Assembly: GCF_003957295.1 (NCBI RefSeq)
Contig: NZ_RQPJ01000002.1
Location: 1-64,000 of the forward strand
Source of the DNA: Arenibacter aquaticus
GTDB taxonomy: Bacteria; Bacteroidota; Bacteroidia; Flavobacteriales; Flavobacteriaceae
Length of the DNA stretch: 64,000 nucleotides
Direction of reading: 5' to 3'
In this document: piece after piece, positions 1 to 64,000 of the stretch
Layout of the letters: each line of letters starts with the position of its first letter
Position numbering within the stretch: position 1 is the first letter of the stretch
The notes under the pieces: model-generated
What the model saw: the letters and a program-made list of their open reading frames with translations, nothing else
Database searches by the model: none
Told to the model about the DNA's origin: nothing
Program-made: the position numbers and the translations under genes

Positions 1-49
1 GAACTCGTTTACTCTTTTTTCTCGTTCGCTCTGTTTCCCAAAGCGGCTG

Positions 50-79
50 CAAATGTACAACCTTTTTTTAACCTGCCAA
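50..79 (-). promoter_or_regulatory. Strong Bacteroidota promoter (proximal)
   Basis: On the minus strand TTG (positions 79-77) is followed by exactly 19 bases and then TACATTTG (57-50). This is a full match to the Bacteroidota housekeeping sigma consensus TTG-N19-TAnnTTTG. Transcription would run leftwards out of the window, starting near position 45. The same architecture occurs again about 150 bp upstream, so the pair is a tandem promoter. Confidence 0.7.
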
Positions 80-200
80 GCTTTTTTTTGAAAAAAAATG
101 TTTTTTCTTTTTTACCTGGACAAGCGGGACAACATCTCAATGAACACGGTGCCTCTAGCACCTCGCCGCCCTACTTCGCAATTGCTCCGTTAGCGGGGTG

Positions 201-230
201 CAAATCTACCACCCTTTTTTAAATCCACAA
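201..230 (-). promoter_or_regulatory. Strong Bacteroidota promoter (distal)
   Basis: On the minus strand TTG (230-228) is followed by exactly 19 bases and then TAGATTTG (208-201), again a full consensus match. Its surroundings resemble the proximal copy: an A-run and a C-G-rich discriminator follow. Two consensus promoters in series are typical of rRNA, tRNA or other highly expressed stable RNA operons; which one is driven here cannot be seen. Confidence 0.7.
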
Positions 231-615
231 GCGTTTTTTGAAACTTTTTTCGCTTTTTTTTCGCAACAAAACACAACCCTTTAAGTAACAATACATTATG
301 TCTTAAAAAAATCACCACAAATATCTAGCCTAGAATAACAAGATAAGAAATGCTGCAAAAAACATGCACATCATGCCAATCAACAAACCTTTATTGGACA
401 TATTAAACAAAAAACACCACCTATATATATTATTGTCCTTTTATAGATACTGCACAACAGGCATAACCAGCAATTACAGCTACCACAACACAAGGCTCTC
501 CCCCTAGACAAAAGAACAATAAGGGCATCCATACAACTAAGCAGTTGGGATAGCGCAGAACCTAGCCAGAGCAAGAAGAGAATCCTCCCCAAAATACTAA
601 CTAAAAAAAATGATA

Positions 616-2604
616 TCAGGAAAAGAAATTCCACACCAAACCAAATCGTATCACGAAATCCCTATATGGATAGTTGGGTGCAGAATAAAAGTTGTTTTCG
701 GTAAACGCTGAGTTAAAGTGCTCGGCCTTGAGGAATATCCTTGTTTGCTGAACACGGGCATTGATAAAGAAATCCAACATTGGGAATCCACCCAATTCTT
801 CCTGGGATTGGGAATAGAACTCCCCCAAGACCGGATTATAGGCATCTGCCTTATATGCCGTAAAATATTTAAAAGTTACCCCGGTTTGCAGGTACATTGC
901 CTTCTTAAACACAAAGCTGGAAAAATACAAGGTATTCCTAGTTACCAATTCCGGAACATGCAACACATCATTGGTCTGTGAAACATTTTGGTACATAACC
1001 GTATTGTTCAGCGCAAAACCTTTCCATTTAAATTCCTTGGCGTATTTAATCTTTATTAAATCTATGGCATTACCCTCCTGGAAGGGTTTAATAAATGCCT
1101 GCTCACTCCCCTCCTCTATGGTTGCACTGGGATCGGAAGCAAAATAGGTATAGTTATCCAAAGAAGTATACTTGGCCATTACATCACCTAGGACACTAGA
1201 CTCAAGGTTAAATTGAAAACCAATGTTGTTCTGCTTATTAAAATCATCCGTATGTTGCCAATTATAATTTTGGTAATCACTTTGATATAATAAAAAATTA
1301 AAATCCGGCATTCTTGAAGACGAGTGAACGGAAAACTTAAGCTTGTTGTTCTTATTAATATCATAACTTGCAAAAGCATCCAACAAGCTTCCGGATAAAT
1401 CCCCGGAGACATTGGCCTGGGCTGATCCGTTTAATTGAAACCCTCCAATTTTCTTCACGTATTTAGCCCCCACGGCAATCTCCTCCCCGCTCAATTGACT
1501 TTGGATCAATTGGGTTTCGGTCTGCAGAACCGAGTTAAAGAAATAATTATAGTGATAGTGATTTATATGACCGGTAAGCACACCCAAGGTTTTATTGGCA
1601 AATTGTGCACTCAGCTGATTAAAGGTAGTCTTTAGACTGGATTTATCACTAATTGCCGTCTCAAAGCTATCTCCAAAATAATCGTTTTGCCCACTTTGCT
1701 TGTACTGGTAATATTTGGTCTCATAACTAAAATCGTGCCCCAAGGTCAGCGAGGTCGTTCTTGCTTGGCCCGTATCGCGTTTTTTACCAAACAAGACATA
1801 CCTATGATCCATATAATAACGTTTTCCCAATACGCGGTTAGTAGCATCCGAAAAAAGAACATCTATCCTGGAACGATCCGTAAATTCTGAATCCCCTGAT
1901 TCAAACTGCAACTCCTTATTGGCAAGTCCGCCATTTTCTTCTGACTCCATATTCTGAGCCGCAATATGCGCCCGTAAACTATACCTCTCATCTTTGGTCT
2001 GGTAGTTGGAGGTTAGCTTAAAGTTTCCAGACTCAGCTTCATTATATTGATATTTCCCCAGAGACCTAAACCCTTTATATCCCAGCGAAAAGTTTAACCT
2101 TCGAGAGGTATTAAAAGCCAGAAGGGCATCTAAAAGCTGCCCTTGTTCAAAGGTTGTTTTAAACATTAGATCGGACATGGGGGTTGCCACATTGTAATAT
2201 TTTACATCCCGCGCCTCCATGTAATTATAATGTTTAGCACTGGCCCCTATTTTGGGATACATATCCCGTTGATCAAAATTGACCCCCAGTTTATTGTAGG
2301 GTTGGCCCACATTGGCAAAAGGCATTAGCTCAAAATCATCCCTTCTTAAAAAGTTGTATTTATATTCCTTCTGTATAGAAATAGTGGTATCCAAAAAGGT
2401 GGTGTCCCGCTCATACCCAATAATCTTATAATCTTTAATGGTAATCTCCTGGGTGGCAACCTCTCTATTTTTCTTAGGTGGTATATTTTTAGTTGGGCGA
2501 TCCACCTCTGAATCATCCCCATCCCTTGATGGAGGAATAGGGTTATCTTGGGCATTAATGGCTTGACTAAAAAACACTATTAAAAGTGTCACTATATATC
2601 TCAT
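616..2604 (-). CDS. Putative porin, outer-membrane beta-barrel (Porin_10-like)
   Basis: A 662-residue exported protein with an N-terminal signal peptide (residues 1-18, ending in AINAQ). A charged, proline-rich linker follows, with PPSRDGDDSE near residue 24. The rest is alternating aromatic and polar strands typical of an outer-membrane barrel, and the protein ends in the aromatic motif RFGLVWNFFS expected of a C-terminal barrel strand. Length and layout match the flavobacterial putative porin family (Porin_10). The role is probably passive passage of solutes; the substrate cannot be read. It stands alone: the next gene on the same strand is over 200 bp upstream behind a terminator. A TAnnTTTG box sits just before the start. 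Confidence 0.75.
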   Translation of the reverse strand: MRYIVTLLIVFFSQAINAQDNPIPPSRDGDDSEVDRPTKNIPPKKNREVATQEITIKDYKIIGYERDTTFLDTTISIQKEYKYNFLRRDDFELMPFANVGQPYNKLGVNFDQRDMYPKIGASAKHYNYMEARDVKYYNVATPMSDLMFKTTFEQGQLLDALLAFNTSRRLNFSLGYKGFRSLGKYQYNEAESGNFKLTSNYQTKDERYSLRAHIAAQNMESEENGGLANKELQFESGDSEFTDRSRIDVLFSDATNRVLGKRYYMDHRYVLFGKKRDTGQARTTSLTLGHDFSYETKYYQYKQSGQNDYFGDSFETAISDKSSLKTTFNQLSAQFANKTLGVLTGHINHYHYNYFFNSVLQTETQLIQSQLSGEEIAVGAKYVKKIGGFQLNGSAQANVSGDLSGSLLDAFASYDINKNNKLKFSVHSSSRMPDFNFLLYQSDYQNYNWQHTDDFNKQNNIGFQFNLESSVLGDVMAKYTSLDNYTYFASDPSATIEEGSEQAFIKPFQEGNAIDLIKIKYAKEFKWKGFALNNTVMYQNVSQTNDVLHVPELVTRNTLYFSSFVFKKAMYLQTGVTFKYFTAYKADAYNPVLGEFYSQSQEELGGFPMLDFFINARVQQTRIFLKAEHFNSAFTENNFYSAPNYPYRDFVIRFGLVWNFFS

Positions 2605-2622
2605 GCTACAAACTTACATTGA

Positions 2623-2630
2623 CAAAGTTA
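2623..2630 (-). promoter_or_regulatory. Possible -7 box of the porin gene
   Basis: TAACTTTG on the minus strand matches the TAnnTTTG -7 element and lies about 19 bases before the porin ATG. No TTG is found at the expected -33 distance, so the call is weak. A second TAnnTTTG match (TAAGTTTG, 2609-2616) is too near the ATG unless the message is leaderless. Confidence 0.3.
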
Positions 2631-2768
2631 ATTTTTTTGTCCTTAATGAAATGTGAAAGTTTCAAAAACTAAAAAATGACCTTACCGCTGAAGCCACAAG
2701 AATCCCCGTAAACGAACATCTCCCTAACAAATGAACGACCCATGACACAGTAACCCCTCTTAGTTCCA

Positions 2769-2799
2769 CAAAAAAAACCTGCAGGTTCCCCTACAGGTT
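2769..2799 (-). terminator. Rho-independent terminator after the first SusD gene
   Basis: On the minus strand a 9-base stem with one mismatch (AACCTGTAG with CTGCAGGTT) around a 5-base loop is followed by an eight-base T run. It lies 25 bp after the stop codon of the SusD-like gene and closes the susC-susD transcript. Confidence 0.75.
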
Positions 2800-2823
2800 C
2801 GCATTAAAGAAATTAAACTTGCT

Positions 2824-4383
2824 CTAGTTCAAGTCCCAGAACAACTGTGTTTCTGCTTCATCCCCACCTATAGCAGAGGAGGCAGAACTATAATTATCCC
2901 CGTTCAGGGACTGCTCAATAATTGGATAAGTATATCTATTTGGAAACCCGGAAACAGCCTCTACCGGAGTGGCCATAAGTGGATAATCCAATAATCTAAT
3001 GGAAGTCCAAGCCTCTAATCCCCTATTAAAAAGAGCAATCCATTTCTGTGTTCCAATCACTTCTTTCCAAGGCATATCGGCAGTGCTGGCCAATATAGCC
3101 AAATCATAATCCACAGTAGGTTCTGCCAAATATGCCGCAGCCTCGGCTTCAGTACCTCCCCAGTCCAAAATGGAAGCTGTAATAGCGGCATCATAATGTT
3201 CTTTGGCAGTCCCTCCAACCTCAAATGATCTTGCTCTTGCCTCTGCCAATAAAAATCGTACTTCGGCATAGTCCAAGATTATTCCAGGAAAGGTAGCCTC
3301 CTCTATTTCGGCAGATACATGGGTATGTGAAGCGTAACTAGCAGTATTTCCAATTTCCCCTCCAAAATACACCACTTGTTCCACTGTAGGATCTGCATCC
3401 ACGTTGGGAGCAAAATAATATTTCATCCTAGGGTCTGTAACCGTAACAGATCCCGGTACTACGCTTCGATCATCATCTTCATTGATCTCCCCATCCTCAT
3501 TGGAATCTTCCAAGTACTCATAACTTCTGGGCTGCATAATATCTATAATAGTTGTTGCCGCAACAAAATCCTTTCTTCCACTTAAAACCAAATTATCATG
3601 TATAGGATTTGTATTGGGATCCGAACCTAAATATTCATACGAGGCATTATCCTCATTACCGGTAAACACCCCTGTATCCACAGCACTCTCTACCGTACTT
3701 TTGGCAAAGGCAGGATCTACATCAGATAAAAGTATACCCATTCTCAATTTTAAGGAAGCAGCAAATTTTTTCCATTTTACTACGTCACCTCCATAAATCC
3801 GATCGGCATCACCAAAACTTCCTGTACCCTCGTCCAAGGCGCCTATTGCAGTGGTTAACCTTGCCACCAAATCCTTATAGATTGTTTCCCCATCATCGTA
3901 AACAGGAAGTAGATTATCTATATCCAAAGCCTCTGAATAGGGAACATCTCCAAAAGTTTCCACCAAAAGAGCATAAGTATAGATATTCAAAATCTCAATA
4001 ACTACAAGCTTATTCGGCTTTAAAGCTTCCAGTTCAGGAGTGCTGTAAGTGGTTGCCTCAATGACATTCTTAGCTTCATCCAAATCCTTTAAAACATCCT
4101 TATACAATACACTCCAATGTTTTTCAGGAATGGTTCTAGTAACCTGATCATAGTTACTTTCGTCCGTATAAGTGGTTTCTTGTAAATACTGGGCCCAAAG
4201 TTTAGTATTGTTGTTGTTCACATTAAGATCAACCACTTGGTCCACCAAGTTTTTCTGGGCTCCGGTAAACAAACTTTCACCCGGTACAGCCAATGGATCC
4301 TTGATATTCTCGTTCAGACTTTCCAAATCACTGGAACAAGAAGCAAAAATCACGGCGGTAATTAATATTGCTAATTTTTTCAT
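2824..4383 (-). CDS. SusD-like outer-membrane lipoprotein (SusD-like_2 type)
   Basis: A 519-residue lipoprotein: signal peptide residues 1-16 with lipobox FASC, Cys at about 16. It is the surface substrate-binding partner of the SusC-type transporter encoded immediately upstream (11 bp gap). The all-helical SusD fold is suggested by the N-terminal stretch with LAVPGESLFTGAQKNLVDQ, the repeated helices with LNIYTYALLVETFGDVPYSEAL, and the C-terminal part ending in ETQLFWDLN. The family is the second SusD class, common in flavobacteria and often found with no carbohydrate enzymes. No glycan-active gene is adjacent here, so the substrate may be a peptide or another molecule. The gene ends before a clear terminator. 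Confidence 0.88.
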   Translation of the reverse strand: MKKLAILITAVIFASCSSDLESLNENIKDPLAVPGESLFTGAQKNLVDQVVDLNVNNNNTKLWAQYLQETTYTDESNYDQVTRTIPEKHWSVLYKDVLKDLDEAKNVIEATTYSTPELEALKPNKLVVIEILNIYTYALLVETFGDVPYSEALDIDNLLPVYDDGETIYKDLVARLTTAIGALDEGTGSFGDADRIYGGDVVKWKKFAASLKLRMGILLSDVDPAFAKSTVESAVDTGVFTGNEDNASYEYLGSDPNTNPIHDNLVLSGRKDFVAATTIIDIMQPRSYEYLEDSNEDGEINEDDDRSVVPGSVTVTDPRMKYYFAPNVDADPTVEQVVYFGGEIGNTASYASHTHVSAEIEEATFPGIILDYAEVRFLLAEARARSFEVGGTAKEHYDAAITASILDWGGTEAEAAAYLAEPTVDYDLAILASTADMPWKEVIGTQKWIALFNRGLEAWTSIRLLDYPLMATPVEAVSGFPNRYTYPIIEQSLNGDNYSSASSAIGGDEAETQLFWDLN

Positions 4384-4394
4384 ATTTATTTTTT

Positions 4395-7300
4395 TTAAAA
4401 TTGTAATTTAAGATTGACTCCAAAATCCCTTGTAGTGGGCAACGACCCAACAGAATACCCTTGCAGGTTACCAGCAGACAAACCTCCTTCCGGATCCTCA
4501 TGTGGAATATTTTTGTTAATTATCCATAAGTTAGATCCAATAACACTTAAACTGGCATTGGTCAAAAAGGTATCGGCCAATAATTTACCGGGAAAGTTAT
4601 AGACAAGTGCCACTTCACGTAATTTCACGTAGCTGGCGTCATAAACAAATGCACTGTCTGGCAAACCTCTTCTATACCCGAAAGCCCCAAATCTGTCGGC
4701 CCTTATCCTAGCCGTGTTTGTAGCACCATCTGGATTTACACCTTCGTTGATAAAACCACCACCATCAGCCAAGGAATTCCTGACGGGGTTACCCAAGTCA
4801 TTAATAAATACGGTCTCCTCATACAGACCGGTTGCACGACCATAATATTGGTCCAATGAAAATATACTTCCTCCTTGTTGAATATCGATCAAAAAGCTCA
4901 AGGAAAAATTTTTGTAGTTGAACTTATTGGATATACCCATTAACCAATCCGGGTTGGTGTCTCCGATAGTCTGATCTGAAGTAGAGGTTTTAATATATTG
5001 CCCGTCCGAGGGGTCAACCACTCGCTCTCCATTTAAATATGTATAGTCTGTTCCGTAGATAAGTCCATAAGGCTTACCAACTTCCGCATTGATGGTTACC
5101 CCTCCTTGAAAATCTCCCAATTGCAAGGTTTGTATTCCATCTTCCAATGACACCACCTCATTTTTGTTTTTGGTCCAGTTAACACTTGCTGTCCAATTAA
5201 AGTCCTCCGTTCTTACCGGATTCCCGGAAATAGAAAGCTCTATACCCTTGTTTTCAATTTCTCCTGCATTAAGAATTTTTTTCTCAAAACCAGTTGCTCT
5301 TGACACAGGCACGCCAAAAATTTGATCAACGGAATTGGTTTGATAATAAGCCAAATCAAAACTCAATCTATTTCGCAAGAATTTCATCTCCAATCCTAGC
5401 TCAATGCTCTCCGTTCTTTCAGGCTTTAATTCTGGATTCTTTTTTTGATTATCCACAGAAGTACTTGGCGCCCCTGGCGGAATGTTTACATTATAGGTAT
5501 CATACAGAAAGTCGAACGGCGCACTATTACCTACTTCTGCATAGTTGGCTCTCAATTTACCAAAAGAGACAAAATCAGCATTTAAAAGATTGGTAAACAC
5601 AAAACTGGCAGCTATGGATGGATAATAAAAAGTACTATTGTCCTCTGGCAAGGTGGAAGAGTGGTCCCTTCTTAGCGTAGCATCAAGATAAAGCATACTT
5701 CTATATCCCAGGGATGCACTTGCATAAACCCCATCTACTCCAATTTTTTCATCCCTTTCAACAGGTAACGAAAGCGGACCGGTACTGTTTTGCAGTGAAT
5801 AAAGCCTAGGAACACTCAGCCCACCACTTGTAGCCGAGTAAATAGATTGAAAATCATTCCTTCTAATATTGGTTCCTAAAATTGCCTTTAAATTAAAATC
5901 ATCGGATAAGTCTTTTTGAAAATTAAAAAAGAAATCATAATTAGTCTCAGTAACATCCAGATTTCTTCTTCCGTAACCGGAGTCTACATTCCCCCTATTA
6001 CCTGCGCTATCAGGAATACCAAAGCTTGTTGGAACACTACCATTGGCCCTTCTTTCCTCTTGCAATTCAGAATAGGTATCAGTAGCCACCCTTGCGGTAA
6101 AGTTCAGCCAGTCCGCAAACTCATAATTTAATGAAACATTACCTATAAATCTATTCCTACCGTCGTTTTGATAATTCTCGTAACGGGTCCAATATGGGTT
6201 ATCCCAAAAAATAGGTGCCGAACCAGCATCACTGGTTGCCGGATTCCAGGTAACATTTCTTTTGGTTGCAAAATAAATTTCTTCCAGGTCTTTTATATCC
6301 ACATTGGTTTGCCACCATTGCTTAAAATTACTGATAATATTATCATTATAACCCGTAGAATTACGACCCAATGCTTTGGTATTTATATAATTGGCATATC
6401 CAGTAATGGTTAAACGATCGGTCAACTTAAATGAGCCGCTCATTGAGAAATTATGCTTTTTAATGGAACTGTTCGGCATTAATCCACTTTGATCAAATCG
6501 AGTATAGTTCAATCTAAACGATCCATCATCCTCATAAGATCTCGCAAAAGAAACCGAATTAGTAGTTGTTATGGGCGTTTCAAAAAAAGTTATTGGTCCG
6601 TTTTTGGCATTTACCCAAGGGGTAGCTGTTCTGTAGTTTGGCGAATCCGGATCAAAAGAATCCCATTGATATACCATTAAATTGGAATCAAAGGGTGCGC
6701 CATAGGAAGCATCTTCCGTATATACCACTACCTGATCGTCATTGCCGTCTCCTGTAATATCTTCCTCATACCAGAATCCACCAGGCCCATCATAATAAGC
6801 CCCATAACCAGCGCCGTATTGATCTTGATACTTAGCAAAGGTACTTTTGTCTATAGAACCAATCGTGATCCCAGAATTAACGGTTATTCCTATTCCGGCA
6901 GCGTCCTTACCTTTTTTGGTAGTAATCATAATAACCCCATTGGCAGCTCTGGAACCATAAAGAGCAGAAGCAGCCGCTCCTTTTAACACGTTTACCGACT
7001 CAATATCTTCAGGATTAATATCGGAGGCAGTATTACCATAATCATAATAGTTACCACTTGCCTCGCCTTGATACTCTGAATTGGAATTCGTATTGCTTAT
7101 AGGCACACCATCAACAACGAACAACGCTTGGTTACTCCCGGTCAAGGAGGCATTACCCCTAATAACCACATTGGTAGACCCCCCCATGTTATTGTTTTTT
7201 CTAATCTGAATACCAGCGGCCTTTCCAGAAAGTGCATTTACAAAGTTACCGCTCTTCACCGTGTTCAATTCCTCCCCTTGAACCTCCTGCGTTGCATATC

Positions 7301-7658
7301 CCAAGGATTTTTTATCCCGGGAAATACCCAAAGCGGTTACTACCACTTCTTCCAATGCTTCGGCATCCTCCTCCATAACTACATCAATAGTAGACGTTAA
7401 GCCAATTACCTTTGAGATACTTTTCTGTCCAATATAACTGAACACCAGTGTCTGTCCTTCTGATCCCGTGATGGTATAATTACCATCAAAATCGGTTTGT
7501 GTACCATTTGTAGTCCCCTCCACCACAATGTTTACACCTGGTAGTGGCATCCCCATTTGGTCTGTAACCGCACCTTTGATCGTCTTTTCCTGTGCATAGG
7601 AAAAACTCATGAACAACCCCAAAACCGGGGCTAAAATCCAAGTTAGCTTTGATTTCAT
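4395..7658 (-). CDS. SusC/RagA-family TonB-dependent transporter
   Basis: A 1087-residue outer-membrane transporter. Signal peptide at residues 1-22 (ending SYAQ). A carboxypeptidase-regulatory-like beta-sandwich follows (about 25-100, with GAVTDQMGMPLPGVNIVVEG). Next are the TonB-box-like stretch EEVVVTALG, the plug domain (about 115-235, including VVDGVPIS and GSRAANGVIMITTKKG), and the large barrel to the aromatic C-terminus NLKLQF. It takes substrate across the outer membrane at the cost of TonB/ExbBD energy. It is the first gene of a two-gene unit with the SusD partner. The motif ALGISRDKKSLGYATQ after the TonB box is shared by the SusC subgroup that pairs with SusD-like_2 proteins. Confidence 0.93.
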   Translation of the reverse strand: MKSKLTWILAPVLGLFMSFSYAQEKTIKGAVTDQMGMPLPGVNIVVEGTTNGTQTDFDGNYTITGSEGQTLVFSYIGQKSISKVIGLTSTIDVVMEEDAEALEEVVVTALGISRDKKSLGYATQEVQGEELNTVKSGNFVNALSGKAAGIQIRKNNNMGGSTNVVIRGNASLTGSNQALFVVDGVPISNTNSNSEYQGEASGNYYDYGNTASDINPEDIESVNVLKGAAASALYGSRAANGVIMITTKKGKDAAGIGITVNSGITIGSIDKSTFAKYQDQYGAGYGAYYDGPGGFWYEEDITGDGNDDQVVVYTEDASYGAPFDSNLMVYQWDSFDPDSPNYRTATPWVNAKNGPITFFETPITTTNSVSFARSYEDDGSFRLNYTRFDQSGLMPNSSIKKHNFSMSGSFKLTDRLTITGYANYINTKALGRNSTGYNDNIISNFKQWWQTNVDIKDLEEIYFATKRNVTWNPATSDAGSAPIFWDNPYWTRYENYQNDGRNRFIGNVSLNYEFADWLNFTARVATDTYSELQEERRANGSVPTSFGIPDSAGNRGNVDSGYGRRNLDVTETNYDFFFNFQKDLSDDFNLKAILGTNIRRNDFQSIYSATSGGLSVPRLYSLQNSTGPLSLPVERDEKIGVDGVYASASLGYRSMLYLDATLRRDHSSTLPEDNSTFYYPSIAASFVFTNLLNADFVSFGKLRANYAEVGNSAPFDFLYDTYNVNIPPGAPSTSVDNQKKNPELKPERTESIELGLEMKFLRNRLSFDLAYYQTNSVDQIFGVPVSRATGFEKKILNAGEIENKGIELSISGNPVRTEDFNWTASVNWTKNKNEVVSLEDGIQTLQLGDFQGGVTINAEVGKPYGLIYGTDYTYLNGERVVDPSDGQYIKTSTSDQTIGDTNPDWLMGISNKFNYKNFSLSFLIDIQQGGSIFSLDQYYGRATGLYEETVFINDLGNPVRNSLADGGGFINEGVNPDGATNTARIRADRFGAFGYRRGLPDSAFVYDASYVKLREVALVYNFPGKLLADTFLTNASLSVIGSNLWIINKNIPHEDPEGGLSAGNLQGYSVGSLPTTRDFGVNLKLQF

Positions 7659-8139
7659 ATAGTTAATTTTTATGAATTAGTTAATCACAAACTTGTAAAA
7701 AAAATGTTAAAAATCCTAAATTTTATCACATAATATTATTTTTTTGTACCACTAATAACCGTAAGGTCATTGGATATTATCAAATTTTTGCGTATTGAGC
7801 CACCTATTTCCTATTCGATAAACTCTAATAAAAATCAATACAGTTTTAAGTGCTATTTCCCTCAGCCAGCATTCCACACCACAACTTATCTAATAGTGTG
7901 GGCGCTCCCCACTTTCTACTAGCCTTAAAAAAGCTTCTTTCTTATTTAAGAAAAACTGATAAGAGTAAACTTCCTTACTCTTTACCTCATAATTTGTACG
8001 CAACAACCAATCATCGCCATTAAATATTTCTAAATTTGACAAACTCTTAGGAAAGAGTAGGAATAGTGTACCAAAAATAGTCAGGACGGTCTGTTGTATA
8101 ATTAGTGATTGTTGTTCTGACGACAAAAGAGTGTCCAAA
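7659..8139. other. Intergenic region between susC and rnhB
   Basis: The divergent control region of the first susC (leftward) and rnhB (rightward). It is A/T-rich near susC. A TAnnTTTG box on the plus strand (TAAATTTG, 8031-8038) may serve rnhB, but has no good -33 element. An 82-codon minus-strand open frame (7890-8138) runs into the rnhB start; it has no recognisable family and is not called as a gene. The ATGGACA motif of the glycan locus is absent. Confidence 0.4.
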
Positions 8140-8736
8140 ATGTTAAAAGCCTATTACAAAACCCATCTTGAAGCAGGTACGGACGAGGCCGGTAGAGGCT
8201 GTTTGGCCGGACCTGTAACTGCGGCTGCAGTTATTTTGCCCAAGGATTATAGCAATGACATGCTAAATGACTCCAAAATTTTGACCGAGATTAAACGCAA
8301 TAACCTAAAACCCATTATAGAAACTGATGCTGCCACTTTTGGGATTGCCCAAGTATTCCCTGAAGAAATTGACGATATTAATATCCTCAACGCCTCTTTT
8401 TTGGCAATGCACAGGGCTTTGGACCAGTTGACCACAACCCCAGAGTATATAATAGTGGACGGCAATAGATTTAATCCCTACCCAAATATACCGCATACCT
8501 GCATTGTAAAAGGTGATGGAAAATATTTGAGTATTGCGGCAGCCTCGGTACTCGCCAAAACGTACAGAGATGCCTATATGGAAAAAATTCACCTAGAATA
8601 TCCAATGTACAACTGGAAAAAAAACAAAGGTTATCCCACCAAGGAACACAGGGAAGCCATAAGGCAATACGGTATTACCAAATACCATCGTAAAAGTTTT
8701 AAGCAATTGCCAGACCAACTAAAACTAGACATTTAA
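8140..8736 (+). CDS. rnhB: Ribonuclease HII
   Basis: A 198-residue cytoplasmic enzyme that cuts the RNA strand of RNA-DNA hybrids and single ribonucleotides in DNA. The signature DEAGRG (Asp15, Glu16) stands near the N-terminus as in all type 2 RNases H. Further family blocks follow: DSKILTE, the catalytic region [13 protein letters not shown] and the block [17 protein letters not shown], and the C-terminal [11 protein letters not shown] chose the ATG at 8140 rather than the in-frame GTG nine bases earlier; both give the full domain. Length is usual for the family. The next gene follows 29 bp later on the same strand and may be co-transcribed. Confidence 0.96.
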
Positions 8737-8765
8737 AAATATTAAATTTGCTGAAAGTTTTATTT

Positions 8766-11231
8766 ATGAAATATAGATTACTCCTAGTATTTTCTTTATT
8801 CATTTTTACAATAGGGTGCGAAGAACAAGGCACCACCACCGACCCACTACTCCATTATGTTCCCCGGAATAGCTCCATAATCATAAAAATAAATGACAAG
8901 CCCTCCTTTTCTAGCGAACTGGAGAATAGCGACCTACTAAAAACACTATCCTCTACAACAACGTATAATGCCGTTTTGGGCAAACTAAAGTCGCTACAAT
9001 ACATACACCCCTCTGGAGAAAGTATATTGGCCTTCGTTGAATTGGGGAAGGAGAATTTTGAGCTGCTCTTGGTTGCAGAAAACACTAATGACCTTTTCCA
9101 AATATCCGAGGAGCCCAATGTTGTGGTTGAAAGCATAAACTACGAAGGAAAAAGCTTTGATAAATACAATATAAATAATACCAACTTCTTCTCTACCGTA
9201 ATAGACAACAAAATTATAGTGGGGTCCTCACAAATATTGATTGAAAACCTAATAAGAAACAACAAGGAGCTTAATGTGGCGGAGCCCCTAACCAAGCTCT
9301 ACCAAATAGCCAGTAGTCAAAGTAGTGCCAACATTTTTATAAATGCCAATAAAAGCAATTCACTACTTCACCACATCTTAGCCGATGCCTTTAAGGTGAA
9401 AATTTCTAAATTTACCGATTGGATATCCATGGATTTTAATACCAACAAGGACCATTTAAAACTTAATGGAATAAGTATGGCCCAAGACTCTATTATGAGT
9501 TTTGGAAGTCTTTTCAAAAACAACCACGCCCTAACCCCTAGGACTCCAAATATAGCGCCAATGGGGGCCGATGCCATACTGGCCTACACTTTTGACGACT
9601 ATGAAGCCTTTGCCCAAAATCAAAAAAAATATTTGGACAGATCAACTGTGTTGGATGCAACCTTTAAAGCCGTAGAGGAAGTTGGCCATGTCTTTTTGAA
9701 CAATGACAAAGCCGTAATACTTCATACATATGGCTCTGAGGATATTCTTAATTTTTTGGACAGCATTAAAAAATCATCCCAGGAATATCAAGGCAATGAA
9801 ATTATAGCCCTAAGTGAATCGGATTTTTTAGACATGTACTTCACCCCATTGATAAACGGTTACAAGGCTAATTATTATACCATCATAGAAGACGCTTTTG
9901 TGTTTGCCAATACTACGGAGACCCTTAAAACCATTATAGGCAATTTTAAAAATGCTTCTACCTTTGAGAAGACCTCCACCTACAATACTGCAAAGGCACA
10001 GTTGGCGGATGAGTCCTCCATACTGTTTGTTTCCAAGGCCGAGGGAATTGAATACTTTTTAAATGAGTATTTTAAAGAGGACTTAAGAAAGGATATTAAG
10101 ATCAAAGATCTTGACGAATATTCTTTTGCCAGCCAATGGGTTGCCGATGATAATTTTCATCATACCAACATTCTTTTTCAAAAAATTGCCCATGAGACCA
10201 CACTCAATAAAACCATACCGTATTTTACACTACAACTAGAAACGGAAATTGCATCCCTACCCCAGTTTGTAAAAAACCACAGAACCAACAAAGACGAAAT
10301 TGTAGTTCAAGATAATGACAACAATCTTTATTTAATCTCTACTGACGGCAAAATTATATGGAAGAAAGAATTGAAAGGCAGAATACAAGGACGAATAGAA
10401 CAGGTAGATCTTTACAAAAATGGCAAACTGCAATTAGCCTTCACAACCAACAACCAATTTTTGATATTGGATCGAAATGGCAAGGAAGTACTGCCTTTCA
10501 ACCTCACTTTTGATGGCGGCAATTTAAATCCCCTTGCTGTTTTTGATTACGACCGGAAAAAAGACTACCGCTTTGTTGTGACCCAAGGGAACAAAGTGTT
10601 CATGTACAATCGTCAAGGGCAGATCGTAAAGGGCTTTAAATACACTAAGGCAGAGCAGCCCATCATTGGAACACCTAAGCACTTTAGGGTAGGAAGAAAA
10701 GATTATCTAGTGATGAAACTGGAAAGTGGTGAACTAAAAATACTATCAAGAACCGGGGACGTGCGCGTACAAGTACCCAATAAGATTGATTTTTCCGATA
10801 ACGAAGTACTCCTTCATAAAAACAAATTCACAGTAACCGACACCAAAGGGCGACTATACCAAATTGATCAAAAAGGAAAATTGACCACTGCCAATCTAGA
10901 CTTGCTCCCCGATCACGGCTTGGATGCCACCACCAATACCTTGACAGTGATGAACGACAACGTACTAACCATTAGAAGCAAGAAAGTAGAATTGGAACTT
11001 GGAGTGTATTCCAAGCCCCGAATTTTCTACTTAAACGATAAGATCTATGTTAGTGTAACAGATATTCAAAGTCAAAAAATATACCTTTTTGATAGTCAAG
11101 CTAAGTCTATTTCCAACTTCCCAGTGCCAGGGAATTCACTTATTGACCTTAGCGATATGGATAGAGACCACAAATTGGAACTGGTAGCCAAAGACCAAGA
11201 TAACGCCATTATTGTTTATAAGATCAACTAA
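8766..11231 (+). CDS. Large lipoprotein with C-terminal beta-propeller-like repeats
   Basis: An 821-residue protein of unknown function. The start is the ATG giving MKYRLLLVFSLFIFTIGC, a lipoprotein signal with Cys18; an upstream TTG in frame is less likely. Residues about 20-480 are a mixed alpha/beta region that begins HYVPRNSSIIIKIND, resembling DUF3352-type envelope proteins. From about 490 onwards come repeated beta units with the pattern STDGKIIWKK, LDRNGKEVL, YNRQGQIVKGF, LSRTGDVRV, TDTKGRLYQI and FDSQAKSI, each a turn of a propeller like PQQ or WD proteins. The neighbour rnhB gives no hint of function. It is probably anchored in the envelope facing the periplasm. Confidence 0.75.
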   Translation: MKYRLLLVFSLFIFTIGCEEQGTTTDPLLHYVPRNSSIIIKINDKPSFSSELENSDLLKTLSSTTTYNAVLGKLKSLQYIHPSGESILAFVELGKENFELLLVAENTNDLFQISEEPNVVVESINYEGKSFDKYNINNTNFFSTVIDNKIIVGSSQILIENLIRNNKELNVAEPLTKLYQIASSQSSANIFINANKSNSLLHHILADAFKVKISKFTDWISMDFNTNKDHLKLNGISMAQDSIMSFGSLFKNNHALTPRTPNIAPMGADAILAYTFDDYEAFAQNQKKYLDRSTVLDATFKAVEEVGHVFLNNDKAVILHTYGSEDILNFLDSIKKSSQEYQGNEIIALSESDFLDMYFTPLINGYKANYYTIIEDAFVFANTTETLKTIIGNFKNASTFEKTSTYNTAKAQLADESSILFVSKAEGIEYFLNEYFKEDLRKDIKIKDLDEYSFASQWVADDNFHHTNILFQKIAHETTLNKTIPYFTLQLETEIASLPQFVKNHRTNKDEIVVQDNDNNLYLISTDGKIIWKKELKGRIQGRIEQVDLYKNGKLQLAFTTNNQFLILDRNGKEVLPFNLTFDGGNLNPLAVFDYDRKKDYRFVVTQGNKVFMYNRQGQIVKGFKYTKAEQPIIGTPKHFRVGRKDYLVMKLESGELKILSRTGDVRVQVPNKIDFSDNEVLLHKNKFTVTDTKGRLYQIDQKGKLTTANLDLLPDHGLDATTNTLTVMNDNVLTIRSKKVELELGVYSKPRIFYLNDKIYVSVTDIQSQKIYLFDSQAKSISNFPVPGNSLIDLSDMDRDHKLELVAKDQDNAIIVYKIN

Positions 11232-11539
11232 CTTTAGAATCTAGCTTTAACACTACTATAAGGTATAGGTTTTTATAATTTTAGAAACTCCAGAGTGGCC
11301 GCGTAAAGACCATACACCAGCCCTAATATGCCTAAAACAAACTATTTGTTGGTTTTATAACGATTTGTGATAATATCTTCGAGAGACAACTAAGTAGTCA
11401 CCGGGGCCATTAATACAATAAACCAAGCCACTTATACACCTGTATAACGATAAACCCCTATTTTTTTTATTTTTAGTATAGGGTTAGTCTACAATAAGTT
11501 ATAGACACACCCTATAAGGCAACACTAAAAATAAAGATT
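11232..11539. other. Intergenic region before the OmpA-family gene
   Basis: 308 bases with no gene seen. It contains an A/T-rich section with an interrupted inverted repeat (CCCCTAT and ATAGGG around a T-rich loop, about 11454-11485). The first start codon after it is that of the OmpA-family gene. No complete promoter consensus was found. Confidence 0.4.
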
Positions 11540-12871
11540 ATGAATCGCTTCAAAATTTTCCCCAAAACACTTCTATCCTTTCTATTCATATTTACATTCT
11601 CAACTACAGTTCAAGGACAAATTTTAAAAAAATTGGGAAAACGGGCCCAAAGAGCTGCGGAACGCACCATTGAAAGGCGTGTAGACAAAGAAACTACCGA
11701 AAAAACGGACCAGGCCCTGGACAGCATCTTGGAGCCAGGCAGCAAGGGTCCTTCCACCAATCCGCAGGTTGGAGATCCGCTACCTCCATCAGGACAGGGA
11801 AATCCTGGGGTTAGCAGTGGTAATAGCGAAGGGACGTTCCCTACTAGTGGTGAAAAAACCATTGAGGTATATAGCAAGTTTGATTATGTACCAGGTGACA
11901 AACCCCTTTTTTATGATGATTTCTCCAATGATTTCATTGGCGATTTTCCATCCAAATGGAATACCAATGGAGGTGGGGAGGTAGTATCAACGAATAATTC
12001 TGAAGTTAAGTGGCTGGAATTAATTTCTGGATACAACATTTATTTTATTCCAGACGTCCCTAAACTTCCGGAGGATTACACCATTGAATTTGACATCATG
12101 GCATTGGGCCTGGACAGACAAACTTCCTCCACTGCAAAGCTAAGGATAGCCCTGAGTGATGACAACAAATTTAAGAATGGCGCTAACTTTGTTCACGCAT
12201 CCATACCTTTCTGCCAATATTCCCCTATAGGCATTACCATGTCCAACCATATAAACAACAAAAGGGAAATTTACAGTGTGGTCCGGGCCGATCTTAGAGA
12301 TGAAATAATGGCTGGCCCGCACATATCCATAGCAGTCAACAAACAGCGCTTTAGACTATGGGTCAATGAAGAAAAACATATAGACATCCCAAGGATCGTT
12401 CCCCAAGGAGGTATTCTGAGCACTTTAAAATTCAATATGAATAATTTTAAGGACGGTAAGGAGCGTGTATTTATAAGCAACCTTAAAGTAGCGGAAGGAG
12501 GACTGGACCTACGCCGTACACTTATTTCTGAAGGGGAAGTATCTACCAACGGTATCCTATTTCATTCCGGTTCTGCAAATCTACAGCCCCAATCCATGGG
12601 CATTATTCGGCAAATTTCCCAAGTACTTCAACAAGAAAACAGCATGAATCTTTTAATAATAGGACATACAGATTCGGACGGACAAGAAGACACCAATCTA
12701 ACCTTGTCCCAAAAACGCGCCTTAGCGGTAAAAGAGGCTTTGGTGAGTGTATACGGTATAGATGGCGGTAGGCTACAGACAGATGGTAAAGGTGAAACGG
12801 AACCTGTAGGTGACAATACTACCCCTGATGGCAAAGCACAGAATAGAAGAGTGGTTTTTAAAAAGATATAA
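11540..12871 (+). CDS. OmpA-family outer-membrane protein
   Basis: A 443-residue exported protein: signal peptide residues 1-27 (ending TVQGQ), a basic and coiled N-terminal part (about 30-60), a proline/glycine-rich linker (about 65-105), a beta-rich lectin-like middle domain (about 110-325) and a C-terminal OmpA domain (about 335-443). The OmpA part carries ILFHSGSANLQPQ, IGHTDSDGQEDTNLTLSQKRA and GKGETEPVGDNTTPDGKAQNRRV, which hold the Asp and Arg that bind the peptidoglycan diaminopimelate group. It probably links outer membrane and cell wall. The following gene lies 28 bp downstream on the same strand and is likely co-transcribed. Confidence 0.9.
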   Translation: MNRFKIFPKTLLSFLFIFTFSTTVQGQILKKLGKRAQRAAERTIERRVDKETTEKTDQALDSILEPGSKGPSTNPQVGDPLPPSGQGNPGVSSGNSEGTFPTSGEKTIEVYSKFDYVPGDKPLFYDDFSNDFIGDFPSKWNTNGGGEVVSTNNSEVKWLELISGYNIYFIPDVPKLPEDYTIEFDIMALGLDRQTSSTAKLRIALSDDNKFKNGANFVHASIPFCQYSPIGITMSNHINNKREIYSVVRADLRDEIMAGPHISIAVNKQRFRLWVNEEKHIDIPRIVPQGGILSTLKFNMNNFKDGKERVFISNLKVAEGGLDLRRTLISEGEVSTNGILFHSGSANLQPQSMGIIRQISQVLQQENSMNLLIIGHTDSDGQEDTNLTLSQKRALAVKEALVSVYGIDGGRLQTDGKGETEPVGDNTTPDGKAQNRRVVFKKI

Positions 12872-12899
12872 GTACTAATAATAATTTTATAGAGAACAC

Positions 12900-13604
12900 A
12901 TGAACTACCTAAAAAATAACCTAAGAAACTTCGCAATACTTTTAGTTTTTAACCTCTCCGGAGCATCCTTTGCCCAAATGTGCGATACCTTTTTCCCCAT
13001 GAGGGAAGGCGTGCGTATGGAATATACTCTCCATAACAAAAAAGGAAAAGTTGAAGGCTCCCAATGGCAAGAATTCAGAAACGTACAGAAAACGGCCAAC
13101 GGAACGGAAGCAGAAATCCATATGGGATTTATGGACGACAAGGGAAAAAATCCGTACGAAATGACCTATAACATGACCTGTGATGGCAATATTATCCGTA
13201 TCGATTTCAAATCCCTACTATCAACGCAAATGATGGAGCAGTACAGTGAAATGGAAGCGGAAATCACCGGTACGGATATCGAGTTGCCAACACAACTAAA
13301 ACCGGGCATGGAACTACCTGATGCCGGCGTAAGCATGAAAATTAATATGGGGGCTATGAACATGAAAATGGAGGTGGAGATGACCAACAGGAAAGTTGAG
13401 AAGAAAGAAACTATTACCGTCCCAGCAGGCACTTTTGATTGTTATGTGATCTACAGTGACAATCGCTCTAAGATGATGATGGTAGACAAAAATTACCCGA
13501 ATCGTAGCTGGATTTCGGAAGGGGTGGGCACCGTAAAGACCGAATCCTACAATGGAAAAGGAAAACTTTTGAATTCCACAGTACTCAGTGCTATAAAGGA
13601 CTAA
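12900..13604 (+). CDS. Exported TapB/DUF3108-like beta-barrel protein
   Basis: A 234-residue protein with a signal peptide (residues 1-26, ending ASFAQ) followed by one beta-rich domain. The pattern FFPMREGVRMEYTLHNKKGK near the N-terminus and KKETITVPAGTFDCYVI near residue 175 is that of DUF3108-like proteins, named TapB in some Bacteroidota annotations; the function is not established. The middle is rich in Met (for example GAMNMKMEVEMTN). It follows the OmpA-family gene and is probably in the same transcript, which suggests an envelope role. Confidence 0.65.
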   Translation: MNYLKNNLRNFAILLVFNLSGASFAQMCDTFFPMREGVRMEYTLHNKKGKVEGSQWQEFRNVQKTANGTEAEIHMGFMDDKGKNPYEMTYNMTCDGNIIRIDFKSLLSTQMMEQYSEMEAEITGTDIELPTQLKPGMELPDAGVSMKINMGAMNMKMEVEMTNRKVEKKETITVPAGTFDCYVIYSDNRSKMMMVDKNYPNRSWISEGVGTVKTESYNGKGKLLNSTVLSAIKD

Positions 13605-13851
13605 ATCTTGGTCTTTGCAAATAACCGATTCCTAGATTGCAATAAAGAAAATACCAAGTGCCGATTTCTTTTTGGGGTTATGCTTCAAGCATTAAGGCTC
13701 CAAAACCATACAGCCTTCAACGGAATTGTCCTGGATACCTAGATGACACTTCATGGGGTGCCCGAAAAATCCACCCTTAGATCCATTTACAGGTGACCTA
13801 GAATAAAACTGGGTATAGGATAAGGTTATTTACCTCTAATAAATTCTTGGG

Positions 13852-14568
13852 TTAATAAGGCCTATCCTGCGTTAACATTTCAGCCTCAAAAAGATGTGAA
13901 AAGTGTTTCAACAATTTTTCCTTAACCTCATCCATGGACACCTCTTTCTTCCCTAATTCCACATTCAATGACGTCACGGCTTTCCCCTTAATGCCGCAGG
14001 GGATCATCAGGTCAAAATAACCCAAATCGGCATTTACGTTTAAGGCAAAGCCATGCATGGTTACCCATCGACTGGCCCGTACACCCATGGCACAAATCTT
14101 TCTAGCAAAAGGGGTCCCTACATCCAACCATACCCCGGTCTCGCCTTTGGAACGTTCCCCTTTTAAACCATAGTCCGCCAAGGTTAAAATAACCATTTCC
14201 TCTAAAAACCTCAGGTATTTGTGGATATCGGTAAAAAAATTATCCAAGTCCAAAATGGGATACCCCACAATCTGGCCCGGTCCGTGATAGGTAATATCCC
14301 CTCCCCTATTGATCTTATAAAAGGTAGCTCCTTTTTTTTCCAAGAAATCCTGATCTACCAAAAGATTGTCCATATCCCCACTTTTCCCCAAGGTGTACAC
14401 ATGGGGGTGTTCTACAAACAAAAAATGATTGGGGGTTTCCAGTTGGGATCCCTCCCTTCTGTTCCTTATTTTCAGATCCAAAATAGATTGAAACAATTCC
14501 TCTTGGTAGTCCCAAGTTTCCTTATAGTCCCGCTGTCCTAGATCTTCTAAGAGAATCCTTTTGTTCAT
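13852..14568 (-). CDS. lipB: Octanoyl-[acyl carrier protein]:protein N-octanoyltransferase
   Basis: A 238-residue cytoplasmic enzyme that moves octanoate from acyl carrier protein to the lipoyl domains of 2-oxoacid dehydrogenases and the glycine cleavage H protein, the first step of lipoate assembly. Family motifs: HPHVYTLGKSG, RGGDITYHGPGQ, VGYPILDL, the catalytic Lys in RKICAMGVR and the catalytic Cys in PCGIKGKAVTSL. I chose the ATG giving MNKRILLEDLG; a longer frame starts 33 bases upstream but would lie inside the promoter. The promoter box TATCTTTG ends only 4 bases before the ATG, so the message is nearly or fully leaderless. Confidence 0.95.
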   Translation of the reverse strand: MNKRILLEDLGQRDYKETWDYQEELFQSILDLKIRNRREGSQLETPNHFLFVEHPHVYTLGKSGDMDNLLVDQDFLEKKGATFYKINRGGDITYHGPGQIVGYPILDLDNFFTDIHKYLRFLEEMVILTLADYGLKGERSKGETGVWLDVGTPFARKICAMGVRASRWVTMHGFALNVNADLGYFDLMIPCGIKGKAVTSLNVELGKKEVSMDEVKEKLLKHFSHLFEAEMLTQDRPY

Positions 14569-14572
14569 CTTG

Positions 14573-14601
14573 CAAAGATACAAACTCCACCCGTAAACCA
14601 A
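14573..14601 (-). promoter_or_regulatory. lipB promoter
   Basis: On the minus strand TTG (14601-14599), an 18-base spacer and TATCTTTG (14580-14573) match the Bacteroidota promoter. The lipB ATG begins at 14568, so transcription should start at or within a few bases of the start codon. It supports the shorter lipB start. Confidence 0.65.
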
Positions 14602-14613
14602 GTACCCGGAAGC

Positions 14614-14769
14614 CTAATTTGGATTATTAAGAATGACCAATGCGGCAATCACTCCAGGGACCCATCCACATAGCGTTAGCAAAAAAACAATAACAAAGGA
14701 ACCACAACCTTTGCCCAAAACAGCCAAAGGCGGGAAAATTATGGCCAATAAGACCCTAAAACAGCCCAT
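14614..14769 (-). CDS. YqaE/Pmp3-family small membrane protein
   Basis: A 51-residue protein found by translating the minus strand by hand. The pattern is the YqaE/Pmp3 family (PF01679): an N-terminal Cys, a first membrane helix with LLAIIFPPLAVLGKGCG (the FPP and G.G.. pattern is characteristic), a second helix FVIVFLLTLCGWVPGVIAAL with the family GW.PG..HA-like turn, and a short polar tail. The reading frame is stopped just upstream, so the ATG is the only sensible start. The family is small, membrane-embedded and often stress-induced; molecular function is unclear. It lies between lysS and lipB, upstream of the lipB promoter, on the lipB strand. Confidence 0.88.
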   Translation of the reverse strand: MGCFRVLLAIIFPPLAVLGKGCGSFVIVFLLTLCGWVPGVIAALVILNNPN

Positions 14770-14900
14770 TCTTTTACATATTTAATAGTCCATCTATTAA
14801 TTAGACCCAATTAGAGGTAGATTGTTACAGGTAAATTCAAATAATTGATACGCCCTCACTTTAAAGCCAGATTATTGTTGTTACCATTATATATTATGTG

Positions 14901-14931
14901 TTGATAGATTAAGCCAGAGTACCTATATTTG
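14901..14931 (+). promoter_or_regulatory. lysS promoter
   Basis: TTG (14901-14903), a 20-base spacer and TATATTTG (14924-14931) form a near-perfect Bacteroidota promoter. The lysS ATG is 21 bases beyond the box, which gives a short leader. Confidence 0.7.
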
Positions 14932-14952
14932 CAGCCTTAATTTATAAGTATT

Positions 14953-16644
14953 ATGCAGCTTTCGGAACAAGAAGTAATTAGAAGGGAAAAACTAAATAAA
15001 TTACGGGAGATGGGGATAGACCCTTATCCCGCCGCTCTTTACCCTGTAGATAGCACTTCTAAAAATGCCAAGGAAAATTATGTGGAAGGTAAAAAGGTTA
15101 CCCTTTCCGGAAGACTAATGTCCAGAAGAATACAAGGTAAGGCGTCTTTTGCTGAACTACAGGACAGTGAAGGCCGCATTCAGGTTTATTTTAACAGGGA
15201 CGAAATTTGTACCGGGGAAGATAAGACCTTGTACAACGATGTTTATAAGAAATTGTTGGACATAGGTGATATTATAGGTGTAGAAGGAGAACTTTTCACC
15301 ACCCAAGTAGGGGAAAAAACCGTAATGGTGAAGAATTTCACCATTTTAAGTAAATCCTTACGCCCTTTACCCCTGCCAAAAGTGGATGCCGACGGAAAGG
15401 TATATGACGAGTTTAATGACCCGGAATTGCGTTACCGCCAGCGTTATGTGGATCTAGTGGTTAATCCGGATGTGAAAAAGAATTTTATTAAACGGACCAA
15501 GGTAACCAATAGCATACGCCAATTTTTTAACGATGCCGGTTATTTGGAAGTGGAAACCCCTATTTTACAGCCCATCCCAGGTGGAGCTGCTGCAAGGCCG
15601 TTTATTACGCACCACAATGCCCTAAACATGCCTTTATATTTAAGGATAGCCAATGAGTTATACCTTAAAAGATTAATCGTTGGTGGCTTTGATGGCGTTT
15701 ACGAATTTGCCAAGGATTTTAGAAACGAAGGCATGGACCGTACCCATAACCCGGAGTTTACCGTAATGGAACTTTATGTAGCCTATAAGGATTACAACTG
15801 GATGATGGACATGACCGAAAGGCTCCTGGAAAAGGTTGCCATTGATTCCAACGGTACTTCAAAAGTTACCGTAGGGGAGAACGAAATTGAGTTCAAGGCC
15901 CCTTACCCTAGAATCCCCATTTTAGAAGCCATAAAGACCCACACAGGGTTTGATGTGGCCGGGATGGATGAAGTGGAACTTAGGGAAGTTGCTAAAAAAT
16001 TACATATAGAGGTTGATGAAAGCATGGGTGTTGGAAAGCTCATAGACGAGATTTTTGGTGAGAAATGTGAACACCATTACGTGCAGCCTACCTTCATTAT
16101 AGATTACCCAAAAGAAATGAGTCCACTTACCAAGGAACATCGAAGCAATCCGGATTTAACGGAACGTTTTGAACTAATGGTCAATGGCAAGGAATTGGCC
16201 AATGCCTATTCTGAGTTGAACGACCCCATTGATCAGCGCGAAAGGTTTGAAGACCAACTTAAACTTTCTGCAAAAGGTGACGACGAGGCCATGTTCATTG
16301 ATCAAGATTTTTTAAGGGCTTTGGAATATGGTATGCCGCCTACCAGTGGTATAGGGATCGGAATTGATCGCTTGGTGATGCTATTGACCAATAACGCTTC
16401 CATACAGGAAGTCTTGTTCTTCCCCCAAATGCGTCCGGAAAAGAAACAACTGGAGTTAAGCGAGGAAGAAAAAGTAATAATGGAATTATTAAAACCAGAA
16501 GGAAAGTGGCCATTGGCCGACCTTAAGGCCAAAGCTGGACTAAGTGGCAAAAAATGGGATAAATCCATGAAGGCACTAGCCAAACATGAACTAATAAAAG
16601 TGGTTGCCGAAGAAGATATTAAAATGGTGGTGTTGAATAAGTAA
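14953..16644 (+). CDS. lysS: Lysyl-tRNA synthetase (class II)
   Basis: A 563-residue cytoplasmic enzyme that charges tRNA-Lys. The N-terminal OB-fold anticodon-binding domain (about 50-150, with [19 protein letters not shown]) is followed by the class II catalytic core: motif 1 near [15 protein letters not shown], motif 2 [14 protein letters not shown], motif 3 [13 protein letters not shown]. Beyond motif 3 the protein carries about 60 extra residues ([21 protein letters not shown] onwards) that look like a small winged-helix domain; this tail is seen in Bacteroidota LysS and absent from the E. coli type. It has its own promoter and a strong terminator. Confidence 0.97.
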
Positions 16645-16691
16645 TAGAGGACTAGGGTAAGTTTCTCTATGGACTGTATCCGAATCAATTA

Positions 16692-16746
16692 AAAACGCCT
16701 GCCAATATAGCCCTATAGGCCAGGATTTGCAGGCGTTTTATTTTTT
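16692..16746 (+). terminator. Bidirectional terminator between lysS and the VCBS gene
   Basis: An 11-base perfect stem (AAAACGCCTGC with GCAGGCGTTTT) with T runs on both strands. It closes lysS from the left and the converging VCBS gene from the right. Confidence 0.85.
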
Positions 16747-16784
16747 ATCGGCTTTCTTTCTAATCAGTTACCACCTCAAAGCCA

Positions 16785-19700
16785 TTACAATTCATTAACA
16801 GCTACCTCATTGCCTAAATAATCATAAAATACAACCTTATCTTCCTCTCCGTATAGAAATAAAGTCCGACTGGATTGAGACAGATAGGAAGAGCCATAAT
16901 AGAACTCTTGTAGGCGTATTTTCCCGTCCTTATAAGTAATAATAGCCTTTGCTACATTTGGCAAAACATCCATAAAAGTGCCTTTAGTAGGTTGGACTTC
17001 TGACACGTACACTTTTGGCCCATTGGAATTCCTGCCAAACAGATATGCCTGACGGTCATTAACCTTAATTGAAACTGCCCCCCTATTATCCCCGTTCAAC
17101 CATAGTCCACTTTCCCTTGAAGGAACACTCTTAAAGTGGCCCTTTCCATCCCCTTTTAAAAATACCCCTTTAGAGGCATCGTGACGTCCAACTCCAACTT
17201 CTGTCCCGTAATTATTTCCGGATAACAGCACATCCAAATATCCATCCCTATCATAATCATTGATAAGAATACCGTACACCGGGGCTATTTGTGCCTGCAT
17301 GGGAAGACTTTTGATTTCAAATTTACCATTACCATTATTTTGGAGGTAGACAGAAGCAAATAAAAATGCCTTAGCAATATAAGAACTAGCTTTCTCCTGA
17401 TTAGACAACACATCCGCCATGGTAGCATGGGCATAACTGTCATAATCAGGAAATTTTTTCTTCATCTGTGGAATCTGTTTAATGAGGTCATCCCTTGAAT
17501 GAACAGGATATTCATTACCATTATTATATGATGACATAATTGGATCTAAACTGCCATTATTGTCGTAATCCATGGCATAAACAGTTAATGGCTCGTTGGC
17601 GGAAACGCTATATTTTGTATTCAAACCTATGTTACCCAAAATATAGTCCATATCCCCATCATTGTCAAAATCACCGCCATTTATACTGTTCCACCATCCA
17701 GAAGTATAGGTTAATCCAATTTTTCCCGAACTATTCACAAGCTTCGCATTTTGGTTTTCAAAGAATTGGATTGCCATAAATTCACCTACAACTATTAGAT
17801 CTGTATCTCCATCCAAATCATAATCCGTCCAAAGCGCATCGGTGACCATTCCCACCTTTCTTATAGATGGCGCCAATTTATTGGTGGCATCCGTAAATTT
17901 TCCATTGTTGTTCTCCAGCAAATAACTATTGGGCGGCAATGGATACTTTAGGGGTGTTAATCGACCACCTATAAAGAGGTCAAGATCACCGTCCTTATCA
18001 AAATCCGCAGCCCTCACGCAAGACCCACTGGCCACAATTTTTGGCAATGCCTGTTTATCCAAGCTAAAGTTTCCTTGTCCATCATTGGCATACAATCTAT
18101 CCTGATAATATTCCGACCCCTCATAAAACTCATTGCTTCCACTAGTAACGTATAGATCTTGATCACCATCCCCGTCATAATCAAAAAACAATACACCGGT
18201 ATCTTCCTCATATTTTTCATTTTCATTGGGGGTCAACAATTCTTTTCTAAAGGTACCATCGGCCGTACCGTAAAAAAGCGTTCCACTACTATTGTATCCT
18301 CCTCCAACAAAAAAATCATCCCTACCGTCGTTGTTAATATCTCCAACTGCCAACCCAGGTCCTTGATTGGAATGCTTATGAGGGAGTAAAAACTGTCTGT
18401 TAAAATCATAGTACACCTTGTCCTCATGTAGATGATCCAACTTTAAATTGGTGCTAATCTCTCTAAACAAACTACTATTTCCTACGGTATTCTTGGAAGC
18501 TAAGTCCTCAGAAGCCTCGTCTCTACTTATGGTAATTTCCCGATCTGGTAGTGGATTGAGTACTTTACCCACTGCACCATCGGGCCAACTCACAAGAATA
18601 CTATCTATCATTTCCGTATCACCCAATCCAAAATGCACTATCTTGTCCACAGATGATTGATACCCCCTTGTTAAGGCCTGTCTTACTGTTTGCTGTTTAC
18701 CCTTCTGAAACAAACTTACCTGTGTTCCCAAACCTATTGGGTTTAAACTATCGCCTTTTAAATGAATATTCAAGTAGTGATTCTCCAAAACAACATTGGA
18801 TTTATTTTCAAATAAGAAAGCAGCCTCGTTAATATTGTTCACCACTATATCCAGATCACCATCATTATCCAAATCTGCATAGGCCGCACCATTGGACAGG
18901 GATGGTATTTGAAGGCCCCATTTCTCCGTAACATCCTCAAAACTTAAATCTCCCCGGTTCTTGAACAAAAAATTTGACAGTTTTATGGAAGGCATTTCCC
19001 TTGCCTTCTGTTTTAAAACGTAATCAAGGCTATCCTTTGAGACATTGGCCGACAAGGATCCGGTGTAGTTAATAAAATCTAGGTCCGTAATATCTCTTAA
19101 ATACCCATTGGTTACATAAAGATCTTTAAAACCATCGTTGTCAAAATCGGCAAAAAGCGGTGCCCAACTCCAATCCGTTGCATCTATATTAAGCAATTGT
19201 CCAACTTCTGAAAATGACGGATGACCATTTAAGGAGGTTCCATTATTTATTTGAAGGGTATTCCTCATGTATTGAGGCATATATCCCTGCTGCAAGGTGC
19301 GCTCAAATAAGTCAAAATTTAATGGACCAGACATTTTTTTTTCATGAAAATTGTCTCTGGGGCGCATATCCATGGTAACAATATCCTCCAATCCATCATT
19401 GTTAAAATCGGCAATATCGTTACCCATGCTAAAATGACTCACATGATCTAAATAGGTTTTAGACATTTCTTCAAATGTCCCATCTTTTTTATTGATGTAG
19501 AGGTAGTCATTGGATATAAAATCATTGGTAACCAAAATATCTTCCCATCCATCTCCATTTACATCGGCAATGCCAAGGCCAAGACCGAGGCCATCGTAAA
19601 CGATACCAGCTTGTTTACCAACCTCGGTAAAGCGTATCCTTTTACCCCTAGATTCCTCATTGCGATATAACTTATCATTGGCTGGGCCAGTACCGTCTTT

Positions 19701-20342
19701 TACTAGAGGTCTTACATTATTAGGATCGCGTATTTCATTGGTATGATTAAGCAAGTACATATCCAGATCACCGTCTTTGTCATAATCAAAAAAGGCTGCC
19801 TGAGTGGAATAGCCTGTGTCCGCAATGCCATAGGTTTCGGCCTGTTCCTCAAATTTTAGATTTCCCTGATTAACATACAAAAGGTTCTTGCGTTTATCCT
19901 TATTGAAATTCCCGGACCTACACACATAAATATCCAACAGTCCGTCATGATTAACATCCACCATTGTAACACCAGTAGACCATCCTGGAATAACGATTCC
20001 TGCACTGTCTGAAATATCTTCAAAATTAAGCCCCCCCTTGTTCAGATACAGCCGATCGCCAACCATATTCCCACTAAAGTAGATGTCTGGCAAACCATCA
20101 TTGTTAATATCTCCTATGGCTACCCCACCTCCATTGTACACATAAAAAAAATCGACCATATTAAACTTATCATTTTCCTCAATATGATTGTTAAAGGAAA
20201 TGCTGGTAATAGTAGCCGGCACCAATTCAAATAATGGTTTTTGCGTTGTTTCCTTTTCATCTCCAGCCTTTTTATCCACACAGGACGATAATTGAATGAA
20301 CAAGAAAGGCAATAAGGCTATTTTAACTAACTTTAGCATCAT
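16785..20342 (-). CDS. Giant VCBS/FG-GAP repeat lipoprotein with UnbV/ASPIC domain
   Basis: An 1185-residue lipoprotein (signal residues 1-21, lipobox LSSC). It has two blocks of FG-GAP/VCBS repeats, each with DxDxDG calcium loops (for example DINNDGLPDIYF, DVNGDGWEDILV, DFDNDGFKDLYV, DYDGDGDQDLYV, DFDKDGDLDLFI). They flank an ASPIC/UnbV domain at about 510-600 (HLKGDSLNPIGLGTQV, SSVDKIVHFGLG, ILVSWPDG). Such proteins are predicted to form integrin-like beta-propellers on the cell surface. It lies third after susC-susD, but a strong hairpin separates it from susD, so it is expected at a lower level. A surface glycan-binding or enzymatic role is possible; the family has no firmly assigned function. 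Confidence 0.85.
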   Translation of the reverse strand: MMLKLVKIALLPFLFIQLSSCVDKKAGDEKETTQKPLFELVPATITSISFNNHIEENDKFNMVDFFYVYNGGGVAIGDINNDGLPDIYFSGNMVGDRLYLNKGGLNFEDISDSAGIVIPGWSTGVTMVDVNHDGLLDIYVCRSGNFNKDKRKNLLYVNQGNLKFEEQAETYGIADTGYSTQAAFFDYDKDGDLDMYLLNHTNEIRDPNNVRPLVKDGTGPANDKLYRNEESRGKRIRFTEVGKQAGIVYDGLGLGLGIADVNGDGWEDILVTNDFISNDYLYINKKDGTFEEMSKTYLDHVSHFSMGNDIADFNNDGLEDIVTMDMRPRDNFHEKKMSGPLNFDLFERTLQQGYMPQYMRNTLQINNGTSLNGHPSFSEVGQLLNIDATDWSWAPLFADFDNDGFKDLYVTNGYLRDITDLDFINYTGSLSANVSKDSLDYVLKQKAREMPSIKLSNFLFKNRGDLSFEDVTEKWGLQIPSLSNGAAYADLDNDGDLDIVVNNINEAAFLFENKSNVVLENHYLNIHLKGDSLNPIGLGTQVSLFQKGKQQTVRQALTRGYQSSVDKIVHFGLGDTEMIDSILVSWPDGAVGKVLNPLPDREITISRDEASEDLASKNTVGNSSLFREISTNLKLDHLHEDKVYYDFNRQFLLPHKHSNQGPGLAVGDINNDGRDDFFVGGGYNSSGTLFYGTADGTFRKELLTPNENEKYEEDTGVLFFDYDGDGDQDLYVTSGSNEFYEGSEYYQDRLYANDGQGNFSLDKQALPKIVASGSCVRAADFDKDGDLDLFIGGRLTPLKYPLPPNSYLLENNNGKFTDATNKLAPSIRKVGMVTDALWTDYDLDGDTDLIVVGEFMAIQFFENQNAKLVNSSGKIGLTYTSGWWNSINGGDFDNDGDMDYILGNIGLNTKYSVSANEPLTVYAMDYDNNGSLDPIMSSYNNGNEYPVHSRDDLIKQIPQMKKKFPDYDSYAHATMADVLSNQEKASSYIAKAFLFASVYLQNNGNGKFEIKSLPMQAQIAPVYGILINDYDRDGYLDVLLSGNNYGTEVGVGRHDASKGVFLKGDGKGHFKSVPSRESGLWLNGDNRGAVSIKVNDRQAYLFGRNSNGPKVYVSEVQPTKGTFMDVLPNVAKAIITYKDGKIRLQEFYYGSSYLSQSSRTLFLYGEEDKVVFYDYLGNEVAVNEL

Positions 20343-20387
20343 TAAAAATTAAGGATTCTCCTATTAATATTACCATTTAATAATCAA

Positions 20388-20414
20388 AAAACCTGTCGGT
20401 GAGGACAGGTTTTT
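20388..20414. terminator. Hairpin between susD and the VCBS gene
   Basis: A perfect 8-bp stem (AACCTGTC with GACAGGTT) with a 6-base loop and T runs on both strands. On the minus strand it stands just after susD and before the VCBS gene, so it may end or attenuate transcription into the latter. Confidence 0.75.
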
Positions 20415-20443
20415 CTAAAAAATCTCAACTAACTCAAAAAAAA

Positions 20444-22033
20444 CTACTGATATTGAGGATTTTGGGTAACATTGGGGTTACCTAACACCTCGTTTAACGG
20501 TATGGGTAGCACGTAATCCTTAGCCTTAAGCGTACGGTCCACATCATAAGTATCTATAAATTCTTGGATATAATCGCCCAAATAGTCCGGCGAACCTCCG
20601 AAAGTACTTTTTCTTTTAAGTTCTGGATAAACCTCACACTCCATCGCAAACTCCAATACCCTTTCATTTACAATAGCATCCCTTAAAGCCTCTTGACTAA
20701 GCCCTGAAAGAGGAGTTAGTCCCGCTCTATCCCGCACCAAATTTATACCCAAATAAGGGTCTCCGGTACCACTCTCGTTGGCCGCCTCCGAATGGCCCAA
20801 TAACACATCGGCATATCGCAGATATACTATATTTTTCTCGGTTAGGTTTGCATTGGATATGCCCATTTCTGTGTATTTAGCTGACCAACCATTACCAAAA
20901 ATAAGTTCATCTGGATTATTGGGATCAGCATCTGCAGAAACCATTCCTCCAAAACGACTTAAATTATACGATGCATCGGCACTCCATTTAACAACTGGTC
21001 TTTCACCACTACTATTTGGCCCTACCCTAGTTGTAGGATACTCACTAATAAAAGTACCCGCAATTCTCTTGTCATTTGGATCATATTTTTCCCTGAATGC
21101 CTGAGTAGAATTAATCCAATGCCATCCTACGCCTCCAAGATCATTGGGAAGATCTCCTGGAATAAAGTGCTGATGATAGTTCTGGTTTTCACTGGCATTG
21201 GCCGAGGCGGAGACTTGTGCTTCAAAAATACGTGCACCTGAATTTTCTTCGGCTACGGCGAAATTTTGGGAAAAATCATCAAAAAGTACCATGCCACTCT
21301 CGTTCATAATGGTTTCTGCCGTTACTCGGGCCTCATCCCATTTTTCATCCTGTAGATAAGCTTTCACCAATAAGGCCAACGCAGCCCATTTAGTGGCCCT
21401 ACCAATATTTCCAGAATCGTAGGATTCCGGTAATAGGGAAGCTGCCATATTTAAATCGGCTTCAATTAAATCCAATGCCAACCTTTTTCCATTTTCATTG
21501 GAAGGAAGGTCTTTATCACTCTCGGTCTTTTCCGTGGTTACAGGTATATTGTCAAAATATCGAACCAAGTTATAATAGTAAAAGCCCCTTAAAAACATGG
21601 CTTCCGCCTTTACCCTGTCTATCAAGGCGGTATTGGGCGCCCCGTCCGCCTTAAGTTGATCTGCCTTTTGGATAAGAGCATTGGCCCTATTGATATTTTC
21701 ATATGATATCCGCCAGTAGGCCGCTATGTAATCATCACCCGGGTTTACATTTCCATTCTGAAAATCCAAGGGTCCCTTTTCCCAACCAACTTGATATCCA
21801 ACAAGACATTCGAACACAAATCGATCGTAATAATGGTTAAACCAATCACTTCCATAACCAATCCCGTCATAAACCGCATTGACTCCAAGCTCCAACTGCT
21901 CTGCTGTGGCAAAGAAATTATCCTGAGTGGTAAAGTCGGGATTCTCATCTAAATCCGAACACCCCACAAGCGCTATTGCCAAGGCAAAAAAGAAGAGGAG
22001 CCGATTATACCTATTACTTATATATGTCTTCAT
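20444..22033 (-). CDS. SusD/RagB-family glycan-binding lipoprotein
   Basis: A 529-residue lipoprotein (signal residues 1-25, lipobox LVGC). It is the surface glycan-binding partner of the SusC transporter upstream (29 bp gap). Typical SusD features: N-terminal TTQDNFFATAEQLELGVNAVYDG, the conserved helical segment KAEAMFLRGFYYYNLVRYFD followed by IPVTTEK, TPR-like helices with KWAALALLVKAYLQDEKWDEA, the loop ENIVYLRYADVLLGHSEAANE and the C-terminal YVLPIPLNEVLGNPNVTQNP. This is the classical SusD type, unlike the SusD-like_2 protein near position 3000. The adjacent glycan enzymes and regulator make it part of a polysaccharide utilisation locus. Confidence 0.95.
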   Translation of the reverse strand: MKTYISNRYNRLLFFFALAIALVGCSDLDENPDFTTQDNFFATAEQLELGVNAVYDGIGYGSDWFNHYYDRFVFECLVGYQVGWEKGPLDFQNGNVNPGDDYIAAYWRISYENINRANALIQKADQLKADGAPNTALIDRVKAEAMFLRGFYYYNLVRYFDNIPVTTEKTESDKDLPSNENGKRLALDLIEADLNMAASLLPESYDSGNIGRATKWAALALLVKAYLQDEKWDEARVTAETIMNESGMVLFDDFSQNFAVAEENSGARIFEAQVSASANASENQNYHQHFIPGDLPNDLGGVGWHWINSTQAFREKYDPNDKRIAGTFISEYPTTRVGPNSSGERPVVKWSADASYNLSRFGGMVSADADPNNPDELIFGNGWSAKYTEMGISNANLTEKNIVYLRYADVLLGHSEAANESGTGDPYLGINLVRDRAGLTPLSGLSQEALRDAIVNERVLEFAMECEVYPELKRKSTFGGSPDYLGDYIQEFIDTYDVDRTLKAKDYVLPIPLNEVLGNPNVTQNPQYQ

Positions 22034-22062
22034 AATATACTTTTTTTCTTTTAATTAATATA

Positions 22063-25000
22063 CTAAAATTCTAGGTTAACTCCTACAGTTACTGTTCTAG
22101 AACGGGGGTAGGCGTCATAGTCATCCCCTCTGTTCAAATTATTCTGCCCTCTATTGTTCACCTCAGGATCAAAGCCACTATAGTCCGTTATGGTAAAAAG
22201 GTTTTGAGCACTTACAAAAACCCGGGCCTTACTAATGTACTTTTGGATATTGGGAACAGTATATCCTAAGGAGATATTCTGTAGCCTTATAAAGGACCCA
22301 TCTTCAATAAAATAATCGGAATCCCTATAAGAATTTGCAAAATCCCTGTTCCCATCTATTACAGGTCTTGAAGCGCTTGTATTGGACGGTGTCCAAGAAT
22401 CAGTCAATATATTTGCAAGCTGATTTATTTTCTGCACCCCATCTCCTATTTCCGAAGCCTGTAGGTTTCTTACATCAAAACCTTGCGACCCCCTAAAGAA
22501 AATACCCATGTCAAAGTTCTTGTAATTTAAGGTCGAATTTAGGCCCCATGTAAAATCGGGATTGGGATCTCCCGTAATTACATAATCATCCGGGGTAATT
22601 TCCCCATCACCATTCACATCCCTATATTGTGGATACCCAGGCTTATCACCAGATCTAGAAGGATTACTTGCGATTTCCTCCTCAGATTGAAATATACCGA
22701 TGTAATCATAACCTTTCCAAACACCAATAGGATTACCTGCTTCTACCCAACTGCCGTCAACACCTAGGTGACCACTGGTAGAGCTAGAGAAAAATGGGGT
22801 GCTATCCCCAAGATCTAGGAGTTTATTTCGCAAAATGGAAATATTTCCTGAAACGTTCCATTTAAAATCATCACTGTTAATTACATAACCATCCAGACCA
22901 ACTTCAAATCCTCTGTTTTCCAATGAACCAGAATTTTTCAGGATAGATTCGAAGCCTAAACTACTGGGGATGGTCACAAAAAGTAATAAATCTTCTGTTT
23001 GATTGTAGAAATAGTCCAAGGTTAGGTTTAACCTGTCATTAAAGAAGGAAGCATCCAAACCAATATTGGTCATGGTGGTAGATTCCCACTTTAGGTCTGG
23101 ATTTCCCAATCTGCCATCTGCAAGTCCCAAAACCAAACCACCATTGAACACGTAATTGTATTCGTTAAGGTTGGCCAAGGAATTATAAACGGGAATTTCA
23201 GAGTTACCCGTTAATCCCCAACTACCTCTTAACTTAAGATTGTTTATACTTTCGGATAATTGGGAATCCTCAAAGAATCCTTCGTTGGCAATATTCCAAC
23301 CTAATGCAACTGATGGGAAATTTGCCCACTTATTTTCCTTACCAAATCTGGATGATCCATCCCTTCTAAAGGTAACAGTGGCCAAATACCTCCTATCATA
23401 GTTATAGTTCACTCTTCCCAACAAGGATTCCAACAACCATTCCCTTCTATTAGAAAAAGGTGTTAGTATATCCGGTCCTCCCTGCAGTGTAGCCTGGTCA
23501 ACAGATGCTGCAGTTATACCCCTTGTGGTGGTACTCGTATATTTATTAACTTCTTTTTGAAAGGTATACCCAACAACGGCATCAATGGAATGCTTCTCGC
23601 CAATTTGCTTATTATAGGTAAGAATATTCTCATTCAAGAAATTGGAAGAATTTCTACTTGCCAAGGTAAGCTCTCCGGCATTATCCCTACCCAACCTTGT
23701 GTTGACGGAAGGAAAGAAACTGGTACGATTTACATTAAGGATATCGGCCCCAATACTAGTCTTAGCCTTTAAGCCTTCCAATATATTAAAGGTAAAACCA
23801 GTATTACCCAAAATTCTCGTAGTAATATCCTGATCAGTGGCAAATTCCAATTCCTGCAAAGGATTTATAGAAAAACGTCCGTCGTAAGAAGCCAAGGCAA
23901 AGGTTCCGTCCTCATTGCGCACGGGAACGGTAGGATCTAGCCCCAAAGCCGTGATAATAATACCGCCTGGACCTCCACGATCTGTAGGGGCATTATTGGA
24001 CTCCGTACGGTTAATTGCCCAACTGGAGCTTATATTAAGGAAATCGTTCAAGGCATTGTTGTCTAAATTAAGCCTAATACCATACCGCTGGAAATCGGTA
24101 TTTTTAACAATACCGTCATTCTCGTGATAATTTCCTGTCAAGGCATAACGAGAGTTCTCGTTTCCTCCAGAAAAAGTAAGTTGATGATTTTGAATGATTC
24201 CAACCCTTGTAACTTCGTCCAACCAGTTGGTCCCCTCTCCAAAAGCATCTATCTCCTCTTGTGAATATATAGGCGCACCTCCTTGACTGGTTTCAAGTGT
24301 ATTTAAATAGGTCGCGAATTCAGAACCGTTTAAAACGTCTATGGAATTGGTAATTGTCTGAGTGGAATAGGACCCTTCATAACTAATTTTTGCCTTTCCT
24401 TCCTTTCCTCGTTTTGTTGTAATAAGAACCACCCCATTGGATCCCCTTGAACCATATATTGAAGTCGCCGAAGCATCTTTCAACACTTCAATGGATTGTA
24501 TGTCATTTGGATTTATAGAGGAAAGTGCATTGGAAGCCCTTCTATTACCCCCAGCACCATAGGCATCGTTGTCCGGGTAAATTGGAAAACCATCTATTAC
24601 ATAAAGAGGTTCACTCCCACTATTGATGGAGTTTGAACCACGAATTCGAACAGATACCCCCCCACCTGGAGCGGCAGACGCCTGGGTAACCTGTACACCT
24701 GGTGCCCTGGCCTGAATAGCCTGATCTACGGATGTAACCGGAAGTTCCTTAAACGAGTCCCCATCAATAGAGGAGACTGACCCTGTAAGATCACTTTTCT
24801 TAACGGTACCATATCCCACAATCACCACCTCGTCCAAGGCTTGGGATTGTGGCTCAAGAGTCACATTTATGACGCTACGTCCATTAATAGCAACCTCCTG
24901 GGACGCAAAACCTAAAGAGGAAAAGACCAAGATGTCAACCCCTTCGGGAATATTCAATTCGTAATTCCCATCAAAGTCCGTGATTACACCAGACGTTCCG

Positions 25001-25158
25001 GCTATTACGTTTACCCCAGGCAGCGGGGTGTTGGTTTCTCCATCGGTGACCGTTCCAGAAACTGTATCCTGTGCCACCGCGGCAAAACCAATTAAGAAAA
25101 AGGCCACGAATAAATATCCGCGCCTTAAATACAATGATTTGAGCAAAGTGTACTTCAT
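22063..25158 (-). CDS. SusC/RagA-family TonB-dependent glycan transporter
   Basis: A 1031-residue outer-membrane transporter. Signal peptide residues 1-29 (ending AVAQ); carboxypeptidase-regulatory-like domain at about 30-110 (GTVTDGETNTPLPGVNVIAG); TonB box DEVVIVGYGTVKK; plug domain about 120-235 (YVIDGFPI, GSRGSNGVVLITTKRG); barrel to the C-terminus VTVGVNLEF. It imports oligosaccharide released from the glycan of this locus. Its promoter region holds the ATGGACA direct repeat (25307-25333), about 150 bp upstream, so it is probably under the control of the AraC regulator encoded upstream. Confidence 0.96.
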   Translation of the reverse strand: MKYTLLKSLYLRRGYLFVAFFLIGFAAVAQDTVSGTVTDGETNTPLPGVNVIAGTSGVITDFDGNYELNIPEGVDILVFSSLGFASQEVAINGRSVINVTLEPQSQALDEVVIVGYGTVKKSDLTGSVSSIDGDSFKELPVTSVDQAIQARAPGVQVTQASAAPGGGVSVRIRGSNSINSGSEPLYVIDGFPIYPDNDAYGAGGNRRASNALSSINPNDIQSIEVLKDASATSIYGSRGSNGVVLITTKRGKEGKAKISYEGSYSTQTITNSIDVLNGSEFATYLNTLETSQGGAPIYSQEEIDAFGEGTNWLDEVTRVGIIQNHQLTFSGGNENSRYALTGNYHENDGIVKNTDFQRYGIRLNLDNNALNDFLNISSSWAINRTESNNAPTDRGGPGGIIITALGLDPTVPVRNEDGTFALASYDGRFSINPLQELEFATDQDITTRILGNTGFTFNILEGLKAKTSIGADILNVNRTSFFPSVNTRLGRDNAGELTLASRNSSNFLNENILTYNKQIGEKHSIDAVVGYTFQKEVNKYTSTTTRGITAASVDQATLQGGPDILTPFSNRREWLLESLLGRVNYNYDRRYLATVTFRRDGSSRFGKENKWANFPSVALGWNIANEGFFEDSQLSESINNLKLRGSWGLTGNSEIPVYNSLANLNEYNYVFNGGLVLGLADGRLGNPDLKWESTTMTNIGLDASFFNDRLNLTLDYFYNQTEDLLLFVTIPSSLGFESILKNSGSLENRGFEVGLDGYVINSDDFKWNVSGNISILRNKLLDLGDSTPFFSSSTSGHLGVDGSWVEAGNPIGVWKGYDYIGIFQSEEEIASNPSRSGDKPGYPQYRDVNGDGEITPDDYVITGDPNPDFTWGLNSTLNYKNFDMGIFFRGSQGFDVRNLQASEIGDGVQKINQLANILTDSWTPSNTSASRPVIDGNRDFANSYRDSDYFIEDGSFIRLQNISLGYTVPNIQKYISKARVFVSAQNLFTITDYSGFDPEVNNRGQNNLNRGDDYDAYPRSRTVTVGVNLEF

Positions 25159-25615
25159 TTGAGTTGGTTTTTAGTTGTTAGTTAAATTTAGGTTTACCAG
25201 TAACCTATACTGTAAATAAAGAATGTTGAAAAGTAGAGAACCTTAAAATAGAATTGGACTTCTACACAATTTGGAACAATAGTAATAGGTTTTGTCAATT
25301 TTATAAATGGACAATTTTATTTTGATATGGATTATTTTATTATTAATTGCGAATATATCAATTATAGACTGCCCATCTTAACAAAATACCACTACACCTC
25401 ACTATAAAATACCATTTTAATACACCCGTAAAAAAGACTGAGTACCCTTTGTGGTCATTTAAACCTATTTTTAAATTAAATGTCTTGGCTTTTTTTAGAA
25501 CCGGATGCACTATTATTGTTTTATTTTATTGAAAAAGTACCCTCTTGGCAAAAGCGTACAAAATGTTGATCGGGTTAGTATTTCCTTGTAAATAGTATAA
25601 AACCCAGACGGATTT
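25159..25615. other. Intergenic region upstream of glycan susC
   Basis: 457 bases, strongly A/T-rich, between the araC stop and the susC start; both genes run leftwards. It holds the candidate operator at 25307-25333. No coding sequence was supported; a 72-codon open frame that begins inside araC is a shadow of it. No complete promoter consensus was found for susC, as expected of an activator-dependent promoter. Confidence 0.5.
25307..25333 (+). promoter_or_regulatory. Candidate AraC operator (direct repeat, 20-bp period)
   Basis: ATGGACAATTTTATT at 25307 is followed exactly 20 bp later by ATGGATTATTTTATT at 25327, two matching half-sites on the same face of the helix. This is the usual geometry of AraC-family sites. 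It lies about 150 bp before the susC start. Assignment to the adjacent AraC protein is inference. Confidence 0.5.
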
Positions 25616-26500
25616 TCAGCCATTCTGTTTAGACTTGTAAGCCTTTGGGGAAACACCGATGTACTTTTTAAAAAGTCGAGAAAAGTATAGTGGATCTTCA
25701 AAACCCATTTTAAAGGAAATTTCTTTGACACTTAAATCCGTATAATTAAGATACTCACAAGCTTTTTGGGCTTTTTTTAAATTGAAGAAATGAATAAGGG
25801 AATATCCCGTTCTTTTTTTAAAAAGGTTGAAAAGATAGGATGATGAATAATTAAACTCTTTGGCAATATCATCCGATTTTAGTGATCTATCCAGATTTTC
25901 ACTCAAAAAATCTATAATATTATCTACAAGGTCATTCCGGTCATTCACTTGAAGTGATCGGTCAATTTCTAAATAAACAAAAGAAGTTAAAAAGTTCAAT
26001 CCCAAAATATTCGCATATTCCAGCCTTGGCATTACGTAATTGCTACTTAGAATATGGAATATTTGATTAAACTGTTCAATCCGACTGCTATCGAATGGCA
26101 CAATTTCATATCTATTAAGATTGGACCGGTATCTATCAACTAGACTTTGGGCAATAATCCCGTCAAAGTGCATCCAATATATACTCCATGGATTAAGTTC
26201 ATCGGCCCTATATTTATGCGCAGTTTTTTTAGGTATTATATAGAAGCGATTCGGAAGAACAAGGATTTGTTTACCAGAAATTGTCAACTCCCCCTGTCCT
26301 TCCGTACAATATATTAAGATAAATTCATCGGCACCTTTTTTCCGTATTCTGTGATGAAAACTGGCTTTTGGATAATACCCTATATCCGTTATATAGAAAT
26401 TTTTCGTGATGATATTCGTTTTCAGCCCCGTTTTTATACTTTCAGGAAGAACAATCATCTTCTGCCCCATAAACCCATCTTTTATAGTATAATTATCCAT
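25616..26500 (-). CDS. AraC-family transcriptional regulator with cupin sensor domain
   Basis: A 294-residue cytoplasmic DNA-binding protein. Residues about 30-170 form an AraC-type cupin sugar-sensing domain (YYPKASFHHRIRKKGADEFILIYC, LPNRFYIIPKKTAHKY, WSIYWMHFDG). Residues about 195-290 hold two helix-turn-helix units (LKSDDIAKEFNYSSSYLFNLFKKRTG and KEISFKMGFEDPLYFSRLFKKYIGVSPKAYK). It has no membrane segment, unlike the hybrid two-component or AraC-fused sensors often found in such loci. It stands between the two arms of the locus, divergent from the sulfatase gene, so it is the likely local regulator, responding to a sugar released from the glycan. Confidence 0.93.
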   Translation of the reverse strand: MDNYTIKDGFMGQKMIVLPESIKTGLKTNIITKNFYITDIGYYPKASFHHRIRKKGADEFILIYCTEGQGELTISGKQILVLPNRFYIIPKKTAHKYRADELNPWSIYWMHFDGIIAQSLVDRYRSNLNRYEIVPFDSSRIEQFNQIFHILSSNYVMPRLEYANILGLNFLTSFVYLEIDRSLQVNDRNDLVDNIIDFLSENLDRSLKSDDIAKEFNYSSSYLFNLFKKRTGYSLIHFFNLKKAQKACEYLNYTDLSVKEISFKMGFEDPLYFSRLFKKYIGVSPKAYKSKQNG

Positions 26501-26618
26501 GTTTTAATATAGTTTGTCTATGTTCTCGCCTTTCGAAAATAACTAATATTGAAAATCAAAGACACTGATACACAAAATTACTATTAAAACTTAATTAATG
26601 TAGGTATAAATTGGATTA

Positions 26619-26644
26619 TTATGTTTTTTGGACAAAAAACATAA
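26619..26644. repeat. Perfect 12-bp-arm palindrome
   Basis: Left arm TTATGTTTTTTG, two-base centre GA, right arm CAAAAAACATAA: 24 of 26 positions are symmetric with no mismatch in the arms. It lacks a G/C stem, so a terminator is unlikely. It lies about 120 bp before the araC start and 345 bp before the sulfatase start, which fits a dimer binding site in the shared control region. The binding protein is unknown. Confidence 0.6.
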
Positions 26645-26655
26645 CATTAAATAAA

Positions 26656-26681
26656 TGTCCATTATATAAATTAACATCCAT
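26656..26681 (-). promoter_or_regulatory. Candidate AraC operator half-site pair (minus strand)
   Basis: On the minus strand ATGGATG (26681-26675) and ATGGACA (26662-26656) repeat in the same direction 19 bp apart. It faces the araC gene and may serve autoregulation. Weaker than the pairs at 25307 and 26719 because the period is 19 rather than 20. Confidence 0.35.
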
Positions 26682-26718
26682 GCTTTCATAAAGCATTTAC
26701 AAGAATGTAAAAATCTAA

Positions 26719-26745
26719 ATGGACAGTGGAAATAAAAAATGGAAC
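26719..26745 (+). promoter_or_regulatory. Candidate AraC operator for the sulfatase operon
   Basis: ATGGACA at 26719 and ATGGAAC at 26739 repeat in the same direction 20 bp apart, as in the site before susC. It lies about 245 bp before the sulfatase start, on its strand. Confidence 0.42.
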
Positions 26746-26989
26746 CCAACAAACGACAAGTATGAAAACAAAAATCGGAAAATCTTAGCTTTGAAATTAC
26801 CAAAGAGCATGAGTAGCTTTAAACTACTGACCCTATGCTTCCTGTCAAAAGATTTATTGGTCTAGGTTTCACCCAGTTCATACCTAGTCTCCTTATCATT
26901 AAACAAGGAAAATTGTAAATAGTGACTCAACATTTAACAACCCCCAATCTGGAGTAAAATCCTAGTTATTGATTATAGGGATAAATAAT

Positions 26990-28579
26990 ATGAAATTAAA
27001 AAATTTATTAAAACTAACTTTACCCCTTATACTTGCAACCTTAACAAGCTGCAAGGGTAAGAAGTTGATCGACCATAGTAAAAATCCTAATATAGTCTTT
27101 ATTCTTGCTGATGATCTAGGGGCTCATGATTTGAGTTACGCTGGCAGTGAATATTATGAAACACCAAATATAGACGCCATCGCAAAGGAAGGCGTCAACT
27201 TCACTCAAGGTTATGCGGCCGCCCAGGTCTGTAGTCCGTCCAGAGCCAGTATTATGACCGGACAAAATACGGCACGTCATGGAATAACGGATTGGATTGG
27301 GGCAACAACAGGGGAAAAATGGGGCCAAACACACAATACCAAAGTATTGCCACCAGAATATGTACATGCTATACCTGAAAACAGCATTACCTTGGCCAAA
27401 GCGCTAAAAGCGGGGGGATACAGAACCTTTTTTGCAGGAAAATGGCATTTGGGAGATGAACCCTATTCCCCGGAAAATAACGGCTTTGAAATTAATAAGG
27501 GCGGATGGGAAGTTGGCACTCCAAAAGGTGGATACTACGCCCCATGGAAAAACCCAAAACTGGATTACAAGTACGAAGGGGAAAACCTAACAATGAGATT
27601 GGCAGAGGAAACAGCCAATTTTATTTCAGAAAGCAAAGATGAGCCATTTTTCGCCTTTCTTTCTTTTTATGCGGTACACGGCCCCATAGAAACCACTGAG
27701 GAAAAGTGGAAAAAGTACCGAGATAAAGCGGAAGCTCAAGGTATTCCCGATAAGGGCTATAAAATGGAACGTATCTTGCCGATACGTACGGTACAGGACA
27801 ACCCAATTTATGCCGGTCTAATTGAAACTATGGATGACGCAGTGGGAGTAGTACTAACCAGCCTAAAGGAACTTGGCCTAGATGAAAATACCATTGTAAT
27901 ATTTACATCGGATAATGGTGGTGTGGCTAGCGGAGATGCATTTTCAACCACAAACTTTCCGCTGAGGGGAGGTAAAGGCTATCAATGGGAAGGAGGCATC
28001 AGGGAACCTTACCTAATCAAAGCCCCTATGTTAAAAAATAGTCCAAAGTCAATTGACTACCCTGTTTCCGGAATTGATTTTTATCCCACCCTATTAGATC
28101 TTGCAGGTATTGAGAAGCCCCAAAACCAATTGTTGGACGGAATAAGCTTAGTGCCGCTACTGAAAGGGGAAACCATTGGTAAAAGACCATTGTTTTGGCA
28201 CTATCCACATTACGGAAATCAGGGTGGCGAACCGGTTAGCATTATTAGAAAGGAAGACTGGAAACTCATACATTATTGGGAAGACGGACGTGATGAACTT
28301 TACAATTTATCAGTCGATCCCGGAGAAAAGAAAGATGTACACAGCAGTAACAAATTGTTGGCCCAAAGTTTAAGAAACGAACTTGACACCTATTTAAAAG
28401 AAGTTGGGGCCAATCTTCCTTCCAAACACCACAATTACGATGCCACTGCAGCCAAAGCACTTTATGCAAAACGAAAAGCTGAGATGCTTCCAAAATTGGA
28501 AGAACAACGCAAAGATTTTTTAACAAAGGATTTTCAACCTAACGAGAATTGGTACGATAGTAAGTTAACTAAAGATTGA
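26990..28579 (+). CDS. Type I sulfatase, exported lipoprotein
   Basis: A 529-residue sulfatase that removes sulfate esters from glycan. Start: the ATG giving MKLKNLLKLTLPLILATLTSC, a lipoprotein signal; a longer frame starts 21 bases earlier. The active-site motif CSPSR has Cys81, to be converted to formylglycine; metal ligands lie in IVFILADDLGAHDLSY (Asp-Asp) and in IFTSDNGG. The stretch ARHGITDWIG after the active site recalls subfamily S1_16, but this assignment is uncertain. It is the first gene of an operon with the sugar porter, SGNH, GH2 and DUF5107 genes. The maturase needed to make formylglycine is not in this window. Confidence 0.95.
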   Translation: MKLKNLLKLTLPLILATLTSCKGKKLIDHSKNPNIVFILADDLGAHDLSYAGSEYYETPNIDAIAKEGVNFTQGYAAAQVCSPSRASIMTGQNTARHGITDWIGATTGEKWGQTHNTKVLPPEYVHAIPENSITLAKALKAGGYRTFFAGKWHLGDEPYSPENNGFEINKGGWEVGTPKGGYYAPWKNPKLDYKYEGENLTMRLAEETANFISESKDEPFFAFLSFYAVHGPIETTEEKWKKYRDKAEAQGIPDKGYKMERILPIRTVQDNPIYAGLIETMDDAVGVVLTSLKELGLDENTIVIFTSDNGGVASGDAFSTTNFPLRGGKGYQWEGGIREPYLIKAPMLKNSPKSIDYPVSGIDFYPTLLDLAGIEKPQNQLLDGISLVPLLKGETIGKRPLFWHYPHYGNQGGEPVSIIRKEDWKLIHYWEDGRDELYNLSVDPGEKKDVHSSNKLLAQSLRNELDTYLKEVGANLPSKHHNYDATAAKALYAKRKAEMLPKLEEQRKDFLTKDFQPNENWYDSKLTKD

Positions 28580-28621
28580 TTGAACATGAAAACAAGTAAC
28601 TTATCCCTAAACTAAAGAATT

Positions 28622-30022
28622 ATGGAAAGTGCAAAATTTAATTTTCCTTATTTACTCTTTTTAGCATTGGTATCTGCCATGGGAGGGTTCTTATTTGGAT
28701 ATGATTGGGTAGTTATAGGAGGGGCAAAACCTTTTTACGAGCTTTATTTTGGCATTAGCGCTATGCCAACCCTGCAAGGTTGGGCCATGAGCAGCGCTTT
28801 GATTGGGTGTATTTTTGGAGCCGTACTATCTGGATTTGTTGCAGACCGTTTTGGTCGTAAAATACCCTTAATACTCTCGGCAGCACTTTTTACTATATCT
28901 GCATTTGGTACTGGATATGTAGATAATTTTACACTGTTTATAGTTTATAGACTCATAGGCGGATTGGGTATTGGCCTCGCTTCTACCCTATCCCCAATGT
29001 ACATAGCGGAGATTGCGCCCGCCAAATACAGAGGCCAGTTTGTGGCCATCAATCAACTAACCTTGGTCATCGGTATCTTGGCCGCCCAAGTTGCCAATTA
29101 CTTTATCGCAGAAGCTATCCCCAATGGCAGTACTCCAGAGGTTATTTTAAATTCTTGGAATGGGCAAATCGGCTGGCGCTGGATGTTTTGGGCAGAGCTG
29201 CTTCCCGCAGTGCTCTTTTTTGCACTAATGTTCATTGTTCCAAAAAGTCCTAGATTTCTAGTGAAAATGAATAATAATTCGGCAGCACAAAAGGTATTAT
29301 CTAAAATTGGTGGAGTACAATATGCAGAGCAGGAGTTAAAAAACATAAGCCTAACCCTAAAGGCGAGCAGTGCCAATAAAATTAGTTTTTCCGATTTCAA
29401 AAGTCCTAAGGTAAAACCCATAGTGTTAATAGGAATTGTACTGGCCATATTTCAGCAATGGTGCGGTATCAATATTATCTTTAATTATGCCGAAGAAATT
29501 TTCACGGCCGCGGGATATAGTGTTGGGGATATGCTATTTAACATCGTGATCACGGGCAGTGTTAATTTAATCTTTACCATTGTTGCCATGAGAACCGTTG
29601 ATACATGGGGACGCCGAAAATTAATGCTGTTGGGCTCTATGGGGCTGGGAATAGTATATGCCGTTTTAGGAGCGGCTTACTATATGGAGTTTACTGGTTG
29701 GCCAGTATTGCTTTTAGTGATTGCCGCTATAGCCATTTACGCCATGTCATTGGCACCAATAACATGGGTGGTATTGTCCGAGATATTTCCTAACCGTTTA
29801 AGGGGTGTGGCCATGTCCATAGCCACCTTTTCCCTATGGGTAGCTTCTTTTATACTTGTGTTTACCTTTCCCATTATGAACAGTACTCTTGGCTCTTATG
29901 GAACTTTTTGGGCCTATAGTGTAATATGTGTAGTAGGTTTCATATTTATTAAAATGAAATTACCCGAAACCAAAGGGAAGAGCTTGGAAGAGATAGAAAC
30001 CGAACTAACAAAAGCAAAATGA
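28622..30022 (+). CDS. Sugar-porter family MFS transporter
   Basis: A 466-residue inner-membrane protein with about 12 helices that carries a monosaccharide into the cytoplasm, probably with protons. Sugar-porter signatures: GGFLFGYDWVVIGG, DRFGRK after helix 2, RLIGGLGIGLAS, PMYIAEIAPAKYRGQ, QQWCGINIIFNYAEEIF, DTWGRRKLML and the end PETKGKSLEEIE. It starts 42 bp after the sulfatase and its stop overlaps the next start (ATGA), so the genes are translationally coupled. The context suggests the sugar released by the GH2 enzymes as cargo. Confidence 0.94.
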   Translation: MESAKFNFPYLLFLALVSAMGGFLFGYDWVVIGGAKPFYELYFGISAMPTLQGWAMSSALIGCIFGAVLSGFVADRFGRKIPLILSAALFTISAFGTGYVDNFTLFIVYRLIGGLGIGLASTLSPMYIAEIAPAKYRGQFVAINQLTLVIGILAAQVANYFIAEAIPNGSTPEVILNSWNGQIGWRWMFWAELLPAVLFFALMFIVPKSPRFLVKMNNNSAAQKVLSKIGGVQYAEQELKNISLTLKASSANKISFSDFKSPKVKPIVLIGIVLAIFQQWCGINIIFNYAEEIFTAAGYSVGDMLFNIVITGSVNLIFTIVAMRTVDTWGRRKLMLLGSMGLGIVYAVLGAAYYMEFTGWPVLLLVIAAIAIYAMSLAPITWVVLSEIFPNRLRGVAMSIATFSLWVASFILVFTFPIMNSTLGSYGTFWAYSVICVVGFIFIKMKLPETKGKSLEEIETELTKAK

Positions 30023-30738
30023 AAACACATTACATCCTTTTTCTGCTGATCGTAATCAACTCCCCAAGATCTAGCGCACAAATTATTGAGGATTCAGTTA
30101 CTTACTTGAACCCAATAAAAACCGAACTGCAAAAAAAATGGCCAGCCAACAGAACTATCAACCTAGTTTTTCATGGGCATTCCGTGCCATCGGGTTATTT
30201 TAAAACACCTCATGTAAGCACCCTGGATTCCTACCCTTACTTGACCCTGAAAAACGTTAAAGACATATACCCCCATGCCGTAGTCAATTCCATAACCACT
30301 TCTATTGGCGGGGAACAGTCCGTACAAGGGGCTAGACGCTTCAAAGAGGATGTCCTAAGCCATAGACCAGATGTACTTTTTATAGATTACGCCCTAAACG
30401 ATCGAGGAATTAGCCTAAAAAGTGCCAAGGAGGCCTGGGAGAAAATGATTCAGGAAGCAATAGCCTATGGGACCAAGGTCATTTTATTGACCCCTACTCC
30501 AGATCTAAATGAAGACATTCAATCCCCTAATTCCCCATTGGCTAAGCATAGTGTTCAGATCAGGCAATTGGCCAAGAAGTATAAAATAGGATTGGTAGAT
30601 AGTTATAGGTTGTTCCAGGAAATAGCCAAAACAGAAGAATTAAATACCTATATGGCCCAAAGCAATCACATCAACAAAAAAGGCCATCAGGTGGTTGCCA
30701 AGGCCATATTGGATCTTTTTAATTCAGAATCAAAATAA
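30019..30738 (+). CDS. Exported SGNH/GDSL-type hydrolase
   Basis: A 239-residue exported protein (signal residues 1-20, ending SSAQ). SGNH blocks: FHGHSVPSG (nucleophilic Ser in the GHS variant of GDS), a Gly in SIGGEQSVQG, Asn in DYALNDRG, and the block AQSNHINKKGH with the catalytic His. The Asp usually three residues before that His is a Gln here, so the His partner may differ from textbook enzymes. Likely a carbohydrate esterase that takes off acyl groups in the periplasm. Four-base overlap with the MFS gene and 20 bp to the GH2 gene place it in the operon. Confidence 0.85.
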   Translation: MKTHYILFLLIVINSPRSSAQIIEDSVTYLNPIKTELQKKWPANRTINLVFHGHSVPSGYFKTPHVSTLDSYPYLTLKNVKDIYPHAVVNSITTSIGGEQSVQGARRFKEDVLSHRPDVLFIDYALNDRGISLKSAKEAWEKMIQEAIAYGTKVILLTPTPDLNEDIQSPNSPLAKHSVQIRQLAKKYKIGLVDSYRLFQEIAKTEELNTYMAQSNHINKKGHQVVAKAILDLFNSESK

Positions 30739-30758
30739 TTATCCTAATAACACAAAAA

Positions 30759-33590
30759 ATGAAATTCAAACTTTTAATTCTACCTATTATATTTCTAGTA
30801 TTTTCTTCCTGTGAGCAAGAGCAAAGTCAAGAAATAGATCTATCCGGGGAGTGGCAATTTCAAATTGATTCATTGGACCAAGGAGTAAAGGAACAATGGT
30901 ACACCAAAAAATTAATAGAAAGCGTTCAATTACCCGGCTCCATGGCCGAAAATGGCAAAGGCAACGATATAACTGTAGACACACATTGGACAGGCAATAT
31001 GTGGAACGATAGCCTGTGGTACAAAGATCCAAAATATGCCAAATACCGGCAGCCTGGCAACATCAAAGTATCATTTTGGTTAAGCCCCGAAAAAGTGTAT
31101 ACCGGGCCCGCGTGGTACCAGAGGAAAGTTAGCATTCCCAAATCTTGGAACACCCAGCACATCAATCTACATTTGGAACGTGCTCATTGGGAAACTACCG
31201 TTTGGATCGATCAACAAAAGATAGGAACGCAAAATAGCCTAGGAACTCCACACGATTACAATTTAGGGGACTATTTGACTCCTGGCGAACACACCATTAC
31301 CATACGAGTGGACAATAGGGTAAAAGACATTGACCCTGGTGTTGATGCTCACAGTATTTCAGACAATACCCAGACCAACTGGAACGGTATTGTTGGTGAC
31401 ATTAAATTGACCGCCACATCGTCTATTAACTTTCAAAACATAAAAATCTTCCCAAATGTGGCCCGCAAAATGGTTACCGTTAAGGGGGAACTGAGAAATT
31501 ATTCAGGGAGTGCCCAAGAGTGTAAAATTATTCTGCAAGCCCGCGAAGTGAACGGCTCGCAAAAGAATTTACCAGAAACAATCAAGAAGATTGATATCGA
31601 TTCCGAGGGGCGGTTTGAAATAGAGTATCCAATGGGCCATTCTCCTCTACTCTGGGATGAATTCAATCCTAACTTGTACACCATGCAGTTGCGACTGGAA
31701 TCAAAACTAGGGATTAATCAAAAAAAGGTCACCTTTGGAATGCGTGATTTTAAAGTTGATGGTAAGCACTTTTCCATGAATGGCCGTCCTGTCTTCCTGC
31801 GCGGAACCTTGGAATGTTCCATATTTCCATTGACTGGGTATCCGCCCACCAATGTGGAGGAGTGGAAGCGCATTCTAAAAACTATCAAGAATTATGGATT
31901 AAACCATATGCGATTTCATTCCTATTGCCCACCAGAGGCTGCTTTTGAGGCCGCTGATGAAATGGGCGTCTATATTCAGGTAGAAGCTTCGGCCTGGGCC
32001 AACATCGGTGATGAAAAACCAATAGACCAATGGATTTACAAGGAGGCCGAGGCTATCATAAATGCTTATGGCAATCACCCATCCTTTGTAATGATGGCAT
32101 ATGGCAACGAGCCTTCCGGGGATAACCACGCGGCATACCTAAAAGATTTTGTGGAGCATTTTAAGAATATGGATAACCGCAGGTTATATACCAGTGGGGC
32201 TGGCTGGCCTTTATTGGATAATTTGGATTATTACAATCATAAAGGGCCCCGCATCCAAGGATGGGCACAAGAACTTAATAGTATAATCAATGCGGAACCA
32301 CCACAGACGGAGTTCGATTATGATCAATTAATCCAAGAAACGCCAATGCCTTATGTAAGTCATGAAATGGGCCAATGGTGTGCGTACCCCAATTTCAAGG
32401 AAATGTCAAAATACACTGGGGTCTTAAAACCTAAAAACTTTGAGATATTTAAAGAGACCTTGGAAGATAATCACCTGGGGCACTTGGCAGATAGCCTATT
32501 GCTGGCCTCGGGTAAATTACAAGTACTTTGCTATAAGGCCGATATTGAAGCCGCCCTACGTACCAAGGAAATGGCAGGTTTTCAGTTATTGGATCTCCAT
32601 GATTTTCCTGGTCAAGGCACAGCGCTTGTTGGTGTTTTGGACGCCTTTTGGGAAGAAAAAGGATATGTAACAGCCGATGAGTTCCGGGAATTTAATTCCG
32701 AAACAGTGCCGTTGGCCAGACTTGCCAAACGCATATTTTTGAACAACGAAACTCTAAAAACCAACATTGAAGTTGCCCATTACGGAGCAACACCATTGAA
32801 CGATATCACCCCAACCTGGGAACTATCCGATAAAAATGGCGTTTTATATGCCAAAGGGGAATTTACTAAAACAAACATCCCTATAGGAAACGGATTTAAT
32901 TTGGGCGAAATTTCGGTGGATTTGAACAAATCCGATCGTGCCCAAAAATTGGTGTTGACCGTTCGCGTTGGGGAGCACAAAAACAGTTGGGACTTATGGG
33001 TATATCCGGCCCAAAACAAACCTATTGCGAAGGTGGACCAAATTATGGTAGTTCAAAAATTTGATGAACGTACCATCAACCATCTGAAAAATGGAGGCAA
33101 TATACTTCTAAACATCACCAAAGGCGATATAGCGCCCAAAAAAGGTGGCGATATTGGTGTGGGCTTCTCCAGTATTTTTTGGAACACCTCATGGACCAAT
33201 GGCCAAAAACCACATACCCTGGGAATTCTTACTAATCCTGAACATCCTGCCTTATCAGAATTCCCAACCGAATATCACAGTAATTGGCAATGGTGGGACG
33301 CTATGTCCCATTCCAATGCCATTGTATTGGACGACTTTACTCCAGATCTAGTACCTATTGTACGTATTGTAGACGATTGGTTTGAGAATCGCAGAACAGC
33401 CTTGCTTTTTGAAGTAAAGGTAGGAAAGGGCAAATTATTGGTATCCGGTATTGATTTGCACTCAGATCTAGCGCAAAGACCAGAAGCCCGTCAGTTATTA
33501 TATAGTTTAAAAAAATATATGAGCAGTGACCAATTCGATCCAGCGATCACAATGGAGTCTGATGATATAAAAAGTTTGTTCACTTATTAA
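30759..33590 (+). CDS. Glycoside hydrolase family 2 lipoprotein
   Basis: A 943-residue lipoprotein (lipobox SSC, Cys18). GH2 layout: sugar-binding jelly roll at about 25-220 (WYQRKVSIPKSW, TVWIDQQKIG, HDYNLGDYLTPGEHTI), Ig-like domain about 220-335, TIM barrel about 340-620 (NGRPVFLRGTLECSIFPL, NHMRFHSYCPPEAAFEAADE). The acid/base Glu is Glu451 in YGNEPSG and the nucleophile is likely Glu536 in SHEMGQWCAYP. A long C-terminal part (about 640-943) has further beta modules. Beta-galactosidase or beta-glucuronidase-like activity is plausible, but the substrate is not known. A paralogue is encoded two genes downstream. Confidence 0.9.
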   Translation: MKFKLLILPIIFLVFSSCEQEQSQEIDLSGEWQFQIDSLDQGVKEQWYTKKLIESVQLPGSMAENGKGNDITVDTHWTGNMWNDSLWYKDPKYAKYRQPGNIKVSFWLSPEKVYTGPAWYQRKVSIPKSWNTQHINLHLERAHWETTVWIDQQKIGTQNSLGTPHDYNLGDYLTPGEHTITIRVDNRVKDIDPGVDAHSISDNTQTNWNGIVGDIKLTATSSINFQNIKIFPNVARKMVTVKGELRNYSGSAQECKIILQAREVNGSQKNLPETIKKIDIDSEGRFEIEYPMGHSPLLWDEFNPNLYTMQLRLESKLGINQKKVTFGMRDFKVDGKHFSMNGRPVFLRGTLECSIFPLTGYPPTNVEEWKRILKTIKNYGLNHMRFHSYCPPEAAFEAADEMGVYIQVEASAWANIGDEKPIDQWIYKEAEAIINAYGNHPSFVMMAYGNEPSGDNHAAYLKDFVEHFKNMDNRRLYTSGAGWPLLDNLDYYNHKGPRIQGWAQELNSIINAEPPQTEFDYDQLIQETPMPYVSHEMGQWCAYPNFKEMSKYTGVLKPKNFEIFKETLEDNHLGHLADSLLLASGKLQVLCYKADIEAALRTKEMAGFQLLDLHDFPGQGTALVGVLDAFWEEKGYVTADEFREFNSETVPLARLAKRIFLNNETLKTNIEVAHYGATPLNDITPTWELSDKNGVLYAKGEFTKTNIPIGNGFNLGEISVDLNKSDRAQKLVLTVRVGEHKNSWDLWVYPAQNKPIAKVDQIMVVQKFDERTINHLKNGGNILLNITKGDIAPKKGGDIGVGFSSIFWNTSWTNGQKPHTLGILTNPEHPALSEFPTEYHSNWQWWDAMSHSNAIVLDDFTPDLVPIVRIVDDWFENRRTALLFEVKVGKGKLLVSGIDLHSDLAQRPEARQLLYSLKKYMSSDQFDPAITMESDDIKSLFTY

Positions 33591-33606
33591 AAAGATGTTT
33601 TAATGA

Positions 33607-33625
33607 TTCGACACTTTGTGTCGAA
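33607..33625. repeat. Short perfect hairpin between GH2 and DUF5107 genes
   Basis: TTCGACAC and GTGTCGAA, 8 bp with a 3-base loop, in the 52-bp gap between two genes of the same operon. No T run follows, so it is not a standard terminator; it could be an mRNA processing or stability element or a protein site. Confidence 0.55.
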
Positions 33626-33642
33626 CTAAATGAAATGCAGAT

Positions 33643-36600
33643 ATGAGTACAGTAAAAGCCTGGGGAGAGAAAGTAGTAATTCCTACCTACGAAGTGGGGG
33701 AACCTGAAAAATATCCCGTTTTTTTGGAGAAACGTGTATATCAGGCCAGTAGTGGATCTGTTTATCCACATCCAGTGGTTGAACAGATTAGTGACGAAAA
33801 AATAGATAAAGAATGGGATGCGGTCTTTCTGGAAAACGACTACATCAAGATAATGGTACTACCAGCCTTGGGTGGTAGAATCCAGATGGCTTATGACAAA
33901 ATACGAGAACGTCATTTTGTCTATTACAACCATGTTATAAAACCTGCATTGGTAGGCCTTACCGGGCCTTGGATCTCCGGTGGTATTGAATTCAATTGGC
34001 CACAGCACCATCGCCCCAGCACCTATGATCCCGTAGACTTTTCCATTGAGGAAAATGAAGATGGGAGCAAAACGGTCTGGGTTAGTGAAGTGGAACGCAT
34101 GTTCCGCACCAAGGGTATGGCCGGTTTCACCTTACACCCGGACAAGGCCTATTTGGAAATAAAAGGTCAACTATATAACCGCACTCCGCATCCGCAAACG
34201 TTTTTATGGTGGGCAAACCCCGCTGTTGCAGTCAATGACCATTACCAATCTGTTTTTCCGCCAGATGTAAATGCCGTATTTGACCATGGAAAAAGGGATG
34301 TTTCCGAATTCCCAATTGCCAAAGGGGAATACTACAAGGTAGATTACTCCCCTGGCACCGATATTTCCCGATATAAAAATATTCCGGTACCCACATCCTA
34401 TATGGCCATCACTTCCGAATATGATTTTGTAGGGGGGTATGAAAACGATACAAAAGGCGGGTTGTTGCATATTGCCGACCACCATGTATCCCCAGGTAAA
34501 AAGCAATGGACTTGGGGCAACGGTGATTTTGGACAAGCTTGGGATCGAAATCTTACCGATGCGGATGGACCCTACATAGAATTGATGTGCGGTGTATATA
34601 CTGATAACCAACCCGATTTTTCATGGCTTCACCCCTACGAGGAAAAGAGCTTTAAACAGTATTTCATGCCCTATTACAATGTGGGCGTAGTCAAGAATGC
34701 TACCAAGGAAGCTCTGTTGAACCTTGAATTGGAAGCAGGACAGGTAACCATTAAAATTTATGTGACTTCTGTTTACCCAGACTGCACGGTGCACTTATCA
34801 CATGCCAAAACGGAGATATTGGATAAAAAAGTAAGCCTAAGTCCAAAAGACGGGTTTGAACAAACCATATCTGTGGATAAGGCCGTGTATAAAGATCTAA
34901 CAGCAACCCTAAAGGATCAAAATGGCCACGTCTTGGTATCATGGTCCCCAAAGGATTATTCCAATCAAGAAATTCCGGAACCTGCCAAGGCAGCAAAACA
35001 GCCTGGTGAGATTAAAAGTATAGAACAACTATACCTGAGAGGGCTGCATCTAGAACAGTATAGGCACGCTACCTATGACCCTACGGCATACTACTTGGAG
35101 GCATTATCAAGGGAGCCCAATGACGTACGAAATAACAATGCAATGGGACTTTGGAACCTAAAACGAGGACAATTCAACAAAGCAATCCCCTATTTTGACA
35201 AGGCTATTGCAACCCTAACAAAACACAACCCGAATCCATATGATGGCGAACCCTATTTCAACAAAGGGCTTGCCCTAAAGTATTTGGGTGAAAACAACAA
35301 AGCGTACGATGCTTTCTATAAAGCTTGCTGGAATGCTGCTTGGCAGGATGCCGGTTATTTTCATCTTGCCCAAATAGATTGTGAACGAGGAAATTTCACA
35401 AAAGCTTTGGAATTGACAGACAAGGCATTGATTAAAAACTGGCACAATCACAAAGCACGCCATCTAAAGACCATATTACTAAGAAAAATGAACAGAAGGG
35501 ATGAAGCTAAGCAGTGTATTGCTGATTCCTTGGCCATTGATGGATTCAATTTTGGGGTGTTATATGAAAAATATTTGTTGAGCGGAGACATGGAAGATTT
35601 AGCCTCTTTCAAGGAATTGTTGCGAAACTATGTACACAATTACATCGAATTTTCATTGGATTATGCCCAAGCAGGACGCTATGAGGAAGCCATTTCCCTA
35701 ATGAAGATCTTTACCGACGGGCAAGAACAATCATACCCAATGGCAGTTTACTGCCTGGGATGGTATTATGAACGAAATAACGACCTTTCAGCAGCAAAAC
35801 AACAGTACGATTTAGCACAAAGGATGCCGTCCGATTACTGTTTCCCCAATCGCTTGGAGGAAGTGGTCGTCTTAAAAGCAGCCATGGCTTTAAATCCAGA
35901 AGATTCAAAAGCTCCATATTATCTAGGTAATTTCTGGTACGCCTGTAGACAGTACGGCAATGCTGAAGAGTGTTGGGAAAAATCCTTGGAACTTGATAGC
36001 AAAAACCCTATCTGTCAGCGCAACCTAGCCCTTTTATATTACAATAAGAAAGACCAAAAAAAGTTGGCCCGAGATATTTTGGAACAGGCATTTGAGTTGG
36101 ACTCCAATAATGCACGCTTGCTAATGGAATTGGATCAACTATATAAAAAAATAAACGTTTCGGAGAATGAGCGCCTTGAGCTTCTGGAAAAGAATATCGA
36201 TTTGACCAACTCCCGAGACGATCTTTATTTGGAACGCATTGCTCTGTATAATTATAAAGGCAACTTTGAGAAGGCCTTGTCAATACTGAATCAAAGACAG
36301 TTTCATCCTTGGGAAGGCGGAGAAGGCAAAGTTCCCTTTCAGTATATTACCATTCATACAGAATTAGCTAAAAAAATGCTACTATCTGGGAGTACCAAGA
36401 AAGCCATAGAGCACTTAGAAGCGGCCCAGATGTATCCTATTAATTTGGGGGAGGGAAAATTGTTCGGATCTCAGGAAAATGATATTTTCTATTGGTTGGG
36501 ATGTGTATATGAAAAACTTGGCGAAGCACAAAAAGCGAAAGAAAACTGGGAAATAGCGTCCCAAGGGCTAAGTGACCCCAGTCCAGCATTATTTTATAAC

Positions 36601-36963
36601 GACCAACAACCTGACAAAATATTTTACCAAGGACTTGCCCTAAGGAAATTGGGAAGAAACGAAGAAGCAGAACATCGGTTCAAAAATTTGATTTCGTACG
36701 GCAAGGAGCATATAAATGACAACGTTAAATTGGATTATTTTGCCGTATCCCTACCAGACCTATTGATCTGGGACGAAGATTTGAATGTGCGGAACAAAAT
36801 ACATTGTAAGTATTTAATAGGTCTTGGAGAATTGGGACTAGGAAATACCGAAAAAGCTATTTCTGCTTTTACAAAGGTCATGAACGAAGACAATTATCAT
36901 TTGCCAGCATTTATCCATTTAAAAATGGCCGAAACATGGAATCAGCAATATCAAGATTTATAA
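33643..36963 (+). CDS. Cytoplasmic DUF5107-TPR protein
   Basis: An 1106-residue protein with no signal peptide. Residues 1-about 390 form a DUF5107 domain, a beta-sandwich of the aldose-epimerase-like fold by its pattern (ILPALGGRIQ-like MVLPALGGRIQMAYDK, GGIEFNWPQHHRPSTYDPV, WWANPAVAVNDHYQSVFPPD, HHVSPGKKQWTWGNGDFGQAWD). Several conserved His, Asp and Trp residues could form an active site. From about 455 onwards come TPR repeats (LYLRGLHLEQYRHATYDPTA, NNNAMGLWNLKRGQFNKAI, and on to the end). The catalytic role has not been established by me; it probably acts on sugars after uptake. It lies between two GH2 paralogues, ending 3 bp before the second. Confidence 0.88.
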   Translation: MSTVKAWGEKVVIPTYEVGEPEKYPVFLEKRVYQASSGSVYPHPVVEQISDEKIDKEWDAVFLENDYIKIMVLPALGGRIQMAYDKIRERHFVYYNHVIKPALVGLTGPWISGGIEFNWPQHHRPSTYDPVDFSIEENEDGSKTVWVSEVERMFRTKGMAGFTLHPDKAYLEIKGQLYNRTPHPQTFLWWANPAVAVNDHYQSVFPPDVNAVFDHGKRDVSEFPIAKGEYYKVDYSPGTDISRYKNIPVPTSYMAITSEYDFVGGYENDTKGGLLHIADHHVSPGKKQWTWGNGDFGQAWDRNLTDADGPYIELMCGVYTDNQPDFSWLHPYEEKSFKQYFMPYYNVGVVKNATKEALLNLELEAGQVTIKIYVTSVYPDCTVHLSHAKTEILDKKVSLSPKDGFEQTISVDKAVYKDLTATLKDQNGHVLVSWSPKDYSNQEIPEPAKAAKQPGEIKSIEQLYLRGLHLEQYRHATYDPTAYYLEALSREPNDVRNNNAMGLWNLKRGQFNKAIPYFDKAIATLTKHNPNPYDGEPYFNKGLALKYLGENNKAYDAFYKACWNAAWQDAGYFHLAQIDCERGNFTKALELTDKALIKNWHNHKARHLKTILLRKMNRRDEAKQCIADSLAIDGFNFGVLYEKYLLSGDMEDLASFKELLRNYVHNYIEFSLDYAQAGRYEEAISLMKIFTDGQEQSYPMAVYCLGWYYERNNDLSAAKQQYDLAQRMPSDYCFPNRLEEVVVLKAAMALNPEDSKAPYYLGNFWYACRQYGNAEECWEKSLELDSKNPICQRNLALLYYNKKDQKKLARDILEQAFELDSNNARLLMELDQLYKKINVSENERLELLEKNIDLTNSRDDLYLERIALYNYKGNFEKALSILNQRQFHPWEGGEGKVPFQYITIHTELAKKMLLSGSTKKAIEHLEAAQMYPINLGEGKLFGSQENDIFYWLGCVYEKLGEAQKAKENWEIASQGLSDPSPALFYNDQQPDKIFYQGLALRKLGRNEEAEHRFKNLISYGKEHINDNVKLDYFAVSLPDLLIWDEDLNVRNKIHCKYLIGLGELGLGNTEKAISAFTKVMNEDNYHLPAFIHLKMAETWNQQYQDL

Positions 36964-36966
36964 AAA

Positions 36967-39723
36967 ATGAGAAAATTATATAAATTATCCTTATATACTA
37001 TTGTCCTACTGCTTCATGGTATGCTAATTGGGCAAAAAACAAATCAGATTTCTCTAGCCGGAAATTGGAGCGTAAAATTGGACTCATTGGATAAAGGCTC
37101 ACATGAAAATTGGGCGTCCCAAAATTTTGAGGGTTTAACCATAAAATTGCCGGGCACTCTGGACGACGCTGGCATAGGACACCGTAACACCCTTAAACCA
37201 GCCCTTAACAATTACGTTCTTTCCAACCTCACAAGAAAACATCAATACATTGGAAAAGCATGGTACCAAAAGGAAATTAATATCCCCAAATCCTGGAAGA
37301 AAAAAGAAGTAAAACTGACCCTTGAACGGGTGATATGGGAATCCCAGGTTTTTGTAGACGGTAAATTAGCAGGGAGATCAGAAAGCCTTGTTGGAGCCCA
37401 TGAATACAATTTAACCTCCTTTTTGTCTCCCGGGAAGCACTTACTTACTATAGTTATAGACAATTCTAACAAATATCCCTTTATAAATGTTGCAGGTAGT
37501 AAATATCCAGACCCGATAAACCAGGACATGGCCCACGGCTATACCAACCATACCCAGATTAAATGGAACGGTATTATTGGCAATATACTGCTAGAAGCAT
37601 CCACATACAATACACCTGAAAACCTACAAATTTTCCCGGATGTTGAAAATAAAATACTAATGGTAAGCTTTGAACAGGCCAAGCCAGTGTCAAAAAAAAT
37701 AATATTTGAACTTTCTGATCAAGATGGAAAAATTATTTATACCGAAATTGTCAATAATGCCATAATTCAAGGGAATCTTGTCTCTTTTAAAATTGATAAG
37801 CCAGAAAAACTTGAATTCTGGGACGAATTCCACCCTGTACTATACCAGGCCAAGGTTATAAGCCAGGGGCAAGACATTCAAACTAAGTTTGGTTATAGAA
37901 AAGTAGAAAATACCAATGGTGTTCTTAGTCTTAATGATGAGCGTATTTTTCTTCGTGGTAATTTGGAATGTGTCATTTTTCCGTTGACGGGATATCCGCC
38001 CATGGAAAAATGGGGCTGGACCAAACTTATTGAACAGGCCAAAAATTACGGGCTCAACCATCTTAGGTTTCACTCCTGGTGCCCTCCCAAAGCAGCTTTT
38101 GAAGCCGCCGATGAAGCTGGCTTCTATTTTCAAGTAGAACTACCACATTGGAGCCTTAAAGTTGGTGAGGACGAAAATACAACCCTATTTTTAAGAAATG
38201 AAGCAGCAAAGATTTTAAATGATTACGGAAATCATCCTTCATTTATTTTAATGGCCCTGGGCAACGAGTTGCAAGGCGACATAGGACTGCTAAACCGCAT
38301 GACAGCTGAACTAAAGAAAAAAGACAGCAGGCATTTATACGCTACTACTTCCTTTTCCTTTCAAAAACCCACAGGAACAAGGCCAGAAAAGGAGGATGAA
38401 TTTTTTATCGCCCAATGGACGGACAAGGGTTGGATTAGAGGACAGGGTATATTTAACGACAAACCCCCTCATTTTAATGCCGACTACTCTGCCAATAGCG
38501 ATCATATTCAAGTTCCTTTGATCTCCCATGAAATTGGGCAGTATTCAGTTTACCCGGACTTGACCGAAATACCGGATTACAGCGGTGTTTTGGAGCCATT
38601 GAATTTCCTTGCCGTTAGGAACGCCCTGCAAAAAAAGGGAATGTTGGATCTTGCGGGTGACTTTACTCAAGCCTCTGGCAAACTGGCGGCCATGCTTTAC
38701 AAAGAAGAAATAGAAAGGGCATTGAAAACCAACAGTTTTGATGGTTTTCAATTGTTACAATTACAAGATTTTCCTGGACAAGGAACTGCCCTAGTAGGTT
38801 TGCTCAATGCTTTTTGGGAATCTAAAGGAATCATATCTCCAGAGGAATTTAGAAAATTCAATAGCCCCTTAGTACCCCTAATTAGATATGAAAAGGCGAT
38901 TTACGTTGAAGGAGAAAACTTCTTGGCAAGTATAGAAGTGGCCAATTATCTGAAAAAATTAGAGAATCAAACCATTGAATGGCAAATAAACAATGAAGAA
39001 GGTAACGTTCTATTCAAAGGTGCCATCAACAATTTAGACTTGACTATTGGCAACAACATGGAGTTGGGAAAAATAGCTATTCCCATCAAAATTGAAAAGG
39101 CCCAGGAATGGAATATTGAGATTAAACTCAAGGGAACAGCATACCAAAACAGTTGGCCAATTTGGGTGTATCCATCTTCAAAATTACTCCATCCAAAGAA
39201 TATTATAATCACCTCCTCCTTTGAGGAAGCTAAAAAAGCTTTGGGCAAAGGGAAAAAAGTATTCCTTAACCCCGACCTAAAACAACTAAAAGGAAATGAC
39301 GGAAGATTTACACCCGTCTTTTGGAGCCCCGTTCATTTCCCCGATCAACCAGGGACCATGGGACTCTTAATAGATAATGAACATAAGGCATTGCAAGATT
39401 TCCCTACTCAATCCTATACCCAATGGCAATGGTGGGATCTCTGCATCAATTCAAAAGCATCGCCTATAGATACCTTACCCGTGAAGCCCATTGTACGGGT
39501 CGTAGATAATTTTGTAACCAACAAACATTTGGCAAATATTTTTGAGGTCAAGATTGGCAATGGAAAACTTTTATTTTCTTCAATGGACCTCCATTCAGAT
39601 TTGGAAAATAGACCAGCAGCACGCCAACTAAGACAAAGTCTATTAAACTATATGGAGAGTGAAGCCTTCGATCCAGTTTCGACTATAACTGCCAACCAAC
39701 TAGAAACGTTGAAATTAGAGTAA
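36967..39723 (+). CDS. Glycoside hydrolase family 2 protein, paralogue of the lipoprotein GH2
   Basis: A 918-residue exported protein. Signal peptide residues 1-22 (MLIGQ end) with no lipobox, so it is likely soluble in the periplasm, unlike its paralogue. Jelly roll about 25-210 (WYQKEINIPKSW, FVDGKLAGRSESLVGAHEYN), Ig-like domain to about 320, TIM barrel about 320-600. The acid/base Glu434 sits in ALGNELQGD and the likely nucleophile Glu522 in SHEIGQYSVYP. The same block order and shared motifs (LECxIFPLTGYPP, FDGFQLL-LxDFPGQGTALVG) show descent from a common gene with the GH2 at 30759. Both keep catalytic residues, so they may cut different linkages. Last gene of the operon. Confidence 0.9.
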   Translation: MRKLYKLSLYTIVLLLHGMLIGQKTNQISLAGNWSVKLDSLDKGSHENWASQNFEGLTIKLPGTLDDAGIGHRNTLKPALNNYVLSNLTRKHQYIGKAWYQKEINIPKSWKKKEVKLTLERVIWESQVFVDGKLAGRSESLVGAHEYNLTSFLSPGKHLLTIVIDNSNKYPFINVAGSKYPDPINQDMAHGYTNHTQIKWNGIIGNILLEASTYNTPENLQIFPDVENKILMVSFEQAKPVSKKIIFELSDQDGKIIYTEIVNNAIIQGNLVSFKIDKPEKLEFWDEFHPVLYQAKVISQGQDIQTKFGYRKVENTNGVLSLNDERIFLRGNLECVIFPLTGYPPMEKWGWTKLIEQAKNYGLNHLRFHSWCPPKAAFEAADEAGFYFQVELPHWSLKVGEDENTTLFLRNEAAKILNDYGNHPSFILMALGNELQGDIGLLNRMTAELKKKDSRHLYATTSFSFQKPTGTRPEKEDEFFIAQWTDKGWIRGQGIFNDKPPHFNADYSANSDHIQVPLISHEIGQYSVYPDLTEIPDYSGVLEPLNFLAVRNALQKKGMLDLAGDFTQASGKLAAMLYKEEIERALKTNSFDGFQLLQLQDFPGQGTALVGLLNAFWESKGIISPEEFRKFNSPLVPLIRYEKAIYVEGENFLASIEVANYLKKLENQTIEWQINNEEGNVLFKGAINNLDLTIGNNMELGKIAIPIKIEKAQEWNIEIKLKGTAYQNSWPIWVYPSSKLLHPKNIIITSSFEEAKKALGKGKKVFLNPDLKQLKGNDGRFTPVFWSPVHFPDQPGTMGLLIDNEHKALQDFPTQSYTQWQWWDLCINSKASPIDTLPVKPIVRVVDNFVTNKHLANIFEVKIGNGKLLFSSMDLHSDLENRPAARQLRQSLLNYMESEAFDPVSTITANQLETLKLE

Positions 39724-39868
39724 AAGACAATGTAGGCTGTAGAATAAAGGTTAAAATATTTATAAGTAAATAGGATTTTTACTTATTAGGTCTTAATTTA
39801 ATTATAATGGCCTGCAATAATAGGCAATAGTGCTGGATAAGCACTGTAACAAAAGTAAAATCGACAGT

Positions 39869-39884
39869 ATGGACAGTTTTGTTT
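39869..39884 (+). promoter_or_regulatory. ATGGACA motif upstream of the cytochrome operon (site 1)
   Basis: ATGGACAGTTTTGTTT on the plus strand, one base pair from the susC site core ATGGACAATTTTATTT in most of the motif. No second half-site is found 20 bp away. About 215 bp before the first gene. Confidence 0.38.
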
Positions 39885-40008
39885 AAGAAACAAGCCCCAC
39901 TCTAAAGCAATATACGATATAAAGTAAGTTTTATTAAAAACTGGGATAGCCAGATTTCATATTCAACCAAAACTACTTATTTCCAACAATAATGTAGCAT
40001 TTTACATA

Positions 40009-40030
40009 TAAACAGCAAAACTGTCCATAG
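40009..40030 (-). promoter_or_regulatory. ATGGACA motif upstream of the cytochrome operon (site 2)
   Basis: On the minus strand ATGGACAGTTTTGCTG, in inverse orientation to site 1, with ATGT about 21 bp further as a weak second half. It lies about 55-75 bp before the start of the DUF1553 gene. Sites 1 and 2 together form an inverted repeat of about 14 matching bases with a 130-bp loop. Confidence 0.4.
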
Positions 40031-40085
40031 TTTTTTATAATTATTCTTATTATTATTGATCTTTTATTAAGAAAAACAAAAAAAC

Positions 40086-42824
40086 ATGAAAAATAAAGCA
40101 TATTTATTCCTGTTGATTTTGGGAGCACTTGTGCTTATTGTTTCCGTTTGGAACCTTCTCAAACCTTCGGACACCGTAGATTTTAGTGCCGATATAAAAC
40201 CCATCTTAAACAAAAACTGTATCACCTGCCATGGAGGGGTTAAGAAGAGTGGTGGGTTTAGCCTATTATTTGAAGAGGAAGCCTTTGCTAATACCGAATC
40301 CGGGCAACCTGCCATAATACCGGGCAATGCCGCCAAAAGTCCGTTTATACAGCGATTGACCGAGAAGGACCCGGAATTGCGCATGCCCTATAAAAAACCA
40401 CAACTTTCCAAGGAAGAAATTGCACTACTCACAAAGTGGGTAAACCAAGGTGCCAAATGGGGCAAACACTGGGCTTATTCTTTGCCCGAAAAAGTAGCTA
40501 TTCCGGAAGCCGTTCAATCCGCAGGTCTTGCCTCGGACGATTCTGACGGATTTATCAAAAATGATATCGATCATTTTATCTTAAGAACACTTGAGCAGCA
40601 CGACCTACAACCCAGTCCCACTGCAACACCAAATGTATTGGCCAGAAGGCTCTCTATGGACCTCACGGGATTGCCTACGGACAGGAATCTTTTTGAGAAT
40701 TTTACCGCAGGCAACATATCCTATGAAAATATGGTAGACACCCTGTTATCCAGAAATTCCTATGGTGAAAAATGGGCCAGCTGGTGGTTGGACCAAGCTC
40801 GGTATGCCGACACCAAAGGATATGAAAAGGATTTGGGAAGGACCATGTGGCAATATCGCGACTGGGTCATAAGGGCCCTGAACAATGACATGCCCTATGA
40901 CCAATTTACCATTGAACAATTGGCAGGCGACCTTTTGCCCAACCCTTCTGCCGATCAATTGATCGCCACGGCATTTCATAGAAATACGATGAACAATGAC
41001 GAAGGCGGTACAGATGATGAAGAGTTTAGGGTAGCATCCGTAATAGATAGGGTAAACACCACATTTGAGGTATGGCAGAGCACAACCATTGGCTGCGTAC
41101 AATGCCACAGCCACACCTATGACCCTTTTAAGAATAAAGAGTACTATAACCTTATGGCCTTCTTTAACAATACCAGGGACGAAGACACTTCCGAGGATGA
41201 GCCCAACCTTAAGTTCTATGATGAAGTTCAGCAGGAAGAAAAGGATAAAATTTATGAATGGATTTCCAAGCATGAGAGTAAGAATGTTGCGGAAGCCTAT
41301 AACAATTTTCTTAAATATACCGAACCGGTCTACCATGCCCATTTGGCCACGGACTACACCAACGGAAATTTGGCAGACACCAAATGGTTAGCCCTGCGCG
41401 ACAATGGTTCCTGTTACCTTAAGAACGTATATACACAAGGGGCCGACTATATGTACCTTAAATATTCCTCGGGTATAGATGGTACCAAGGTCACTATTAG
41501 AAAGGACAATGCAAAAGGTGAAATACTGGCCCAGTTTACCACCAATAAAACCAAGGGAAGGGAAATACAAAAGTTCCCCTTCAAAAAAAGTACGGAAAAA
41601 TTAAATCTGTACATTGAGGCCAATAACGACAAGATTTCCCCAAAAAGTCCTACCAGTTATATTTCTTGGTTTGCGTTCCTTCCTGAAATAAAGGCCGATA
41701 AAAATTATGAATATCCACAGATTGATGACAGTTTTATGAAACTGTTGAACGTCAATACCCCTACACTACCGATCATCATAGAAAATCCGGACTTCCAAAA
41801 GAGGACTACCCAAGTTTTTGAACGAGGAAATTGGCTAATGAAAACCGATACCGTACAACCAGGGACACCAAGTAGTCTTAATCCATGGAACGATGCCTGG
41901 CCAAAAAACAGATTGGGCCTTTCAAAATGGATCGTTAGCAAGGAAAATCCATTAACGGCCCGCACCTTGGTAAATAGGGTATGGCATCAAATATTTGGCA
42001 GGGGAATCGTAGCCTCCCTAGAGGACTTGGGATCCCAATCCGATCCGCCATCGCATCCAGAATTACTGGATTGGCTGGCCTTGCGATTAATGAACGAGCA
42101 CAATTGGAGCATAAAGGCCTTGATAAAGGATATTGTTATGTCTGGCACCTACAGACAGAGTTCCAAGAACAACGCAGAATTATACAATTTGGACCCTGAA
42201 AACAAGCTGTATGCCAGAGGCCCCAGAATAAGGCTTAGTGCGGAACAGATACGGGATCAGGCATTGGCCGTTTCTGGACTGTTGAGCAACAAAATGTATG
42301 GCCCAAGTGTAATGCCACCACAACCCGATGGTATTTGGCAAACCGTTTACAACGGTGGAAATTGGGTTGAAAGCAAAGGAGAGGACAAATACAGGAAAGC
42401 ACTTTACACCTATTTAAAAAGAACGAGCCCCTATCCATCATTCTTAACTTTTGATGCCGGCAGTAGGGAAGTATCTACGGTGAGGAGGACAGTGACCAAC
42501 ACCCCTTTACAGGCGCTGGTAACCCTAAACGATCCCGTATACTTGGAAACGGCATACCATTTGGCCAAATATATGAAACAGGACCTAGATGTGGATACCA
42601 GTATAAAAAAAGGCTATAAGAAAGCGGTACTCATGGATATCAGCGAAGAAAAATTGAAGGTATTAAAGGAATTGTACACCAATTCGGTGAGCGATTTTAA
42701 ATCTGAACCGGACAATATTAAGGAGTTTGTACCTTATGATACCAATGTAGGACCGGAGTTGGCGGCATTGACCGTAGTAGCCAATGCTATCATGAATTTG
42801 GATGAGTTTTTAACAAAATCATAG
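40086..42824 (+). CDS. DUF1549/DUF1553 c-type cytochrome (planctomycete PSCyt1-PSCyt2-PSD1 type)
   Basis: A 912-residue protein anchored by one N-terminal helix (residues about 5-24) and facing the periplasm. The PSCyt1 heme domain (about 30-130) has CITCH (Cys45, Cys48, His49). DUF1549 follows (about 160-360) with a second CxxCH, CVQCH (Cys337, Cys340, His341), and then a beta domain and DUF1553 (about 600-900, LVNRVWHQIFGRGIVASLEDLGSQSDPPSHPELLDWLA region). Such proteins are abundant in Planctomycetes and found in some marine Bacteroidota; their substrate is not known, but an electron-transfer or oxidising role is expected. It is the first of four co-oriented genes; the next starts 2 bp after its stop. 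Confidence 0.92.
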   Translation: MKNKAYLFLLILGALVLIVSVWNLLKPSDTVDFSADIKPILNKNCITCHGGVKKSGGFSLLFEEEAFANTESGQPAIIPGNAAKSPFIQRLTEKDPELRMPYKKPQLSKEEIALLTKWVNQGAKWGKHWAYSLPEKVAIPEAVQSAGLASDDSDGFIKNDIDHFILRTLEQHDLQPSPTATPNVLARRLSMDLTGLPTDRNLFENFTAGNISYENMVDTLLSRNSYGEKWASWWLDQARYADTKGYEKDLGRTMWQYRDWVIRALNNDMPYDQFTIEQLAGDLLPNPSADQLIATAFHRNTMNNDEGGTDDEEFRVASVIDRVNTTFEVWQSTTIGCVQCHSHTYDPFKNKEYYNLMAFFNNTRDEDTSEDEPNLKFYDEVQQEEKDKIYEWISKHESKNVAEAYNNFLKYTEPVYHAHLATDYTNGNLADTKWLALRDNGSCYLKNVYTQGADYMYLKYSSGIDGTKVTIRKDNAKGEILAQFTTNKTKGREIQKFPFKKSTEKLNLYIEANNDKISPKSPTSYISWFAFLPEIKADKNYEYPQIDDSFMKLLNVNTPTLPIIIENPDFQKRTTQVFERGNWLMKTDTVQPGTPSSLNPWNDAWPKNRLGLSKWIVSKENPLTARTLVNRVWHQIFGRGIVASLEDLGSQSDPPSHPELLDWLALRLMNEHNWSIKALIKDIVMSGTYRQSSKNNAELYNLDPENKLYARGPRIRLSAEQIRDQALAVSGLLSNKMYGPSVMPPQPDGIWQTVYNGGNWVESKGEDKYRKALYTYLKRTSPYPSFLTFDAGSREVSTVRRTVTNTPLQALVTLNDPVYLETAYHLAKYMKQDLDVDTSIKKGYKKAVLMDISEEKLKVLKELYTNSVSDFKSEPDNIKEFVPYDTNVGPELAALTVVANAIMNLDEFLTKS

Positions 42825-42826
42825 CG

Positions 42827-44335
42827 ATGAACAGTTTAGACCGATTAATAAAAGAAAAGCTACAGCGGGACATACAGGCAAAGACCCGCCGACATTTTAT
42901 AAAGGATTGTGTGGCCGGTATGGGCGGATTGGCCCTAGGGTCCTTATTCATGGGCTGTAATTCATTTGTAGGCGATAACAAAAAGGGCAAGATCGCCCTT
43001 ACCGAAAGGGACATCAACCCCTTGGCTTCCATGGCCCCTCCCTTTCCTGCCAAGGTAAAATCGGTTATATACCTGCATATGGCCGGTGCTCCTTCACAAT
43101 TGGAAATGTTTGATTACAAGCCTACCTTGCAAAAATTGAACAACCAGGCCTGTCCACAATCCCTCTTGGAAGGTAAAAAATTTGCTTTCATTAGGGGCGT
43201 ACCCAAACTGCTGGGACCACAGGCAGAATTTAAGCAACATGGGGAGTCTGGCAATTGGGTCTCTAACTTCTTGCCCCATTTTTCCAAGGTTGTGGATGAA
43301 GTAGCTTTTTTAAAAGCTGTCAACACTGACCAGTTCAACCACGGGCCCGCACAGCTGTTTATGCATACGGGAAGCCCCAGATTGGGCAGGCCCAGTATAG
43401 GTTCATGGGTCACCTATGGCCTAGGTTCGGAAAATCAGAATTTACCGGGTTTTGTGGTACTTACCTCAGGAGGTAAAACACCCGATGCCGGTAAGAGTGT
43501 ATGGGGAAGTGGTTTTTTGCCCTCCGTGTACCAAGGAGTGCAATGCCGATCAAAAGGAGATCCTGTACTTTATATTGAAGACCCCAAAGGCATTAGCCGT
43601 AATCTTAAAAAAAGTACCATTGATGCCATAAACAACATCAATAAGAAAGAATTCAACGAATATTCAGACCCGGAAATACTGGCTAGGATCAATCAGTATG
43701 AAATGGCTTACAGAATGCAAACGGCAGTCCCAGAGGTAATGAACATCAATAACGAACCGGAACATATAAAGGAAATGTACGGGGTAAAGCCGGGGAAGGA
43801 ATCTTTTGCCAATAATTGCCTTTTGGCCAGAAAACTTGTCGAGGACGGAGTACGTTTTGTCCAGTTGTTCGATTGGGGCTGGGACAGCCACGGAACCGGC
43901 CATGATACGGCAGTTGACCTAGGGCTAAGAAACAAATGTACCGAAATAGACCGCCCTATGTCCGCCCTGCTCTTGGACCTAAAACAAAGAGGGCTGTTGG
44001 ATGAAACCTTGATTGTATGGGGTGGCGAATTTGGCCGTACCCCCATGCAGGAAAACAGGGAAGGACAGGAAATGGCCTATAAGGGAAGGGATCACCATGG
44101 GGATGCCTTTACCATGTGGATGGCCGGTGGTGGTATTAAAAAAGGTGCCAGCCATGGCCTTACCGACGAGATAGGATTTTCGGCCCTGGAAGGACAGGTT
44201 TCGGTGCATGACGTACATGCCACAATTTTACATCTTTTGGGCTTTGACCACGAACAGTTCACCTACGACTTCCAAGGAAGACCTTTCCGTCTTACCGATG
44301 TGGAAGGACATGTAATTCATGACATACTTGCCTAA
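42827..44335 (+). CDS. Tat-exported DUF1501 lipoprotein
   Basis: A 502-residue protein of the DUF1501 family, an alkaline phosphatase/sulfatase superfamily fold. The N-terminus has a twin-arginine signal (TRRHFIK, Arg21-Arg22) and a lipobox ending in Cys44, so it is a Tat-exported, possibly lipid-anchored protein; folding with a metal cofactor before export is implied. Family blocks: YLHMAGAPSQLEMFDYKP, FKQHGESGNWVSNFLPH, NTDQFNHGPAQLFMHTGSPRLGRPSIGSW (split across positions), WGWDSHGTGHD, VWGGEFGRTP, DHHGDAFTMWMAGGGI. It is nearly always encoded next to a DUF1553 cytochrome, as here. Substrate unknown. Confidence 0.92.
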   Translation: MNSLDRLIKEKLQRDIQAKTRRHFIKDCVAGMGGLALGSLFMGCNSFVGDNKKGKIALTERDINPLASMAPPFPAKVKSVIYLHMAGAPSQLEMFDYKPTLQKLNNQACPQSLLEGKKFAFIRGVPKLLGPQAEFKQHGESGNWVSNFLPHFSKVVDEVAFLKAVNTDQFNHGPAQLFMHTGSPRLGRPSIGSWVTYGLGSENQNLPGFVVLTSGGKTPDAGKSVWGSGFLPSVYQGVQCRSKGDPVLYIEDPKGISRNLKKSTIDAINNINKKEFNEYSDPEILARINQYEMAYRMQTAVPEVMNINNEPEHIKEMYGVKPGKESFANNCLLARKLVEDGVRFVQLFDWGWDSHGTGHDTAVDLGLRNKCTEIDRPMSALLLDLKQRGLLDETLIVWGGEFGRTPMQENREGQEMAYKGRDHHGDAFTMWMAGGGIKKGASHGLTDEIGFSALEGQVSVHDVHATILHLLGFDHEQFTYDFQGRPFRLTDVEGHVIHDILA

Positions 44336-44353
44336 AATACAACCAACCAAACC

Positions 44354-45223
44354 ATGCGAATACTACTATTACTTTTTGGATCTATATTACTCTCCTATGG
44401 ACAGGAAAAAGTCCTGTTCTTTCAAACTGATTGGGGCAATCAATTGTCTTGGAACGACTTCTGTGAAAGGGCAAAAACCTCTGGTTATGACGGTCTGGAA
44501 ATATGGCTGCCCTCGGGTCCTGATGATCAAAAAGCCTTAAAGGCCGCTTTAAAAAAACACGGGCTACTACTAAACCTTCTTCATGGCACCCACAAAGGAC
44601 TGCCATTCCAAGAGAGTCTGGAACTATACAAAAAGGGGTTGGAGGCCTTAATGCTGTGGAAACCCGTGCTGATCAATTCCCAAACAGGAAGCGATTTCTT
44701 TTCCTTAGAGGAAAACAAGGCATTTATCGAGGTTGCCAATACCCTTAGTTCCCAATACAACATTCCCGTGTACCACGAAACCCACCGTGGCCGTTTTAGT
44801 TATAATCTACCGGACACCAACACCTATTTAAATCTTATTCCCGACCTAAAACTTACCTTGGACATTAGCCATTGGATGGTTGTCCATGAATCGCTTTTGG
44901 AAGGAAAAGATGCGTTGCTCTCCACTGTCAAGGATAGGTCGCACCATATCCATGCCCGTATAGGCCATGCCGAGGGGCCACAGGTAAACGACCCCCGAGC
45001 ACCGGAATGGAATAAGGCCCTGGAAAGGCACTTGGGTATCTGGGAGGAAGTAATCCGAAACAACTGGAAAAAACACAAAGGCGTTTTCACGGTCACTACA
45101 GAATTTGGCCCTGCCGATTATATGCCCACCCTACCCTATACACGCATCCCGGTAACCGACCAATGGCAAGCAAATGTTTATATGATGGAACGTTTAAAGA
45201 AACGCCTAAAACTGAATAAATAG
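44354..45223 (+). CDS. Exported xylose-isomerase-like TIM barrel protein
   Basis: A 289-residue protein with signal peptide (residues 1-16, ending SYGQ), so it acts outside the cytoplasm, unlike ordinary sugar phosphate isomerases. The TIM barrel of the xylose isomerase-like/EC 5.3-type family is seen from YDGLEIWLP on. Metal ligands expected in Glu of HETHRGR, Asp of LTLDISHW, His of HIHARIGHAEG and Glu of TTEFGPADY are all present. Likely acts on a sugar or keto-sugar; homologues are linked to oxidised-glycoside metabolism. Third gene of the cytochrome operon, 18 bp after the DUF1501 gene. Confidence 0.82.
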   Translation: MRILLLLFGSILLSYGQEKVLFFQTDWGNQLSWNDFCERAKTSGYDGLEIWLPSGPDDQKALKAALKKHGLLLNLLHGTHKGLPFQESLELYKKGLEALMLWKPVLINSQTGSDFFSLEENKAFIEVANTLSSQYNIPVYHETHRGRFSYNLPDTNTYLNLIPDLKLTLDISHWMVVHESLLEGKDALLSTVKDRSHHIHARIGHAEGPQVNDPRAPEWNKALERHLGIWEEVIRNNWKKHKGVFTVTTEFGPADYMPTLPYTRIPVTDQWQANVYMMERLKKRLKLNK

Positions 45224-45230
45224 TTGATCA

Positions 45231-46628
45231 ATGGAAGTAATTCAGCAATTAATAGGGCGCTTGCATCCCCTTGTAGTCCATTTGCCAATTGGTTTTATCA
45301 TTACAGGATTGTTGCTACAGTGGTATGACCGTAAGAACCATGAATGGTCCAAAATAATCACCATGGTCTTTTTATGGGGATTTATTTCCGCAACCATAGC
45401 CAGTGTAAGTGGGTATTTATTATACAAAGGGGAAGGTTATTCCTTTGATACGGTGAAATATCATTTGTGGTTTGGAATTGCTACGGCAATTTTCTCTTTG
45501 CTCATGTATTTTAGGTTATTGCCGCCCACCAAAATGGACTTTATTAAACGAATGCCAGTAGTACTAATGTCGTTCTTGCTGCTCTTCCTAATTTCCTTTA
45601 CCGGGCACCTGGGTGGAAATATCACCCATGGATCGGATTATCTTTTGGAGCCCTTGCCCAACAACATAAAAACCTTTTTGGGGCTAGGCCCGGAACTGTA
45701 TGAAATGCCAACCCTAGACGAAGAAAACTGGGAGGAGGCAGAGCTTTATACCGATGTGATCCAACCCATTTTGAACAACAAATGTGTAAGTTGCCACAAT
45801 GCAAAAAAGGAAAAGGGCCAACTGCAGTTGGAGGAAGAAAATGGAATCCTTAAAGGGGGAGAAAACGGTGCCATTATAGAAACCAATGACCCAGAAAACA
45901 GTTCTTTGTACTCAAGGTTGATACTACCTTTGGAGCATGAAGATCACATGCCTCCAAAAGACAAGACCCAGCTTACCCAAGATGAGATAGCCGTGATAAA
46001 AGCTTGGATAGCCCACAGCAACCCCTTTGACAAAAAAATTGGGGAACTTGGACTAAAAAAGAATTTGTTCCAAGCCTTTTTCCCAAAGGCAGAGGACCAA
46101 ACCTACCCCGATGTGGAGGTTGCCAAAATTGCCAAGGATACCATTTCAGCACTTAAGAAAATAGGGTTACATGTAGAGCCAATTAGTGAAAACAATAATT
46201 TCATTAAGGTATCCTGTATAAATAAACCTACTTTTTCGGATTCGGATTTTGATTTGCTACTCCCTATCAAGGACCAGATAGTATCCCTTGACCTGGGTGA
46301 GACTCAAATAAGTGATGCTATTTTTGAAAAATTGGGATCCTTGCCACACCTTACCTTTTTAAAGTTGGACAATAGCGATATTACGGGAAGGAATATTGAA
46401 AGCTTGGAAGGTTTGGAATATTTAAAAAGCATCAACCTGGTTGGCACCAATTTCCAAGAAACCCATCTGCCAAAATTAAAAAAGTTCAAAACTTTACAGA
46501 CAGTGTATTTGTACAACACCCCAATCCAAAAACCGCAAAAGGTTGAAAAACGAAAGCCCGGCGAACTGTTTTTTGACTATGGGGGCTATGACCTACCGGC
46601 TATAGCTACCGATTCTATTGTCTATTAA
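45231..46628 (+). CDS. DUF2231 membrane c-type cytochrome with LRR-like tail
   Basis: A 465-residue protein. Residues 1-about 145 contain DUF2231 with four membrane helices and the HPLVVHLPIGF motif. A cytochrome c domain (about 175-270) has CVSCH (Cys185, Cys188, His189) and the Met-containing block HEDHMPPKDKTQLTQDEIAVIKAWI. The last part (about 340-430) resembles leucine-rich repeats (VSLDLGETQIS, FLKLDNSDITG, INLVGTNFQE). It may pass electrons from the periplasmic cytochromes to the membrane. Last of the four-gene operon, 7 bp after the TIM-barrel gene. Confidence 0.88.
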   Translation: MEVIQQLIGRLHPLVVHLPIGFIITGLLLQWYDRKNHEWSKIITMVFLWGFISATIASVSGYLLYKGEGYSFDTVKYHLWFGIATAIFSLLMYFRLLPPTKMDFIKRMPVVLMSFLLLFLISFTGHLGGNITHGSDYLLEPLPNNIKTFLGLGPELYEMPTLDEENWEEAELYTDVIQPILNNKCVSCHNAKKEKGQLQLEEENGILKGGENGAIIETNDPENSSLYSRLILPLEHEDHMPPKDKTQLTQDEIAVIKAWIAHSNPFDKKIGELGLKKNLFQAFFPKAEDQTYPDVEVAKIAKDTISALKKIGLHVEPISENNNFIKVSCINKPTFSDSDFDLLLPIKDQIVSLDLGETQISDAIFEKLGSLPHLTFLKLDNSDITGRNIESLEGLEYLKSINLVGTNFQETHLPKLKKFKTLQTVYLYNTPIQKPQKVEKRKPGELFFDYGGYDLPAIATDSIVY

Positions 46629-46812
46629 GTAAACACGGAGACCAAACATTTATACCGCCCCCCCTTCTTAAGGGTGGGCCTATCGTATAATGTATTCCAT
46701 AAACAACCGCTCCATTGTTATGATCAAGTAGGGAGCACAAAATTGGCAGTTATCATTTTCATTTTAATAACTACCTAAAATATCTTAGCTTAGGTACCCA
46801 TAAACCTAAGGC

Positions 46813-48243
46813 ATGGACATTAGCAAAAAAGTAGGTCTCCTACTAGGCCCAATTTTCTTTTTTCTTTTAATTAATTTACCAACTGCCCTTATATCGGAAA
46901 AAGCCGATGCCGTAATTGCTGTAGCTTTATGGATGGTAATTTGGTGGATTACCGAGGCTGTGTCCATTTCCGTGACTGCCCTCTTGCCACTAATACTGTT
47001 TCCTACTTTGGGTATAATGCCCATAAACCAGGTAGGAGCCAATTACGGAAGCCCTATCATATTTCTTTTCTTTGGCGGTTTTGTCATGGCCTTGGCACTA
47101 GAAAAGGTAAATCTACACAAAAGGATTGCCCTGAATATCATAAAAATTACGGGAACCACCCCCAATAAAGTGATACTTGGCTTTATGATCGCTACAGCTT
47201 CCTTAAGTATGTGGATCAGTAATACCGCCAGTACGGTAGTGATGCTGCCCATTGCCTTATCTGTCATTGGGTTATTGGTCAATGATGCCGATGGTTTTAC
47301 CAAGCATGACCGCAATTTTGCCTTAAATGTTATGTTGGGGATTGCCTTCTCTGCCAATGCCGGGGGTATAGCCACCGTCATTGGAACCCCTCCCAATTCT
47401 ATCCTCATTGGCCTATTGGAAAACGAATACCACATTGAAATCTCTTTTTTAAAATGGATGGCAATCGGATTGCCATTCTCCATTATTATGGTTGCCATAA
47501 GTTACCTAGTACTGGTAAAGTGGCTATTCCCCAATAAGCAGCTAAAATTCACTGGATCCAAACAAATAATCCAGGAAGAATTGCAAAAATTAGGCCCCAC
47601 CAGTAGGCGGGAGAAAATGGTACTTATCATATTTGGAATTACCGTCTTCCTATGGATCTTTAGGACCCTTATTAACAGTATATTTCCTCAATTGGGACTA
47701 TCTGATACCATAATAAGTATGGTAGCGGCCGTAGCGCTCTTCTCTATCCCTTTCAACCTAAAAAAAGGAGATTTTATTTTACGATGGAAGGATACCGAAA
47801 AACTCGCTTGGGGCATTCTGGTATTATTTGGTGGCGGACTGGCTCTTGCAGAAGGAATGTCTTCCAGTGGTATTGTAGATATGGTAGCCAACGCAATACA
47901 GAACAGTGAGATTAGCATCCTCTTTACCGTAACCCTTTTGGTAATCTTGATGCTTTTTATGACAGAATTAATGAGCAATGTTGCATTGGTGGCAGTACTT
48001 GCCCCCGTGGTAGCAGGGATAGCCATAGGTCTGGAAATCCCCGTATTGTATCTATTAATACCGGTAACCATGGCCAGTAGTTGTGCCTTTATGCTCCCAA
48101 TGGCCACCCCGCCCAACGCTATTGTTTTTGCCAGTGGATATGTAAAAGTGTATCAAATGGCTAGAATAGGCATTCTTCTCAACCTAATTTCGGTTGCTTT
48201 ATTGGTCTTGATGTATCTATTTGTGATTCCCCTAATATTCTAA
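46813..48243 (+). CDS. SLC13/DASS-family sodium-coupled anion transporter
   Basis: A 476-residue inner-membrane protein with about 11-12 helices. DASS features: WWITEAVSISVTALLPL near the N-terminus, the ISNTAST motif (SNT), GTPPNSI, a long cytoplasmic loop near residues 240-280, and a second half with MSNVALVAVLAPV and MATPPNAIVFASG. The family imports dicarboxylates or, in some members, sulfate with sodium. Sulfate freed by the sulfatase would be an attractive cargo, but dicarboxylate is equally possible. It stands alone, about 185 bp after the cytochrome operon. Confidence 0.93.
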   Translation: MDISKKVGLLLGPIFFFLLINLPTALISEKADAVIAVALWMVIWWITEAVSISVTALLPLILFPTLGIMPINQVGANYGSPIIFLFFGGFVMALALEKVNLHKRIALNIIKITGTTPNKVILGFMIATASLSMWISNTASTVVMLPIALSVIGLLVNDADGFTKHDRNFALNVMLGIAFSANAGGIATVIGTPPNSILIGLLENEYHIEISFLKWMAIGLPFSIIMVAISYLVLVKWLFPNKQLKFTGSKQIIQEELQKLGPTSRREKMVLIIFGITVFLWIFRTLINSIFPQLGLSDTIISMVAAVALFSIPFNLKKGDFILRWKDTEKLAWGILVLFGGGLALAEGMSSSGIVDMVANAIQNSEISILFTVTLLVILMLFMTELMSNVALVAVLAPVVAGIAIGLEIPVLYLLIPVTMASSCAFMLPMATPPNAIVFASGYVKVYQMARIGILLNLISVALLVLMYLFVIPLIF

Positions 48244-48557
48244 ATGGCCTACCTCAAATTTAAATGATAATAAAAAAGTAAGGCCCTGCATTTTGTATGC
48301 AGTGGCCTTACCAATTGCCAATTCAAATATTTCTTAAAAAGAAAATTCCCTAACATATAGACGATTACAAAACAAAATTGTTACATAATCTTGATAATTA
48401 TCCTCTTTTGCTCAAAAAAAAATAAGCAAGCTCACGTAGAAACAAATAAAATCGTTAAAAAAACAACAAAAACCCAATTGTCCTTTTGTATTTCCGCATC
48501 TTACTTTTTTTTTGGTTCTTTGAAAGAATTCATGCATTCATCTAAATAAATTCAAAT
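48244..48557. other. Intergenic region before the metalloprotease gene
   Basis: 314 bases. It contains the hairpin at 48278-48311 and an A/T-rich stretch; no gene or full promoter consensus was found. Confidence 0.4.
48278..48311 (-). terminator. Long hairpin, T run on the minus strand only
   Basis: GTAAGGCC-CTGCAT on one side pairs with ATGCAG-T-GGCCTTAC on the other: about 14 bp with a single bulge. On the minus strand a run of T follows; on the plus strand the hairpin is followed by CAATTGCC with no T run. Both flanking genes are on the plus strand, so a minus-oriented terminator has no obvious gene to close. Confidence 0.5.
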
Positions 48558-51062
48558 ATGATTAATAACTTACTAACAAAAGCGTTGCTCGCATTTTTGT
48601 TTTTGGGTTGCTTCCCTACTGCCGAAGCACAGATCTTTAAAAAGAAAAAAACAGAATCTGAACAGACCAACTCCAAAGATAAATCCAAAAAAGGGGGAAT
48701 AGAACCCTATGAAAAAGTCATAACCAAAGAGGCCAAAACAGATAATGGCTTGTTTAATATCCATGTGGTAGACGACAAACAATATTACGAAATACCCGAT
48801 TCCCTGTTCAACAAAGAAATGTTGATGGTCAGCAGAATTGCCAAGACTGCAACCGGTATTGGCTTTGGGGGCGGAAAAATAAACACCAAGGTTCTCCGCT
48901 GGGAAAAGAAACCCAAGCAGGTTTTACTAAGGGTGGTAAGCCATGACATTGTGGCCTCTGATTCCCTGCCCGTTCATGAAGCGGTAGTAAATTCCAATTT
49001 TGAACCTGTACTTTATTCCTTTGATATTAAGGCATTTAAAAAAGACTCTTTGAATCCGGCTACCGTCATTCAAATCAATGAGCTTTTTGAAAAGGACGTA
49101 AATGCATTGGGCATGCCAGATTATTACAGAAAAAAATACAAGGTTTCCCGTTTGGACGCCGCTAGAAGCTATATAGATACCCTAAAGAGCTTTCCCTTAA
49201 ATATAGAGGCAAGACATGTAAAGACCTACCTTGCCGGAAACCCTCCATCCAATGGTAGTATAGGATCTATCTCTATAGAAATCAATAATTCCATGATTCT
49301 ACTTCCCAATAAACCTATGAAACGACGTTATTTTGACGAACGGGTAGGATGGTTTGCACGTGGCCAAGTAGATTATGGCCTTGATGCCCAGGAAAGCAAG
49401 ACGGTTCGCTATCTAGACCGATGGCGATTGGAAGTAAAGGATGAGGATATTGAGAAATTCAATAATGGGGAGCTCGTAGAGCCCAAGAAACCCATAGTAT
49501 ATTATGTTGATAGGGCCACCCCAAAAGAATGGGTTCCCTTTATAAAACAAGGTATAGAGGATTGGCAGGTTGCCTTTGAAGCTGCTGGGTTTAAAAATGC
49601 CATAATAGCCAAAGACCCGCCAACACCCGAAGAAGACCCGGACTGGTCCCCCGAAGATGTACGCTATTCCGTTGTACGTTATTTGGCCTCCCCAATCCCA
49701 AATGCCAATGGCCCACATGTAAGCGATCCCCGAAGTGGTGAGATATTGGAATCTGATATTAATTGGTACCACAATGTGATGACACTATTAAGGAACTGGT
49801 ATTTTGTACAAACCGCTGCCATTAATCCAGATGCCAGAGGCGTAGCATTTAAAAAGGAAGTCATGGGGCGTCTAATTCGCTTTGTATCCTCACATGAGGT
49901 AGGACACACACTTGGACTACCACATAATATGGGAAGTAGTGTAGCCTATCCAGTAGATTCGCTCCGGTCGGCCTCTTTTACCAAAAAATATGGTACCGCT
50001 CCCTCTATAATGGACTATGCACGCTTTAACTATATTGCCCAGCCAGGCGATGAGGGCGTAGCGCTAATGCCAGAAATTGGGGTGTACGACAAATATGCCA
50101 TAAATTGGGGGTACCGACCAATATTGAACAAAACCGATAAGGAAGAAAAGCAAATCCTGGATAAATGGATCCTGGAACATGCCGGAGACCCACTTTACCG
50201 TTTTGGACATCAGCAAGTAGGCGATGTGGTAGACCCTAGCTCGCAGACAGAGGATTTGGGTGATGATGCCATCAAGGCCAGCGCATATGGAATAAAAAAC
50301 CTGAAACGAATAGTACCTAACCTTATTGAATGGACAGCCGAGCCCGGTAAGAACTACGATGACCTAAACACCCTTTACGGACAGGTGATTTCCCAATTCA
50401 ATAGGTACATGGGACATGTAAGCAATAATATTGGTGGGGTATACGAACACTACAAGACCTACGACCAAGACGGACCTGTTTATACACCGGTGAGCAAGGA
50501 ACATCAAAAAAATTGCCTTCTATTTGTACAGGAGCAATTGTTCACAACTCCGGAATGGCTTATAGATCAAGATATATTTAACAAGATTGAATACTCTGGC
50601 GGCGTGGAACGTATTAGAAGTCTCCAAGTAAAAACACTGAACAATATATTAAGTCTTGGCAAACTGGCCAGATTAATTGAAAACCAAACTGCCAACGGCA
50701 AGCAAGCCTACTCCCTTTTAAGTATGATGGGCGACCTTAGACAGGGTCTTTGGTCTGAGGTTAGAAGCGGAAAAAGCATAGACACCTACCGAAGAAACCT
50801 TCAAAAAGCCCATATAGAAAGGCTAGCTTATTTGATGACCGCCAATAATGAAGGGAAGAAACCAGAATCTGGTGGATATCAAAAATCGACCCCCGTAAAT
50901 ATTGGTCAATCAGACATACGATCCGTTGCCAGGGCCGAGCTGAACATCCTTAAAAGGGATATTAAAAATGGCATTGGCAGAACATCCGATAAAATGAGCA
51001 AATATCATTTGCAGGATGCCGTGGTACGTATTGATGCCATTTTAGACCCTGACAATAATTAA
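48558..51062 (+). CDS. Exported zinc-dependent metalloprotease (DUF5117/DUF5118 type)
   Basis: An 834-residue exported protein (signal residues 1-25, ending AEAQ). A lysine-rich linker follows, then a DUF5118/DUF5117-like region (about 50-420). The zinc site is HEVGHTLGLPH (His446, Glu447, His450, His456), the extended metzincin form HExxHxxGxxH; it is followed by the Met-turn candidate PSIMDYARFNY. The C-terminal part (about 560-834) is helical. It probably acts in the periplasm or outside the cell on protein or peptide. It is monocistronic, with a double hairpin terminator. Confidence 0.9.
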   Translation: MINNLLTKALLAFLFLGCFPTAEAQIFKKKKTESEQTNSKDKSKKGGIEPYEKVITKEAKTDNGLFNIHVVDDKQYYEIPDSLFNKEMLMVSRIAKTATGIGFGGGKINTKVLRWEKKPKQVLLRVVSHDIVASDSLPVHEAVVNSNFEPVLYSFDIKAFKKDSLNPATVIQINELFEKDVNALGMPDYYRKKYKVSRLDAARSYIDTLKSFPLNIEARHVKTYLAGNPPSNGSIGSISIEINNSMILLPNKPMKRRYFDERVGWFARGQVDYGLDAQESKTVRYLDRWRLEVKDEDIEKFNNGELVEPKKPIVYYVDRATPKEWVPFIKQGIEDWQVAFEAAGFKNAIIAKDPPTPEEDPDWSPEDVRYSVVRYLASPIPNANGPHVSDPRSGEILESDINWYHNVMTLLRNWYFVQTAAINPDARGVAFKKEVMGRLIRFVSSHEVGHTLGLPHNMGSSVAYPVDSLRSASFTKKYGTAPSIMDYARFNYIAQPGDEGVALMPEIGVYDKYAINWGYRPILNKTDKEEKQILDKWILEHAGDPLYRFGHQQVGDVVDPSSQTEDLGDDAIKASAYGIKNLKRIVPNLIEWTAEPGKNYDDLNTLYGQVISQFNRYMGHVSNNIGGVYEHYKTYDQDGPVYTPVSKEHQKNCLLFVQEQLFTTPEWLIDQDIFNKIEYSGGVERIRSLQVKTLNNILSLGKLARLIENQTANGKQAYSLLSMMGDLRQGLWSEVRSGKSIDTYRRNLQKAHIERLAYLMTANNEGKKPESGGYQKSTPVNIGQSDIRSVARAELNILKRDIKNGIGRTSDKMSKYHLQDAVVRIDAILDPDNN

Positions 51063-51068
51063 GAATTA

Positions 51069-51133
51069 GTGGTAAACTGTTACCACAAAAAAGCCTTGTT
51101 CTTTAGTCTTTCTAAAAGAACAAGGCTTTTTTT
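51069..51133 (+). terminator. Double hairpin terminator after the metalloprotease
   Basis: First hairpin GTGGTAA/TTACCAC (51069-51086, 4-base loop). Directly next to it is a stronger one, AAGCCTTGTTCTTT with AAAGAACAAGGCTT (51087-51133), followed by seven T. The second is a classic terminator. Confidence 0.85.
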
Positions 51134-51276
51134 ATATACCAAAATTGTAGTTTCAATTTCCCAAAAATACCGTTAAACGGACGCATTTTATCGATTAAGT
51201 ACAAATTTTAACATTTTTTATTCATGATTGTTTAGTGTTTTTCCTACATTTAACCCAAGAACAACACCCCGGAATC

Positions 51277-51453
51277 ATGTCTTATAAAATTAAAAGCCTC
51301 CTCTATTTTATTTGTTTTGTTGCCTCTGCCGTTCTATACCATACTTTGGAAATGGAATCTGAGCAGAAAGAATCGGCGGAAATACTTCAATTGGAAACCG
51401 CTCCATTGGAAAATGATCAAACCATTGCGGAGTTAAAAGAAATACTGGAATAG
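51277..51453 (+). CDS. Small single-helix membrane protein, copy 1
   Basis: A 58-residue protein of unknown function. The start is taken at the ATG giving MSYKIKSLLYFICF, because the same sequence starts copy 2; a longer frame begins 42 bases earlier. One hydrophobic helix (about residues 7-24) is followed by a strongly acidic, polar tail (EMESEQKESAEILQLE). It has no recognised family. A near-identical N-terminus is encoded again 139 bp downstream, which supports real translation. The upstream region has no clean promoter consensus. Confidence 0.7.
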   Translation: MSYKIKSLLYFICFVASAVLYHTLEMESEQKESAEILQLETAPLENDQTIAELKEILE

Positions 51454-51591
51454 CTGTAATTTTTATGGAACGTTTTTGTTCCTACCACAACTTTTGGACA
51501 TTTTACAACCTTATTATGTCTGTTTCACAACATTCATTTACTACAAGTCAGTAGTTTGTATATCTTAGGGACATCTTTAAAGCCCAAATCT

Positions 51592-51771
51592 ATGTCCTAC
51601 AAAATAAAAAGTCTACTATATTTTATTTGTTTTTTAGTATCCATATTAGTTTACAACAACCTATCTGAGGATACAGTAACCGAAGAAGAATTATTAACCA
51701 CGGAACCTTCAAAGGCCAATGTGGAATCGCTTGCCCACCATACGGATGGCGAACTTATTAGCGTACAATAA
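51592..51771 (+). CDS. Small single-helix membrane protein, copy 2
   Basis: A 59-residue paralogue of the preceding gene. The first 14 residues (MSYKIKSLLYFICF) are the same as in copy 1; the helix then diverges (LVSILVYNNL), and the tail is again acidic (EDTVTEEELLTTEP). The tails share almost no sequence. A terminator follows 20 bp downstream. Function unknown; it may be a membrane peptide or a small regulator of a membrane complex. Confidence 0.7.
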   Translation: MSYKIKSLLYFICFLVSILVYNNLSEDTVTEEELLTTEPSKANVESLAHHTDGELISVQ

Positions 51772-51792
51772 AAGATAAACACTGAATTGCTT

Positions 51793-51831
51793 AAAAAAGG
51801 CTGATGTACCTAGGTATATCAGCCTTTTTTT
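51793..51831 (+). terminator. Terminator after the small membrane protein pair
   Basis: AAAAAAGGCTGAT pairs with ATCAGCCTTTTTTT around a loop that contains CCTAGG, with a run of seven T on the plus strand. Confidence 0.85.
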
Positions 51832-51998
51832 CATGAAAACTTCTTTAATACCCTACCCCTTCTCCTCCCATATTCCGGACTCCCAATACTAATTCCCTGC
51901 CCAGATCATAATTGTTAAATTCCCGCCAAAAAATAACCCCAGTTAAACCATAGGTTCTTATAGCCGTCCTATATACAAAATCGATAAAAATAAATATT

Positions 51999-52454
51999 AT
52001 GAGAAAATTAGTAGTACTATTTGCTGTAATGGTTGGAGTAGTTGCCACAGCACAAAGACGTGGTCACGAAAAAGGGGAACCCGGAAACATGAAAGACTTG
52101 ACCCTTGAACAAATGGCCACTCTGCAAACGAAGCGTATGACATTAGCCTTGGATCTCACGGATTCCCAACAGAAGCAAATTCAAAGTGTTAATCTAGAGA
52201 ATGCTGCCCACAGAATGGAGAAAATGGATGAAATGAAGGAAAGAAGGGAAAGTGGAGAACGCAAAAAATTAAGCACTGAGGAGCGTTACTCCATGCAAAT
52301 AGCTATGTTGGACAGGCAGATAGCGCAAAAAGCAAAAATGAAGCAAATTTTAAATAAGGATCAATATGCCAAATGGGAAAAATTGAAACTTGGGGAAGGC
52401 AAAAGAAAAGGAAAGAGAACGGAAGGCCGCAGGGAAAGAGGCAAGAGAAAATAA
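51999..52454 (+). CDS. Spy/CpxP-like periplasmic helical protein
   Basis: A 151-residue exported protein (signal residues 1-18, ending TAQ). The rest is highly charged and helical: LTLEQMATLQTKRMTLALDLTDSQQKQIQ holds the LTxxQ-type motif of Spy/CpxP chaperones; a second copy is weaker (LNKDQYAKWEKL). The C-terminus is a run of Lys, Arg and Gly. It could sense or chaperone envelope proteins. It is followed by a convergent terminator shared with hemL. Confidence 0.75.
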   Translation: MRKLVVLFAVMVGVVATAQRRGHEKGEPGNMKDLTLEQMATLQTKRMTLALDLTDSQQKQIQSVNLENAAHRMEKMDEMKERRESGERKKLSTEERYSMQIAMLDRQIAQKAKMKQILNKDQYAKWEKLKLGEGKRKGKRTEGRRERGKRK

Positions 52455-52481
52455 TTAGATTTACATGCGTTGATATAAGAA

Positions 52482-52512
52482 GCTGAAAAAGCGGTGACAC
52501 CACTTTTTCAGC
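52482..52512. terminator. Convergent terminator between Spy-like gene and hemL
   Basis: GCTGAAAAAG pairs with CTTTTTCAGC (10 bp perfect) around an inner GGTG/CAC stem. It lies between genes that run towards each other. Confidence 0.75.
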
Positions 52513-52521
52513 CTCTTTAAT

Positions 52522-53814
52522 TTAAGCTTTTAGATCCTTGGCAATATTGGATAATGCTGCTATGGTATCATCCAAATCCTGATAACTCAGAGCATCGTTC
52601 AGGAAGTAGCTCTCAAACGCACTTGGCGGAAGGTAAACACCTTCTTTCAACATGCCATGAAAATACTTTTTAAACGTATTGTTGTTCCCTTTGGCCGATG
52701 TTTCAAAGTCCACAACGGCTTCGTCCGTAAAATGCACGGAAATCATGGAACCAAATCTGTTCATCTGGAAAGGAATATTGTTATCTTTCAGAACCTGAGC
52801 CAAACCTTCGCCCAAATATTTTGTCTTATCGGCAAGGCTACTAAAAATTTCAGGCCTATTGTTGAGTTCGGTCAACATTGCCAAACCTGCACTCATCGCC
52901 AACGGATTTCCACTTAAGGTCCCTGCTTGATATACTGGTCCGTCCGGAGCCAAATGACCCATAATCTCATCCCTTGCAGCGAAGGCGCCCACGGGCAATC
53001 CACCTCCTATGACCTTACCAAAGGTTACAATATCCGCATCAATCCCCAAAACCTCTTGGGCGCCACCCTTGGCCAGCCTAAATCCGGTCATAACCTCATC
53101 AAAAATCAGCAAAATACCCTCTTGGGTACACAGCTCCCTCAGTCCTTTAATAAACCTTTCATCAGGAATAATACAGCCCATATTACCGGCTATCGGTTCT
53201 ATGATAACGGCGGCAATACCCCCTTTGTTGGCTGCAGTCAAAGCCTTTACACTTTCCAAATTATTATACTGCGCCAATAAGGTATCCTTGGCCGTACCTT
53301 GTGTAACACCGGGACTATTTGGGCTTCCAAAAGTAACCGCCCCACTACCGGCTTGGATCAAAAAAGAATCGGAATGGCCGTGGTAACAGCCGGCAAATTT
53401 AATAATCTTATCCCTTCCCGTGAATCCCCTGGCCAAGCGCACCGCACTCATACAGGCTTCTGTTCCACTATTTACAAATCTGATCTTATCTATATTGGGA
53501 ACCATGGACACCGCCAATTCTGCCAATTGGGTCTCTATTTCTGTGGGCATTCCAAAAGAGGTTCCCTTCTTTGCCTTTTCAATAACAGCATTGATTACAG
53601 GCTCGTAGGCATGACCTAAGATCAATGGACCCCATGAAGCAATGTAATCTATTAATTTGTTACCGTCCTCATCATATAGATATGCTCCTTTGGCTTCCTT
53701 AACAAATATAGGGTTGCCCCCAACGGCTTTAAACGCCCGAACAGGCGAATTTACACCCCCGGGAATATAACGCTGCGCCTCAGCAAACAAGGCGCTGCTT
53801 CTCTTATAAATCAT
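52522..53814 (-). CDS. hemL: Glutamate-1-semialdehyde 2,1-aminomutase
   Basis: A 430-residue cytoplasmic PLP enzyme that turns glutamate-1-semialdehyde into 5-aminolevulinate, the C5 route to heme. The family blocks include [12 protein letters not shown] near the N-terminus, [20 protein letters not shown], the PLP-binding [22 protein letters not shown], and the catalytic Lys267 in [15 protein letters not shown]. Length is usual. It is the last gene of a minus-strand operon, 3 bp after the glucosaminidase gene; the terminator is shared with the gene on the other side. Confidence 0.97.
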
Positions 53815-53817
53815 AAA

Positions 53818-54666
53818 CTATTTAATTTTCTCAGATTTTACGGTCAATTTTTGACCTATGGCCAAATTGCTATTTGGCATTTTATTCAATTTCATTAGTT
53901 CCGGAATGGAAACAAAATAACGTTTGGAGATAGAATAAAGGGTATCCCCTTTTTGCACTACATGAATTTTATAGTCGTACTCTTTAGGCTCTTTCTTTAC
54001 AATTTTCCCTGTGCCCAGCACTTTCTTGTCGTACTCATCCAACTGATAACGATCTATTAGGGCCAACAATTTCTGCGGATATTTCCTATCGGTTGCATAG
54101 CCAGCCTTCCTTAATCCATAGGCCCAGCCCTTATAATCATCGTGGTCCAGATTAAATAAAAAAGCGTAACGCGCCCTGGAGGTAAGAAAGATACTGTGGT
54201 CCCTAAAGGAATACATGGGATGATTGTATTTCCTAAAACACTCACCCTTTGCATCGTCGTCGTGAAAATCATAGTCACCCCCCCAATCCGTATGGCATTT
54301 TATCCCAAAATGATTATTGGTCTTAGAGCTTAGCTCTCCTCTTCCGGCCCCACTTTCCAAGATGCCCTGGGCAAGGGTAATACTGGCCGGAATGCCATAG
54401 GCCTGCATTTCAAACATGGCAATATCGGCAAAGGTATCTATATACTCCTCTACACTATTTACGCTAAATCTTTTAAATTTACCTGTATCCTCCGGTAAGG
54501 CGTATTCCCCTTCATCCTTGGTCCCACTGCTAGTATGAGATTGTGACTTATTAGTAGCAACCGTTGTTCTTTGCTTTGGTTTTTTAGCATATGTAGTTCT
54601 CTTTTTTACACCACAGCTAAATAGGAACATTCCTAAAATTGTTGTTACGGCAATTCTTTTTATCAT
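53818..54666 (-). CDS. Glucosaminidase-LysM peptidoglycan hydrolase, lipoprotein
   Basis: A 282-residue lipoprotein (lipobox LFSC, Cys18). After a basic and polar linker (about 20-65) comes a mannosyl-glycoprotein endo-beta-N-acetylglucosaminidase domain (about 75-220; SITLAQGILESGAGRGELSSKTNNHFGIKCH, with the likely catalytic Glu in ILESG). A C-terminal LysM follows (about 232-280, VVQKGDTLYSISKRY, IPELMKLNKMP). It cuts the sugar chain of peptidoglycan during cell wall turnover. It overlaps the preceding gene by 4 bp. Confidence 0.93.
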   Translation of the reverse strand: MIKRIAVTTILGMFLFSCGVKKRTTYAKKPKQRTTVATNKSQSHTSSGTKDEGEYALPEDTGKFKRFSVNSVEEYIDTFADIAMFEMQAYGIPASITLAQGILESGAGRGELSSKTNNHFGIKCHTDWGGDYDFHDDDAKGECFRKYNHPMYSFRDHSIFLTSRARYAFLFNLDHDDYKGWAYGLRKAGYATDRKYPQKLLALIDRYQLDEYDKKVLGTGKIVKKEPKEYDYKIHVVQKGDTLYSISKRYFVSIPELMKLNKMPNSNLAIGQKLTVKSEKIK

Positions 54667-55589
54667 ACTTTTATTAATGGTAGATTCTTCTTTTTTAAGA
54701 CCAAATTCATTCCTTCAACTCCTTGTAAACCTCCTGTGTGTACTGCCAATATTTTAGTTCCGGGAGCAAAATAATCCTGCTTCACCAAGTCTAAAATACC
54801 ATATAACAGCTTTCCCGTATAAACGGGATCGGTAGGAATATTGGTCATTTCCTTAAAATGATTTATAAAGTCTATTAACTCCTTGGAGACCTTGGCATAT
54901 CCCCCAAAATGATAATTCAGGTTCAATTCCCAGTTTTCCTTGGCCACAAAATTACAAATATCTTTTTTTAGAAAATCACCTTTCAGTGAAGGAAACCCTA
55001 TAACTTGTTGATTCTCTTGTGAAGCATTAATAATACCCGCTATGGTACCACCGGTCCCCACACTGCTACAAATAACATTAAAATCCTTATCCTCCCTGCT
55101 CAAAATTTCCTCACACCCTTTTATGGCCAAGGCATTGGTACCCCCTTCGGGAACCAAATAAAATGGTCCTTCCTCCACTTGTAACGCTTCCAAATATGAA
55201 ATATTGGACCGCTGCTTATAGAGGCTTCTATTAACAAACCTAAATTCCATACCATGCTCATGTGCTTTGGCCAGGGTAGGGTTTAGCCTCCAACTTTCAA
55301 TTAGCTCCTCGCCCCTTATAACTCCAATGGTACGTAATCCATATTTTTTTCCAGCATAGGCCGTAGCCGCAATATGATTGGAAAATGCTCCTCCAAAGGT
55401 TAATAATGTATGCTGATTTTGTTCCTGTGCCGCAAGGATATTGTACTTCAATTTACGATACTTATTGCCAGATATAAAGGGATGTATCAGGTCTTCCCGC
55501 TTAACGAAAAGGGTAAGCTGCTTTTCTTTTAGAATAGGAAGATGTACTTCTTGATTAATTCCTTGCACTCTTATGCGTTTTAGCCCCAA
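54663..55589 (-). CDS. PLP-dependent ACC deaminase/D-cysteine desulfhydrase family enzyme
   Basis: A 308-residue cytoplasmic fold-type II PLP enzyme. The PLP Lys lies in HPFISGNKYRKLKYN; phosphate-binding glycines are in ICSSVGTGGTIAGI; TFGGAFSNHIAATAYAG holds the Asn/His stretch of the substrate-binding loop. ACC deaminase and D-cysteine desulfhydrase cannot be told apart by eye; D-cysteine desulfhydrase is the more usual role in heterotrophic flavobacteria. It sits in an operon with the peptidoglycan hydrolase and hemL, and overlaps the gene upstream by 10 bp. Confidence 0.88.
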   Translation of the reverse strand: MGLKRIRVQGINQEVHLPILKEKQLTLFVKREDLIHPFISGNKYRKLKYNILAAQEQNQHTLLTFGGAFSNHIAATAYAGKKYGLRTIGVIRGEELIESWRLNPTLAKAHEHGMEFRFVNRSLYKQRSNISYLEALQVEEGPFYLVPEGGTNALAIKGCEEILSREDKDFNVICSSVGTGGTIAGIINASQENQQVIGFPSLKGDFLKKDICNFVAKENWELNLNYHFGGYAKVSKELIDFINHFKEMTNIPTDPVYTGKLLYGILDLVKQDYFAPGTKILAVHTGGLQGVEGMNLVLKKKNLPLIKV

Positions 55590-55909
55590 AGATATTTAAT
55601 AAAGCTAAAAGGCCTTCTCTGCTGAAGATAATATAAATTGGATTCACAATGATAGGCCTCACGTTCAAAGCTAATATTTCTATACGCTTTATAGGCGTCA
55701 AAGTATATCAGGAACCTAATAATTCCTTCCAGGATATAGAGAAGATAAAAAGGGACAATAAGCAATTCCCGCTGTTGCTTGAGGTGAATCCGCTCATGAT
55801 TTATTAGAATAGCATCCTTCCTAAGCGAAGCACTCTTTAGTATGATGAATGGCCAAAGTGAAAGCCCAACGTAGTTCTTGTAAAAAAAATGTTTAAAAAC
55901 TAAAATCAT
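55580..55909 (-). CDS. Small membrane protein with HExxH motif
   Basis: A 109-residue protein with a hydrophobic N-terminal half and a second hydrophobic helix at about 50-70. HExxH is present in NHERIHLKQQREL (His38, Glu39, His42), and FEREAY near residue 82-86 could provide a third zinc ligand, as in gluzincin proteases. It is much smaller than M48/M56 proteases, so it may be a minimal peptidase or a degenerate one. It is the first gene of the operon with the PLP enzyme, glucosaminidase and hemL. Confidence 0.65.
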   Translation of the reverse strand: MILVFKHFFYKNYVGLSLWPFIILKSASLRKDAILINHERIHLKQQRELLIVPFYLLYILEGIIRFLIYFDAYKAYRNISFEREAYHCESNLYYLQQRRPFSFIKYLWG

Positions 55910-55996
55910 ATCAACGCTATTCCGTTACTTTAAATATATAACCTCGATTTCAAAAGTTGTACCATAATCGACTTACTACCAACATAATAGGTTTAA

Positions 55997-56254
<258 letters not shown>

Positions 56255-56319
56255 AGTGTTCGGCATGATTTTTGAGACTAAATAATAGGAATATTAGTAC
56301 TAATTCAAAAAAAATAGCT

Positions 56320-56877
56320 ATGAAAAAAATTAGATTTTTAGTCGTTCCGGTAATGGTATTGCTTTTCTTAAGTTCTTGTACCTCGGTTCGTGTATTATCG
56401 GATTATGATAAGGACGCCAATTTTAATTCGTTCAAAACTTATGCATTCTACAAGACTGGTATAGATAAGGCACAAATATCCGATTTGGACAAGAAAAGAA
56501 TCCTGCACGCCATAGACAACGAGATGAACTCTAGAGGCTTTGTAAAATCCGAGAATCCAGATATTTTATTAAGCATCTTTACCAAAGAAAGGCAACAGGT
56601 AGATGTATACAGCAACTATTGGGGAGCTGGATTCTATGGCTGGGGCTGGCATCCTTTTTACTGGGGAAATCCGTATCCCGGGAACAATGTAAGCACAAGG
56701 ACCGAAGGTTCTTTATATATTGATGTAATCGACGCCAAAAACAAGGAATTGGTGTGGCAAGGTAGAGGGGTTGGCACCTTAAACAATATTAGAAACATTG
56801 AAAAAAAGGAAGAACGAATCAAGGAATTTGTTTCTGAAATTTTAAAAGCCTATCCTCCAGGAACAGCTTTAAATTAA
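56320..56877 (+). CDS. DUF4136 lipoprotein
   Basis: A 185-residue lipoprotein: MKKIRFLVVPVMVLLFLSSC with Cys20. The DUF4136 domain fills the rest (VRVLSDYDKDANFNSFKTYAF, RILHAIDNEMNSRGF, a Trp/Tyr/Gly-rich loop GAGFYGWGWHPFYWG, and LVWQGRGVGTLN). The frame extends 48 bases upstream, but the signal peptide fixes the start at 56320. The family is common in envelopes of Gram-negative bacteria with no assigned role. Confidence 0.9.
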   Translation: MKKIRFLVVPVMVLLFLSSCTSVRVLSDYDKDANFNSFKTYAFYKTGIDKAQISDLDKKRILHAIDNEMNSRGFVKSENPDILLSIFTKERQQVDVYSNYWGAGFYGWGWHPFYWGNPYPGNNVSTRTEGSLYIDVIDAKNKELVWQGRGVGTLNNIRNIEKKEERIKEFVSEILKAYPPGTALN

Positions 56878-57021
56878 ACACCCTTTTGACATAAGACCTC
56901 CTCGTGGCCAATACAGTTAGGAGTTCATAGCATATTTAAGATATACATTCTCTGTTGACGCATTGCCCAACTTAAATGTTTGTACTTATACATAGGACAA
57001 TTTAGATTAAAATCCCCCAAG

Positions 57022-57058
57022 AAATCCCCTATCACTTTTTCGGTAGGGGATTTTTTTT
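57022..57058 (+). terminator. Terminator downstream of the DUF4136 gene
   Basis: AAATCCCCTA pairs perfectly with TAGGGGATTT around a 12-base loop and is followed by nine T. It lies 145 bp after the DUF4136 stop. Confidence 0.8.
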
Positions 57059-57240
57059 TGTTGTTCTTGGCAAAAAGAAGTCCGTCTCTTTCCCAGAACA
57101 AGCGTCATATCCTAGTTGCCTAAACATGTTGAACAATACCAAATAGCGGAACCAGGACATCAAAAATAGACCCTATCCTACGATAAGAATGTACAAGATT
57201 TGTTTACCACTTCTACCCGTTTCATAATTAATGATACCCC

Positions 57241-57271
57241 TTGGGGAACATAGAGGCATTTTGTATCTTTA
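57241..57271 (+). promoter_or_regulatory. Candidate promoter of the aromatic amino acid hydroxylase gene
   Basis: TTG, a 20-base spacer and TATCTTTA match the consensus with one changed base (last G to A). A start near 57278 would give an unusually long 5' leader of about 210 bases before the ATG at 57489. Confidence 0.35.
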
Positions 57272-57488
57272 ATAATGTGAGTATGATGATACTAAATGTC
57301 AATAAATTGGGTAGAACAAGGTTATTTGAGCAAGAAAGGCAACCTCAAACAGTAGTAATGGGAAGCTTGAGACAACTGAATAAAAACCACTCTTCTACAC
57401 CTTAAACAACAGAAGCCTTAACATTTACAGACCCGTCTTCTGTCTATTGAATTATCTTTTAAATAAAATCCATACTAAACAAACCGAG

Positions 57489-59240
57489 ATGACTTTTAAG
57501 AGCAACTACATATTGGATAGGCTTCCCAAACACCTGAAGCAATATATTAAACCTCAGAATTATGAGGACTATACTTCCATAGACCAGGCAGTATGGCGCT
57601 ATGTAATGCGAAAGAATGTAGATTACCTCAGCAAAGCGGCACACAAAAGCTACATGGATGGCCTAATAAAGACAGGAATTTCTATAGATTACATTCCCAA
57701 TATGTACGGCATGAACCGTATTCTAAAGGAAATAGGTTGGGCAGCCGTAGCCGTAGACGGCTTTATACCCCCCTCAGCTTTTATGGAATTCCAGGCCTAC
57801 AATGTACTGGTTATTGCATCGGACATTAGACAATTGGACCATATAGAATATACACCTGCACCAGACATCATCCATGAAGGAGCTGGGCATGCGCCTATCA
57901 TCGCCAATCCAGAATACGCAGAATATTTAAGGCGGTTTGGAGAAATAGGCTCTAAAGCCATATCCAGTGCCAAGGACTATGAACTATATGAGGCAGTAAG
58001 ACATTTGTCCATTATAAAAGAAGCGGAAGGCACCCCCCAAGACCTTATAGATAAGGCCCAAAAGAAGATTGAGGCATTACAGGAAGATATGGGAGAACCC
58101 AGTGAGATGGCCCTTATAAGAAACCTACATTGGTGGACGGTGGAATACGGCCTTATAGGCAGCCTGGACAAACCTAAAATATACGGCGCTGGCTTATTAT
58201 CCTCAATTGGTGAAAGTGCATGGTGTATGAGCAACAAGGTTCTTAAATTACCCTATTCCATCAAGGCGGCACATACCTCCTTTGATATTACGCAACCACA
58301 ACCACAACTTTTTGTTACCCCAGATTTTGCTTACCTCAGTCAGGTATTGGAGGAATTTGCAAATACCATGGCCTTGCGAAAAGGTGGCCTTAGCGGCTTA
58401 CAAAAACTAATCAACTCCAAGGAATTGGGCACGGTAGAACTTAGCACGGGCCTACAAATATCCGGGCACCTAAGCCATGTAATTGACTATGAGGGCAAGC
58501 CCATTTACCTACAAACCAACGGAAACACTGCCCTTTCATACAGGGAAAAGGAGTTAATAGGCCACGGCACCCAACAACACCCCAATGGATTTGGCTCTCC
58601 CATAGGCAAACTAAAAGGCATCAATTTGGCCATTGAGGATATGAGCCCTCGCGATTTGCAGGCATATAACATTTATGAGGGAGAGGCTGTTTCCCTAGAA
58701 TTTGTTGGCAACATCAAGGTTCAAGGAAAAATCATTACCGGGACCAGGAACCTAAAAGGGGAAATTATCCTTATTACACTGGCCAACTGTACGGTAAGCC
58801 ACCATGATACTATACTCTTTAACTCGGATCAAGGTCTTTATCATATGGCCGTTGGGGAACAGGTAGTATCCGTATTTAACGGTCCGGCAGATTTAAGAAG
58901 TTTTGACCTGGTAACCCACCAGCTTAGTGAACCCACCATTAAAGCCACTAAAACCAAGGAAAAACAGCAATTGGAACAATTGTACCAACAGGTCAGGGAT
59001 TTTAGGGAAGGCACCAATACTACCATATCCAGAAACAAGGTGTTCCGTGAACTTAAAACCCATTTCCCTCAAGACTGGCTGTTGGCTATTGAGCTATATG
59101 AATTGGCAAAAATCAATGGGGATGAAAGATTTTCAGAAGCTCTAATACTACACTTGGAAAGTGTAAAACAGCACAAACCAAAAGTTGGAAATTTAATTGA
59201 TGATGGCCTAGAACTGGTGAATAAAAGCTTGGTAAGCTAA
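57489..59240 (+). CDS. Aromatic amino acid hydroxylase, long Bacteroidota form
   Basis: A 583-residue protein of the tetrahydropterin- and iron-dependent hydroxylases, most likely phenylalanine 4-monooxygenase. The start is the ATG that gives MTFKSNYILDRLPKHLK. Iron ligands are His129 and His134 in IIHEGAGHAPI and probably Glu219 in WTVEYGLIG. The spacing from His134 to Glu219 (85 residues) is about 40 longer than in short bacterial enzymes because of a helical insert (about 155-200). After the catalytic part (to about 310) the protein has an extra region of roughly 270 residues. It stands alone, with a CE15-like esterase gene 60 bp downstream on the same strand. Confidence 0.88.
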   Translation: MTFKSNYILDRLPKHLKQYIKPQNYEDYTSIDQAVWRYVMRKNVDYLSKAAHKSYMDGLIKTGISIDYIPNMYGMNRILKEIGWAAVAVDGFIPPSAFMEFQAYNVLVIASDIRQLDHIEYTPAPDIIHEGAGHAPIIANPEYAEYLRRFGEIGSKAISSAKDYELYEAVRHLSIIKEAEGTPQDLIDKAQKKIEALQEDMGEPSEMALIRNLHWWTVEYGLIGSLDKPKIYGAGLLSSIGESAWCMSNKVLKLPYSIKAAHTSFDITQPQPQLFVTPDFAYLSQVLEEFANTMALRKGGLSGLQKLINSKELGTVELSTGLQISGHLSHVIDYEGKPIYLQTNGNTALSYREKELIGHGTQQHPNGFGSPIGKLKGINLAIEDMSPRDLQAYNIYEGEAVSLEFVGNIKVQGKIITGTRNLKGEIILITLANCTVSHHDTILFNSDQGLYHMAVGEQVVSVFNGPADLRSFDLVTHQLSEPTIKATKTKEKQQLEQLYQQVRDFREGTNTTISRNKVFRELKTHFPQDWLLAIELYELAKINGDERFSEALILHLESVKQHKPKVGNLIDDGLELVNKSLVS

Positions 59241-59300
59241 CTGCCAATAAACTTTCAAGGGGAATCACTATATTTATGATCCGACCATAAACAAACCAAA

Positions 59301-60566
59301 ATGAAACGCCTTATAAGTTTTAGCTTCATCATTTTCATGTTATCCATGAGTATCGTACAATCCCAAACCGTCTATGACGAAAGCAAGGTCCCTAATTTTA
59401 AGGTACCCGATGCGTTATTGACATTTAAAGGGAAAAAAATCAATTCCGTTAAAAAATGGGAAAAAGTAAGAAGACCGGAATTACTGCATTATTTTAAAAA
59501 CAAGGTGTACGGCAGGATACCAAAAACCCTCGAGATAGACTCCTATACCGTTTTAGAAGAGGATAGCAATGCCCTGAATGGCAAGGCCAAACGAAAACAG
59601 ATAGCTCTCAGTTTTAAGCACAACAACAAATCCCTTAGTTTTACCATCCTCCTCTATCTACCTAAAGAGGAACAAAATCCCCCATTATTTTTGGGATATA
59701 ACTTTTACGGAAATCACACCATTACCAATGACGAGGCTGTCTTAATTTCAACGGCTTGGACCCGTAACAACGAATCCTTTGGCATTAAAAATAATAGCTT
59801 GGACGAGGCATCCAGAGGCAAGAGAACCCATCGCTGGGCCATTGAAAAAATTCTGAAAGCAGGCTATGGCCTAGCTACCATTTATTATGGGGAGGTAGAC
59901 CCGGACACAAACGATTTCTCAGACGGCATCCATTCCCTTTTGTACAACAAAAACCAAACCCAGCCAAAACCGGACGAATGGGGCAGTATTGCTGCATGGA
60001 GCTGGGGAATGTCCAGGGCATTGGACTATTTTGAAAAAGACAAGGATGTCAATGCAAACAAGGTCATTGCTTTTGGCCATTCCCGTTTGGGAAAAACATC
60101 TTTATGGGCTGGAGCCACAGATCAGCGATTTGCAGGGGTTATCTCTAACAATTCCGGATGTGGGGGCGCCGCCCTCTCCAAGCGTAAATTTGGGGAGACC
60201 ATCGAGAAAATAAACCATTCCTTTCCGCACTGGTTCTGTGATAATTTTAAGCAATTTAATAATAACGAGGAAGCCCTGGTAGTGGACCAACACCAATTAT
60301 TAAGCCTTATTGCCCCACGACCCCTATATGTGGCCAGCGCAGAAGAAGATCAATGGGCAGATCCCAAAGGAGAATTTCTTTCTGCCTACTATGCGTCTCC
60401 GGTGTGGGATCTGTATAATAAACAAGGCATAGAGCACATGCAAATGCCCAAGGTCAATGAACCTATCCACAGCACGGTTTCATATCACATCCGCAGCGGT
60501 AAACACGATGTTACCGATTATGATTGGGAAAATTATATAAAATGGGCAGATACCTTTGTAAAGTAA
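59301..60566 (+). CDS. CE15-type glucuronoyl esterase-like exported hydrolase
   Basis: A 421-residue exported enzyme (signal residues 1-21, ending VQSQ) with an alpha/beta-hydrolase fold. The nucleophile Ser261 lies in FGHSRLGKTSLWAGA, the typical GxSRxGK motif of bacterial CE15; the catalytic His402 lies in IRSGKHDVTDYDW, and an acid in the SAEEDQWADPKGE loop. Family members cut the ester between glucuronic acid and lignin or other alcohols. No xylan or glucuronan enzyme is adjacent, so substrate and pathway are unclear. Confidence 0.87.
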   Translation: MKRLISFSFIIFMLSMSIVQSQTVYDESKVPNFKVPDALLTFKGKKINSVKKWEKVRRPELLHYFKNKVYGRIPKTLEIDSYTVLEEDSNALNGKAKRKQIALSFKHNNKSLSFTILLYLPKEEQNPPLFLGYNFYGNHTITNDEAVLISTAWTRNNESFGIKNNSLDEASRGKRTHRWAIEKILKAGYGLATIYYGEVDPDTNDFSDGIHSLLYNKNQTQPKPDEWGSIAAWSWGMSRALDYFEKDKDVNANKVIAFGHSRLGKTSLWAGATDQRFAGVISNNSGCGGAALSKRKFGETIEKINHSFPHWFCDNFKQFNNNEEALVVDQHQLLSLIAPRPLYVASAEEDQWADPKGEFLSAYYASPVWDLYNKQGIEHMQMPKVNEPIHSTVSYHIRSGKHDVTDYDWENYIKWADTFVK

Positions 60567-60582
60567 GTAAGGACAGCCGTGT

Positions 60583-61194
60583 CTAATCCAAAAACCGAAA
60601 GGCATCCAAATTATCTATGTTCCTATCACCATACACCAATGTCCAACCCATGGAATTGGTAATCAACAAAAATTTGGAAAGTTCACTCAACAACCGGTTT
60701 TCTGCATTGGATCTAAGGGAAGACGACTCTACCTTTTTCAGAAGGGAGGCATTAACATTATGCTTAATCTTGTTATAGTCATCGGCATTGAACTGATTTA
60801 AAAAATCCGAACTTACATCGTAATACTCAAAATCCGGGTTTATTTTTATTTCGGGCTTTGGAATGTTCAGGATTCTCAATGTTTTGGTTTTCTCGTCCAT
60901 TTCAAACTCAATCAGGCTTAGGTCATAGGCCACGGTCACTTCTGCATTAACCACCACCAATGCTTTTTTATCGGCCGTTAGCAAGGGTCCGAATAATTGT
61001 TGGGAGTCCTTGTAATTGTACACTTCTGCAAAATGACCTTCGGAAACTATAAGTTTGGAAACCTTTTTTATCTGCTCTTGGATGAGCATGGAATTTTCTT
61101 TAAGTATCGACTGTTCTTCCCTCCTTTCTATACAAGAACGATAAATGAACAGTACGGCCAGGGTAAGGACTACCCCTATCAGTATTTTCTTCAT
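60583..61194 (-). CDS. DUF4230 protein
   Basis: A 203-residue protein with one N-terminal membrane helix (residues about 4-20, MKKILIGVVLTLAVLFIY). A DUF4230 domain fills the rest (EGHFAEVYNYKD, KKALVVVNAEVTVAYDLSLIEF, ILNIPKPEIKINPDFEYYDV). Function not known. It lies 3 bp after the GSCFA gene in the same minus-strand operon and ends 17 bp from the converging esterase gene. Confidence 0.85.
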   Translation of the reverse strand: MKKILIGVVLTLAVLFIYRSCIERREEQSILKENSMLIQEQIKKVSKLIVSEGHFAEVYNYKDSQQLFGPLLTADKKALVVVNAEVTVAYDLSLIEFEMDEKTKTLRILNIPKPEIKINPDFEYYDVSSDFLNQFNADDYNKIKHNVNASLLKKVESSSLRSNAENRLLSELSKFLLITNSMGWTLVYGDRNIDNLDAFRFLD

Positions 61195-61197
61195 GCA

Positions 61198-62148
61198 CTA
61201 AAATTTCATATAAGGATACTGCTTCTGAAGGTACGCAATTTTTTGGTCAAGCTTCCTTAAGAATTGCCGGTGCTTGTCCGATTCCGGATTAAAAGGCCTA
61301 TGGTTCAATCCGTTTTGCACAGCTGCCACCTTATCCATTTGGGGCAATACCTCCTTGGCTACCCATACCGATATAAACTTCTCCCAAATATAATCAATGG
61401 CCAATGAATTGGGGTGTACCATATCCCTATCGTAATAGCGATAATCCCGCAATTCGTCCATCATAATCTCATATGCCGGAAAATAGGATGCCTGGGGCAA
61501 TTTGCCCAGCACCTCATGGACAGCGCTAATTAAATTGGCCTTACTACGCTGATTTTCCACAAATCCATCTTTTAAGTGGCGTACGGGAGAAACAGTAAGG
61601 ATAACCTTAACCCCGGGAACCCTGCTCTGTAGCAAAGAAATAGTATCCAACAAAGCGTTGGCTATAGAAGAAGTGTCCAGCAATATTTTCTCAAAATTCT
61701 TCTGGGGCACTTTATGACAATTGGCAATAATACAGTTGGTTTGTTTATACTTGTAAGCCCAAGCCGTCCCCAGAGTAATTATTACATGGGTTACCCCGTT
61801 AAGGCAATCAGTCGTACTGCTCGAAGCATTTTCTATGGCCTGCAAGGTTTCGGTTTTTTCCGATCTACTTAGGTCTGAATGCACATCCAATGCTTGCCAT
61901 TTTTCATTGGAAAACACCAAATGTTCTTCTGGAAATTCAGTTCCGGAGACCACTTTTTTGGCAACCTTATGTATAGCCGTTGCTTGGTAGAGGATCCCAA
62001 ATGGGTTTACGAGCGATTGAAACTTATAATGCTGAAACCTATCCCCAATATTCTCCGCAAAACAGGAGCCCAACAAAAGTAATTTACTATGGTAATCTAT
62101 TTTGGGACCTTCTTCAGATAAAGGTATTTGGGTCTGTAACTTCATCAT
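61198..62148 (-). CDS. GSCFA-domain protein
   Basis: A 316-residue protein, no clear signal peptide. The name-giving motif is LLLLGSCFAENIGDRF near residue 25, followed by VNPFGILYQATAIHK; ILTVSPVRHLKDG and YRYYDRDMVHPNSLAIDYIWEKF are further blocks, with the latter supplying an Asp/His pair. The family is SGNH-hydrolase-like; substrate not known. It is encoded with the DUF4230 protein, downstream of alaS but on its own side of a hairpin. Confidence 0.88.
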   Translation of the reverse strand: MMKLQTQIPLSEEGPKIDYHSKLLLLGSCFAENIGDRFQHYKFQSLVNPFGILYQATAIHKVAKKVVSGTEFPEEHLVFSNEKWQALDVHSDLSRSEKTETLQAIENASSSTTDCLNGVTHVIITLGTAWAYKYKQTNCIIANCHKVPQKNFEKILLDTSSIANALLDTISLLQSRVPGVKVILTVSPVRHLKDGFVENQRSKANLISAVHEVLGKLPQASYFPAYEIMMDELRDYRYYDRDMVHPNSLAIDYIWEKFISVWVAKEVLPQMDKVAAVQNGLNHRPFNPESDKHRQFLRKLDQKIAYLQKQYPYMKF

Positions 62149-62195
62149 CTTCTCAATTTCTTTGATATATTCGTTTGCCGTTGAACTATAAAGCT

Positions 62196-62227
62196 ACTGT
62201 ATCACCATATTGTTTAGTTGATACAGT
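62196..62227. repeat. 9-bp perfect hairpin between alaS and the GSCFA gene
   Basis: ACTGTATCA and TGATACAGT with a 14-base loop. No long T run follows on the minus strand, so it is a weak terminator or a control element at the end of alaS. Confidence 0.45.
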
Positions 62228-62293
62228 GCCATATCATTTAAAATTGGATACCGCATCCCAATATTCTACATACTTCCCAATAACAGGGACAGT

Positions 62294-64000
62294 CTAGCCA
62301 AGATAACTCTTTGCATTTTCCAAGGCTTCCATTATCCCGGCAGGGTTCTTACCGCCGGCAGTAGCAAAAAATGGCTGACCGCCACCTCCACCTTGGATAA
62401 ATTTCCCCAATTCCCTAACTATGGTCCCGGCATTTAACTTTCTGTCACCCACCAATTCCTTGGAAATATAACAAGACAAAATAGCCTTTCCGTCCTTTTC
62501 TGAGGCAAAAAGCAAAAACAGGTCATCCCTATTTTGGCCCATGTCAAAGCATATATCCTTTATTCCTTGGGCATCCAAATCTACCTTCTTGGCCAAATAT
62601 TGGATTCCGTTCACTTCTGTAAGTTCCTTCAACAGTTCTCCCTTAACATTTTTGGCCTTTTCCTTAAGGAGGTTTTCTACCTCTTTCTTCAATCGCACAT
62701 TCTCTTCTTGCAAGGAGGCCACGGCTTTTACTGGTTCTTTGGCATTGTTCAATAATTCTTTTATCTCCAATAGGGTATTGTTGCTCTCTGCATAGAAATC
62801 CTTTACCGCATCCGAGGTTATGGCTTCTATCCTCCTGATCCCAGAGGCCACGGCTCCTTCCGATCTAATCTTAAAATGCCAGATATCGGCGGTGTTCTGT
62901 ACATGGGTACCCCCACAAAGTTCAATAGATTGCCCAAAACGGACAGTTCTCACCGTATCCCCGTATTTTTCCCCGAACAGGGCCATAGCCCCTTCTTCCA
63001 AGGCCTTTTCCATAGGCACGTTGCGCTGTTCTTCCAAGGGCAGGCCATTACTGATCCTGGCATTTACAAAACTTTCAATCTGTTGCAGCTCGTCTACACT
63101 TACTTTGGCAAAGTGCGAAAAATCAAATCGCAGGTACTTGGAATGCACCGCTGAACCTTTCTGCTCTACATGTTCTCCCAATACTTCCCGTAAAGCCTGA
63201 TGCAATAAATGCGTAGCGGTGTGGTTGCTAGCCGTTCTTTTGCGTTGTTTCTGATCTACTACTGCCTTAAATTTCTCCTCTAGGTGAGTGGGCAATTCCT
63301 TGGCAAAATGCACTATTTCATTATTCTCTCTCTTCGTATCAAGAATATAGAAAACATTACCATTAGAGGCCTCCAAATATCCTTTATCACCTACTTGCCC
63401 CCCACCTTCAGGGTAAAATGGCGTTAGGTTAAATACTAATTGATATTGCTCACCTTCCTTTTTGGAAGTTACTTTTCTAAACTTTACAATTTTTACGGTG
63501 GTTTCTAAATTGTCATAGCCTACAAACTCCTGTTGAAGGTCGTCTGCCAATACCACCCAGTCTTCTTTGGACACCTCGGATGCCGATCTAGAGCGATTTT
63601 TTTGCTCCTGCATAGCCTTTTCAAATCCAGCCTCATCCAATACATATCCCCTTTCCCCCAAAATTAGAGCGGTAAGATCTATAGGAAATCCAAAGGTATC
63701 ATAAAGCTCAAATGCCTTTCTACCGTCAATCTTTTTATCCTTACTCCCCGAAACTATATTATCTAGCAATAGTAACCCTTGGTCCAAGGTCTTTAAAAAG
63801 GAATGCTCTTCCTCCTTTACTACATTTTCTATTAGCTGACGTTGGTCCTTAATTTCTGGAAAGGCTTTCCCCATAGTATCGGACAGTACTTTTACCAAAC
63901 GGAACATAAAGGGTTCCTTGGTGTCCAAAAAAGTAAACCCATAGCGGATGGCCCTTCTCAATATTCTTCGGATCACGTAACCTGCACCAGTATTACTGGG
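62294..64000 (-). CDS. alaS: Alanyl-tRNA synthetase, C-terminal part (cut by the window edge)
   Basis: The last 568 residues of alanyl-tRNA synthetase; the reading frame is open to position 64000 and begins with [21 protein letters not shown], so the start lies outside. It should not be read as starting at the in-frame GTG codon at 63976. The end of the aminoacylation domain is followed by the editing domain ([16 protein letters not shown] with the HxxxH zinc motif, and [12 protein letters not shown]), a coiled coil (about two thirds through, [21 protein letters not shown]) and the C-Ala domain with the glycine-rich [14 protein letters not shown]. Charges tRNA-Ala and removes mischarged Ser and Gly. 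Confidence 0.97.

Follow-up and report, generated by a model that had tools for sequence, protein, structure and literature searches.

The window analysed here, a stretch of 64,000 nucleotides from an Arenibacter aquaticus contig, carries a cassette of four plus-strand genes, called from their open reading frames and Pfam matches. The first gene (40086..42824, 912 aa) encodes a protein with the Pfam domains PSCyt1, PSCyt2 (DUF1549) and PSD1 (DUF1553), and is followed by a DUF1501 gene (42827..44335, 502 aa; Pfam DUF1501, 509 bits), a gene for an AP_endonuc_2 TIM barrel (44354..45223, 289 aa; Pfam 33.7 bits against a cut-off of 31.1) and a gene for a DUF2231-PSCyt1-LRR protein (45231..46628), whose LRR match is weak. 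The intergenic gaps by ORF calling are only 2, 18 and 7 nt, and the tight packing described in an earlier, sequence-only reading of this DNA is thus exact in its coordinates. Upstream lies a gap of 362 nt (39724..40085, read on the plus strand), which by eye is closest to the same gap in two other island-bearing congeners. The consensus of Bacteroidota-type promoters matched 4 times in the window against 4.7 expected, with no match in the 362-nt gap, and the sigma-70 and terminator scans were at chance level.

A lysS-like class II tRNA synthetase gene (14953..16644, plus strand; named by Pfam class and size) lies further upstream, and between it and the cassette is a glycan island (16785..39723; Pfam and ORFs) with ASPIC/FG-GAP, SusD, SusC and AraC genes on the minus strand and sulfatase, MFS, GDSL, GH2, DUF5107-TPR and again GH2 genes on the plus strand. 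This interval, having a SusC/SusD pair together with glycan enzymes, is a polysaccharide utilisation locus. On the other side, the cassette is flanked by a DASS anion symporter gene (46813..48243, plus strand), which was rejected as a specific cassette part because close relatives also occur in genomes without a close DUF1501 gene: in the family sample of 60 genomes, 12 besides the window's have a relative of at least 72% identity, and no DUF1501 relative at E<=1e-190 was present in 6 of these.

The PSCyt1-DUF1549-DUF1553 protein has an N-terminal hydrophobic anchor or signal and, as the sequence-only reading had it, two CxxCH sites, at residues 45 and 337; both sites are present in 79 of 80 aligned DUF1553 proteins, including that of the window. 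That reading had missed a predicted CBM6-type beta-sandwich at about residues 421-530 (41346..41675, plus strand), between DUF1549 and DUF1553. A profile search matched the CBM6 of BH0236 over profile positions 442-530 (E 0.0024), and the fold is CBM6-like, in that all 14 Foldseek matches at E<=0.001 were CBM6 domains or GH43 enzymes, the latter presumably bearing CBM6. Pfam CBM_6 was matched at E<=0.1 by 14 of 43 relatives of the protein and gave no match to the window's own protein, while motif spacing indicates that the insert is held nearly constant in 60 of the 61 proteins measured (of 75). For the putative diheme DUF1549/DUF1553 core, Foldseek yielded no solved relative among the matches listed; the 50 listed, which carry no residue ranges, look like matches to the CBM-like insert and not to the core.

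The cassette is widespread in Bacteroidota and is not peculiar to the window's glycan locus. Among the best 80 of at least 584 confirmed DUF1501 relatives (21 of these 80 loci being shorter than 21 kb), DUF1553 is present in 77 and DUF2231 in 70, both counts requiring protein beyond the shared PSCyt1 domain, which cross-matches in tblastn. The former count comprises 76 passing loci and one cut by a contig end whose ORF was seen (L076), and the latter 67 passing loci and ORFs in L068, L075 and L078. Two of the three relatives without DUF1553 are on contigs that begin at DUF1501, and one (L089) lacks it; the ten without DUF2231 include two on short contigs (L060, L093). The DUF1553 and DUF1501 genes are spaced by at most 10 nt in 60 of the 77 pairs. 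Of 247 Bacteroidota genomes, 29 have DUF1501 at E<=1e-80, counting that of the window; the label "Planctomycete-type" given to this cassette in the earlier reading is apt for the domain names only.

A barrel ORF is present in 48 of these best 80 relatives, and remnants of one in three more (L015, L016, L030). To account for the barrel label, 14 changes are required along the DUF1501 tree, for which the program gave a long-branch warning and in which L023 is labelled "other" though barrel-bearing and L078 is left out; together with the remnants, these changes indicate that the barrel is dispensable. A different AP_endonuc_2 barrel takes the place of the usual one in 6 of the 80 loci (three Pfam-checked), and a GH109-like Gfo/Idh gene follows DUF2231, with no barrel, in another 4, three of which have a Pfam-confirmed 3keto-disac_hyd gene upstream. 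Each type of exchange is confined to one DUF1501 clade, so that two exchange events are counted, in two lineages, and both count in favour of the preferred reading given below. The other DUF1501 clade has no barrel at the corresponding place, where 8 of 44 rows show an NHL gene.

The sequence-only reading attached the cassette to the glycan locus, which the neighbourhoods of its relatives do not bear out. Among relatives, lysS is visible at 18 loci and stands directly before the cassette at 14 of them; the same holds for 11 of 17 congeners (at least 3 genomes are in both sets), and the usual arrangement in Flavobacteriaceae is the cassette beside lysS without glycan genes. Within the genus, 3 of 18 genomes, the window's and those of two congeners, have the SusC/SusD/GH2 island between the two; its recurrence at this junction speaks for a link, but the cassette also exists without it. 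Glycan-type genes were near 19 of the best 80 of at least 584 relatives against 8 of 40 control loci (p 0.82), the controls being round coordinates in 19 DUF1501-bearing genomes that are neither random nor matched to the relatives' genomes; detection was by similarity to sequences of the window and of a small number of loci, and glycoside hydrolases of other kinds escaped it equally among relatives and controls. A survey of other Bacteroidota DUF1501 loci likewise gave no enrichment of glycan genes around 40 regions, taken from 92 places for which no more than 7 candidates were scored in any one genome; one region (L146) is only 4 kb long, and in L137 the DUF1501 gene was missed because, where frames overlap, the ORF caller retains the longer one.

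The cassette might have a general envelope or respiratory role without any tie to glycans, in which case its being next to the island would be positional. The usual site beside lysS, the lack of glycan-gene enrichment in both surveys and the cassette's own upstream gap all favour such a role, but the CBM6 domain in the DUF1553 protein speaks against it. So does the distribution of DUF1501, which is not that of a core function: of the 59 further genomes in the family sample, only 9 have a relative at E<=1e-190. Moreover, the cassette joins carbohydrate genes in several lineages: SusC/SusD/ASPIC genes closely related to those of the window adjoin it in Maribacter and Zobellia, AraC, MFS and GH2 genes lie beside it in two more congeners, and the 3-keto genes described above flank it elsewhere. 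We regard a general role as unlikely; the proteins themselves, through the CBM6-fold domain and the barrel site, continue to favour a role in carbohydrate processing.

The DUF2231 protein was described as a membrane cytochrome, and it has four hydrophobic segments and a single CxxCH. Its membrane part contains H12, H17, H78, H126 and H133, its PSCyt1 domain has a predicted heme c site (C185xxCH189 with M240), and an LRR tail follows, to which the 60 matches listed by a PDB profile search belong. The five invariant His near one membrane edge, the CxxCH and the Met are present in 72 of 72 DUF2231 proteins, and the DUF2231 part may bind heme b.

The barrel has a signal peptide by eye and is predicted to be periplasmic. 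The claim of intact metal ligands was borne out by the alignment: E142-x-H144, D170-x-x-H173, H198, H200, R202 and E250 are invariant in 48 of 48 proteins, the window's included. Its best solved relative in a PDB profile search is AsbF (E 1.5e-4), which we take to be a 3-dehydroshikimate dehydratase, the PDB entry being labelled uncharacterized. The ETH and D..H motifs are aligned in register, but the match spans about half of the barrel and the cassette context is one of redox and carbohydrate; since E-x-H is common to AsbF too, the motif does not fix the substrate. The C-/O-glycoside beta-eliminases CGE/OGE are reported as metal-dependent TIM barrels with a Glu (His in OGE), a catalytic His two residues on, an Asp, a His and a Glu (PMC10628242). 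E142-x-H144, D170, H198 and E250 fit this pattern by motif, without superposition, but the cassette barrel differs in its signal peptide, and the PDB profile search, taken to E 0.1, gave three hits of which none is named CGE or OGE. As far as motifs go, the active-site pattern suits a keto-sugar and would resemble that of enzymes that beta-eliminate next to a ketone. A Maribacter sugar phosphate isomerase/epimerase, of unspecified gene identity, is reported as raised on laminarin (PMC11345257).

Outside the cassettes, 19 barrel relatives were found and 18 loci taken in, of which 10 have a PhyH gene nearby against 1 of 40 control loci (p 8e-6). PhyH was called by Pfam in 7 loci, whose sequences then served to make the profile used on the other 11 and on the controls; in L211 it is four ORFs away, and in L215 the ORF caller gave no barrel ORF. 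PhyH is a family of O2-using enzymes, and this pairing, which is also counted for the preferred reading below, fits a reversed flow of electrons, in which the DUF2231 protein would oxidise quinol, the DUF1553 hemes would activate O2 or peroxide and hydroxylate or demethylate the sugar, and the barrel would handle the product. The five membrane-edge His would also fit a quinone-linked site, and lake PSCyt genes are described as commonest in epilimnion genomes (PMC5615132), but no oxygen-activating site was seen in our analysis, and we consider a reversed flow distinctly unlikely.

The DUF1501 protein bears the Tat-type signal and lipobox claimed for it, both conserved in an alignment of 86: RR21-22 is present in 84, with gaps in the other 2, and Cys44 in 82, being absent only from four paralogs of the same genome. 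The best Foldseek matches of its model (mean pLDDT 71) are LtaS and sulfatases, with E down to 1.1e-6 and TM-scores of only about 0.3, and in a profile comparison its C-terminal metal region matched that of 13 sulfatases with a probability of 94. The C-terminal motif of the alkaline-phosphatase-like superfamily has an Asp-His/Asn metal pair; the sulfatases compared have Asp-Asn, which is replaced in DUF1501 by Glu401-Phe402, unchanged in 86 of 86. The model thus suggests an alkaline-phosphatase/sulfatase-like fold with an altered metal motif. That DUF1501 is a sulfatase- or phosphatase-like hydrolase trimming the substrate, with the cytochromes serving a separate step, would agree with these matches but is improbable given the invariant Glu-Phe; a profile alignment reaching only the C-terminal part showed no counterpart of the sulfatase motif Cys/Ser-x-Pro-x-Arg (C88, P90 and R92 in the sulfatase alignment).

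Our preferred reading, tentative at a probability of about 0.4, is a periplasmic, heme-linked oxidation of sugar followed by metal-dependent work on the keto product. Of the path proposed earlier, the periplasmic redox cassette and a barrel suited to a keto-sugar are retained, now with a sugar-binding module added, whereas membership of the glycan locus is not supported. The four genes would form one periplasmic, membrane-tethered system acting on carbohydrate, for which the neighbouring island would supply substrate in this genome. The DUF1553 protein would hold the sugar by its CBM6 domain with two c-type hemes near the chemistry. Its partner in oxidising a ring or side-chain position would be DUF1501, a lipoprotein with an alkaline-phosphatase fold that the Tat system would export already folded. 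In the DUF2231 protein, heme c would then take up the electrons and pass them on to the membrane part, rich in histidines, and so to quinones; we infer this direction, as we do the substrate. Finally, the metal-dependent barrel would enolise the keto-sugar, with beta-elimination or epimerisation as the likeliest outcome. Against this reading stand the lack of any GMC, Rossmann or PQQ domain, as dehydrogenases use for their cofactors, in the four proteins (Pfam, E<=0.001), the absence of glycan-gene enrichment, the dispensability of the barrel and its absence from the other DUF1501 clade, the E-x-H motif shared with AsbF, and the missing Pfam CBM_6 match in the window's protein. A bolder version, a heme-driven oxidative glycan machine with a CBM6-bearing DUF1553 core, a rebuilt DUF1501 site, a DUF2231 route and an exchangeable second enzyme (the E-x-H barrel, the other barrel, or Gfo/Idh with a 3-keto hydrolase) that receives a keto-sugar, is speculative and unlikely.

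Among known systems, the PSCyt genes of Verrucomicrobia and Planctomycetes are described as having PSD domains and, in some cases, carbohydrate-binding modules, as usually lying next to conserved genes of unknown function and, in some of those genomes, often near sulfatase genes (He et al. 2017, PMC5615132). The cassette, with PSCyt1, DUF1549 and DUF1553 in one protein and an adjacent DUF1501, is of this PSCyt/PSD kind but adds the DUF2231-PSCyt1 protein and a periplasmic barrel, in Bacteroidota, and shows no enrichment of sulfatase genes around it. The lactose 3-dehydrogenase LacABC works with a DUF1080 3'-ketolactose hydrolase (Price et al. 2022, PMC9007349). The proposed logic would be alike, with membrane-bound periplasmic sugar oxidation followed by keto-sugar cleavage, and PF06439, the family of that hydrolase, is found beside three of the cassettes. 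LacA is a GMC-type oxidoreductase, whereas none of the four cassette proteins matches this type (Pfam E<=0.001). The redox glycan-breakdown genes BT2156-BT2160 of Bacteroides carry out oxidation, elimination and hydration of keto-glycosides, to our knowledge without a heme cassette, and are likened to the present system by description. Deletion of BT2157 or BT2158 is reported to cause no growth defect on raffinose-family sugars (PMC11501099).

Among the titles and abstract openings listed by a literature search, none describes the four-gene cassette, and no paper in the collection searched names both DUF1501 and DUF1553. We know of no assigned chemistry for DUF1501 or DUF1553, and He et al. 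2017 (PMC5615132) state the same of the PSCyt genes. DUF1501-DUF1553 pairs are common among bacteria from the environment, and some genomes hold many copies. The conserved Bacteroidota cassette narrows the search, as it combines a module for sugar binding with a predicted path for electrons and with an accessory position that members of sugar-isomerase or 3-keto-sugar families occupy in two lineages; with these parts, its function could be assayed directly in relatives that can be cultured, Zobellia and Maribacter among them. If the bolder version is true, the cassette would represent a further periplasmic glycan-opening chemistry beside the hydrolases and lyases of known folds.

The four-gene cassette (window positions 40086-46628, plus strand) has intergenic gaps of 2, 18 and 7 nt, and Pfam assigns PSCyt1, DUF1549 and DUF1553 to its first protein, DUF1501 to the second, AP_endonuc_2 to the third (hereafter the barrel; score barely above the cut-off) and DUF2231, PSCyt1 and a weak LRR to the fourth, so that coordinates, gaps and domains bear out the gene content described in the sequence-only reading. 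Among the 80 relatives, which are the best 80 of at least 584 confirmed DUF1501 relatives (67-95% identity; flanks up to 10 kb), the DUF1553 gene is present in 77, the DUF2231 gene in 70 and a barrel ORF in 48, several of the missing genes being accounted for by contig ends. The genome is Arenibacter-like: the DUF1501 of A. algicola is 95% identical to that of the window. Generally, the DUF1553 and DUF1501 genes are tightly joined, with a gap of at most 10 nt in 60 of 77 adjacent pairs.

The barrel is more sporadic. When 132 DUF1501 proteins are placed on a FastTree phylogeny, it is limited to one fully supported clade of 88 rows and its label requires 14 changes, one perhaps from the mislabelled locus L023; this tree alone cannot separate gains from losses, and losses do occur, since barrel remnants persist in three more relatives (L015, L016 and L030). 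In the remaining 44 rows, the gene after DUF1501 is NHL (8), DUF2231 (12) or another (24). Across the phylum, an NHL gene was found in 11/40 DUF1501 loci versus 0/40 controls at round coordinates in 19 DUF1501-bearing genomes (p 0.0004); for DUF2231 genes the corresponding counts are 21/40 and 0/40. The barrel is decayed or absent in L015 and L016 (Arenibacter), L030 (Kriegella) and the congener loci L114-L116 and L118-L121, with the frames of the other three genes open. As well, the DUF1553-DUF1501-DUF2231 set of A. arenosicollis (L016/L121) is tandemly duplicated behind lysS, and an ORF of 462-479 aa, which the window lacks, lies between the DUF2231 and DASS genes in L014, L015, L016 and L027; its product has a PKD domain in L015, where this was checked.

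Besides the cassette copy, the 5.2 Mb genome bearing the window contains four full-length DUF1501 matches, one more divergent and two partial. The five extra copies whose neighbours were read (two in L009; L010, L011, L012) all occur with DUF1553 and a DUF2231-type protein, and no barrel was found beside them; in L012 the DUF2231-type part is fused to DUF1553. That DUF2231-PSCyt1-DUF1549-DUF1553 fusion accompanies the divergent DUF1501, near KduI/KduD-like and GH20-like genes (by eye) and a sugar-transporter gene. L009 carries two tandem DUF1501 cassettes with an NHL-repeat gene and ApbE (PF02424), which might be involved in flavinylation of a partner.

The window's DUF2231 protein is 30-76% identical to its relatives (28 aligned), and H12, H17, H78, H126, H133, C185, C188, H189 and M240 are invariant in 72/72 DUF2231 proteins. 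Assuming a periplasmic heme c domain, a simple hydropathy scan places all five membrane histidines near one side, and DUF2231 might hold heme b. The DUF1501 model (mean pLDDT 71) best matched LtaS and sulfatases with modest TM-scores, and profile comparison with 13 sulfatases aligned sulfatase Asp315-Asn316-Gly317 to Glu401-Phe402-Gly403. Glu401, Phe402, Asp96, His172, Asp353, His355, His423 and His475 are constant in 86/86 DUF1501 proteins, which probably belong to the LtaS/sulfatase fold with an altered metal site.

The AlphaFold model of the DUF1553 protein (mean pLDDT 83) contains a series of strands at 422-530; all 14 Foldseek matches at E<=0.001 were CBM6 domains or GH43 enzymes, and a separate profile search matched profile positions 442-530 to the CBM6 of BH0236 (E 0.0024). 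Pfam CBM_6 was detected in 14/43 relatives of this protein at E<=0.1 (best 5.8e-10), with no match in the window's own. The spacing containing the CBM6-like insert is 269-287 in 60/61 measured relatives (14/75 were unmeasurable). Of 54 other DUF1553 proteins, 35 could be measured, and in 34 of these the spacing is about 113 or 350-450. The closest published match in the literature searched is the PSCyt genes which, in the sections consulted of He et al. 2017, lie near sulfatases, some with carbohydrate-binding modules, and have no known function (PMC5615132). No paper naming both DUF1501 and DUF1553 was found in a search without most subscription journals, and other work may exist.

The sequence-only reading had also attached the cassette to a flavobacterial glycan locus, which holds only in some genomes. 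The cassette directly follows lysS in 14 of the 18 relatives whose locus shows that gene, and lysS is immediately beside it in 11 of the 17 congeners (other genomes of the genus). The window's island of glycan genes (16785-39723), between the lysS-like gene (14953..16644) and the cassette, recurs there in two congeners (G263, G269), with ASPIC, SusD, SusC and AraC in one direction and MFS, GDSL, GH2 and DUF5107 in the other. In another two (G262, G266) the cassette stands beside AraC (60%), MFS (71-72%) and GH2 genes, the last at 0.7-1.3 kb; one congener has another context, and no ortholog was found in G254. G258 has a second cassette copy behind SusC, SusD, NHL and ASPIC-like genes. Of the 18 genomes in the genus, only G263 and G269 contain a gene closely related to the window's ASPIC gene (77-78%), and in both it belongs to this island. 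Compared by eye, the gap before the window's cassette is similar to the one in G263 and G269, and its last part also to that of the lysS-type congener L118, a likeness that is suggestive only. At E<=1e-150, each of the 18 genomes yields between 3 and 12 matches to the ASPIC/UnbV FG-GAP protein beside SusC/SusD (16785-20342), and the two GH2 proteins (30759-33590 and 36967-39723) scored best, under the cut-off, with the exo-beta-1,4-galactosidase BT4151 model.

In Maribacter/Zobellia loci (L017, L020, L038), the genes directly upstream of the cassette are SusC, SusD and ASPIC genes that share 64-86% identity with those of the window, and no lysS was seen in these stretches; the loci are not independent of the cassette, because they were found through it. 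L083 has ASPIC, SusD, SusC, AraC and then the cassette, the window's divergent order without the six intervening genes. The gene-neighbour survey went against a general link: glycan-type genes (SusC, SusD, sulfatase, GH2, ASPIC, Gfo/Idh and 3-keto-type) flank 19/80 relatives versus 8/40 controls (p 0.82). Given joins in several lineages yet no such enrichment, linkage to glycan genes thus arose several times and is not a general rule. The missing enrichment, and the fact that cassettes often have no barrel, speak most strongly against a glycan role.

In the barrel, E142-x-H144, D170-x-x-H173, H198, H200, R202 and E250 are kept in 48/48 proteins, and the closest solved relative is AsbF. The arrangement E142-x-H144/D170/H198/E250 is like that of enzymes beta-eliminating 3-keto-glycosides, which, in the part of the source consulted, have Glu or His, a catalytic His two residues further, Asp, His and Glu (PMC10628242). 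The gene set, its conserved motifs, the CBM6-like fold and the exchanges of the barrel are observed; the reading built on them is a putative sugar-oxidizing system, in which a cytochrome would take up the electrons and the barrel would act on a keto-sugar, with the oxidation, the direction of electron flow and the keto-sugar all predicted. In six Cyclobacteriaceae loci DUF2231 is absent and the gene after DUF1501 encodes another AP_endonuc_2 protein (Pfam check in 3/6), the replacement in L034 having a Tat-like start by eye. In L069, L072, L077 and L081, where no barrel was found, a GH109-like Gfo/Idh gene follows DUF2231 (Gfo/Idh Pfam-checked in all except L072); L069, L072 and L081 also have, upstream, a Pfam-confirmed 3-keto-disaccharide hydrolase gene (PF06439) and, downstream, another Gfo/Idh-type gene, L077 being a short contig. 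Because each set forms a single group on the DUF1501 tree, these exchanges represent two events, not ten.

Seven barrel relatives outside the cassette that were compared share the active-site residues, and no signal peptide was visible in them by eye. A PhyH gene lies near such relatives in 10/18 fetched loci versus 1/40 controls (p 8e-6), comprising 7/7 in the family sample and 3/11 in the phylum sample. These PhyH (phytanoyl-CoA dioxygenase family) neighbours of barrels with no visible signal peptide are in L094, L095, L097-L101 and L211-L213, several with AraC regulator or SusC/SusD genes nearby. Moreover, DUF1501 adjoins 8/22 barrel matches in a 247-genome sample. We take these observations to mean that the barrel family often works alongside an oxidising partner, which would be a heme-based one beyond the inner membrane and PhyH on the cytoplasmic side.
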